Shown here: piece by piece, positions 1-64,000 of the stretch
How positions within the stretch are numbered: position 1 is the first letter of the stretch
Layout: each line of letters starts with the position of its first letter
DNA from: Maylandia zebra
Taxonomy: Eukaryota; Chordata; Actinopteri; Cichliformes; Cichlidae
Direction of reading: 5' to 3'
Assembly: GCF_041146795.1 (NCBI RefSeq)
Contig: NC_135179.1
Location: 11,469,047 to 11,533,046, forward strand
DNA length: 64,000 bases
Program-made: the position numbers and the translations under genes
Notes under the pieces: generated by a model
Database searches by the model: none
Told to the model about the DNA's origin: nothing
What the model saw: only the letters and a program-made list of their open reading frames with translations

Positions 1-454
1 TTTTAATGTCATGAAAAGAGCCGTCCTCCGTTCCTCCTTTGTCTCTTCTCAAACTGCAGAGCAAAATAATAAAATGCATTGTGCATCAAAGTTTCATTGT
101 GCCACTTGTGCATTAGAGCCGTGCGCCAGCTCGAACAGAGGCATCCCCGCGCCATCTCAGAGGGACAGCGAGAAGTGAAGAACAGCAAGGCGGTCTCACG
201 CCTGATTGGCCATCGTAGCGCGGATCTGTCAGCTTGAACTCTGACCTCTGGGAGCTGCGCTCTGAGCCTCCCTGACACATGCTTCCCCTTTGTATCTGAG
301 TCAAGCTGACTGGTTAAGAGCAGCGACGGAAAAGCAAGCGGTCCCGGAAAGCGGGGCACCACATTTAGAGGGGCCCTTTGCTGAATTATTCAGACGGTCC
401 CAGTCGCAACAATCAGCGTAGATATGTTCCCCCACCTCCAGACACTCACACTTT

Positions 455-529
<75 letters not shown>
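455..529. repeat. (TA)n(CA)n compound microsatellite
   Basis: About nine TA units run directly into about 27 CA units. Open reading frames through it are artefacts of the dinucleotide repeat. Confidence 0.97.
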
Positions 530-532
<3 letters not shown>

Positions 533-1229
533 GGAAGTTAAATATTCATCACGACTGGTGACGGCAGGGGGTGAGCAGGGAGCATAAAGTGTTAGTAGTG
601 TAGCTGGGTTGCCAGTTTGAGTTGTTTTAGGTTTGTAATGCTGTGGTATGCAGGCTTTGTGTGGTTGTGGCAACCTCAGCAGAAAAACATTTCACAGAAT
701 AGGCGGGAGAAAGAGTGTGCACTCAGAGGGAGGCTGTAAGGGACAAAAAGTGAAACTAATATAATTTTAATATTACATTTTAGATATATTTAAAGTCCAA
801 AAATGGCATTTTGGAGTTTTTGTTTGTTTTGGTTTTGTTGTCGTTTTATCGGCCACTTTATCCCATTCTTGGTCTCTTTAAAAACAGCTGTATTGGAGGT
901 TTATGCATGTTGCAGTTTACCCATAATAAGTTAGTGCGAATTCAGAATGAAACCTGATCTTTTTTGAGGACAAATCAGGTGTGGAGGTTTGGTGGTGGTT
1001 GGGTGTGTAACAAGTCCAACTTTTAAACAAGGAACCTGCTTTCTCTCTAATGAACTTGGACAACTTAAATCACATTGTGAGGTTTAAAGTGTTGCATTAC
1101 TTTCGAGTTTTACGCGAATTTCCAACTCTATATTTTTAGTCTTAAGCTCATCACAATAATAAACCATATATCCGCTCTCACTGGCGACTTATAAATGGAA
1201 GACTAGAGCACTAACAAGCCTGAAAGTCC

Positions 1230-1537
1230 CACACCATTACACCACCAGCAGCAGCCTGAACTGCTGATACAAGGCAGGATGGATCAATCCTTTCCATGTT
1301 GTTTAAGCCAAACTTTGACCCTGTCATCAACTTTTTGTTTTGTTTGTTTTTTAGTTTAGTTTTTTTCCCCAGTCTTCACGTTGTCCAGTTTCAATAAACC
1401 AGAATGAACTTAGCAGGTCATCTCATCCATGCCTATATGCCTTAATGCATTGTGTTAATGCCATGCCATAGGACGATTACATATTAGCATTAATGAACGT
1501 TTAGAAAGATATACCTTATAAAATGGCAGGTGTGTGA
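1230..1537 (-). mobile_element. Internally deleted Tc1-like element fragment (family A)
   Basis: Positions 1230-1335 and 1406-1537 match, from memory, two separated parts of a very common teleost Tc1-like transposon read in antisense; the middle is missing. The right end keeps a decayed terminal sequence (compare acctaataaagtgg in the copy at 33,997-34,709). The element stops about 36 bp before the LRPPRC splice acceptor at 1573, so it sits where the branch point would normally be. Confidence 0.6.
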
Positions 1538-1573
1538 ATATAACAGAAAATTTGTATCTGTCTCCCTCTGCAG

Positions 1574-10260
<8,687 letters not shown>

Positions 10261-10450
10261 AGATTAATCATCCTCTCCTCATACCTCATTGCAAATCCCA
10301 CAATTTTCTTCCTTTCTTTCTTTTTTCTTTTTTTTATATGAGTTGTTCAATCTGAAATGTTGAGTGTTGTAACTTTTGGATGCTGAGATTCTGTCCACTG
10401 CGGTATCAATACTGTTGAACATGTTGCTAATGTACAGAAGTATTTATGCT

Positions 10451-10456
10451 AATAAA
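10451..10456 (+). terminator. LRPPRC: LRPPRC poly(A) signal AATAAA
   Basis: The first AATAAA after the stop codon, 190 bp downstream. It implies a short 3' UTR ending near 10,475. Confidence 0.7.
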
Positions 10457-10475
10457 CAATGGTAGGAACCCAGAC

Positions 10476-12717
10476 CGAGTGCGTGAGGTTTTTGTGCAAT
10501 TTAAAAAGAAATTCTTTTCAAAATACCCAGCCCACCTTGGGTGATGTTTTATGTCTTAATCGGGTGCAGCTCAGGGGACAAAATGCATTTACTCAAGAAC
10601 AACCGTTTTCAAGGTAGTGCATCTTTTACTTTACAGAATTAAGTTATACCCACAAAACTTATAAATTCTTCAACATGTTTCAGGTGGATCTCCAAAACGA
10701 CTGGAGCCATGTGTTGCATGAGCATTACATCACCAACGCTCAAGTTTCTGACTTGAGCTTTTTGAGGGCCTCTGCACAAGTTAAACACATAATTAAATGT
10801 AATACCTGTTTTAAAGCATGTGTAAAAACACATGAGTGAATAGGTTTTGTATTTGTCATATACCCTACATTATAATCTATGTACCCAAGCAACAATGTGA
10901 AGCTGAAGAAATGTGAAGACATGAAATGAATGGATGGATATATGACTAATTTTGAGTCAAAGGTCATAATTAATCTAATGTTGGGCTTTTTCCTCCTTTT
11001 TTATGTAAGGTCATTTCCAGCGGCAGGCTAGAAACAAACACAATTTGGAAATTTATGTTATTAAAGGTCCTTTTCAAAGAAGTGTTGAAGCTCGCAAATA
11101 TATTAGTGTATGTTTGACTGTTTTTGCAATATTAAAATTATATTTCAAACACTGAAATGCTTGTTTTGGTCTTAAGTTTAAGGTGTGGCTTACATACTAT
11201 ATTTTCAGTGTTCGTGCACTGAAGGTTCCAGGTTTTCCCATCGCACATAATTAGCTACCATATGTTTGTGAATTGAGAAATCTAGCAGGGCCAGGTCTGT
11301 AAGTCTGAATTTTGAGTGAGCATAGAAAAATTTTGACTTTCATTGTCGTGTGTGAAGAAAGCTTAGGTATCAATAACAACCAGCTTGTGCAAGGTCAAGG
11401 GCACATACCGGGGTCCTGACCTGTTTTTTTTTTTCCTCCCTTTTTTTGTTCAAGTGATTGGCAACCCCACAATTAGTGTACCTGTGACAGTCTTGAAGCC
11501 ATGAAACAATAAAATAGGCTCAAACATGCCATCCTACACAGTCTGCTCAGAAAGCTGCATGTGTAGATACATTTTCATGCAAGACATGTAGCCATTGATC
11601 TGATCTGGGAGACATTTTGCTTGACTGATAGATGACCTTATGCTGTCTAACCCCAGCTCTCTGCAGCTCTCCTCTAATCGACATTGAACTCTGTGCTGGC
11701 CTCAGATATTCCCTAGATATTAATGTAATGCAATGCCCGCAGCCCTCTCAGAGCCAGGCCTTAGATAACACTCACTGGTTTTTCCCCAAGAAGATTGCGG
11801 GTTTGTTAAGGTCAGCGGAGCTCATTTGGAAAACAAATTAAGGTACAGAAGAAGGAACTTCTGATGTAAACCAGCATGTTTTCTAAGTTATGCTGATATA
11901 TAAACTTAATATCCCCCTAATATTTCTGCATAAAGGAGCATTGTGTGTTGCCAAAATAGCCGTGATGCGAAGGATGATACACACAAAAAAAGAAAGAAAA
12001 ATTACACTTCCAGTTTAATTTTCAAGCAGCTGCAGAGCTCCAGTGAACTCCATCGTGTAAGTGAATGTGAAGGCTGAGGATGAGTGCACAAACCAAACAT
12101 AAACACGCAGAAGTGAGGCATTTTGAGACGATACTTTACTAATTTGGGCTCAAACCACGTTAGAAAAAAGATTTAAGAGGCTTTTGCACCAGTGCAAAAA
12201 CTCACAGCTTACATAGCATTCAGTCTACACAAGAAGTTTTTTCCGAGTGTGAGTTGGCCTACTAAATTTCTCTTGGTCATCTTTCTTCAGTGCTCAGTAT
12301 TCTGTCTTAATAATATGCTTAATAACTTCACATATACAAAAAAAAAAAGATAACGCTGAGAATATCGAAAATGGAACAAGCAAAAGCTGCAGATTGATAT
12401 CTGCTAAAGTAGCGCTCTAATCATCTGCCATGCCTGGGAAAAAGAGGGCGAACGAGAGAAAAGTTCATTATTTTCAAATCAATGTTACGACAGTCCTCTG
12501 CTGCCATCCAGCAGCAGGCAGCGGCACTGCGACTCCAAACTGTTTCATCACCACGCTCAACTTTTTCTTCTGTAAATCTTTTTCTGTTGGCAGATTAAAA
12601 CCGTAAACGATGGAAGCATTTTGAAATATTTCAGATGAGTAAATATAGTATTTTATGAATATTTTTCCCATTACACAGGTAAAGTTTATGATGCTGAAAT
12701 TACAAAAATCTAAACAT
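10476..12717. other. LRPPRC-ABCG8 convergent intergenic region
   Basis: About 2.2 kb between two gene ends. AT-rich, with no gene, RNA gene or clear transposon recognised; short open frames at 10,639-10,967 and 11,632-11,841 show no family features. Confidence 0.6.
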
Positions 12718-12723
12718 TTTAAT
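12718..12723 (-). terminator. ABCG8: Candidate ABCG8 poly(A) signal (ATTAAA)
   Basis: On the minus strand, ATTAAA lies about 160 bp after the ABCG8 stop. It is the first common variant signal seen; no AATAAA precedes it on that strand. Confidence 0.4.
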
Positions 12724-12884
12724 CATGCATGCATTTTACTTTTATAGCATTTGAATTAAATGTCTAAAGAGGAATAAAATGGAAAGTTTGGTATCGAAAC
12801 CAGCCGAACTAGAACCTCCCTTCCACTTATGCAAAATAAAAACCCTGATGATGTCAGAGGGCGTTTGGTTTTTCTCAGTTTTGT

Positions 12885-15800
12885 TCACCAGTCTTGACTG
12901 GACTTCTGCTTGATGAATTTTAGGGACAGGAAATAGAGCACCATGAAGCCCAGACAGACTCCAAGTAGGACCAAGTAGCAAGAGTACAGCGGGTACTGGT
13001 TCATGTGCAGGGCCTCCACCACCTGAATGACGTACAGAAAGGATTAGAGGAGAAAAATGTTCATCAAATGGATTTGTCCATTAAAGTAAGAATTAGCAGG
13101 TCCTTAAAAACATTAACAGTCCTGATAACTCTCTTATGGTCTGATTTGTTTAGTCCTATAAATCTTAAAGATTTAATATCTGTACAGATAATAGCAAACC
13201 TAACAGTAATGTGTAAACAAATCATAACTTGAGTTGAAATGATAGTGTTTAACTCACGTGTATGCCATCAACATTGATAGACATGTTTGCAATGGTGACG
13301 GAATAATCGTTGCCTCTGAACTGCACCTGCAGCATGCCCTCAAAACCCCAGCGCATGAATGAGGCATAAGAGAGCCATGATGCCACTGTGGAGACAAAAA
13401 ACATGAACAAACATTAAATGCTGACCAGCTCATTTTTCTTTCCGAAGCTGTCGCCTGCTGTTTACGGTTTATAACGCAAATAATTCCTCACCAAGCCACA
13501 AATTCTCCAGGTTGATAACATAGCCTGCAGTCAAGTAGAAGACGGTGAACAAAGAATTGCCCATGAAGGCAGAAGTCTGCAGGGTGGGAAGCAAAGCAGC
13601 TACAAACAGAGCCATGGCCCGGCTGCAGTAAACCATCAGCCACACTAACAAGAAGTTCAGAAGGAAACGGTCTGGCGCCTTGTTAAGTCCTGCCAGCCAA
13701 TAGATGGGCAGACCATAGACTAATGTGAACACACAGTGTTCTGGTAACTCCCCCAAAACCTGAAAATGGAGAAAAAGCATATATTCAAAAATACACGACA
13801 GTCAAGAATGCATAAAACATACTTGTAGTACTATTCAGCATACAGTGACTCCAGCATGGAACAAGACTGGCCCCTGCTGGAGATTCAGTTTTATCACTGG
13901 ACTTTACCTTGGCAAAGAAGTAAGAGGTCACAGAGTACATGCCGTCCTGCAGCTCGTGGTAAAGCATGGCTCTCTCTGTGTGACCTGCAGAGAGCATTCA
14001 GTCTAACGACACTCAGTTCACAATACATGCAGTAGGATCAGCTTCATGAGCTGTATTTAGCCTCAGCCAGGCAGTTTGTTTTTTTCTTAAAAACTAAGAT
14101 GTCAAAGAGTTGTATTAGGTTAGGGCATGAATATATAGCACAATGTCTCTCTACATAAATGTTACGATACTGGATAAAATGCAGTTTCAGAGATTTTTTT
14201 TAATTTTCTCTCTGCAGTTAGAGTCACAGTATTTAATTCTAAGTGAGCCTGGCATCATTTTTCTATCTTTTGGTGTCTTCTGACCTTGACCTGAATTAAA
14301 CTTGACTTTTTATGGTTATGGCTAGACACCTCTACACTGTACATGTGGCTGGATGTCATAAAGTTCAGGGTTAAAGAACACAAATCTGTCTGATAACTCT
14401 GATAATCTTTCCATTCTGAACCATCCTACCTTTACCTGCTCTGTTAAAGTGTTCATCATTAATTCAAAGAATAGAATAGAATAGAATAGAATAGAATAGC
14501 CCTTTCGTCATTGCGCATGTACAATGAAATTGTGGACATCTGCAAATGACTGCAAATGCAGAGGTCACAACTTGAAATGCCTTCAGTGATTTTTGCTTTA
14601 TTTTAAACAGATAATTTTTTTATGATACTTATTACATGTGAACATTTATAACATAAAACACTTAAATAATTTAAAGTAAATGCATAGAGAAATCAAAACA
14701 CAACCTCAGTGAGACTTATTACTGGCTTTATCCTTTCAAACTGCTTTATTACTCACATTTAGCTATGACGTCCAGCACCACAGCAAATGGGGTGAGAGCT
14801 CCGATCATGTAGAGAAGAGACACGGTGTCCTGAATGGACAGGCGGGTTTCTCCTGCCCCGTAGTAGAGAGAGCCGACCAGCAGCGACATGAGGAGGGCCT
14901 CGAAGCCGTGAACTAATAGGGTGACCAGGTCTCTGAAGTCATTATACATGTGACGCCTGATGAACAAGAGGAGAGAGGTCAGTGTTCATATTCAGTCACA
15001 TAGATTTGAGTGCTCCAAAACATTCATGCTCGTACTTGATGAGGGTGTTAAACTGGTGTAGTTTGCCTGGCAGTCTGTTTTCATGCCTGGAAATAGTTAT
15101 TACTTCATCTTCTTTTCTCTTGCTTGGCTGCTGAGGGCTGCTGTGTGTGGGAAAAAAGAGTAATGGATGGGTTAGTCTGGGTTTTAAAGGTTTGGTCCAC
15201 AGCTTAAGCATGACCATAAAGGAGTTTTAAGCATCTACAACAGGTAATCACAAAAAACAGTAAATCCCTATATATGGAAAGCTGTAAGCAGAGATATTGT
15301 GGTGTTATTTCTTACAAAAAATAAAAAAAATCTTATGCTTTATTAGAAAAATGCTGGTTCATTATCATTATCACTACTTACTGTTTAAATAAAATTTTAA
15401 AAAAGCCAAACTTTCACACAAAAACATGATCACCTGTCGGTTTGCGCTACATCAGTCCCAGCGGCTTTCCACATGTGGTCGTCAGTATCACGAACCTTTT
15501 CCATGAACTGCTCAGCCAGAACTCTGGCCCTCTCCAAACACTCGGCTTCTCGCTCTGGACTGCGCCGGTCTATACTGATCAGATCAACTGGATACACATG
15601 CACACACACACACATAAAAGACACAGGACACCAACAACATGAGGCTTAAATAGGTTTAAAAGAATGAAAAACACAAAGAGATGTAGTATTTATCATTAAG
15701 ATGAAAACAAATGCTTCTTTTGCAAAATTAGTGGTAAATTGTTGGGTCCCAGCTTTCCTTAAGTTACCAGTGAGCATGGGGTTGGTAAGAATATGTTATT

Positions 15801-18800
15801 GCATGCTGGGAAGAAGCACTTAATTCTCTTTTGACACACTTACTAACCATAGTAGTCAGAGGGGTTGCAGTATCGTGGGCAGGGGTGTCCCAGAGCAGTG
15901 AAGTAAGGCACCATCTCACGAGCTGCACCGCAGTAAACAGCTGAACCTGAAGACATCAGGACGACGAGGTCGAAGAGCTGAAAGATATCTGATCGAGGCT
16001 GGTGGACTGAAAGCAGGACCAGACGATTTCCCCGAGCCAGACGGGACAGTGTGATCACCAAGTTATGAGCGGTAAAGCTGTCTAAACCTGATGTGGGTTC
16101 ATCCAGGATCAAAATACCTGAGAGGGGAAATAGACCAATCTATCACCTCTGTTAAACCCTGTTCTTTATATAACAGATCTTAACAGTATGAGCTCGAAAA
16201 TAATAGAGGAATCATGATTGTTAAAGTCAGTAATTAGTCAAATGTGTTTGTTATTCACAGGAAGAAGTGTTACACTCGTGTCACTTCCCAGTAGTTTATA
16301 GATGTTCAGAAACGGTATGAAATACCCTGTTTAGAGCTGAAACATTTAAAACTCGCATAAACACAAAGGTTAAAAATGTTATATCTATAGTAACTTTAGA
16401 AGTTGCAATAAAAACAACATATATGACACTGATTACACTCAGATGCTAAATGGAAAGGAGGCACTGGAGGTGGGTTGCAAAGTGGCGTATAGAGGACACA
16501 ATTAAAATAGTGTGCCATATATAAAAGCTGCTGCTTGGATTGGGACTTCAGTTTGAGTCATTGCCCTGTCTTAACAACATAAATGACAGTTCAGGGGACC
16601 ACATTAATTAATCTCTGTGTTAATATCTCTCACCGGGGTTCCAGAGAAGCTGGACAGCTATGCTGACTCTCCTCCTCTCTCCACCAGAAACCCCTCTGAT
16701 GTAGTTGTTTCCCACCCTGGTGTGTGCACACTGCCGCAACCGCAGCTCTGCGATAACATCATCCACCTGTGACAGACAGCAACCAGAGACACTGTTAGTC
16801 ATTGTTATCTGGACACATACAAGCATTCTTATCATTTAACACGTGTTTGTTCAACAAAAACTCTGAAGAGTTTAAAAGGGCATGCCTTAACGAGAATGTG
16901 ATAAACATGCTGACAACGGCTCTATTATAAAATGGATAAACAAGAACCTGCCAGTCCAAACAATCATGCAAATACTGTTATGGAAATAGCTTGAGTCCCA
17001 TTTATTGACCAGTCTTAATCTTACCCTCTGGTCCCTTTGAGCCTGTGTGAAGTGAGTGGGCAACCTCAGTTTGGCAACAAAGGAGAGAGTCTCTCGGACG
17101 GTGAGGTGAGGAAGAAGCCGATCGTCTTGGCGGACGTGAGCGATGCTTTTCTTGACGAGCTGGGGCGTGTTGTGCTTCCCATTAATTAGAATCTCACCGG
17201 ACTTCATGATGCCTCCTTCATCCCGACAAGTTATTATGTCCAGCAGAGACGTTTTACCACAACCTGAAAACATATTGAATTCAAGACATTCTCATCTTTG
17301 CTTATGTTCAAAAAAACAAACCATAAGCAATATAGAACCGGAGAAATGCATCTATGAGTCTTCCAAATTAGCAGATTTTCTACTTATTTTTACTTAACAC
17401 ACATTTATTCTTCAAGAAAATGCAGTTTTTTCTTTACTGTTCTGGTGGAACAAAGCATATCTATTACTTTATTTAATAAAGCAATACTTCAAATCTTTGT
17501 GCATCACCTGAGCTGCCAATAAGGGCCAGCATCTGTCCGCTGTGGACAGTGAGGCTCAGCTTGTTGATGGCTGTCTGCTTATTTCCTTTAATTTCCCACG
17601 GCATTTTGAACTCTGACAGCCTCTCGTACCACGGGATCTGAGCTGCTGTATCCACCTGTGAACATAAACACATGTACACGATGAACACCTGCAGCATGTA
17701 TACACATGAACCAGTCAGGAGCTTGAGAAAACTCATGTAAGATAAGAGCAGGTGACCTATAGTTACCTCATAGCAAAGGTTTTTGACCTCCAGCACATTG
17801 CAGCCTCCGCTGTAGGTGAAGTAGAGACTGCTGTCCTCCTCAGATGAGAATAACTCTCTGTCTTGATGCTGTTAATGCGAAGCAAGCAAGTCAATAAGTT
17901 TCATACAGACCAGGATACATGTACTAAATGTTTTTATATATATAGACCTATATATACCTTATAAACTATGAGAAACAAGATGTTCTTATTTCAAAGTTTC
18001 AAATCAGAATTACAGATATGCTGATTTTACACCACAAAATTGGGTTTAGTTAGTAACAACAAACAGTACAGTAGATAATAAACCTGTGGCCACACATTAG
18101 TTGGATGTGATTAGAAAATGTGATTTTGTCTTTTGTCATTTAGTCTTTTATGGAAAAAAATTGTTACACGCATTAACTTGTGTGTTTGATTGTCTACCTG
18201 CGTGTGTCTGTTTGTACTGTATGTGCAAATATCTGCCTGTGTGACCAGAGTCCAATTTCAAATAAACCCAATAGTTCAGTTGCAGAAGAAAAAAAATACA
18301 AATGTTCAAATTGAGATTAACAGCATCCTGCCACTTAATCTAGTTTACATGGTGTAGATTATAACATACAGTTCTGTTTTAAAATTAACGACTTTTTTAG
18401 CCACACATCAAATTTGATCATTTATCACTCATGGAAGCTTCTATAAAATAATAATGTACTGGCTGAAAAAAACAAATACATATTTGTTTTTTTTTACTGA
18501 TTTTTTTTCATTGTATAGCAAAACGAGGTCGGACATCAGATAGATGTGAAAATGTGAGTCGTGAATGTAATAAAACAAAGAACGCAATTAATACATTTAC
18601 AACCAAATTAAGCCATTAAACAAATGAGTGAAAAATAATTTGATATTTTACTGAATGTATAAATTAATGAGACACTTAACTGGGCACGATCAAAAATATG
18701 TTACAAATCCTGATTTGAACACTGGAAGGAAAAAGGACCTGGATTTCAGTGCTGTAACTGGGAAAGCTTGGTCTGAAACTGGTAAAAGCTGCTGGCAAGC

Positions 18801-19770
18801 AAACAACTTGGGTTTGCTGGGGTTAGCATATTTAAGCAGTGAGTCTGCGTTGCCTTCTTAACAGAAGTTTATGCATTTCTGGCCATTTGATAGAAAACAT
18901 TTTTTTATGCTTGAGTAAACGAAACCCAGCAGTGGACATGTTATAGCTAAGCAATAATAACTGAACAGGAAGCCAGTGTAATGACACCAGGAAAGGCAAA
19001 AGGTACCAGGTGTGATCGTGACCTTAGTGCCTACCAGACTTCATGTACTGAAGCAGTCTACTCTGGACTTAATGAGTTAAATAATTTTACAAATAACGTT
19101 AAATGGTTCATTTGGGTTCTCATTGCATAAACATCCAGATTTCAGAGCATTCTGGTCGCATTTTTAAGGATATTTATCTCGACAAAATGCATCATAGAGT
19201 TTGGAAATGTTGTCACTGCTGATCCCGCCGTTGCAACCAGAACATGCCCGATGCAGAAACTGACATAGGAGAAAAACAGAGCTTGCTAAACCATCTATCC
19301 ATCCATGTGTTTTTCCAACCAATTATCCAATTCAACATTTCCTATTTGAAATTACAGTTTTTTTCTAAATTAATTTGCACTTAAGTGCATTCAGGGAAAA
19401 ATTCCAGTTTTTCAGCAAAATGTTAAAATGATATATTAGGAAATCAATCAAATTCTTTTCTATAGATAAATAAGTTTGTTTTTTTTAAGAAAAAACAAAA
19501 AACCCACGTAAAGTAAAGTTTCTAGTACTGGTTGAGCACACTAGTGATCATAAATTGATTTAGGTTACTTCAGATTAGTTAATAAAATCCCATGTTATAC
19601 TCAGTCAAAGAGAGGAGTTTAATGGCTGGTAGGGCTATAAATAAAGTAAAACAGCACAAAGTTAAGACCTGGATTGGTCATTTTCTTTAGGAGAGCTAAG
19701 ATTTGCATATTTTGACCTGACAAACCTGTGAGTAGTCGTTTGTGTGTATAAGGTCACTGCCATTGTCCAT
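12885..19770 (-). CDS. ABCG8: ABCG8, sterol half-transporter (sterolin-2)
   Basis: Forms an obligate heterodimer with ABCG5 that exports cholesterol and plant sterols from liver and gut cells. Thirteen coding exons, in transcript order: 19726-19770, 17767-17868, 17508-17655, 17025-17263, 16634-16766, 15848-16117, 15434-15587, 15036-15140, 14757-14956, 13908-13984, 13492-13759, 13258-13385, 12885-13022. All phases join, giving 2,007 nt (668 aa; human 673). An N-terminal ABC domain (Walker A GSSGCGKT at residues 96-103, signature VSGGE 204-208, Walker B ILILDEP 224-230, H-loop in [11 protein letters not shown]) is followed by a six-helix membrane domain and the ending [10 protein letters not shown], nearly the human C-terminus. 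Start chosen because [15 protein letters not shown] joins exon 2 in phase. Unlike the human protein as I recall it, Walker A has a normal Lys-Thr. Head-to-head with ABCG5. Confidence 0.97.
14466..14560 (-). repeat. Short LINE/SINE tail with (ATTCT)n microsatellite
   Basis: A pentanucleotide run (aatag on the plus strand) adjoins a phrase, tcattgcgcatgtacaatga, common at the 3' ends of fish retroposons. It reads as a minus-strand retroposon tail within ABCG8 intron 9. Confidence 0.5.
17869..19725 (-). other. ABCG8 intron 1
   Basis: A 1.86-kb AT-rich intron between the 15-codon first exon and exon 2. No gene or classified repeat is seen. First introns near a shared promoter may hold enhancers, but nothing specific can be named. 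Confidence 0.6.
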
Positions 19771-20251
19771 GGTTAAAATTTGCAGGTTAGAGAGGTCAAT
19801 ACTCCTCTTTTCCTCTTCTGTTAGGGTCTTTATTTTCCTCTCTGTCTGCTGCTTTGTGTCTCCAGTTGTTCACGTCCTCCTGAAGATCTTCTCCCTTCTA
19901 GTTCACAATTCTTTCTTCTTGAAGCATCTGAGTTCATGTCATGTCAGTTCGCCCTCTGCTTTATCCTGTCAGTCACAGCTTTTTTGGGAAGCAGCCGACA
20001 ATACGAGGACTGAGTCCACACTGAAGGGCTGTGAACTGACTTAGCATGTGTGCTTTTTGTCTTCATTATACAACCTTTGATCAAAGTTCTCTGAGATAAC
20101 ATGACATTTGCGGCGCTCACGCTTCCAGAGAGTCACTACTGATCTCGCGTTTCTGCTGTGTGCAGGCAACAGGCGCAGAAGACAAAGTCTGGGACTGAAA
20201 CAATATGAACAATCTGATGTGAAACAGATTTGACACAGACCTGGAGGAGAC
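19771..20251. promoter_or_regulatory. ABCG5/ABCG8 bidirectional promoter
   Basis: 481 bp separate the two divergent start codons; in human the gap is about 370 bp and acts as a shared promoter. Near its middle lie an HNF4-like half site (CAAAGTTC, 20082-20089), a GATA site (AGATAA, 20094-20099) and an overlapping palindrome ctttgatcaaag (20075-20086). Joint HNF4-alpha and GATA control is reported for the mammalian pair. No clear TATA box or LXR-type DR4 is seen. Site function here is inference. Confidence 0.8.
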
Positions 20252-23200
20252 ATGAACAGATTTTATTCAATGCAGATGGAGGAGCCGCAGAACGGGAAAG
20301 TAAAAGAGTCCTTCAGGTTTGTGGCGGAGGTGAAGAAAGATGTGTGGAGAGACAGCAGAGAGGAGCAATCAGAGCCCACCTGTTCTCTAAGTGTCAGAAA
20401 GATCTCCTACACAGTCAGGTAAGTGCTGCTGACAACCAACACGAGTAACTCAAAAACAGACTCAGAGAATTTAACTTAATTTACTCATTATTACTTGACT
20501 GTGATTGTCTGATAATCTGATTGTTCATAAAGAGCTGATTCTTCCCACAGCCGAGATAGACATCGTGTTGAAAAAAATAAAATACTAATATCAAAAATAC
20601 TGTCCTTGTCCTTAAGCGTGTGTGCATATATACATGTGTTTCACAGTGAACGTGTGGGTCCGTGGTGGGACTTACCCTCCTACAGGAAACGATGGACTCG
20701 TCAGATCCTGAATGATGTCTCCTTTCATGTTGACAGTGGGCAGATCATGGGCATACTGGGCAACTCAGGTTCGAGGTTCAGTTCAATCCAAGAGCCAAAT
20801 GTTTAAAGTGAAAAAGAAATACAACGTTTTTTTTATCAGGAAGCGTTAAAAATCAGTTAAATCATGAGTGTTTTATGCATATGTGTCTTTATCTGCACTT
20901 TTCATTATAAAGGCTCAGGAAAAACCACATTGCTGGATGCCATCTCAGGGCGGATTGGGAACCAGGGCACGCTGCTGGGAGAAGTCTTCGTTAATGGTAG
21001 AAAACTGAAGCAAGAGCAGTATCAGGACTGCTTCTCCTATGTGCTGCAGGTAAGACAAAGAAACGTCCACGCATCAAGATTTAACTCATAGCTTTTACTT
21101 ATTATCCCAGTATTGCATTTCTATTGATACAATATTGATATAATAAGCATTCATAAATAATTAAAAGTAATATTAATGTTAATATTACATAGTGTTATAT
21201 GTGTTAATATTATAAACATATAAAATATTATGTGTTAATAACTATTAGGTTACATATAGGTATTACATAAATTCCATACAATAAATGTTAAAATAACACA
21301 ACAATTGTGTTTAAGTTAAATTAACAGACTTTTATTTACACTTATAAGAAAATTGTTTCTCTGTTTAAGTTAATAAAAGCCTTGGGTTGCTTAATATCCT
21401 TAACTACCATATCAATTTTGACATTTTTAAACTCGTCATACGCTTTTCTGTTGCTTTATTACAAAAAACATGTACATGTACATGTACATGTACATGTACA
21501 ACAATTTACTGTGTAATTTTAAACAGCTGCATAAAAAGCACATTTAAATGGTAATAATATACACAGAAACAAAAGAAAAGCCGTCTAAGACTGCATGACC
21601 TCCATACTTTGTTCAAATTTCGGATTCTAATCCTTTCACAACATCAGTTTTTTGGGGGTCAGGAGTTCGAGTGGTTCGATCACTGGATCCTCACGTTCAA
21701 TATTTGGCCAAAGTGTCATTGTGTAAATACTGAACCCTGGTTTAAAATCACTGCACACCTGAATGATCAACGGTTCAACAAAAAACTTCCTCTATTACTG
21801 TTTAAGTTTATTATTAATTATTATTACATTTATTAAGTTGCATACTCTCGCACACACTCAGATGTGCATGCTAGCTAGTGACCGCTTCACACGAGTGGAT
21901 GGAAAGGGTAAGGCTAAAATAAAATATCAGTTTGACAAACTGAATCCTTAGTAACGTCCAAAAAGCCTCTAAACATTTTTTTTTCACAAAAAAATAAATA
22001 CAATAATTTCCAGCTACATCTACACAAGTCAAAAGAGGGTCCACAGGCATTCACCAAACATTACAGATACTGAACCCCAAACTGACTCCAGTGCATCCAT
22101 TAGAGTGTCAGTGTGTGCATAGTAGTAAGACATACCTTCACAATGGTAAAGAATTCATGGATTGAAACCCAAATGAAATTTAAAAGATGGGCCCAATCCC
22201 ATCTTTTAAATTTTGAGCAATCCTGCTAACAATCAGATGGATAACAAACAAAAAGTCAAAGCAGTTGAAATTACATGACTTCTAATAAAGGACAATTTAT
22301 TCCCAATTCATAATTGTCACAATTGTCACTTAACAGAAGTTGAAACCCAGCAGTGGACATGTTAGACAAATGATTAATGGGAGACTGAACAGAGTTTAAA
22401 GTAATTAGCAAATAAGTTCATGCACATTTCACTTTCCTGTAGTTCACACAAACACTCATTAAACTTTCCACTACAGTTTCAACTGCAGCTGGCCTCATGC
22501 ACATAGCCTGTATGTATTTAGTTTTGCCTGTGGTTGTACAAACCGCCACAAACTCAATGAACATTCTGCAGTAACTCCTGAAAAGCTGCCCTGGCCTCCG
22601 TATGAAATTAACTTAAGACCCCTGATAGCCTCCTCATATATGTAATCTCGCAATGAGAGGTGCTCAAGTGTATCCAAAGCCTGAATTAAAAACACTGGTT
22701 TAAAACCAGCCTTGCTTCTTTTCAAATCATCTCTCCCCTCTAGCTGATAGCTCCCCCTTCTGCTCTCTAAGCCTCGTCATTAACTTCCGCTGCTAAGCTG
22801 TAGATGAGGAGGTGATATGAGCTCCTCATATTAAAGTCATTCAGATGAGAGAATAAGGAGAAGTGGGATTGGGAGGCGCCATGTGTTAATTGAAGCAGGC
22901 AGCAGGTTCAGCTGGTTTAAGTCATGCGCCTGTGCCTGTGTGTATGCACACATCTGAGGCAAAGGTATATTACAGATGGGTCGCACTGGCATATATGAAC
23001 ATAGACGTTTGTGAGGATATACCGGTATGCTCACTGTACGGGGATGTGCTACAAAGATGCTATAGATGGAGAGAGTGTGACATAAAAGTATCCAGTCCAA
23101 ACATATACTTCCATTTGTTTACTGATGACCACTCAAGAGAAATACTGAGATGTTTTCTTAATCCATCTCCTTGAGGAATAGAGGTGGTAGTTTCTAGTTT

Positions 23201-25104
23201 TAAGGTGACCAAATCACAATTTACAGTGTTTTTTTGTGTCTAGTTTCTTTTCTGTTAATGCCCTGTTTTCTCTTTCTACCATTCTTTTCCAGAGCGATAA
23301 CTTGCTGAGTTATCTGACAGTGGAGGAGACTCTGACCTACACAGCTCAGCTGGCCCTGCGGAAACGCTCGGCTGAAGCTATCAAGAAAAAGGTGACTTTA
23401 GAGCTGCGTCTGGGTATTTCTTTCATTATTTTCTTAAACCTGGCATCTCTGCCTGCTACAGAACATATCCCAAAAAATAAATAAATAAATAAATTACAGG
23501 CTGATGGATATCAGTATCCACTAAGATGTCAGCACACAAACAGTTACAGTGCTTATTTGGATGATCAGCTTAATCTTAGAAGGTGCATTGCTGTGTTGTT
23601 TTATATTTTAGGTTAGTTAAGTATGGCTGAGTTATTGCTTCACAGAGAGTCGTGTGCAGCATCAAGATGACTGAGAATGTGTTACAATTTGTTACAGATC
23701 TCTTTGCTTACAGCACATAAATGCTGCAAATGCCCATTTTTAAAAAAAGAGTACCTGACCTGACATTTAAGAACGGCAGGTCAGTTGTTCTCAGCCTAAT
23801 ATTTTGTTTGAGTCCCTCGCTCTGAAATATTTCCAAACTGTAAAAACAGGAAAATATTGCTTCTCCTAATCTTGTGGAGCAAATACACTCATCAAGGTCT
23901 AATGAAGCTCATGTGGTGCTTGGCACCAGCAGTGGGTCCTTTGGATCTTGTAAGTTTAAAGTGGAAACAAGATGAGTTTTTTTCTGGTGCTGGTTGCTTC
24001 TAGTTTTTTCTTTCTTGTTCTTTTGAACATTATTTTTTTAGACTGTGTAGATTGTTGCTGAGGTCAGACTCAAACCCCTGAGCAAATTTCTGAGTATTGT
24101 TCCCATGAGCAGGGTGATTATTTGAAGAGTTCACAGCAAATCTTTTCATAATAATGAGGGGATTTTATTCCAAAGTTTTAGCTGATCAATGTATAATATC
24201 TCCTGCAGGCCCTTTTTTAGTAGATTTGCTAATAGTTGTAACTCTTGTCTCACCTGAACCTTGACCTCTGGCTCCCATGTAGGTGTCAGCAGTGATGGCT
24301 GAGCTGAGCCTTAGTCACGTGGCCCACAGTGTTATTGGAGGTCAGGTTTTCCCTGGGATCTCCGGGGGTGAGCGCCGAAGGGTCTCCATTGCCAGTCAGT
24401 TACTTCAGGACCCAAGTGAGTAGTGCACCTCAGGAGATCACCTGAGGAGATTTACACAAGTTCATCTCTGACCAACCTGTTTCCTCCAAAGCAAACATTT
24501 GCTGTCGGTTTATATCAAAATAATGAGGTGACGCAGAGTAAAAGTCATTAATCACTCAAATCTTCACTTTTAATAGATGTAAAATAGATAATAAGAGGGA
24601 TTAGAAGTGATTTTCAAAGACTTTGGCAGATAAAAGAAAATAATTATATATAACATGCTTTCATAAAATGTTTCAAAATATGTCTTTGGTGGAGTCATGA
24701 AAAGGAAAGTTTCAATGAGGTTGTGTCTGAACTTTGACTGGGCCATTGCACCACCTTGATTATTTTCTTTTTCAGTCATTCTGTTGTAGATTTGCTGCTG
24801 CTTGTTTGTCAGACTAGCAAACTGCCAAAACAGGACTGCATATAGTCCCGTGAAAACTTTCTTTTTTCCCACGACTGTGGGAGAATGCAGCAGAGGGAGG
24901 CAGAAGGATCAGACGCATGAGAACAGTGGAAAGTTCACCACATAACCTGTCTCTCCCCAGAAGAGTTATGAAGTCCACACTGGAGAAAAACAAAAGGATC
25001 TAAGTGAGACAGGAGTAAGAAGAGACAGAGAAAAGGGAGAGATGGAGAAGAGTAATAAAGGACTGGGTTATCACACCGTAAGGGGAATGAGCAGAAGCCC
25101 ACCT

Positions 25105-25144
<40 letters not shown>

Positions 25145-28100
25145 CCCAGGTGTAGTTTATCAGGACTTCAGTCCTCTGGGGAGGATGGAGGGTCTCAGTC
25201 CTCATTCAGGATTAAAATGCCCATGAACACACTCACACACACACACACAGAGTCACACACACAGAGTAATGAGGAGTTCCCATTCGGTGACTCTCCAATC
25301 AACCAGGAAATGAATTAATCTCACAATTAAAGTATCTGCTAATTCCACTCTGCTTTCATAATGCGAAGAGCCAATCTTTTAATTGTCCTAATTAGAGTAA
25401 TTAACTAAAAAAAAGAGAACTCACTTATCTCCGCAAGTTAAGTCGGCTCCACAGAGAGTCCTGCAATGTGCCACTTAATAAAAAGTACATCTGAGAGTTT
25501 TTACTTAGAAGGAAAAAGTTATTGTCCTGCCTTTCACTTATTCTCAGTGTTTCACTGCGTGACAAACCTGCAGTGACAGCAGTGATGTCATTGGGATGCT
25601 GTCGTTGCAGGGGTGATCCTATTGGATGAGCCGACCACTGGTCTGGACAGCATGACCGCCAATCAGATTGTAGTGCTGTTGGCAGAGCTGGCCAGGAGAG
25701 ACCGTATCGTCATAGTAACTATCCACCAACCACGCTCTGAGCTCTTCAGGGTGGGTTTTTGAGAAGAACTGGTGAAAAAGAGAATGAATGGCTTGTAGAG
25801 TCAAACTCACACCTATGTGCCAACATCAGCTACATTTATCTAACTCACAGCTAAAGAACTTGTTTTGTTTTTTTATCAGAATTACACCACTTCATATATT
25901 AGACACATATTAAGAAAACATTTTGGTTACACTGTACACATGAGTCTTTGATCCTTTGATAGTGAATGTTTTGTGAAAAGTTGCATGCTGATGGAATCAA
26001 AGGAGCTTGAAAAGGAAAGCGTCTGGACTTCTTTAAGTTGCTTGAAGACGTTTCACCTCTCATCCGAGAAGCTTCTTCAGTTCTAAGGTCAAATGGTGGA
26101 GAGTCCCAGATATAAACCCAGTGGGAGTATCCCGCCAAAGAGGGACAAAAGGACCCCCTGATGATCCTCTAATCATCTGAGCCAAGGTGGGAAACTGGGC
26201 GTGGGTCCCAATCAGCCAGGGTTTCGAGTGAGCTCATTGTGAAACCTGGCCCCACCTTATCATGCGAATTCCTGAGGTCAGATGGCCCAGGATGTGAGTG
26301 GGCGTTAAGGCGTCTGGGGAGGGAACTCAAAACTGGATTATAGATGGCAGAGAGTTGGTGTCGTAAACCACCGCCTGTGTTCAAAGATGGTCACTCACAG
26401 TGGACATAGATGGCTTCTTTCACTCCTCTTTCAAACCATCTGTCCTCTCTGTCCAAAATGTGAACGTTGACATCCTCGAAAGAGTGTCCTTTATCCTTAA
26501 GATGCAGATGGACTGCTGAGTCTTGTCCTGTGGAGGTGGCTCTTCTGTGTTGTGCCATGCGCTTGTGAAGTGGCTGTTTGGTCTCTCCAATGTAGAGGTC
26601 TGGGCATTCCTCGCTGCACTGTACAGCATACACCACATTGTTAAGTCTGTGTTTTGGAGTTTTGTCTTTCAGGTGAACCAGTTTTTGTCTGAGTGTGTTG
26701 CTGGGTCTGAAATGCACCGGGATGTCATGCTTGGAGAAAACTCTCCTGAGTTTTTCTGATACACCGGCTACATAGGGGATGACAATGTTGTTGCGTCTGT
26801 CTTTCTTATCCTCCCTCGCTGGTGTCTGATCTTCTTTTCTGTGCCTCTTTGCTGACTTTATGAACGCCCATTTAGGATAACTGCATGTTTTGAGTGCTTC
26901 CTTTACATGTGTTCCTTCTTTTTTCCCTTCAGGCTTAGAGGGAACATGTTCTGCCCGGTGGTGTAGGGTCCTAATCACTCCAAGTTTGTGTTCCAGAGGG
27001 TGATGGGAGTCAAAGAGGAGGTACTGGTCCGTGTGTGTGGGCTTCCGGTAAACTTCGATGTTGAGGTTGCCGTTCTCTTCAATGTGCACAGCGCAGTCCA
27101 GGAAAGGCAAACAGTCGTCCTTTGTGTCTTCCCTGGTGAACTTGATGTTTTCATCCACGGCGTTAATGTGCGCAGTGAAGGATTCCACTTCTTGTGTCTT
27201 GATTTTGACCCAGGTGTCGTCTACATATCTGTACCAGTGGCTGGGTACTCTTCCTTTGAAAGAGCCAAGAGCCTTCCTTTCCACTTCCTCCATGTAAAGG
27301 TTGGCTACAATAGGTGACACGGGGGAGCCCATGGCACAGCCATGTTTTTGTCTTTAGAAGCCTTCGTTGTATTTGAAGTATGTTGTGGTGAGGCAGAGGT
27401 CTAACAGTGTGCAGATCTGATCGGGTGTGAAGTTGGTCCTGTCTTCTAAGGAGCTGTCTTCTTGTAGTCATTTTCTGACAGTCTCCATGGCCGCTGTGGT
27501 GGGTATGCAAGTGAAGAGAGAGACTACATCAAAGGACCCCATGGTTTCATCTGGGTCCAGGGTAAGTTTCTGAACCTTGTCGGTGAAGTCGGTGGAGTTC
27601 TTGATGTGGTGTGGGGTGTTCCCCACGAGAGGAGCAAGGATGGTAGCAAGGTGTTTTGCAATGTTATAAGTGGCTGAGTTTATGCTACTGACTATGGGTC
27701 TGAGTGGGACACCTTCCTTGTGGAGGTCAGGGGCCAGGTTTCACAATGAGCTCACCCGAAACCCTGGCTGACTGGGACCCACACCCATTTTCACACCTTG
27801 GCTCAGATGATTAGAGGATCATCAGGGGATCCTTCTGTCCCTCTTTGGTTGGGGGGGGGGGGGGGGGGGGGGGGGGGATACTTCCACTGGGTTTAAATCT
27901 GGGACTCTCCACCATTTGACCTTAGAACTGAAGAAGCTTCTCGGATGAGAGGTGAAACATCTTCAAGCAACTTAAAGAAGTCCAGACGCTTTTCTTTGCG
28001 AGCTCCTGTGACAACGATGACTGAGAACCTCCACAGACATGCTGATGGAATAATATTGTTTCTTTGTGTGTGTCTACCTCCAAGGTGTTCAACAGGATAG

Positions 28101-31100
28101 CTATAATGAGTCGTGGGGAGCTAGTATTTTGTGGACAAACAGAAGAGATGGTGGATTTCTTCAGCCAATGTGGATATGAGTGTCCAGAGTACTGCAACCC
28201 CTTTGACATCTATGGTACAGTATGACAGGACCCAGCACACTGCACGGTGTTGTGTTTTTATTATAAGTCTTCTTTTTTTTTTTAAAAAAAGATGATTTTT
28301 CCATAGCTTGAACATTAAAAATTCAATTTGATGTCAAACAGTTGACTTCACCTCAGTGGACACACGCAGCAGCGAGAGGGAGGCAGCCACATTCACTCGC
28401 ATGCATGAAATCACTTCAGCCTATCAGAGGTCTACCATCTACCAGAGCATGCTGGAAAAAATGGAGCAGAGCTTGCAGAGATCAGACAAGCCCGCCATAC
28501 CCTTTAAGAGCAAAGAGTCACCCAGCGGTGCTGCCAAACTTGGAGTTCTCCTCAGGTCAGTGTGCTTGTACACACCACCCATAAATCACTATTTAAAACT
28601 GAAATATGATCACAATATTCCAGGTACAAATTACAAATGTCACTTAGTGTGCTGCTTTATAAAAGACATGTAACATATACAGATTACTTCCATGCATCAT
28701 GATGATTTTTTTGTAGGGTATCAGTAGGTAAAACATTTGCTCATTAATTTTGCCTTTCTGTTCTGTGTGCAGGCGCACAGTAAGAAACCTGTCCAGAGAC
28801 AGGATGGGTGTTCTGATGCGTCTATCCCAGAACCTGATTTATGGTCTGTTTGTGGCCTTCTTCGTCATACATTTAGACATCGACGTCACTAAGGGTGCTG
28901 TGCAGGACCGCATCGGCATAATCTATCAGAGCATCGGTGCTTCACCATACACGGGCATGCTGAACGCCGTCGCTCTCTGTGAGTTCCGCCAACACCAAAC
29001 ATCTGCTCACCAGGATGAATTAGTACATTTACATTTGCACGTCCCAAACACCAGGATGTTGCCTGACAGTTTTATATTAAAAAAAAAGAGGAAGCTGGAT
29101 AAAAACTTTGAGTCAGTAACTTGAAAACATGATTTTTTTCTTATTCAAAGACTAAATTAAAACATAACTCAGAAGCAGCTTTGCTCAGTGCTAGTACTGA
29201 CTCTTGATTCAGGATAATGTTGGCTTCCTTCTCTTGGACAGACAGATCCAATGAAGAGCTAATAAAAGCAGTTTCAACACTTGGAATCAACTCCAGATTC
29301 CTTTATCCGCTTATAGAAAACACACACACACAGAGGGATTAGGTATCAATTAATTTTGAACTTCTGAAAATATCTCAAATTGACTTTAATTCCTAATCAG
29401 CTAAATGCAATACTCTTGTTCAAACCCTTGAATTAAAGCTGAATATCTGCACTTCAATGACATCGTGACTAAATTGCACTGTTTGACCACTGTGGTGGTG
29501 TACCGAAACAAAATCACAAAAAATGTATCACTGTTTGAAAATGTATGGACTTAACTGTATAAAATGCTGAAAATAACAATTAGACAAGACAAAAGACAAA
29601 ATGTGAATGTCGACTTTGTTGTCCATACATTCACTTAATCTATGTGACGTTACAGCACATCTCTGTGCATGTTTCTAACAACACTTAATCCACAGGAGGT
29701 GGGTACTTGTTAGTTCTGTGAAATGGATATGAGGCATGTTTATCGCAGCTGTGTGTGAGGCCACTTCCCCCTGATTCAGTTGTAAAATCACTTTAATTTC
29801 TTACTTACTTTTGTCACCTTTGGCAAAACTGTGTAAAGTCTAGCTTAATCTTGGATGTTAAAGGTATGTAGACTATTGGAGATAAGAATACATGAAAGAA
29901 AAAATGTCTATTAGAAGACCGTGCATGAAGTCATACTTTAGTTGCTGAGGAGATCCTTCAGTTTACATATTTGAAATGATCATTGGGTGTTCATGACCTT
30001 TAATCTGTTCAGAGCTCAATGAACCCGAGTGCCATTTTACCTACAAACCTAGAGAACCTACAATACAGTACAATATTGTGTGCACATAGATTTCCATGAT
30101 TAACAGTTTTATGGGTTTTTTAATAATGCATGCTTTGACTTAAGATAACATCAAATACAGGGAGAGAAAAATTTGCACTAAGTCTCCTGTCAGCATTTTA
30201 TAAACTACAACCACAGCAGTGTCTTGATCTTTTATAGAGGACTTGTGACCGCCTTTTAACCCACTTTATTTTTAATGTCAGAGAGATTTATGATTTTTAT
30301 TTGTGGTTTAACAAATAATTTGGTCGTTAGTGGCTTTGTTCAATATCTGGGAGACTTATTTAATGAGTGAAAAAGTAAGGTTAAGAAAAGGACAACAATC
30401 AATAGACAAAATAAAATACAACTATTTCCAAAAAGGCTCTATTGGAATGTGAGTTTCAGTGATAGGAATGGATGAATGAATCATCTTGGCTGTATTTCCT
30501 TACTGTCGGTGACACCCTTCGTCATTTACAAGGTTTTATCAAAACATAATAAAAATGTTCCAGTTCTTGCCAGATCTGACAGGTAGAGATAAACCTCAGA
30601 TGAAAAACAACACTTGACATATCACACAGTGTCATCATATAGGCCAGAAAGCAGAAGCACTTTGTAAAAAATTGAGTACACCATGATTCAGTAGCTTGTA
30701 AAACCACCTTTAGCAGTCTTACTACATCAGTCTCTCACACGGAGGGATTTTTGAACACTATTCTTTACAGCATTGCTTCAGTTCATTGAGGTTTGCAGGC
30801 ATTTGTCTCTAGAGAGCCATTCTGTTAGAGATTTGCTGCTGAGCTTGGGATCATTGTCCTATTATTCTGTTAGCCAAGCTGTAGCTGTAAGACTGTCAGT
30901 CTGACTCAAACCAAATCAAATGCCCTCCACTCCCACAGCTGACAGTTAATAGGTGTTTGTGTGGATATGTTGTGTTTGGATTTCTCAGAATGTGACACTG
31001 TGCCTTACAGCCAAACATCTCCACCAAGGACATTGTTCCAGATGTCTCGTGGTGTCTTCAGCTGCAACTTTAAACCTACAGTACACTGTGCTGCCATGTA

Positions 31101-31169
31101 GAGAGAAGAGATTTTCCCCTGGAAACCCTTTTTAAACAAGCCATACTTGATCAGTCTACTTTTCTTTGT

Positions 31170-31225
<56 letters not shown>

Positions 31226-33903
31226 TTGAACGTAAACTTTTAACTATTTTATGCTAACCGGGCTCAGTAGAGTCTGAATTGCAGCTGTGGGGTTTTTTGC
31301 AGTTTCCATGAGCATAGAAAATAAATTTGCTCCGACGTCCACTCCTGGGAAGGCTGCCAACTGTTTTGAACTCTTTCTCACTGTAGAATGATGTCTTTAT
31401 AAGCCTATAATAATTACTTCTTAAAGATTATATCTAACATCTTTATTGTTTGGCATAGATAGGGATGATTGGACATGCTGATGTTTAATTAACTGTGTGC
31501 ATTTGATCATCAGCACCTACCTGCTACTTACCTCCTTAATTCCTTTGGCAGTAGTAAAGATGTACTTAGTTTTTCATGTACTGCTTCTGCATTTTGGTTT
31601 AGTTAATAATAACATGGTGCAATATGTCATCTGTTGTTTTTAATCTGCGCTTGTATTTACCTAATTTGGGGGACCAGATGATTTTTATTATGTCTTGATA
31701 TATAAAACCTAAGAGAGTATACTTTCTCTTTCCTATGACTGTATCAACATAGTCTAAAATCTTGGCTTCAGGTCTCCAGCCCTCACAGACACTGAGGAGA
31801 ATAGATGTGATAAACGATTGGGCTGAGCTGAAGTCAGCCTCTGTAAACACTCAAACAATCAGAGGTTGTGCTTGGGGATATCATTGTGACCTTCAGTCTC
31901 AGAGATAACAACTGATAGGATTCAATGAAAAGCTTTTTTTTTTTTTTTTTTTTTTTTTAAAGAAACAGGCCCATCAAGTTGTCTTGGTAAATTCTTGGCA
32001 TAAAAACAAGAACACCTGAAATATGGAGCGATTGCAAAAATGCATAATCGCCATCATCCTGTTAAAGGAAAGCCCTTTTGATATATTTTGTTTTCATATG
32101 CATGCTTTCAGTTATGAGACAATAGAACAGAATGAACTGTTCATTATAATATGCAGATTTTAAAGTACTGGAACTGAATGAAATATGGAAAAGGTAAAAC
32201 TCCACTTAAGAAATTTTTCTGGGTTTTGTACTCTTGAAATCATCATATTTTTCCCAGTTTAATGTAAATTTAAAAACTGCAAGCAAAACAACATTAAGCC
32301 TTTTATACATACATGTGCATGTGCACAATCACTCAGCATTATTATATCCCTTGAATAATCAGTCTCAGATTTGGCAGGCATCAATATTTGACAGTATTCA
32401 TTTATCTAATTTATATCTATTAAATATAATAAAGTTACTCTTTAAAAAATAAAGGAATAGGGTCAGGGTTTGTTTTTTGTTGTTTTTTTTTTTGTCAGAT
32501 TTGGTTGATTTTATATCGAATGGACCAGAAGTCACTTTTATCTTTTTTGCACCCTTTCTGTTTTTATACTCACAGTCCCAGCATTGCGAGCCATCGGTGA
32601 TCAGGAGAGTCAGGATGGACTCTACACTAAATGGCAAATGTTCTTGGCCTACATCTTCCACATCCTGCCCCTCAGCATCCTGAGTGTCTTCATCTTCACC
32701 TCCTTCCTTTACTGGTTGGTCATAAACTTGATGTGTTTTTGTGTTGGCGGTGGAAGAAGCACATTTATCCACTCAAGGATTTTGGTTTCATAGTCATCAA
32801 TGTCTCTCCTGTGTGATTGTCTCTGCCTTGCTTTGCTCTCAGGACAGTGGGGATGCATCCGGAAGGTTTGCGCTTCCTGTGTTTCACTGCTGTAGTTCTG
32901 GTGCCGCATGTTATAGGTGAGCCAATTAAATAAAAGGGTAAAGTGCTATTTTGGGGGGCACAAATTGGTTGAATGCATTTAATAGCCACGTTTCCACTTT
33001 CTTTATCTTTTAGCTGCACATATTCATGTTTGTTTGTTTTTTTCCACTCTCATCAGGTGAGTTGCTGACTGTGGTGCTACTAGGTGTGGTCCAAGACCCT
33101 AACATGGTCAACACTGGAGTGGCTCTACTCAATATTGCAGGGATAGTGGTGGGATCTGGCTTTCTAAGGTAAAATCCCAAATATGCTTAACTTTATGATG
33201 AGAAAACTTGTGATTTAGAATTTATTGAAAATGAAGGTATAATAATGCTAACTCTCAGGACATATGCTCACTTTCCTCTCCTCTTCTTTGCAACAGGAGC
33301 ACCCAGCAGATGCCACAGGTCTTTCAGTGGCTCAGTTACCTGACTTTCCAGAAGTACAGCTGTGAGCTGCTCATAGTCACGGAGTTTCATGGTCTCCAGT
33401 TCACATGCAGTAAGTTCATTTTTAACATGGGATCATCCTATGCTAGAGGGAATGCTATTTTGTTAATTTGGCCAATATCTACACTATTCTGCGAGTAGTG
33501 TAGAGGATAAAGCAGGAAAGATCATTAGAAATAACTGATTTCAATTATCTGTCTTACATTTGATCTTTCTGCTATTGGTCCTTTTAAGACTGATTTATAA
33601 AGGATGGGTTCAGGATCAGTGGTCAAAGTCACTCAGCAGCACTTACAGTCATTTAGACTAAAAGGCACTTTCAGAAGATGAAATCTCTTAACACTTTTTT
33701 GTGTTTTTGTGATTACAGATAATTCCACATCTTTGCCGGGAGCTTGTGTGGTCACCCATGGCAATCAGATCATTGAGGAGGGTTATCCTGGCGCATTGTC
33801 CCGATACACACTAGACTTTGTTCTCCTCTACGCTTTCCTGCCTGCTCTGCTGCTGCTGGGCATAATTAGCTTTAAGATCAGGGACAAGGTTGTGCGTCAC
33901 TAA
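20252..33903 (+). CDS. ABCG5: ABCG5, sterol half-transporter (sterolin-1)
   Basis: Partner of ABCG8 in canalicular and enterocyte sterol export. Fourteen coding exons: 20252-20418, 20647-20768, 20913-21049, 23293-23391, 24283-24415, 25611-25750, 28085-28214, 28342-28555, 28773-28978, 32576-32714, 32843-32916, 33057-33168, 33297-33409, 33719-33903. Phases all agree; 1,971 nt, 656 aa (human 651). Walker A GNSGSGKT 94-101, signature ISGGE 201-205, Walker B VILLDEP 221-227, H-loop [10 protein letters not shown], then six membrane helices and the ending [12 protein letters not shown]. The 3' part of the extracellular loop has N-glycosylation motif NST and one Cys (GACVV); a later Cys of the human loop is replaced (EEGYPG). 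Start ATG at 20252 is the first in frame; ATGs at 20270 and 20276 are alternatives. The donor after 20768 (gttcga) is weak. Intron 6 carries a Penelope-like element and intron 9 a Tc1-like relic. Confidence 0.97.
21050..23292 (+). other. ABCG5 intron 3
   Basis: 2.2 kb of AT-rich intron without a recognised gene or transposon. It contains a tandem self-complementary hexamer (catgta) at about 21470-21501. Confidence 0.6.
21470..21501. repeat. (CATGTA)5 palindromic hexamer repeat
   Basis: Five or so copies of a unit whose repeat reads the same on both strands (tacatgtacatg), so the whole tract is an inverted as well as a direct repeat. Confidence 0.9.
24700..24868 (-). mobile_element. Short deletion derivative of Tc1-like family B
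   Basis: The phrases tttgactgggccattgca and ttctgttgtagatttgctg match a common teleost Tc1-like repeat from memory. The sequence then jumps to a distant part of the same repeat (agcaaactgccaaaac), showing an internal deletion. It lies in ABCG5 intron 5. Confidence 0.6.
25107..25142. repeat. (GT)18 microsatellite
   Basis: Perfect dinucleotide run in ABCG5 intron 5, followed about 80 bp later by a short CA-rich stretch (25229-25262). Confidence 0.95.
26001..26253. repeat. Left inverted arm of the Penelope-like element
   Basis: Reads as an imperfect reverse complement of 27732-28007, sharing for instance the gcgtctggacttctttaag motif. PLE copies are known to carry partial terminal copies in direct or inverted orientation. 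Confidence 0.85.
26391..27332 (-). pseudogene. PLE reverse transcriptase C-terminal part plus GIY-YIG domain
   Basis: An open frame of 313 codons. Early residues hold RT blocks B and C ([18 protein letters not shown] at the start, then YRYVDDTW), followed by a Lys/Arg-rich linker and a Cys-containing segment with NNVVYAVQC and [17 protein letters not shown], the GIY-YIG nuclease signature. The N-terminal half of the RT lies beyond 27332 as decayed sequence, with the block FDVVSLFT recognisable near 27550-27580. The family uses this nuclease for target nicking. The copy looks inactive. Confidence 0.8.
27732..28007. repeat. Right inverted arm of the Penelope-like element
   Basis: Inverted partner of 26001-26253. 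It contains a run of 27 G (27851-27877) where the other arm has a short cccgcc, so the homopolymer arose by expansion after the copies separated. Confidence 0.85.
28979..30500 (+). other. ABCG5 intron 9, left part
   Basis: AT-rich sequence with no gene or classified repeat recognised. The intron is the longest in ABCG5 (3.6 kb); its right half is a transposon relic. Confidence 0.6.
30501..31743 (-). mobile_element. Near full-length decayed Tc1-like element (family B)
   Basis: Both ends are recognisable: tactgtcggtg at the left and tcctatgactgta at the right, which are inverted. The interior follows, from memory, a very common teleost Tc1-like repeat over 1.2 kb with many small changes and deletions; for example ccactcctgggaaggctgcc corresponds to antisense transposase. 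A GT microsatellite (about 31167-31220) has grown inside it. Not coding. Confidence 0.7.
31167..31220. repeat. GT microsatellite within a Tc1-like relic
   Basis: Impure then pure GT run of about 54 bp in ABCG5 intron 9. Confidence 0.95.
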
Positions 33904-33996
33904 GCCCACAAACACACCTTTGTGGGTAAAATCTTCTTTTTAAGTTAAGCTTATAAAGCATTTATGTTATGAAATTCACTATTCAGAGATGACCTA
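33904..33996 (+). other. ABCG5: ABCG5 3' UTR before the transposon junction
   Basis: Between the stop codon and the transposon end there are 93 bp with no AATAAA; the nearest is a weak tataaa variant near 33952. Confidence 0.6.
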
Positions 33997-34709
33997 CACC
34001 CACCACTGTATTAGGTACACCGTACCCTTTTTGCTTTCTTGATAATAAAGGGATGGACATTTTCAGCAATACTCAACAGACTGTTTAAATGATGGCCACC
34101 TGGTAGCAGCCCAAAGTGTGCTAGGAAAATAAATTACACCACCAGCAACAAACTCAACCACTGATATAAGACAGGATTCATGTTTAGTTTTTGTTGCTGA
34201 TTATGCCAAATGTTGACCCTACCATGCAAATGTCATAGCAGAAATCCAGACTTTTGGTGAGTTTGTGTGATTTGTACCCTCGGTTTCTCTTTTCTAAGCT
34301 GACTGGAGTGGCACATGATGCCACTGAAGCCCAATTGCTTTAAGGTTTGACGTGTTACGCATTCAGAGATGCACTTCTGCTTATCATAACGAGCGCTTTT
34401 GAGTTACTGTTGCTTTCCTATCAGTTTGAGGCATTCTGACAATCAAAAAGCCATATTTTCTTTTTCAGAACATTCTCCTTAAACCCAAGAGATGGTTGCA
34501 CTGGAAAATCCTAGTAGATCAGCAGTTTTAGAAACGCTTCGACCTGCCTATCTGGCACCAACAACTATGTCATGATCAAAGTCGCTTAAATCCTCTTACT
34601 TTCAAATGCACGCTTTGAATTTCAATGTCTTACATTGTTACCACGTGATTATCAGATTAAACATTTGTGTTAAAGCACTTTAACAGGTATACCTAATAAA
34701 GTGGTAGTA
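33997..34709 (-). mobile_element. Tc1-like element (family A), internally deleted, at the ABCG5 3' end
   Basis: The left end is cacccaccactgtattaggt and the right end carries gtatacctaataaagtgg, its inverted counterpart. Internal phrases such as ctagtagatcagcagtttt match antisense transposase of the same family as the fragments at 1230 and 51,097. About 713 bp against about 1.6 kb expected for a full copy. It contains AATAAA at 34044-34049 in the ABCG5 sense. Confidence 0.75.
34044..34049 (+). terminator. ABCG5: Candidate ABCG5 poly(A) signal inside a transposon
   Basis: The first AATAAA after the ABCG5 stop (33,903) lies within the Tc1-like relic. Others follow at about 34124 and 34695. Confidence 0.5.
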
Positions 34710-35026
34710 TAAGCACTTAGAATAAGTTTAAATGTTTACACTTGATGCACACAATGTAGTACAGCACGGTTTATCTCTGTTCACTGGGATGAAGCCATGC
34801 ACATTAAAACACTTAAACATCTGCAGATGTTCTGTAAACTACTTGAAACATGTTACCTGAAAAACGAGCATGTTTATGGCATGTACAGTTTTCTTGTGGT
34901 AACCTTAATCCTAGAACCACTGATGGCCGGGAAGAAAAAAAACATAAATTTGTTTGTTTTGTTTGGAAGAACAAACATTATTATTGGTAAGCTAAAACTA
35001 TATTTTTCTTGATTAAAATGTCAGCA

Positions 35027-35032
35027 TTTATT
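35027..35032 (-). terminator. DYNC2LI1: DYNC2LI1 poly(A) signal AATAAA
   Basis: On the minus strand, 114 bp after the DYNC2LI1 stop codon at 35146. ABCG5 and DYNC2LI1 therefore end facing each other about 1 kb apart. Confidence 0.6.
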
Positions 35033-35145
35033 TATGTAATTATAGAAAAGTACAACAGAAAATATAATACAAAAGTAAACAAATAGAATATATATACCCT
35101 GTACATTATAACATGTTGTATGTGTGTAATAAAGCAGAAGATATC

Positions 35146-38100
35146 TCATGTCTCCAGCTCTAGACCTTTCCATGATTTCGCTGCATTCCTTTTATACTGC
35201 TCCAACTCCTGAAAAACAGACAGATGTAACACTTTTCACATATTACTGAGGCAATACAAGAAAATCAAAACAGTGCAGGTAAATGCAAAAACACACGCTA
35301 CTGTGAAGAAATACTCAAGACTAAATCTGATGATGCAGATGAAGGAAGGTTCCACCAAAGGCAAACGTTTTCAATCTTGTTCTAATTTTACTGTTATAAA
35401 TTTTAACATACACTCAACAAAAATATAAACGCAACACCTTTGTTACTGCTCCCATTCCCCATGGGATGGACGTAGTGACCTAAAATTCATTCCAGATACA
35501 CAATATAACCATCCCTCCCAAACAGTGGTCACAAATCAGTCCAAATGTGTGGTAGTGGGCACATCTGCTATATTGAGATAATCCATCCCACCTCACAGGT
35601 GTGCCACATCAGGATGCTGATCTGACATCATGAGTAGTGCACAGGTGTACCTCAGACTGCCCACAACAAAAGGCCACCCTGGAATGTGCAGTTTTTTGCG
35701 CTATTGGGGGTCTTATATTTTTGTTGAGTGTATAACATGCCAACTTTGGCGTATCGAGTTTGAGATGCAGCCCTCTGGTTTTTTCCAGCTGAACATTGCA
35801 CGTCTGACCTTGTTTGACTCCAGGGACGACTGGCACACACCTGAATGCTCCACACTTCGAAAATGCCAAAACGTCTACGTCTACAGAGGCGCTCACACCT
35901 CAGAGCAGTACTGTGAAACTTTCTTTTTTTTATATCAGTGTAAATAACCACAAGACACTGAAGCGCCTAAACTACAACAAATACACATTAACTAGGGGAA
36001 AACAGAACTATAGTTAATTAGCTTAAAACTCTTAAGATTGGTCTTTATTTGTATTCGTACTGAACTATGCATTTATACATTTTTACTTCGCAAACCTATC
36101 TCTAAATTCATTGTGTTGTCTCTCAAATAAAGAGGTCATTTCTGACTACCATGATCTGCTGAGATTCTTTTTAATCCAGACTAGAGGGTGCTGTCTAGAA
36201 AGGAGTTTCTCAAGACTTATTTGGAATTAATCTTTAGCCTGTTTTTCTATTGAGTTCTCAGACCACACAATGGCTGAGTGAAACGACGAGCGCCAGGTGA
36301 ACGTCAGTCAGCGATAACAGCCGGTGACTCCATCGGGTTACTGCAGTTCAAGTTCCAGAGTGGCACTATTGCAGGCAGGAATGAAGACAGCTAATCTCTA
36401 AGTTTATCACCACAGGATATAAAGTTACAGCCTATTCATTTCAAGACAGAATCACTACTAGAAACAGACTACTGAAGGACAAAGTGTTACTTTGGAACAT
36501 TAACCTTCTTTAAGATGTCGAATGAGTTTCTCCATTTGTATATTTTGTACAGCGTACACAGTTTTTAACTCTGTTACCCACGCCAAACAGGCCATGTCAT
36601 TCGATTGATTTGTCTGTTTGTTTAGCTATGTTTGTTTGTTTAGCTATGCAGGATTACTCAGAATGTTATATGAACAGATTTGCATTGAATTTTTACCACA
36701 GCCTCGAACGCAACAATACAAATCTGGATTTGGATGCAGGAATTTTTGGGGGATATTTTACTATTGGGAGATGGAAAAATTAGACATCACATGATATCTT
36801 TGCAAATTCATATAAAATTGAAATAAGGAAAATCGGATAATGTCAAACTGAACTGAAGTCAGATATCCTTCTGGATCCAGAGACTGAAGTCCTTCTGTCA
36901 TTTCGACCTTGCAATTTCAGACTGCCCTTAATAGTGTTTAAAAAAAGAAATATACAATATATTTTTATTCTGACTATTAATATATTATATATTCATTAGC
37001 TTTTGTAACTTTGTATCCCACGAGCTTGTCATTTTAAGCAGGGTTATTATTTTATAAACACACATATCTTAACAGCCTCTTTTATCTGGGCTGCCATTAT
37101 GTCTAATCCCTTTATCAAATGAAACTGTGCTATGTCACAGAAACTTATCTTCTTCATTTTGCGTTAAATGCTTTAGTGATTTATTATCTTCCTAAATACT
37201 TGCTACCCCTCAGAAGGAGGACAAAAGTCAGGGTCACGAATCTGAGATAAGTGAATGGGAATTCTGATTACCACTGATTAACCACCGTACTGCCAACTCA
37301 TGAGTCAAGAGACTTGACTGCAGTAGGTCTGTCAAAATAAATGCAATGCAAACACGTATATAAAGTATTACCTGGTCTTTCTGGGCTCTCATGGCATCAA
37401 TCTGAGGCTCACTGTACTGGGGATCTTTGGCTGGATCCTTTAGCTCTCTCTGCTCATTTGTACTCTGCAATGACAAATTTGGTTAGACGAACAGATGCTT
37501 TTAAATCATGCAAAAGAAAAAGTAGTTTGTCTACATAAGTTGGATTTTGCAGAAGACAAACATGTTGCCAGAAGCTTAACTACCTCTGGGGGGAAGACAC
37601 GCTCATACACTTTCTTCCAGAGGTCTTTTGGATTTTTAGCATGGAGAGACGTTATATCCACATCGACAGTAGGTGGGGAACCTATATTAACAGATTTTAA
37701 ATAAAATATCACACCAAATGTTAAATAAAGGAGGGTGGATTTAAAGGAGATGTTTTGTTTCATCACAGAGTTTTGTAGTTTATTCAAAACTTGAAGACAT
37801 TTCTACTTTTGGCTACTGGGGGGCGCTGTGCTCACCTATTTGACCGAAGGAATCAGAGCCTGCTGGAATGATGAGCGGCTTGAGGGGGTCAGAGGAAACA
37901 GTTTTCCTGATTACAGAAAAAAAGAACAAGAAAAACAGTATTACAGCTAAAACATTAACCAACAGACCCTAACATAGACAGCATTTTACATTTTTTTTGA
38001 AATTCTCAATGAGAGCAAAACACATTTTCCCTTCAAGAAACAATGACAGTTGTTGTAAGTAGCAGCCATGCTCCTTTAAATGCAATATCTAATACCTCCA

Positions 38101-41100
38101 TCATAAACAAAAGTAAAGATTATAGACTTCTGAGTGTGTATATCTATCTGGAGCTGTCCCATCACATGATTATATAACTAAAGTGAATATCCTAAGCTCA
38201 GACTGTTTATGAAAACCTGTTCTATATCATACAATTTTTATACAGTACAAAAATGTAAATAAATCTGCAATGAGACTGTGAAATCTAGTATTATCAAGCA
38301 TTAGTGGTAACATTAAAGTAACTCTATTGACACTATAATCTAAAATGAAAGCCCATGCCCATTACTGCTTTGTGTTCAATGTTGCTTTATTCTCCTCACC
38401 CTCTCTCCAAACCGAAAGCCAGGTGCAAGAAGAAGCTCTTGGTTTTTGATATAAGGCTCTCTGATTTGATGCTAGTGAACTAATCAAAGCATTAGGAGAC
38501 ACAAACACAAATACAAAGCGGTGGTTAGAGACAGCAAACTATAAGAAATATATGAAAAAGTGCAAAATTATTTGTTAAATACAAATGTGCTGCAGGAGCA
38601 TTAAAAACGTTCTTACAACGAGAGAGGCCACGTAGTAATGAGCAATAAAACGCAGTGTTTTACTGACAACTTTCTTCTTGTCAGAGTCAAATTCCTGAAA
38701 AGCAGATGGGAAAATTGGAAATCTTATATACAAATATTACTGAAATTTATGATCTAATAATAATTCTGTGTACGTGTCTTTTTTTAATAAATCATTTAAA
38801 AAGAGTACAAATAGTGTGTTTTACCTGGAAGATGTCGTACTTGCTGCCGATGATGAGCAGAGGAACAGGAAAGGGACTGATCAACTCTCTGTCCTGCTGA
38901 CAGAATCACAGTTAACTCTGGAGACAGCACCGGCCTTACACACTTTTACACTTTTAGTTGAGATTTGCTTTTTGTTCCCTCTGACAATAAAATATCTATT
39001 TTCACCATCTTGGTTGCATTTGTCAGGTCAATGCAAATTTTACTTTGTGACATTTGAGTGTTTAAAAAGCCAGAGGCATGAGTAGTTCATGTAAACACTT
39101 TAAATATGCAACTTGTTACGGATGCCTCAGTGCACCAGCACATTTACCCATTGATGACTGTTTTTTTTATCATCCTTATTAATCTGCAGTCTCTTTGTGC
39201 TGCATCCCTTGTGCTGATCGACTGTAGAGGCTCACCTGTATCACCATAAACCCTGAGGAGGCAGAGCTGCCTTTTCCCTCAGTGCTTTTTACAGTCTATT
39301 ATGTATTAGCTGAGATGGAAGTTACTTGTGATCCTGTTCTTGGTTACATTAATTTAGTCTAACGATATTGATATTATTAGATAATACATGGTTAAAGAAA
39401 TTTGCTTCATCTCACATGTTGAGTTCCTTTGAGTCGTGGATTTAGAAATTGTAACACAGCTATAAAATTGCTGTAATACAAATTGTATGTGTAATGAGAC
39501 AAGGTCTTACAGGATAGTCTTTAGGTAAGACACGTGCTGCTGAGTGGCTGGGAGTCTGGTGTTTGACTCCGGATTTGGATTTCTGTACTTGGGAGGAGGT
39601 TCTCTCTAGGTGAGCCTGTGCAGCCTGCAGTAGCTTCTCCATTGTTCCCCACAGAGCGTTGGGTTTAGACAGGTCCAGGACGAGGATGACTGAGAGACAG
39701 CTGAACAAGACAGGAAAGGAAAGATGGTTTTCCTCTGAGGTTCAGACCAAGAAAACATTCTTCTTCTCTACTGACATGACATTGCTGTTCAAGAGATTCA
39801 GATTTTAAAGATACAAATAATAATCTGAACAGAAAAGATAAATAACATAATTCACACTGTGAATGTGTCAAATACTGACCCCTATTCAAAAGCAGGATAT
39901 TTGTAAGAGACCTACCTGATGGTGACAGGAGTGATGGGGATCTGGACGAGGTCTGACAAAGAGGTCCCTCCTCCCAGCTCCCATAGGTGGGCTATGTCTT
40001 TAGGCTGAAATAAGTATATAACAGTTTTATCTTGAAGTTACATAAACATCCAGTGCAACCCTAACCCTCTATGGCTTGTTCCACATTTCAGCTGCATTTA
40101 ATACCAAGAACTAAAATATTTACTTGCATAATGAGCACATCCTGCCACATAAGTACACTAAACGTACTCTCTAATGTGGTCACTGTGCTGAAATACTGGA
40201 AGGAAGTTCCTTCCTACTAACGCAAATAAAACATATACAGCATAAGGTGTATAACCACATTTGTCTTCTCATTTTTAAGAGACTAAAGCAAAGTGTCCAA
40301 GACTAAAAGGATTTACTTACCGTGTTGTGTCCTCGTGCTCGTCTGCCAAAAGTGTACTCCAAGGCCAGAGTTGGTTTGGATAGTTCATCTCTAGTAGACA
40401 AAAAAAAAGTGTGTTTATACAAAGTATGATGTCATGAAACTAACTTGTGCTTTTGGTTAAATATTTTACAGTACCTCATTCGTGTGTTTTCTCTAGATCA
40501 GCAGAGACACACTACACTTCCTTCTGGCCTTCTCTGTATTTCTCCATTAACACTCTCAAAGCAAACGGTACATCTGTAGAGGTCGTTCTAGACATGAGCC
40601 ACACTGCTGCTCACCAATCATCACCCCGTTTCCCAAACAAAGCTTAAACTCTTTCCCATATCTTCATGGTATGTCTTAACAACTCTATCCCTCTGTTGTC
40701 ACTACAGCTCTGCACATCACGCTTGTTCTTGAAAATCACTACACTTCTTTTCCATTTCTCAGGCATCCTCTCACTCTTCAAGAGTCCACTCTTAGCTCAC
40801 AGCTGCCATCACTTCCTCCTTACTGAACTGTCCTCCTCTCTCTCATTTTCTTCATTCATTAGCTCTTCAAACTACTTCATCTTCTCAACAGCCTCTCATC
40901 ATTCATTAGTACACTTCCTTCCAGCTCAATCTTGCCGCCAAGCTAATTTTCTTTCCTTAGTGCCGAGCCTCACATAAGCCTTTCCTTATGTGAGGCAGAT
41001 CTACATGCTTTCCCAAATTTTTATTTGTTAACCCCTCCCTTTGAATAATTGCCAGCACTCCCTCATCCCACCACCAGGTACTCCTTATGTCAATAGGATA

Positions 41101-41654
41101 CACCAAATACTTTCTTGGCAATCTCCCTAAACACTTCAGCCATATAAAAGCTTTGCCAAATATTGACTGTGAAAGGATCAGCTTTAGCTTTCGTGTTTCA
41201 CTTTGCATGGTGTAAACTGCCCCTGCAATGGGTCTGAATAGTGAATATGAAGAGGGGTTTAGAGCACTCTAGTCTGCCCGGGCATCATCATACCAACCTG
41301 TCCAAGCACCTGAGGAGAATGGACGTTTTGCCCTAAAAAATAAACGGATGTGAGTTTACGCAGTACAGTAACAAGATACAAGCGCTTCCGTGTGAAATCA
41401 GTGACACACACACCCCAGCTTTGCTCCCCATCAGAAGCACCGTCCGCTCGTTCACAGCCTCTCCACCGTCCCTCTCCTCTGCACCTCCGCTCTCCCGGCT
41501 GTGGACCTCCGCCGCAGCCAGCTCCCATAATGTGTCCGAGCTGACCCATACGAGACGAGACGGGACGAGTCGGTCGACAGATATTACTATTACTGTTATC
41601 ACAGTAAACAGTTATAATGATAAAATAAAGTAATTCTCACCTTATTTTTGGCAT
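35146..41654 (-). CDS. DYNC2LI1: DYNC2LI1, dynein-2 light intermediate chain
   Basis: Light intermediate chain of cytoplasmic dynein-2, the motor for retrograde intraflagellar transport in cilia. Thirteen coding exons in transcript order: 41641-41654, 41414-41540, 41298-41332, 40321-40390, 39916-40004, 39511-39700, 38825-38893, 38617-38694, 38400-38479, 37836-37906, 37584-37681, 37372-37464, 35146-35208. Phases agree throughout; 1,077 nt, 358 aa (human 351). Matching segments include [13 protein letters not shown], the P-loop GSKAGGKTS (split by an intron), [48 protein letters not shown] and the C-terminus [14 protein letters not shown]. The ATG is in a 14-nt first coding exon, chosen because MPKIS joins exon 2 in phase and resembles human MPSE. 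The acceptor before 38893 is a tandem CAGCAG. An X-box lies 58 bp upstream. Confidence 0.96.
35365..35945 (-). mobile_element. Tc1-like family B fragment interrupted by a MITE
   Basis: Sequence left of 35410 (ctaattttactgttataaat) and right of 35731 (taacatgccaactttgg) are adjacent parts of family B, the same repeat as at 30,501. They are separated by an inserted MITE. Located in the last DYNC2LI1 intron. Confidence 0.6.
35411..35730. mobile_element. Tc1/mariner-type MITE, 320 bp
   Basis: Perfect inverted ends (cactcaacaaaaatataa at the left, tatatttttgttgagtg at the right) flanked by TA on both sides (35409-35410, 35731-35732), the mariner-type target duplication. It resembles a common teleost non-autonomous family. 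No coding capacity. Confidence 0.9.
35950..37371 (-). other. DYNC2LI1 last intron, remaining part
   Basis: 1.4 kb with no gene or classified repeat. A small direct repeat of a tttgtttgtttagctatg phrase occurs near 36625-36650. Confidence 0.6.
40560..41090 (-). mobile_element. Decayed RTE-type LINE fragment
   Basis: The plus strand is CT-rich and carries phrases such as tttctcaggcatcctctcac and ctctctcattttcttcattc, which match antisense of an RTE-like fish LINE from memory. The coding sense is minus, the same as DYNC2LI1, whose intron 3 holds it. Heavily diverged. Confidence 0.55.
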
Positions 41655-41760
41655 CGAGCTCGATGGTTAGCGAAGGCTACACAGCTAATAGGAAGGCTAA
41701 CCGTTATAAACGTTGCCAAAGCAACAGCGCGTTTTGATGACGTAACCATCTTAAGTTTTA
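41655..41760 (-). promoter_or_regulatory. DYNC2LI1: DYNC2LI1 promoter region
   Basis: Just upstream of the start codon lie an X-box (41712-41725) and a CRE-like tgacgtaa (41736-41743). No TATA box is evident. The spacing fits a short-UTR ciliary gene promoter. Confidence 0.6.
41712..41725. promoter_or_regulatory. X-box (RFX binding site)
   Basis: gttgccaaagcaac is a near-perfect inverted repeat, with half sites GTTGCC and GCAAC, the form bound by RFX factors at ciliary genes. It lies 58 bp before the DYNC2LI1 ATG. The worm ortholog xbx-1 takes its name from X-box control. Confidence 0.85.
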
Positions 41761-42346
41761 ATGGACATTGTGGGATATGTAGTTTTACGCAGACAGACTA
41801 TAAACTTGTAAAATACATTTCCATATTGTCATATCTACAATCTGCTATATGCCAACAATGTTTTAAATTAAGGTATCCTTTATTACAGATATATTTCACA
41901 CAGAAGTTTTTACAAAGGTTTTCAAAGATAATTCTTTTTGTGGCTTTAAAGCAGAGCTGATTCTTGTTGTCTGTGGTTGTAACAGCAAATTAAGTCTGGG
42001 ACACTCTGGAAATACTTGTAGTTAATCAGATAACAGTTTACATTTGTTACAGTACCAGCAAATTAATATTTTCCCCTTGTTTGATTCAATCATATGAAGA
42101 AGCCAGCAGATAATGTTTCAGTTCCATTTCATAACATGCTGTACACGAAATGACACGATCCAGTTTTCCCAGCACAGATTCCTTGAAACAGAACGAAGTA
42201 GATCCTTGCAGAATCAAAAGTGTTGAGATGATCTTATATTTTATTATTTTTTTAATGTTCCTTCTATAAAGCCAAACTGAAGATGAAAAGGCAACAAATG
42301 ATATATAGTCTCTTTCCTGGTGATCATGAAGTTATCAAATGGTTTG
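41761..42346. other. DYNC2LI1-LYRM7 intergenic region
   Basis: About 590 bp between the DYNC2LI1 promoter and the LYRM7 stop. It holds a candidate LYRM7 AATAAA on the minus strand (42240-42245). No other feature is seen. Confidence 0.6.
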
Positions 42347-43742
42347 TCACGACTTTTCCCTTGGTTTGTCACAATAGGGGACGTTTTCTAGCAGAAGGTC
42401 ATTTCTGGGCCGAAGCACTGAGAGTGAGGAGAAAAAAACAAAAAACAAAAAACACAATCGTATCATTAGAGGAAAAAAAAATCATTAGCAAGTATATACA
42501 TTATGATACCTGATGTATGAGTAATCTTTGCATGCACATGCTACTTCCTTAATAAAAAGAAAAAAAGAAAAGAAAAGACAAATCATGTCATACACAGCTT
42601 ATCTTCTGCTACGTGTTCCATTTGCACCACACTCTGTCGAAGGACGATGTCAACGTCTGAGCCCATTTTAATCAGCTATATATATATAAAAAAAAAAAAA
42701 AAAAGTAAAAGTAGAAGTTAAATAAAGTCAATTTTATTTTCAAATATCAAAATGCTTCACAGTACCTTCTGGATGTTTTCTTCTGACGTTTCATTTTTGT
42801 TTTTCCGAAACTCCTCATTGATCTTTAATCGTGCAGCTTTGTAGAAGAAAACAAACATATTTCGAGTCACCTGAGCAATTCTGCAGTTCTAATTTGACTT
42901 CACAGCAAAAGGCTCAGAAAAAAGGTTTCATTTACACTCATTAGATGAAAATAAATCTCTCCAATGCAACCTTTCTATTACTCTGTGTACATGCTGCTAT
43001 TACACACGGCCCTCATTACTGATGTAATCCAGATGATTTTCACATGTTTATCAACCATACAATGCAAAATTACATTAAATATCAGTTTACACTGTAAATA
43101 AGAATAACAGGGTGGACGTTTTATGCTTTAACATGTTGGTGAACCATAATAAAACATGGAAAAAATGCTTATGAGAGAGTCTTGATTCATCCTCAATCAT
43201 TCAGGTAAGGAAATCCCAAAAAGTTGATCTGGACATAACGTTTTCAGGAGAATTGTTTTGTCACTCATTCCCTCAGATACAGCGGCCACACAAGCAGAAG
43301 AACATCACATTTAAAAAAGCCCTGTAAATGTGGTTATCCCAGCTGGACATATGTCAAAGTTGGGAAAACACCTAAAGAAAGCTCCAGGCTATCCAGGAGG
43401 GAAGAAGGACAAATGCTGCCTAAGGGATCACTAAGGGTTTTCTCTTATGGGTCATGAGTATCGAAACAGACTGTGAGGTCTATTTACACCTATAGGCCAT
43501 TGGACACTCTTTCAATGATGAGGATGTATACAATCTGAACAGAGTGGAACGCTGGTTTCAATGGAAAGTCATGGATTTATGTGAAAAGCCCTAAGGCGAC
43601 ATCTTTCTTTACTGTGATTGCAGCCACTCTGCAAATTGTACTTTTGACTTTTATAACTTAAACTGGTAATTGAACTTGCACAAAGACGTCTGGGGACATG
43701 GCATTTTAGGCTGTTTGTCCAGCTGAAAAAATAAATAATTTT

Positions 43743-43824
<82 letters not shown>

Positions 43825-45954
43825 ATTTAATGGTAGAGAGGGGTTAATAATATAAGACACGCTCATGGGGCTCATATCACCACCTTCAAACTGTTCACCT
43901 GCAACACCCGCCCCCTCACCCCACACAAAAGAGGATTTCACACCACCTCCTCCGACCACAACTCTTCATATTCATGAAGCAGATGTGAGGAAGCAGTTTA
44001 GGAGTCTGAATGCTCGGAAAGCTCCCGGCCCAGACGGTGTGTCTCCTGCCACCCTCAGACACTGTGCAAACGAGCTGGCCCCAGTGTTTTCTGGCATCTT
44101 CAACTCCTCACTGCAGGCATGTCATGTGCCTGCCTGCTTCAAGTCCTCTACCATAATCCCTGTCCCCAAGAAACCTAGGATCACTGGACTAAATGACTAC
44201 AGACCCGTGGCTCTGACATCTGTGGTCATGAAGTCATTTGAGCGCCTAGTTCTCTCCCATCTCAAGACCCTCACGGCCCCCCTCCTGGACCCCCTGCAGT
44301 TTGCATATAGAGCCAACAGGTCTGTAGATGACGCCATCAACATGGCCCTACACTTCATCCTGCAGCATCTGGACTCCCCAGGAACCTACGCCAGGATCCT
44401 GTTTGTGGACTTCAGCTCTGCCTTCAACACCATCCTTCCAGACCATCTCCGAGACAAGCTTTCCCAGATGAATGTGCCTGATCCCATCTGCCGGTGGATC
44501 ACTGACTTCCTGACGGACAGGAAGCAGCACGTGAGGCTGGGAAAGAATGTCTCGGACTCCCGGACCATCAGCACCGGCTCCCCTCAGGGCTGTGTTCTTT
44601 CTCCTCTGCTCTTCTCCCTGTACACCAACTGCTGCACCTCCACCCACCAGTCTGTCAAGCTAATCAAGTTCGCAGATGACACCACCGTTATTGGACTCAT
44701 CTCGGACGGGGACGAGTCTGCCTACAGGAGAGAGGTTGAACGTCTGGTGTCTTGGTGCAGCCACAACAACCTGGTGCTGAATGCCCAGAAGACAGTGGAG
44801 ATTATTGTGGACTTCAGGAAGCACACAGCCCCACTCCCCCCCATCATCCTGACTGACACCCCCATCACCTCTGTGGACTCATTCCGCTTCCTGGGTACCA
44901 CCATCACCCAGGACCTGAAGTGGGAGCCCACCATCACCTCCGTCATCAAGAAAGCCCAGCAGAGGATGTACTTCCTGAGGCAGCTGAAGAAATTCAACCT
45001 GCCAACACGGACGATGATGCAATTCTACACTGCAATCATCGAGTCCATCCTCACCTCCTCCATCACCGTGTGGTACGCTGGAGCCACTATCAGGGACAAA
45101 CAGAGACTGCAGCGTGTTGTGCGCTCTGCTGAGAAGGTGATTGGCTGCAGACTCCCATCTCTGCAGGACCTGTACACCTCCAGGACACTGCGGCGTGCAG
45201 CCCGGATCTCAGCTGACCCTTCTCACCCTGGACACAGTCTGTTTGACCTGCTCCCCTCAGGCAGGAGGCTCCGGTCCATTCGCACCAGAACCTCTCGCCA
45301 CAAGAACAGTTTCTTCCCCTCTGCTGTTGGACACATGAACAATAACCACATGATTGTCCCCGCCACTAACATATGACCCTACGCTGTGTAACTGCATCAT
45401 TTCATGTTTGGCACTGATCACCACCTGCACTCATGTATATATCTTTCTACGTAGCACTCATAATTCTTATTCTCATGTATATATCTCATGTATATCTCAT
45501 GCACATATCTTTCTTTCTACATAGCACTTTAATTCTTATTGTCTGCACTGAAGCACCGCAGCAATTTCCTAATGTTGTAAACCTCAACATCTGGCAATAA
45601 ACCCATTCTGATTCTGATTCTGATATGACACCGAACATTAGGAATGACCCATTTGATGAATGCTGAGCATGTGTTCACTCATCTCCTGTTTGATAAGCAT
45701 CAATTATCAGTCCAAGATACTGCTCACAGACTCACCTGTCAGTGCTCGGTCATCATCTTTGAACACAGCCATCCTGGTCCTGTGTAGCGTTTTAAAAACG
45801 CCCAGAACCTGTATTCACAAACAGGCAGCTTTTATAACAGCTGTGAATGATGCTACCAGTCACCTGCAATTTCAAGTAACATGCAAGCAATGTTGCAATA
45901 AAGGTATTTAAAAAGACGATAATATCCCATACTAACCTTCAAACGAGTGCCCAT
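42347..45954 (-). CDS. LYRM7: LYRM7, complex III assembly factor
   Basis: LYR-family matrix protein (MZM1-like) that chaperones the Rieske iron-sulfur subunit before its insertion into respiratory complex III. Five exons in transcript order: 45937-45954, 45736-45808, 42766-42836, 42594-42675, 42347-42417 (stop 42347-42349). Phases agree and give 315 nt, 104 aa, the length of the human protein. Sequence: MGTRLK, then VLGVFKTLHRTRMAVFKDDD (LYR-type helix with the conserved hydrophobic and Arg pattern), AARLKINEEFRKNKNETS, LIKMGSDVDIVLRQSVVQ, and RPRNDLLLENVPYCDKP at the C-terminus. Start is the first Met and joins exon 2 in phase. Intron 2 is 2.9 kb because of a LINE and an AT repeat. Divergent from HINT1 as in human. 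Confidence 0.94.
42837..43745 (-). other. LYRM7 intron 2, left part
   Basis: 900 bp with no exon. Around 43160-43300 the text resembles a dispersed fish repeat (catcctcaatcattcaggta), but I cannot assign a family. Confidence 0.4.
43746..43819. repeat. (AT)37 microsatellite
   Basis: Pure AT dinucleotide run of 74 bp just before the 5' edge of the LINE. Confidence 0.97.
43840..45625 (+). mobile_element. 5'-truncated LINE of the L2/Rex1/CR1 type
   Basis: A single open frame of 503 codons (43865-45376) covers a reverse transcriptase. It has the RT entry motif RKAPGPDGV, VPKKPRITGLNDYRPVALTS, LFVDFSSAFNTI (motif A), STGSPQGCVLSPLLFSLYT (motif B), IKFADDTTVIGLI (motif C with the catalytic Asp pair) and the C-terminal SLFDLLPSGRRLRSIRTR. 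The endonuclease half is missing, so the copy is truncated at its 5' end. A short 3' UTR ends in an attctg repeat (45604-45622), typical of Jockey-superfamily LINEs. The RT frame is intact, so insertion is probably recent. It lies antisense in LYRM7 intron 2. Exact clade uncertain. Confidence 0.85.
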
Positions 45955-46772
45955 GTTGCCTTCTTGTGTTCACTTCCGATGTAGGGAGACGTCACATATG
46001 TCAGAGCCCAATCAGAGCCGACGCTGGAAATGAAGCTGTGATTGTAGCCAATGAGGGCTCAGAGTAGTTTCACTGAGCTACTAATTCGATTGAGAACGGC
46101 CTCTCTCTAGATTTCCCATTTTATGGGGGGCACTGGTGAGCTGTGTTTTGTGCTGAGAGCTCCCTTCGGACACAAAAGTGTAAATGTTGTGGTGCATATA
46201 ATCCATTTCTTGGATATTTTACAGGTTTCTGTTGGAGTAAAAAGAACTTTCTGGACGGCACCATGAGTCACTTTTATGGCTACTGCCGTCTTGAATAGGG
46301 GAGTGAAGCTAGCAGCTAGAGAAAACTTCTAACGTTTCTTATTATACACACGTTTTGTATTGTTTTTTGGTGTGGTGTAACTGCTCCTCTAACGTCTATG
46401 GATTTGTGCACTCGTAAAAGCTAGCATTTATTAACATTTCACTAGCACAACGATGTTTTTCATTGTACTAAAGAATAAAGGACACGAGTCTCGTTTTATT
46501 TAAAGTCGGGTGTATAATCGAAACCGTGTTTGCGAAAAATAAATAACTTAGTAAGTTTTTAAATCGGGAAGTAGGTGTAAATAATTACTTTCACCATTTA
46601 GCTTCGTCCACGCTTATCCACTGAGGGACGTGCGCCCTCTGCTGCCCCTCTGTCTGAACTGCAGCCTGTACAGTGGCATTAACAGGAATTGGAGTGGCTC
46701 TTATCATAGATCGGCTCTGATTTTAGTGACACTGGAAGCTGCGTGGGGGAGCCGTGGCTCATCTGCGTCAAC
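45955..46772. promoter_or_regulatory. LYRM7-HINT1 divergent intergenic region
   Basis: 818 bp between the two start codons of divergent housekeeping-type genes, probably holding both promoters. No TATA box is evident. Sequence is unremarkable apart from AT-rich stretches near 46440-46580. Confidence 0.5.
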
Positions 46773-48652
<1,880 letters not shown>

Positions 48653-48904
48653 CGCTCAGCTTCCAGCACCCACCATCCAGCCATGCATATTCACATCTGT
48701 TGTCTGATTACCAGTGCTGTTAAATCTGATCAAGCCAAAATATATCTGTGGAATTAAAAGGCACATCACAACACCACTCGTGCTGGCTTGTCTTTATTCT
48801 TAAACCGGACATTTTTTTTTTTTTTTTTTTAATAGAAAGCTTGATCGTGTTCTTCAGTGGGGTTAGCAGTAATGTCATTTACAAGCCTTTAACTGAAAGA
48901 CGAG

Positions 48905-50004
48905 CAGTTGCGGTCAGAAGTCTGCATATAGTCATGATAACTTAATGATTCCTTTGCATTGTTCTTTTTCCAGGGATTGAATGATTGTACAGCATACCTG
49001 ATTTTCTCTAATCTACACAGAGTCAAAACTGTACTGACAGGCTCAAATCTATACATACATAATCCTAAAGTGGTGCTGAAGGTTCTGCACTGTCCTTTAA
49101 CTTGTTAATGCTAAGACTCCAAAGTGATCATGACTGATTACAACTAGTAGTTTGTCTTTGCCAGCATTAAAGGAATTGTTTTACAGCACTCATTAGATTG
49201 GATCCAGGTCTTCCATAAACTGGAAATTACTGGAACACCAGTACTACTGTCTTGAGAGGATGCTGATCAAGTAAAAAGCCCCTGCCTCAAAATTGACACC
49301 TTCAAGCTCAACTGAAATACGCAGCTGCCCACATGGACAAGCCAAATACCTTCTGGAGAAATGTTTTATAGTCAGATGAGACAAAGATTAAGAAATGTGG
49401 CCACAATGACAAAAGGTGTGTTTGGAGGTGTAAAGGTGAGCCTTTTAAACTTAAGAGTAGTGTACCAGTCAAGCTTGGTGATGGTAGCATCATGGTTAGG
49501 TCTTCACCTTAAATCAACAGGTAGAAGGTTGAAACTTGGACACAGGTTTTCCAACAGGAGAATGATCCCAAACTGTTTTTTAAAATGGATTTTATGGGCT
49601 AACATTACACTTCTGAAATGGCCTTCTGAAGTCTACACTTATAAACCCAGTCTGTGTCAGGAAATCACCAAATTTACCCAAGAGTGGTCAAATATCTGGC
49701 TGGAATTATGCCAGAAGCTTATTAATTGCTGCCAAAAGCACCTAGCCAAGGTTCAAGTTGCTAAGGGACATTTGTCCACAAATTAGCGGGAGTGTATTTG
49801 AGCTTCTGTGTATACTTTTGACCCTGTGTGGATTAGAGAAAATCCAAAATAAGTTCAAACTCGTGCATCCAATTCTTGTTCTTTAAAGTCATTAAAGATG
49901 TATGCTGTACAATCGCTCCACCCTGGGAAAAACAAAAAACAATTCAAAGAAATCATTAAAATGAGGACGCCCATGATGACTGTATGCAAACCTGACCACA
50001 ACCG
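48905..50004 (+). mobile_element. Decayed Tc1-like transposon (family C), about 1.1 kb
   Basis: Long inverted ends: cagttgcggtcagaagtctg at 48905 pairs with ctgaccacaaccg at 50004, followed by TA, and both inner parts carry a matching block (ttgtacagcatac at about 48985, its complement near 49905). The interior reads as decayed transposase on the plus strand, with phrases such as tttatagtcagatgagacaa and aggagaatgatcccaaact. The frame is disrupted. Lies 3' of HINT1. Confidence 0.8.
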
Positions 50005-51096
50005 TAGCTCTCGTGGTTGAAAGGAGTGCAGCTGAAAGGATGAGGGATCGTTCCTGCTCAAAATGGGACTGTGGGACGGTTAGAGTGTGGGTTTCAGCTT
50101 TCTTATAAACCACTTTCCTAGACAACATGAGTAAAGTCATCTGTCACAAGAAAACCAAGGGAAAAATAAAAATATTAGAACCAGTCTGAGTTTTAGATCA
50201 ATAGAGTGATTATATCTTTGGGCCAAAATAAAGCGTGCCCTCACTGGTTTCAAGGTTAAGAAAATAATTTAGTGTTATGGTTAGTGTTTGGAACTTGGTT
50301 GTAAGATTAATATTAGGGGTAAGAGGCTTGGGAATCCATTAATAAGAGAACAACTTTTAGCCAAAATATAAGAGGTACCCATTCAAATGACCTCAGCACT
50401 GCACTTATTCAGGCCCCCAGCCACAAACCTGACAAGTCTGAGAAGAGATGTGAGAATTCTGAATTTATTAGTGGGATAAATTGTATAAACCTCCTACATC
50501 AATTAAAAAGAATTGGATGCCAGGTACCATGTAAAAAAAAACTGATGTATTGTAGTTTGAATATAGTTCTTGTAGATTACAACAGCTGAACATGCAAATG
50601 TCTAACTGTTCAGGCATCACAAAGCGAGTAGTTGTATCATTTGCATTTTCAGTTGACGCACTATTAATGGCAATTCTACTCAGTAAAAATGATAGTTCAA
50701 CTGACTGTAAAGGAGTTCCTTTTTTAAGGAGGAATAACAACAGGTTCCTCATTAATCAGTAGTGCTCACGTTACTTCTGTGCAGGTTAACTAAACCCCAA
50801 AAAGTAAAAGTGGGACAATTTGAGACGGGTTACTAAAACGGCTGAAACATGAGCATAAGCTCCAAATGTAAATACAGTGAGGATAAAAGCAAGTTAGAGT
50901 TTAATCCTTTAAATAACAACCTGTTTTTTCTTTACTGTTTTTTGTCACATCACTTTTTGAGTTCCAGGCTTCCTAGGCTCACCTTCCAACAGTCATGGGA
51001 TGTTTCTCAGTTGTTACTGGAGATGCATTTCCTTTTCTTTGTGGTTAAGAGTCTGGGATAAGCCAGGTTTATGTTAAAAAGGGACTTGTTTATATA
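50005..51096. other. Intergenic, no gene seen
   Basis: Between two Tc1-like relics. AT-rich with no gene, RNA or repeat family recognised. Confidence 0.5.
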
Positions 51097-51729
51097 CACT
51101 CACACGATCAAGGTGTGAATCAGAATGGGGAATAAAGGTGATTTAAGTGACTTCGAAGATGGAATTTGGTGCCACATGGGCTTTTCTGAGTATTTCAAAA
51201 AACTGCTGATCTACTGGGATTTTCCCCACATAACCACAACCATCTCTAAGGTTTACAGAGAATGATCCAAAAACAATATCCAGCAGTGGGAGTTCTCTGG
51301 GTGAAAATCCCTTTTTTTTTATGTCAGAAGTCAGTGGAGAAATGCCTGATTGCTTCAAGCTGATAGGAAAACAATATTAAGTCAAGTAGTTTCTCATTAT
51401 AACCAAGGTTGTGGATTTGGAGAAGAGCATCTCTAGATGCACATGCAAACAACTGAACTAGGTGCGGTTAGTGCAGGACAGGAACTACAAAGACAGTTCT
51501 CACGGGCTCAACAAAAGACTGGAAAAATGTGGCCCGGTCAGATGAATCTCAATTTGTGGTGAGACATTGGGATGGTAGGATCAGAATTTGGAGTAAACAT
51601 AAGAATGTGCCTTGTATTGGTGTAATGATGTGGGGGATATTTTCTTGACATCACAGCCTGCCTGAACATTGTTGATGACTGCATCTATCCCTGTGTCGCC
51701 ACAGTATGCCCATCTCCCGATGGCTGCTT
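51097..51729 (+). mobile_element. Tc1-like element fragment (family A), cut at its right edge
   Basis: Plus-strand remnant of the same family as 1230 and 33,997: gaatggggaataaaggtgat, tgctgatctactgggatttt and gtgggggatattttcttg follow the transposase order. It ends abruptly at 51729, exactly where the CACTG end of the next element starts. Confidence 0.7.
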
Positions 51730-51747
51730 CACTGTAAAATCTAATTC

Positions 51748-52045
51748 GTTCCCAGAACTCAAAAAAATTGAGGAAACTCGTTGCCTCAAAAAAACTGAAT
51801 AAAGCTTAGCTAAAAATGACTAAATTAGGACAACTTGTTTATTTTGAGTACTCCGTACAAGCTCATATGTTCCCAGAACTCAAAAGAAATTGGATTAAGT
51901 TTACGTAAGATGACCAAGTTAGGGCAACTTACTCATTTTGAGTACACTGTACAGCCTTGTTAGTTCCCAGAACTCAAAAAAATTAAGGAAACTCATTGCC
52001 TCAAAAAAAAACTAAGTAAAGCTTACTTAAGATGACTAATATTTC
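51748..52045. repeat. Three tandem subterminal repeats of the large transposon
   Basis: Units starting at 51748, 51869 and 51963 each open with gttcccagaactcaaaa and repeat tgactaa or tgaccaa and ttttgagtac blocks further in. Spacing is about 121 then 94 bp. Such subterminal repeats usually bind transposase in CACTA elements. Confidence 0.85.
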
Positions 52046-52888
52046 AAGTCTGCAGTATTAAGAATAACTTGATATTTCTGACTGTACAGTGCTAATTGTT
52101 TACCTACACTGAAAAAAAATTGGAGTGACATTTACTTAAAAAAAGCTAGGCAACTTTTTCCACACAGAAAGTGCTTGTAATCTTTACTCGGGCTATTTCT
52201 AAGTAATATTTACTTACTAGAACCATCTATTTTTTATGTGAAATACACAAGTAAATTGCACTGGCAATACTCATCTATAGGTTGTAACTTTTACTCAGAA
52301 TACCATTGCATCCAATTACAAAACCCAAGTGAACATTGCTGATATTTCTTTGTGTTTCTTACTCATCTTTTCTTTGTTATATTCTATGTAATTATTAAGT
52401 AATATTTATTATGAATGTACTAGTTAATATTAATCGAATTGAATAAATATTCTTATTATTCTATTAAATAATAAATCAATATTTTCCAAAACAAATATTT
52501 GCAGCTTAAGAGACACTTATTTCACAGTTGAAATGGCATAGATATATTTAAAATATCTACATAACATTATAACCACAAAAAACATGGCCATAGAACTTCT
52601 TGATCGCAAATTTCAAAACAGAGCATATACACATATACAAAAACAAACAAACATGCTATTCAAAAACTCAGTGTGCACTGTCCCCTTTCTTCTAATCAAC
52701 TTTCAGAACACATACATCAACTCTGTCCATTAACAGTTGCAATCACTACCTTTGCAGACATTCTCAGAACGTTCAGGACAGAAAGAACTTGTATAAAACT
52801 GAGCAACATTTGAAATTACTGTCAGAAAACAGACAAAATGCAAACAAATTAATTGTACTGGACAAAAGCACAAATAATACTGGAACAC
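52046..52888. other. Transposon 3' flank of the SAMD3-like gene
   Basis: AT-rich non-coding sequence between the subterminal repeats and the last exon. The splice-like gtgagt just after the stop at 52889 leaves open a further exon, but none is recognised. Confidence 0.5.
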
Positions 52889-55800
52889 TCACGCTAAAAG
52901 TTTCTTGTGGAGAGACTGGACCTTTGGTGACATTTTAAGGATGTCAAGCTCAAGAAACAGCTTCTGAAATGCCTCAAACGTATATTTCAGTTTCAGTGGG
53001 TAACTTAAGTTGACAGCATAGATGACACCCATGAGCAGGAGGCAAGCGTTTGTCACACTTCCGCAGTCCTCCAGAATTTCTGTCCCCTCAATGATGACCG
53101 ACACGTTCACAGGATCTTGGTTTTCCTGTGCCACATTGGGATGGATTACGATGATCTTCATCATGTGATTACTGCAGTCCTCTTTCAATGCTTCTTGGCT
53201 GACGTCCTCCTGTGAAAACAAACAAACCACAATTAGAAATAACTAGAATAGATTCCAAGTAAAAGAAAAGGTTAAGAGAAAAAAAATGTAAAAATAAAAA
53301 AGAGGTATACTCAATTTAGTATACTCAAATCAAACAATATTCATATGGCACTTTTCATACGTAAAGTTACAGAACGTGCTTCACAGAGGCTGACCCTGAG
53401 ACAAAGAAAATCCCTTTTGGGGGCCATCCAGCCTGGAGCTGTCCATGGGACGGCACGCGTGTTGGTAGACCAGAACCATTAAATCATTAAAATAGGTTAT
53501 AAAGGTATAATCAAATTAAATACTCTTTTGCTCATAAAATAAAGTTAATAAGTGATCGTTAAATAGTCAGAAAAAAACCAGACAAAAGGCAAGTTAAAGT
53601 TTAAGGCAGATAAGATAAAGATTAAATATGATTTAAAAAATAAAGGGTAAGAGCATAAAGATTTAAGAAATTAGTTAAAAGCCTGATTGAAAATATTAAT
53701 CTTGAGTCTTTTTTAAAAAACATCACGAGTGTAGAGAATCTTTGACCTTCAATATATCATCACAAGTGAAGACCAGATTATAAGGTTAGACAATTTTAAT
53801 ACAGTCATTATGATCATCAGATACCTGATGGTCTTTGATCAGCTCCTCTCCACTCTCTCCAAGATACTCAACTAAGCAACGAATGATAATGTCCCTATTA
53901 AACCCAAAAAGAAAATTTATTGCAGAAAATACACAACATAACATATGTAACATACATACATAACAGCACATACAGATGTAAACAGAAAGTTACCCATGGA
54001 GAATGTAAGCCTGCAGCTACATTCTAACGTTGTGAAGTGTACAACTTAACATGAATTTCTCAACGATGTGTGTTAAGACAAGAGTCCAGTGCATGTCATA
54101 ATCTGTGGGTCCAGAAACTGTCTCTGCCCAGTGAGGAAAGTTTTCTGCCTCATCACTGGACATGCAAATGAATTTTTTGCAACATATCAGTACCTCCTAT
54201 CACAATATTAACCAGTCAAGGACAGGAATTCCCACACACAAGAGTAATATTTTGGGAAATAATTGTATTGGAGTCTATGGGCAGCAGGAAGGGATCTCGC
54301 TGCACTCAGAGGGTCACTTTGAAAATTCTGTAAATTTCTCTGCTTTTGAGCGCATATTAAGGGAGAGATGACAGGTTTGTATACACTTGTAGAGACAATC
54401 ATGTGCATAAATTGTTAATTGTGGCCACAGTGTCAGGATCAGGAGAACAGTTTCAGCCAACACAGACACTGATCAGAATAAAGGACAAGTTCAGTATTTT
54501 ACACTTAAAGCCCTGTTTTCAGTTTATGATGAAATCGAACGATTTTGATTGAAATTTGGACACATGCTGCTGGCCCGAGCTTTTTTGGTTTCTGTGGTAG
54601 CACACCCCCACCTCCACAATGGCTTCATAGGTGCACTGGAACAATCCTTCCTAAAACGCATAAAACTGTCGTTTACAAAGACGTGAAACTCACCGAGTGG
54701 TCAGAAGTGTTCACTGATATGTTCACACAAAAATCGCTGCAAAAGATACTTTCCAACTGGTTTTTATTGTAGTTTTTGTCCAACTCCATTGACTTGTATT
54801 AGATGTGCTGTGATGTACGGTATTAGTCCGCCGCTATTCCATTCTATTATTCAAGCTCTCGGCGGAAGAATGTACAGGTGTAAGGCGTTTGAAAAAATAG
54901 GTCCAGTTTTACAACAAATGGTAAAACACCTGTTGGAAAGCATTTTTGCAACGATTTGTGTGTGAACATATCAGTGAACACCCCTGACCACTCGGTGAGT
55001 TTCACGTCTTTGTATGAAGCCATTGTGGAGGTGGGGGTGTGCTACCACAGAAACCAAAAAAGCTCCGGCCAGCAGCATGTGTCCAAATTTCAATCAAAAT
55101 CGTTCGATTTCATCATAAACAATCTGAAAACAAAGCTTTAAGTTTAAAATAACAAACTTGTCCTTTAAATAAGAGTGATACATTCTCAGTGTGTATGACC
55201 TCATCTTTTCCATTAGATTATGTAATTAAAATAATTTAAAATTTTACCTTATTGAGTGAGTCCAACATTGGTTTTATTTTGGTCCCTGCAGTCCCGCCCT
55301 TCCTTCGAAATATCTCCAGGAGTTTGGTGGTGTACCCGTCCAATCTGGACAAAAACGTTCGCTCCAGATGGATTGTGGTTATTCGCTTAAACTCCTCTTT
55401 GATCTGAAATGAGAGATAAAACACAAAATCATGTCAAAGATGACTCATGAGATCTCACATACACTTAGTTGCTGCATGAACAAGAACTGGATTTACCTGA
55501 TTTTCACAGAACAGAGAAGGCCACCTCTCTAAGAGGTCTTGGATTGCGGGGCAATCCTTGACAACCTCTTTTCTTCTCATAGCGAAAGACTTCTCCATTT
55601 TCTCATTAATTGCCCTCTCATTGTTCTTCTTCTTCATTTCCTTCAGCAAATCTAGTCTCTCCATCTCTAAGGTTTCCTCAGTCTCACCGAATGGCAGTGG
55701 TGGCAGATAGTTGACTTCAGCTTTTTTGGCCCTTTTAAAGCCTTTAAGTGAACCCTCTTCACTGGAGCATCGTCTCTTCAGTGTGTTCACCTCGAGCTCT

Positions 55801-56519
55801 GGAATGGCTAATTGGCGACCTCTTAACTTTGCCCTGTAGTTGCCCATTTTATACTTTATCCTCTGTTGCCAACCATATAGGCCATTAAAAGACCCTGGCT
55901 CTTTGAGGCATGGGTATTTTGCTACCAAGGCTTCAGCAACAGCTAAAATCTGGACACCAGTTGGATATGCTGTGAAGCCAAATATAGTCTCTGCAAGCTT
56001 CTCAAGAATGCTACTAGTTACGCTTGGGTTGTTCAAAAGTGTGCCATCATTTTCATAAGCTTGCTTTCCTGCTTCCAGTGCAAGGTCTATATCATAAGAG
56101 AAGTCTGGTATTTCAAACTTAAATGGCCATGGCTTAGACCTGTAGGATGGTCCACTCTCATCTGGGGAGGACAACAGGATTGTGTCGCATACAGATGAGG
56201 AGGAGCTTGCTTCTGTAGATAGTGGAACTGGAGATTCGACTTCTGACATGTCCACAGTAGTGAGACTTAAGATTACTGGTTCAGTTTTTACTACTTTGAG
56301 GTTAGCTTTATCTTGTACTTCCTCAATCGAGGTCAAAGTGAAGAACTGACCATCGAAATCCATGTCCTGGTACATAACAGTGAATGGTCCTGTAATATCA
56401 AATGTCTCTCGAAGAACATCATTGAGGTCCTGAAGTGTGCTTGGGATGCCTGCAGGTAAAAGTAGTTTGTGGACATCATCCTCCCCAAAAATTATCCGCA
56501 GTTTCGCTGAGGGTGCCAT
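52889..56519 (-). CDS. PB1-like, SAMD3-related protein carried by the transposon
   Basis: Four exons in transcript order: 55497-56519, 55248-55403, 53825-53894, 52889-53209. An N-terminal PB1-like domain (residues about 1-85: LRIIFGEDDVHKLLLPAGIP, TVMYQDMDFDGQFFTLTSIE) is followed by a Ser-rich linker and a long conserved region (GWQQRIKYKMGNYRAKLRG, KKAEVNYLPPLPFGETEETL, ending YTFEAFQKLFLELDILK). Fish genomes hold many annotated copies named SAMD3-like or uncharacterised; no SAM domain is visible here. Exons 1-2 and 3-4 join in phase, but 2-3 do not and about ten residues of the family seem absent, so an exon is missed or lost there. Start at MAPSAK follows a likely 5' UTR acceptor at about 56534. 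A foldback element sits in the intron between 53894 and 55248. Function unknown. Confidence 0.65.
53318..53470. repeat. Dispersed repeat fragment, unclassified
   Basis: The phrase tcatatggcacttttcatac followed by acgtgcttcacagagg resembles the opening of common fish repeats that start beside a Phe-rich 'tatagcacctt' block. Assignment is weak. Confidence 0.3.
54480..55166. mobile_element. Foldback element with long inverted arms, 687 bp
   Basis: The left arm (54480 to about 54735) is repeated in inverted orientation from about 54905 to 55166 with high identity; for instance gaaatttggacacatgctgc at left and its complement at right. The left arm has an extra 46-bp block (about 54630-54675) missing from the right. 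The outer ends read aaggacaagtt and aacttgtcctt, and TTAA stands at the right edge. Non-coding; inserted in an intron of the SAMD3-like gene. Confidence 0.85.
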
Positions 56520-56590
56520 ATCAACAGGAAGAAGCTGCAACAACAGAAGAGAAATACAGACATTTATTCACAAGCTTCTCTCCTCACATT

Positions 56591-59228
56591 TCAAAAAGAT
56601 AGGCAAATGTGGTGCTTTAAAGTTGTCAGGCGTCTTCCTGCAAGGGTGTATGAAGCCAAAGGATAAAAATCTTTAAGCTCTCTTTGCTCAAGTAACTGCA
56701 CACTCACTGTGTTCTCCAGCTCATAACTCCTCAGGTGTTCATTGTACCATGTATTTTGTTGTCTCACGAAAAAAGTCAGTTTGTTACAAATCACCATTAT
56801 CTGTAACACTTCAGAAAAGTCAGGCAGTCCTGCAGTGGAACCACAACACAACAACATTCCCACTGCATAGTTGGTGCCTAAACTGCACACATTATTGGCA
56901 ACATGCACAGCTGTAACAGCAGGGAATCTGCATTTCACCAGGTCTTTTAGATCATCCTTAAGCACATCTAAAGAGACCTCTGTTGTTTTTGTGACTGCAA
57001 GTGATGGTTTGACAGAATGTGATTGATGATATGCAACCATGAGCTGGTGCTTATTTGCAAGAGACAGCAAAATATTCCTGAAACAACCAGTGTGTCTTAC
57101 CACCTTCTTGAAAAAGCTGTGTTTGGCCTCGAATCTCATTGTCCAGAGGGCAGCTAGGGGGCCAAATTCCCGAATGAGCTGAGGATAGTGCTCAAGGAAA
57201 TGGTGCTTGGGAATGAGCTTATGTTGGGGGAAAACATCAAGGAATCTGCTTCGGTGTTCTGAAATGATGCTGTCAAGATAGCAAATGCTTTCTTCAGTAT
57301 GGGCTCGAGACATGACAAGGTCCACAATGTCTTTCAGTGTCATCAGCATCTGCCATACAGGCTCTTGTTGGGGTACTTTTAAACCTATAATCAGAGGCAA
57401 AAGACGCAATAAGCACCAATTTTCATGTGCGTTGCCCCCTACTGATTTTCGAGTCGAAAAGTTAGCAGGAATGAGATGAGGGCGATTTGTTTTATCACTC
57501 CACTTGTATGGGAAATTGGAAATGGCATCATTCAGTTCCATGAGAGAAAAATATTTTTTCTTGATCAAGTTATCAAATGCCAAAGCCAGTTCCACTGGAA
57601 CAATGCCCTCCAGCAGATCATGTAAAACATCTGGAGGGTAACCAGATGTAACATGAAAATGCTCAAGTTTTTCTGACAATGCACACTGTTTTTTTACACC
57701 ATAACAATGAGGGTGATCTGGACTAGACACAGCTGTCTGTACATGCAGTGTATGTTGATCTTTGGTTCTTTGATGAAAAGACCCAGATCTCACTTCATTG
57801 GACTGAAACTTGGATCGCTCCCCAACACAAAACCGGCAGATGTATGACCCTGCAAAGCTTTCGACAAATCCTGCCACAGAGTGCGCCCCCAAATTATCTG
57901 CCACCACACTGACCACAGTCCCTTTAATGGCTTTCCCTAACGCTGGAACAAAAAGACCATCTTTCTCCAAGCTTTGGATATCTGTTAACAGTGGCTCTAA
58001 AACTCGCTGGAATCCAAACTGCTTGGTGTCTTCAGCCTTACACAGAATTGCAAGGTAGATTGATGTCAATGTGGGACGTAACTGCACCGGAATGTTTCCC
58101 AACACCCAATAGACAGCTGTGACTTTGTGCTTTTTTTCGAGATGTCCCAAGAGGATTACATACCTCAAAGTCATCAATGTACAGGATGAGACTCACTCTG
58201 TTCTCCTCTACAGAGAAAAACTTGTTTTGATAGTGAGATCCATCACGAAATGTCTGGTACTTAAAGTCATTTTCAGTTTTTTTTTCACCTTCAAATGTGT
58301 TTTCTTGAAAAGACTTACTTAGGACCTGCACCAAGGAGGGCAATATTGGGACATACTGGAAGGTTTTGCCCTTTTTTTTATCAAGTATGTGTTCTTCTGG
58401 TTCAACAACTGAAAAATGCTTCTTCATAAATTCTCTTCTCTTGTAATAAGTTGTGAAAGGGCCACCTGTCCCCAAGGCAGTACTTATAGGGTGTGTCTCA
58501 CAAAGATTTTTCACTAAATCTGAGATAATGGCTGGATCCAGATCACAGTTATGGCTTTTCAAGGTGGACACCACCACATCTCTTAAAAGTGGACCAGATG
58601 CAGAGGTGGATATAAACTGAAGCTCATCTACCATTTCATCAATGCATTTGTTTGGGACATTGAACATGCTTTCTAACTTTAAAAATAGATGGCCAAATTT
58701 CTCTTTTATATCTTGAGACAACTCCTGTGGTTCCCCATCCCAAAGCTCTAAGCTCTCTTCCACATAGGTCTCATCCTGAGCAAACATGGGTTCATTAGGT
58801 TTGCTTTTTAATACTTCAGTTTTAAAATCCTCAAGGGTGTGTGACTGGTGTTTTCTGTGTCTATGTGTAGCAAAGGTGGAATAAATATTTGTACTGAAGT
58901 TGCAGTCTTTGAAGACACATGCAACTACTTCAAACTTCCTTAAGTGGTTGTTAAGATGCTCAAAATACTGCTTCTCTGAATTAAAAAAAACAGAGCAGCA
59001 AAGTAGACAAGTAAATGAAAGAGGTCCACTTTGTGTGACCATCTTCACATGGTGTCGAGACAAATGGGTCTTAAGGGCATTAAATGTTTTAAACGAGCAA
59101 GGGCAATCAGTGTGAAGACAAGGGACTGACTGGCTGCGACCACCATTTCCATGCTTTAGTCTGTAGTGTTTTAACAATCCCAACCTCTTCTCTGACTCAA
59201 AGCTACATATCTTACACATCCATCTCAT
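56591..59228 (-). CDS. Zinc-finger transposase-like protein, two overlapping frames
   Basis: Start ATG 59228, stop 56591-56593. The first frame opens with four C2H2 fingers (about residues 1-130: CKICSFESEKRLGLLKHYRLKH, CPCSFKTFNALKTHLSRHH, CLLCCSVFFNSEKQYFEHL, CNFSTNIYSTFATHRHRKH, the last two imperfect) and runs to YIDDFEVCNPLGTSRKK. The second continues with KHKVTAVYWVLGNIPVQLRP, VVADNLGAHSVAGFVESF, GYPPDVLHDLLEGIVP and WTMRFEAKHSFFKKVVRH. The acidic blocks IDDFE, ADNLG and RFEAKH are candidate DDE residues as in Transposase_21-type (CACTA) enzymes. The frames meet at an A7 tract on the minus strand (58131-58137) where a one-base difference separates them: an inactivating change, a sequence error, or programmed slippage. 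Multi-copy relatives are known in fish. Confidence 0.7.
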
Positions 59229-59339
59229 GTTGTGGCACCTTAGACAGACAAATTATGTGACAAGTTAAACCTAATCGTTACTAATTTGATCTTACCTTGT
59301 GGAGTTCAAATTAGCAGTCAGAAGGTCCTATGTTCTGTA

Positions 59340-59375
<36 letters not shown>
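59340..59375. repeat. Poly-A tract (plus strand)
   Basis: About 35 A in a row just upstream of the transposase-like start (a poly-T in its sense). Confidence 0.95.
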
Positions 59376-59376
<1 letters not shown>

Positions 59377-60280
59377 TTATCTATATGCTTTTCAACTAAT
59401 TTCTACTAACTCAAGGATGCACACTGATATTATTATTATTTTTTTTTTTTTTTACATATGTTAGTTCGGTGGCAAATTTAAAACAGGTCAATATGAAGAC
59501 TTGAGTGAAATCGAGTGCGTATATCGTTTTTTGTTTTGTTATTTTTCGTCATGCTCCGAATGCAGAGAAGGTGGCCATATTCACTGATGTCACTCCATTA
59601 CATTTTACTTGGAAATATCAACTAATTAAGCCAATGAATTGGTTTAGTGAATATTACTTGGATCGAATGATTCAATTTACATACAAAACTGAGGACACAT
59701 AATTACAAACAATCCTCAAGTAATGCACTACAAGAAAAACTATTTTAAAGTAATAGCACTGAATTTGTATTTTTTTTGTAAAATTTATATAGCTAATTGA
59801 AATAATAATTACAGGGCCAAAAAAACATTTTTTTCAGTGTACTGACAAACATTTCATGTTCAACTAAATGAAAAACAATTCGTGGTAACCTGAATATGAT
59901 TAAAAATAATTAACAACACTTTTTGTAAGGATGTTAAAATCAGACCAACTTTTATTTTCAAACACAACAAAGTATAACAGCCAACATACTGGACACTGTT
60001 CTGCTGGACAACAAACAATTATATTGCCATCACTGTTATAATCTTACAATGAAACAAAGTCTCAGATTTAGTTATTCTGAAAATAAGTTTAGGCCTACCA
60101 CAAGTTTGTTTTGTACTTACATTACTTATATAATCAAAATAAAATATTTGTTGTTCTGTCACAAATGCAGTCTCTAATTTAAACAACACATTTGTTTTGC
60201 ATTCCAACACATGAGCTGGAATGTTGTAATATTTTAAGGATGGCTTGTTTCCAGTCCAGGCATTACTGCCTGAATGACTA
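59376..60280. other. Transposon non-coding segment
   Basis: AT-rich, no gene recognised. A second cagtg-containing phrase (tttttttcagtgtactg) at 59830 could be a minor or ancestral terminus-like motif but has no partner. Confidence 0.4.
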
Positions 60281-60753
60281 TCATGGATCGAGGTGACCCA
60301 AATGTAGGTGCAGAAGAAAGTCTTTAACTTCCCTTAAGTACAGTGGCAGTGGATGTGGGTTGGAGATGCAATGAGCTTGAACTTGCAGGCGACCATCTTC
60401 ACTGACCACACCATCTGTGACGGAGGACTCATCTCTCCTGTTGTCCTGCAAGCAAACAATCATATTTTTTGGAACATGAACTTAATTGCTTTCTTAAAAC
60501 ATTTTTTTCTGCATTTGGTATAAAACAGACTCCAATTTGGACAATCTCAGGCTCCCTCCCCACCGGAGAGGTGATATTCAATGTCCCAATTGTCAATCTG
60601 GATAGCCGTGACCACCACCCAACACACAATAATGTCATGAAAGCATCATTTTAATATAAATGTCACTGACAGTTGCTAATATATTGGAAAACCAAAATAC
60701 TTACCACTGAGTTGATGTCTTTCTGTCCAACAGCAGGAGTGCTGGTCCCGAGC
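60281..60753 (-). CDS. Possible third small transposon gene, two exons
   Basis: Two exons in phase: 60705-60753 then 60281-60445, joined across gtaagt and a ttgcttgcag acceptor. They encode LGTSTPAVGQKDINSV, then DNRRDESSVTDGVVSEDG and LPLYLREVKDFLLHLHLGH before the stop at 60281-60283. Upstream exons are not located and no family is recognised. The C-terminal end resembles the closing helix of small fish transposon-linked proteins, but this is weak. Could be non-functional. Confidence 0.35.
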
Positions 60754-60932
60754 CTCAAAGACAGAAGCAAGCAGAGGGAGAAAAAAACAGAACATTTTTC
60801 AGAAACCGATTTGATCCTTAATGGCTGTGCAATCATTGTCACAGAGTTTGCTTATGTTGTTAAATAAAGGCTAGATTTGACATTAATAGATGCCACAGAT
60901 GTTCAAGGTGCCACAAAGCATGAAAAAAATGG

Positions 60933-61300
60933 AAGTCTCGGAAAACGTCGGGGCATTTTTGCAAATATGTGATGTCTTGATAAATCGAGCAGATATTTGA
61001 ACTTTCGACAGCTACATTCTCGCCTGAAAATATCTTAAAAGTTGATTTTGTGACCCAGAAAAGGTAATAAGTTTTTTAGCTGTGCTCCTCCGCCATTGCC
61101 GCGCTTACAAGTAGCACAGGCTCCGACAACCGTGGCCGACATATGCGATCCTCCTTTTCCCCAGATTACCCTTTTTGGGTCACAAAATAACCTTTTAAGA
61201 TATTTTCAGCGGAGAATGTAGCTGTGTAATGCTCAAATATCTACTTAATTTATCAAAATATCACATACTTGCAAAAGTGCTTCCACGTTTTCGGAGAGCT
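60933..61300. promoter_or_regulatory. Large imperfect palindrome, putative transposon promoter
   Basis: The arms 60933-61068 and 61165-61300 are inverted repeats of about 136 bp (for example cagctacattctc and gagaatgtagctg). The 96-bp loop is GC-richer than anything nearby and holds cgccattgccgcgc. It lies upstream of all the minus-strand genes of the element. Function is inference. Confidence 0.6.
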
Positions 61301-61840
61301 CTGTTATCCACCAGCGCGATAGCTGACCGGGAGGTCAAGGCTTGATAAGAGTCCGCGAGTCCTGGCTTATTGTTTTCAAACCCCCCTCCGAAGAATTTTG
61401 TCTGGGCCCTTATCTCACTTTTTTTTATTTCAAACAATCAACAGAAAATTTCACAGACATATTTTTATATAAGGTTTTTAAGGCTGTGGTGTTAATTTTT
61501 AAGTAACATGAGCCCAGCCGCAGCAGCAACGCTAGGCTAACACTAACTAGCTAGCTAGCACGATTATAAACCTGGTGCTAAACTAAGAGAAGCCACAAAA
61601 TCAGTTTGAATAAGAGTAAACATTTACTCACCAAGTCAGTGTATCAGGTAAAGATCCACAGCAATGACAACAATAATCTCTTGAGCTGACGCTTTTCTAG
61701 GTTTGCTCAACATATTCCATAAAAAATGCTGGCACCATGAACATGCGGACTGATCCGTGCTAGGGAGGAGGACGGTAGTGACGTGGCATTTTCAAAACAC
61801 ATCTTTCATCCTTCCGCACTGAGAAGAAAAACTTCCATCT
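61301..61840. other. Right non-coding part of the large transposon
   Basis: A GC-mixed stretch with a tandem ctagctagctag near 61545-61560, then AT-rich sequence leading into subterminal repeats with actcaaataaattgagt (61869-61885). No gene seen. Confidence 0.4.
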
Positions 61841-61951
61841 TACTTAGTTTTTCTAAGTTAAGAAAACTCAAATAAATTGAGTTTATCAGCGTTTTTGCAT
61901 AAAATGTACTGGTAAAACTTATTTAAATCGAGTTCTAATAACAAATTGATA

Positions 61952-62275
61952 AAAAAAACTGAGTTCAGCCTATTTAATATTTTTAATTAAACACAATATT
62001 ACATTTTACAGTGTACTTTTAAATCACTATGGAGCACCAGCATTTCTGTAGAGGACAGAACCACCTGCTTTAATCTACCATGATGCTCTGTGTTATGTTG
62101 CCATGGCAATATGAAAAAAACTGAGTTCAGCCTATTTAATATTTTTAATTAAACACAATATTACATTTTACAGTGTACTTTTAAATCACTATGGAACACC
62201 AGCATTTCTGTAGAGGACAGAACCACCTGCTTTAATCTACCATGATTCTCTGTGTTATGTTGCCATGGCAATATG
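61952..62275. repeat. 162-bp tandem duplication spanning the transposon right end
   Basis: Units 61952-62113 and 62114-62275 are almost identical, with about two substitutions seen. Each contains ttttacagtg, the CACTG-type end, plus about 100 bp of flank with gttgccatggcaat. Confidence 0.95.
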
Positions 62276-62586
62276 AAGTCAAATAAATACAAATACATAA
62301 AATGCACATTTGAAGGAGGACAAGAAGACAGGCAACTGGAAGAGCTTTTGAAGCAGGAAAACTTTTCTAGATTACTCTTAATTTAACTGGAAATTTTGCA
62401 AATACAAGTCAAGGAGGAAACAAGGAGGCAGGTTGGATTATATTTGAGGACAGAACGCATGAAGGAGAAGCATGAGGAGACAGAAAACAGCAGAGCGATG
62501 GTGCAGAGCTAATCGTGGATCAAGTCGAAGAAGCAAGCATCAAAACTGTGAGTAAACATAACACATAAAGACTTAAAATTACTGTG
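62276..62586. other. No gene seen
   Basis: A purine-rich stretch (gaaggaggacaagaagacag and similar) without recognisable features. Confidence 0.4.
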
Positions 62587-62841
62587 CTGATTAAGGAAAC
62601 ATTAAATTTGGTTAGTTTGGGGTCTGCAGCTTCAGGTTTGTGGGTTCAGTTGGTCTCAAAATTGAGGAAAGACAAAAAAATTTCTTTTAAAAGGTTGTTG
62701 GAGGATTCTTACTGTAAGAAATATCTGGGTGTGCAACTGCTTTTATTTAAAAAAAAGGTGAATTTTATTGAGTCACATTGGAAAGGGAAAATTGGAGGAT
62801 CGGGACAATAATGTGGCCAGATTTACTGTTTCCTTAATCAG
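62587..62841. mobile_element. Small foldback element, 255 bp
   Basis: The ends ctgattaaggaaac and gtttccttaatcag are perfect inverted repeats, with similarity continuing inward (taaatttgg / cagattta). MITE-like. A 75-codon open frame inside has no recognisable feature. Confidence 0.6.
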
Positions 62842-62985
62842 AACAATAATTTTGATCTGAACTAGAAATTTTGAAATGGGTTATTTTCTTTCTTCTCTAC
62901 TGATCACTGTGTTAAAGGTTGAGTTACTTGTCAGTCTACATTTCTGTTAAAGGTACTTTTAAAAAATGCAGTTTATTCGTAATTT

Positions 62986-63276
62986 TGTAAAAAAGTTATG
63001 AGCTGTCTTGCTGCAGAGAAAGTGGAGTCTGTCATCCTTGAAAAGCTCCCAAGATAGGCAGCTGGCAGGTTGAATGATGCTCTGCCTCTGTGGTCAAGTA
63101 CAGACATAGGCCTTAAGCAACCATGAGCCACTGATAAGCGTGACAGATTAGGAAACATGCATACAGTTCATTAGTTAGACTCCTATGAGCCACTAATAGG
63201 AGAAAATGAGCACGCAATAAAGTGGACTTGTTAGGGAGAGATTGCCATCAGAGTTAAACACTCCAACTCAATTTTG
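62986..63276. repeat. Direct repeat, copy 1
   Basis: Appears identical to 63709-64000 over about 290 bp, beginning tgtaaaaaagttatgagc. The end differs only in T count where identity stops. Contains the same short open frame (minus strand) in both copies, with no known family. Confidence 0.95.
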
Positions 63277-63364
63277 ATGACAAACGCGGCTAAAAAAATG
63301 AGCGTTTTGTTGACACTGATGACAAAATCCTGGTCAGATACAGACAGACACATGCATACAACAC

Positions 63365-63639
63365 ACACTACTGCTCAAAAGTTTGTGGTCAGACTGAAAC
63401 AGTCGTCTTTTAATTAATAACTTACATTTACTTTAACATAATATTACACAAAGCTTACCAGAAATGTTTTCACAGATGTGTGTTCAATGAATCATTTAAG
63501 TTAAATCACCCATGATGCATTAGGAAATGTCTACACACTTATACATGGGCCCATTTTTAGTAACCATCACTGCTGTGTGGACCGATCACATGGTTATAAA
63601 CCAGGTGAAAATTGCCTTCAAACTTTTGAGCTGTAGTGT
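63365..63639. mobile_element. Tc1-like MITE, 275 bp
   Basis: The ends acactactgctcaaaagttt and aaacttttgagctgtagtgt are inverted with few mismatches, and TA follows at 63639-63640. It lies wholly within the spacer between the two direct repeats. Confidence 0.85.
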
Positions 63640-63708
63640 AGATTGCAATGATAGTGTATAGTTATCTATTACAGAAGAATATATAGAAGTATGAGGACAG
63701 GGAGACAC

Positions 63709-64000
63709 TGTAAAAAAGTTATGAGCTGTCTTGCTGCAGAGAAAGTGGAGTCTGTCATCCTTGAAAAGCTCCCAAGATAGGCAGCTGGCAGGTTGAATGA
63801 TGCTCTGCCTCTGTGGTCAAGTACAGACATAGGCCTTAAGCAACCATGAGCCACTGATAAGCGTGACAGATTAGGAAACATGCATACAGTTCATTAGTTA
63901 GACTCCTATGAGCCACTAATAGGAGAAAATGAGCACGCAATAAAGTGGACTTGTTAGGGAGAGATTGCCATCAGAGTTAAACACTCCAACTCAATTTTTG
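63709..64000. repeat. Direct repeat, copy 2, runs off the window
   Basis: The second copy lies 723 bp after the first and is still matching at the window edge apart from one T. It may be one side of a larger element or a tandem array of 723-bp period. Confidence 0.95.

Follow-up and report, generated by a model that had tools for sequence, protein, structure and literature searches.

Maize Spm/En is among the known transposons closest to the locus analysed here. According to PMC2613891, Spm relies on splicing, on binding to its subterminal sequences and on both of its proteins. PMC12730594 defines elements of the wider CMC group by a transposase that has C(2)C and H(3-4)H between its second catalytic D and its last E, and by target duplications of 2–5 bp. 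A PB1 exon is described for MUSTANG-B (MUGB), a group of domesticated plant transposases (PMC3435246 and PMC8616336).

Within the window (the whole 64,000-nucleotide stretch of fish DNA that was analysed) lies an animal element of CACTA type with a second gene, which is linked to the transposase over 16–17 diverged families of this one genome and is under selection. Among the matches listed in a search of the open-access literature (Repbase and subscription journals were outside its scope), no title describes such an element.

Borders of the element and its insertion site

The window transposon, a member of family F1, is 7,733 bp long, with borders drawn from copy comparison, a reading of the ends and an empty site (Table 1). 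CACTG stands at both ends and TA flanks each. The likeness of four near-identical copies to the window is restricted to this inner part. Moreover, another copy of the surrounding repeat (L063, C7:60531800-60534550) is contiguous over the insertion point and has a single TA there.

The earlier note had placed a single element of 10.3 kb between 51730 and 62013, and it is in favour of this that CACTGTAAAAT, at 51730, is well matched by an inverted counterpart at 62013. Nevertheless, we give that reading practically no credence. The sister copies end at the inner borders, the empty site with one TA refutes it, and the flanks are unlike, TT on the 51730 side and TA on the 62013 side. Position 51730 is the left edge common to the window repeat and L063, and 62013 is unsupported as its partner end because the likeness to L063 continues past it, to about window position 62435. 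The outer repeat belongs to an older, separate, high-copy family (2,741 first-look candidates, 40 of them scored). What stands from the earlier description is that both genes lie between CACTG ends; the true ends are at 52107 and 59839, and the possible third small gene, taken as the open reading frame at 60019-60333, falls outside the element.

Table 1. Positions of the transposon, its genes and its surroundings in the window
Feature	Position	Strand	Basis or remark
Transposon, family F1	52107..59839	-	5' (transposase) end is 59839; ends CACTGAAAAAAATG / TTTTTTTTCAGTG
TA target duplication, one side	52105..52106	.	Flanks and empty site in L063
TA target duplication, other side	59840..59841	.	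Flanks and empty site in L063
Left edge of older repeat, host of the insertion, outside the transposon	51730..52106	.	Repeat copies including L063
Older repeat continued, runs beyond 62013, outside the transposon	59842..62013	.	L063 and repeat search
First open frame of the transposase, with the first catalytic D and four C2H2 fingers	58038..59252	-	Motifs checked in F1_C5, F2, F3 and F4
Second open frame of the transposase, with the second D, C(2)C, H(3-4)H and the last E; frame-broken from the first part in the window copy	56591..58192	-	Open reading frames and motif scan
Accessory coding exon 1	55497..56519	-	PB1 domain in roughly the first 80 codons, 56280-56519
Accessory exon 2	55248..55403	-	Splice signals; conserved in F2, F3 and F4 as well
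Accessory exon 3	53825..53894	-	20 bases missing on the 5' side relative to four sister copies
Accessory exon 4, C-terminal part	52889..53209	-	Accessory exon 4 matches and copy comparison

The window copy is defective. It is about 416 bp shorter than its relative F1_C2, chiefly through a deletion near the 5' end, its transposase is divided between two frames, and its third accessory exon is shortened (Table 1).

Two genes linked across diverged families

A pattern search of four family representatives (F1_C5, F2, F3 and F4) finds in every one the four C2H2 fingers that the earlier note saw in the transposase, together with the first catalytic D. The second D and the C(2)C and HH pattern are present in 25 of 25 copies and the last E in 24, the single exception probably being the truncated F10 frame. 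Pfam matches among 16 members (E up to 1) are weak: Plavaka in three (best 0.0022), DUF4218 in two (0.034) and Transposase_21 in two (0.14). Judged by its sequence features, namely its ends, its 2-bp duplications and its D-D-C(2)C-H(3-4)H-E motifs, the element belongs with the CMC (CACTA/EnSpm-type) transposons.

The ends were surveyed in eleven copies from four families. CACTG or CACTC ends are found in ten of these, F1_C5 having lost its 5' end, and all ten copies with both ends have a matching 2-bp duplication (8 TA, 1 TG, 1 CA), which answers, for this genome, a check that the earlier note had proposed. Repeated 9-mers, in a count that includes the terminal repeats themselves, are in excess within 300 bp of either terminus in all four families (0 of 200 shuffles for each); the excess in F4 is narrow, at 26 against a shuffle maximum of 25. 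These subterminal repeats, putative protein-binding sites, are present as for a Spm-like two-gene CACTA element.

The two genes adjoin in the window, as the earlier note had said, and share a strand there; across this genome the accessory gene lies downstream of the transposase on the same strand at 80 of 87 scored transposase loci, 77 of them within 2 kb. The median gap is 320 bp, and no pair within 10 kb has the wrong order or strand. A first count had paired 74 of 80 loci; a search with the proteins of a second family paired one of the six unpaired loci and added seven more (five paired, two unpaired).

The seven transposase loci with no accessory partner within 8 kb count against a TnpA-like role for the accessory protein. 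At two of them, C21:22235829 and C22:19181175, exon 4 of the accessory gene is matched on the same strand, about 3.5 and 4.7 kb downstream respectively. At a third, C15:26642576, the accessory match lies 17.6 kb downstream, and C1:38795030, C24:815015, C9:33740707 and C11:3802677 have none. As to whether the genes occur independently, a point that the earlier note had raised, the transposase loci speak for pairing, but of the 116 accessory loci 35 are without a scored transposase, which again counts against a TnpA-like role. This last figure is an upper bound: scoring reached only 81 of 447 and 83 of 438 transposase candidates, which inflates it. For the genome as a whole, every locus count is a minimum.

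Distances between the transposases and between the accessory proteins are correlated over 16 families; the Mantel r of 0.87 was reached by none of 10,000 permutations. For this comparison each family was represented by a single one of the 25 copies, and F10 was left out for its truncated transposase frame. Two alignments each omit a family, A1 without F3 and A2 without F10. The two trees are not identical, which counts against the two-gene reading: the transposase tree makes sisters of F11 and F12 (100/99), and the accessory tree separates them, though weakly supported.

Purifying selection on the accessory gene, which the earlier note had proposed looking for, is seen between families. In two family pairs its dN/dS is 0.255 (bootstrap 95% 0.193–0.354) and 0.164 (0.112–0.235), against 0.143 and 0.104 for the transposase in the same pairs. 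By part, with domain limits placed by hand, the values are 0.18 and 0.13 for PB1, 0.56 and 0.34 for the linker, and 0.22 and 0.14 for the rest. These two pairs are the least saturated, dS being finite in 17 (accessory) and 23 (transposase) of 289 between-family pairs. Within families the copies are too alike to reveal selection in either direction: accessory pairs have 0–4 synonymous and 0–7 nonsynonymous differences, with dN above dS in some. Linkage, matching ends and between-family selection together uphold, for this genome, the claim that the accessory gene is conserved across CACTA-like copies.

The accessory protein and its possible roles

The earlier note called the accessory protein PB1- and SAMD3-like. 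The first label suits the protein family, in which 7 of 16 members match PB1 (PF00564) with E values up to 1 and as low as 6.6e-5. Taken alone, the window's own protein has no Pfam match, PB1 included. The second label is unsupported: a scan of exon 1 in the 16 members matched 10 Pfam families (E up to 1), none of them a SAM family, and accessory exon 4 searched alone has no Pfam match. The likeness to SAMD3 comes from that label, and what sets the two proteins apart is the SAM search rather than a comparison with SAMD3 sequence. Presumably, fish annotations use the SAMD3 name for open reading frames like the accessory gene.

The 16 members match no DNA-binding Pfam family, which counts against a TnpA-like protein, and Pfam recognises no catalytic domain in the accessory protein. 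A Forkhead-like winged helix in the middle region was considered and set aside, as its PDB profile likeness is non-significant (E 0.49) and Pfam lends no support. The best-scoring PDB match (E 0.0078), an engineered cytochrome trimer, is unconvincing; single stretches score 54. Structures predicted from the window sequence alone (pLDDT 46.9 and 45.0) are too poor for use. Among viral contigs, no relative of either protein was confirmed from 425 and 30 pattern matches.

Counted by family under the stricter rule, 11 of 17 have a splice acceptor before the start of the accessory gene, against 14% at random places; an earlier scan by copy under a looser rule gave 17 of 25 against 18%. The six families that fail count against a TnpA-like role. 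The placement of the acceptor suggests alternative splicing like that of Spm tnpA/tnpD. In F1, only about 57 bases separate the transposase stop from the accessory acceptor, from which we infer one promoter and a choice of splice: the whole element would be read from a single promoter, and splicing would pick either the transposase exon or the accessory exons.

Our preferred reading, to which we give somewhat better than an even chance, is that of a two-gene CACTA/EnSpm (CMC) transposon whose accessory protein is a TnpA-like cofactor that oligomerises through PB1. The protein would fill the role that TnpA has in maize Spm/En, gathering on the subterminal repeats, and its oligomerisation via PB1 would pair both ends for the transposase; it may also tune expression. 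The second gene, then, probably helps the element to move. Of the two roles that the earlier note had offered, aid to transposition and manipulation of the host, the analogy with Spm favours the former.

The accessory protein might be aimed at the host, countering silencing or using PB1 to tether the element to a host complex, and we allow this a real though minority chance. PB1 domains commonly have other PB1 proteins as partners, and the want of a recognised catalytic domain fits such a role. There is also a precedent in the TET/JBP dioxygenases carried by fungal EnSpm and other elements, which are thought to aid escape from methylation (PMC12730594). However, no host partner or target is known, and the splice layout and subterminal repeats suit a Spm helper at least equally well. 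That the protein is mainly a self-regulator, repressing the element's own promoter or competing with the transposase, seems to us quite unlikely. TnpA of Spm does have a suppressor role too (PMC2613891), and a deletion derivative on C5, which lacks the catalytic core and joins the transposase fingers in one frame with the middle region of the accessory protein, has a layout that could repress. Yet constraint near that of the transposase, together with the 80 of 87 linked loci, is more than pure repression needs.

Very improbable is a second gene that is passive cargo, captured from the host and idle in the element. The accessory loci without a scored transposase would suit it, but their number is inflated by the partial scoring of candidates, and purifying selection, co-descent and a fixed order across 16–17 families all argue against it. 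We also think it unlikely that the element builds a PB1-based transpososome, in which subterminal binding and head-to-tail PB1 polymerisation pair the ends, and that vertebrate SAMD3 descends from the accessory gene with SAM replacing PB1. The SAM domain is another head-to-tail polymerising module; the descent itself is a conjecture, and we know of no other element in which PB1 polymerisation pairs the ends.

Comparison with known transposons

Given the linkage of the second gene to the transposase, and the selection on it, gene models called "SAMD3-like" would, where they are of the accessory type, be transposon genes. MUGB shares with the fish element a PB1 domain linked to a transposon-derived gene. 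In MUGB, however, a single host gene of the plant encodes PB1 in fusion with a MULE transposase, whereas the fish PB1 belongs to a separate gene within mobile elements.

EnSpm, Plavaka and ESTA, of the CMCT clade, resemble the fish element in the C(2)C and H(3-4)H of the transposase, in CA..TG ends and in duplications of 2–5 bp (PMC12730594). Plavaka is matched weakly in 3 of 16 transposase members, and any place of the fish element within the clade would be tentative. Its accessory gene is not TET/JBP.

Maize Spm/En and the plant CACTA elements, with tnpA and tnpD, resemble the fish element in drawing a transposase and a helper (a probable one in the fish) from one element, in their CACT ends and subterminal repeats, and in a layout that suggests alternative splicing. 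They differ in having 3-bp rather than 2-bp duplications. Unlike theirs, the fish transposase carries C2H2 fingers, and its putative helper has PB1 and no Pfam likeness to plant CACTA helpers. Those helpers share little similarity even among themselves, according to PMC2613891. With the fish element one could test whether proteins that are unrelated have come to do the work of TnpA.

Borders of the element

The transposon is smaller than proposed. We searched the 962 Mb genome (63 contigs; the window is C13:11469047-11533046) and the borders at 51730 and 62013 put forward in the earlier note were not borne out: Blast comparison with four near-identical copies of its family (F1) confines homology to the inner part of that interval, and L063, another copy of the older repeat around the transposon, is an empty site, continuous across the insertion point with a single TA there. 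The left end at 51730 is the edge of the older repeat, which belongs to a large family with 2,741 first-look candidates, of which 40 were scored; likeness to L063 extends beyond 62013. The anticipated short target duplications were found in other copies: in a survey of 11 copies from four families, matching 2-bp duplications (8 TA, 1 TG, 1 CA) flank all ten copies with both ends, F1_C5 having no 5′ end. Families F2–F4 have CACTC ends.

Compared with the F1 copy F1_C2, the window element is 416 bp short, chiefly through a deletion near its 5′ end; its transposase is divided between two frames and accessory exon 3 is missing 20 bases. This copy is unlikely to be autonomous by itself.

Features of the window and their positions
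Feature	Position	Remarks
F1 transposon	52107-59839	7,733 bp; ends CACTGAAAAAAATG...TTTTTTTTCAGTG; TA on both sides; from end reading
Foldback in accessory-gene intron	54479-55167	108-bp arms 99% complementary, more arms inside and outside; also an inverted repeat in four F1 sister copies
Inverted repeat	60936-61297	133-bp arms 84% complementary; within older repeat
Tandem duplication	61949-62272	162 bp, 98% identical; includes CAGTG at 62013 and sequence past 62013
ABC-transporter exons	13469-13801, 16887-17291, 28732-29124	both strands; third under Pfam cut-off; presumably ABCG8/ABCG5-like
Reverse-transcriptase ORF	26391-27353	presumably Penelope-type, with GIY-YIG-like tail
Reverse-transcriptase ORF	43856-45376	

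Two genes that travel together

The transposase-like gene with four C2H2 fingers was recovered in all four representatives examined, the fingers lying upstream of the first catalytic D. In the alignment all 25 copies have the second D and the C(2)C and HH patterns, and 24 have the last E. Matches to Pfam families are weak: with E allowed up to 1, 3 of 16 members resemble Plavaka, 2 DUF4218 and 2 Transposase_21.

The accessory gene has four coding exons. Its earlier PB1/SAMD3-like label holds in part: PB1 (PF00564) matches 7 of 16 members (best 6.6e-5) but not the window's own protein, and no SAM family matches any of the 16, all at E up to 1. A PDB profile search gave no convincing match. Conserved basic patches are present. 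When F2 is compared with F4, DNA conservation maps to the transposase and the accessory exons, to both termini and to a single short 5′ stretch.

Pairing of the genes across copies is confirmed in this one genome. Merging searches with two query families per protein gave 87 transposase and 116 accessory loci. At 80 of the 87 transposase loci the accessory gene follows on the same strand, no more than 8 kb downstream (within 2 kb at 77; median gap 320 bp), and no pair within 10 kb has the wrong order or orientation. Accessory loci with no scored transposase number 35 of 116, an upper bound for lone accessory genes because only part of the candidates was scored. Genome-wide, exon 4 gives 150 scored matches among 669 candidates; these outnumber the accessory loci, which suggests many internal-deletion derivatives, as if keeping only the 3′ part. 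One deletion derivative, L062 (C5:33163900-33167000, minus), has a single open frame of ~579 aa in which the transposase fingers run in frame into the middle part of the accessory gene, the catalytic core being absent; this fusion could act as a repressor.

The genes also share their history. Pairwise distances correlate across 16 families (r 0.87; 0/10,000 permutations as high), and both trees contain the well-supported groups F2+F4 with F3, F7+F16 and F5+F6; F11+F12 are sisters in the transposase tree only. Purifying selection on the PB1-like gene, which the earlier note proposed as a check, is seen between families: in the two least saturated pairs, accessory exon 1 has dN/dS 0.255 (bootstrap 95% 0.193-0.354) and 0.164 (0.112-0.235), and the transposase 0.143 (0.107-0.189) and 0.104 (0.073-0.137). 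Constraint is looser in the linker (0.56, 0.34) than in either the PB1 part (0.18, 0.13) or the stretch beyond the linker (0.22, 0.14). Within families, differences are too few to judge selection, and the ratio runs both ways.

Expression and role of the accessory gene

In F1, ~57 bases separate the transposase stop codon from a 3′ splice acceptor just ahead of the accessory start, leaving little room for a promoter; the two genes therefore probably share a promoter and are alternatively spliced, as are tnpA and tnpD of maize Spm. A strict acceptor rule picks out a site ahead of the accessory start in 11/17 families; for random places the share is 14%. An excess of repeated 9-mers marks the outermost 300 bp of each end in 4/4 families examined (0/200 shuffles each), narrowly so in F4.

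What might the accessory protein do? The layout fits a TnpA-like cofactor: the protein, which has conserved basic patches and would oligomerise through its PB1 domain, would gather on the subterminal repeats and pair the transposon ends for the transposase. We infer DNA binding and oligomerisation alike. The main rival is that the protein acts on the host; self-repression of the element comes next.

The cofactor reading has its closest parallel in Spm, where tnpA and tnpD arise by alternative splicing, both proteins are needed and TnpA binds subterminal repeats (PMC2613891). The PB1 domain is usually not associated with transposable elements, according to a 2021 review (PMC8616336). No open-access title listed describes an animal element with an accessory gene of the PB1-domain type; Repbase may include elements of this sort. 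The two-gene CACTA element is itself an already known kind, and the hallmarks of its transposase are those listed in PMC12730594 for EnSpm, Mirage, Chapaev and Transib.
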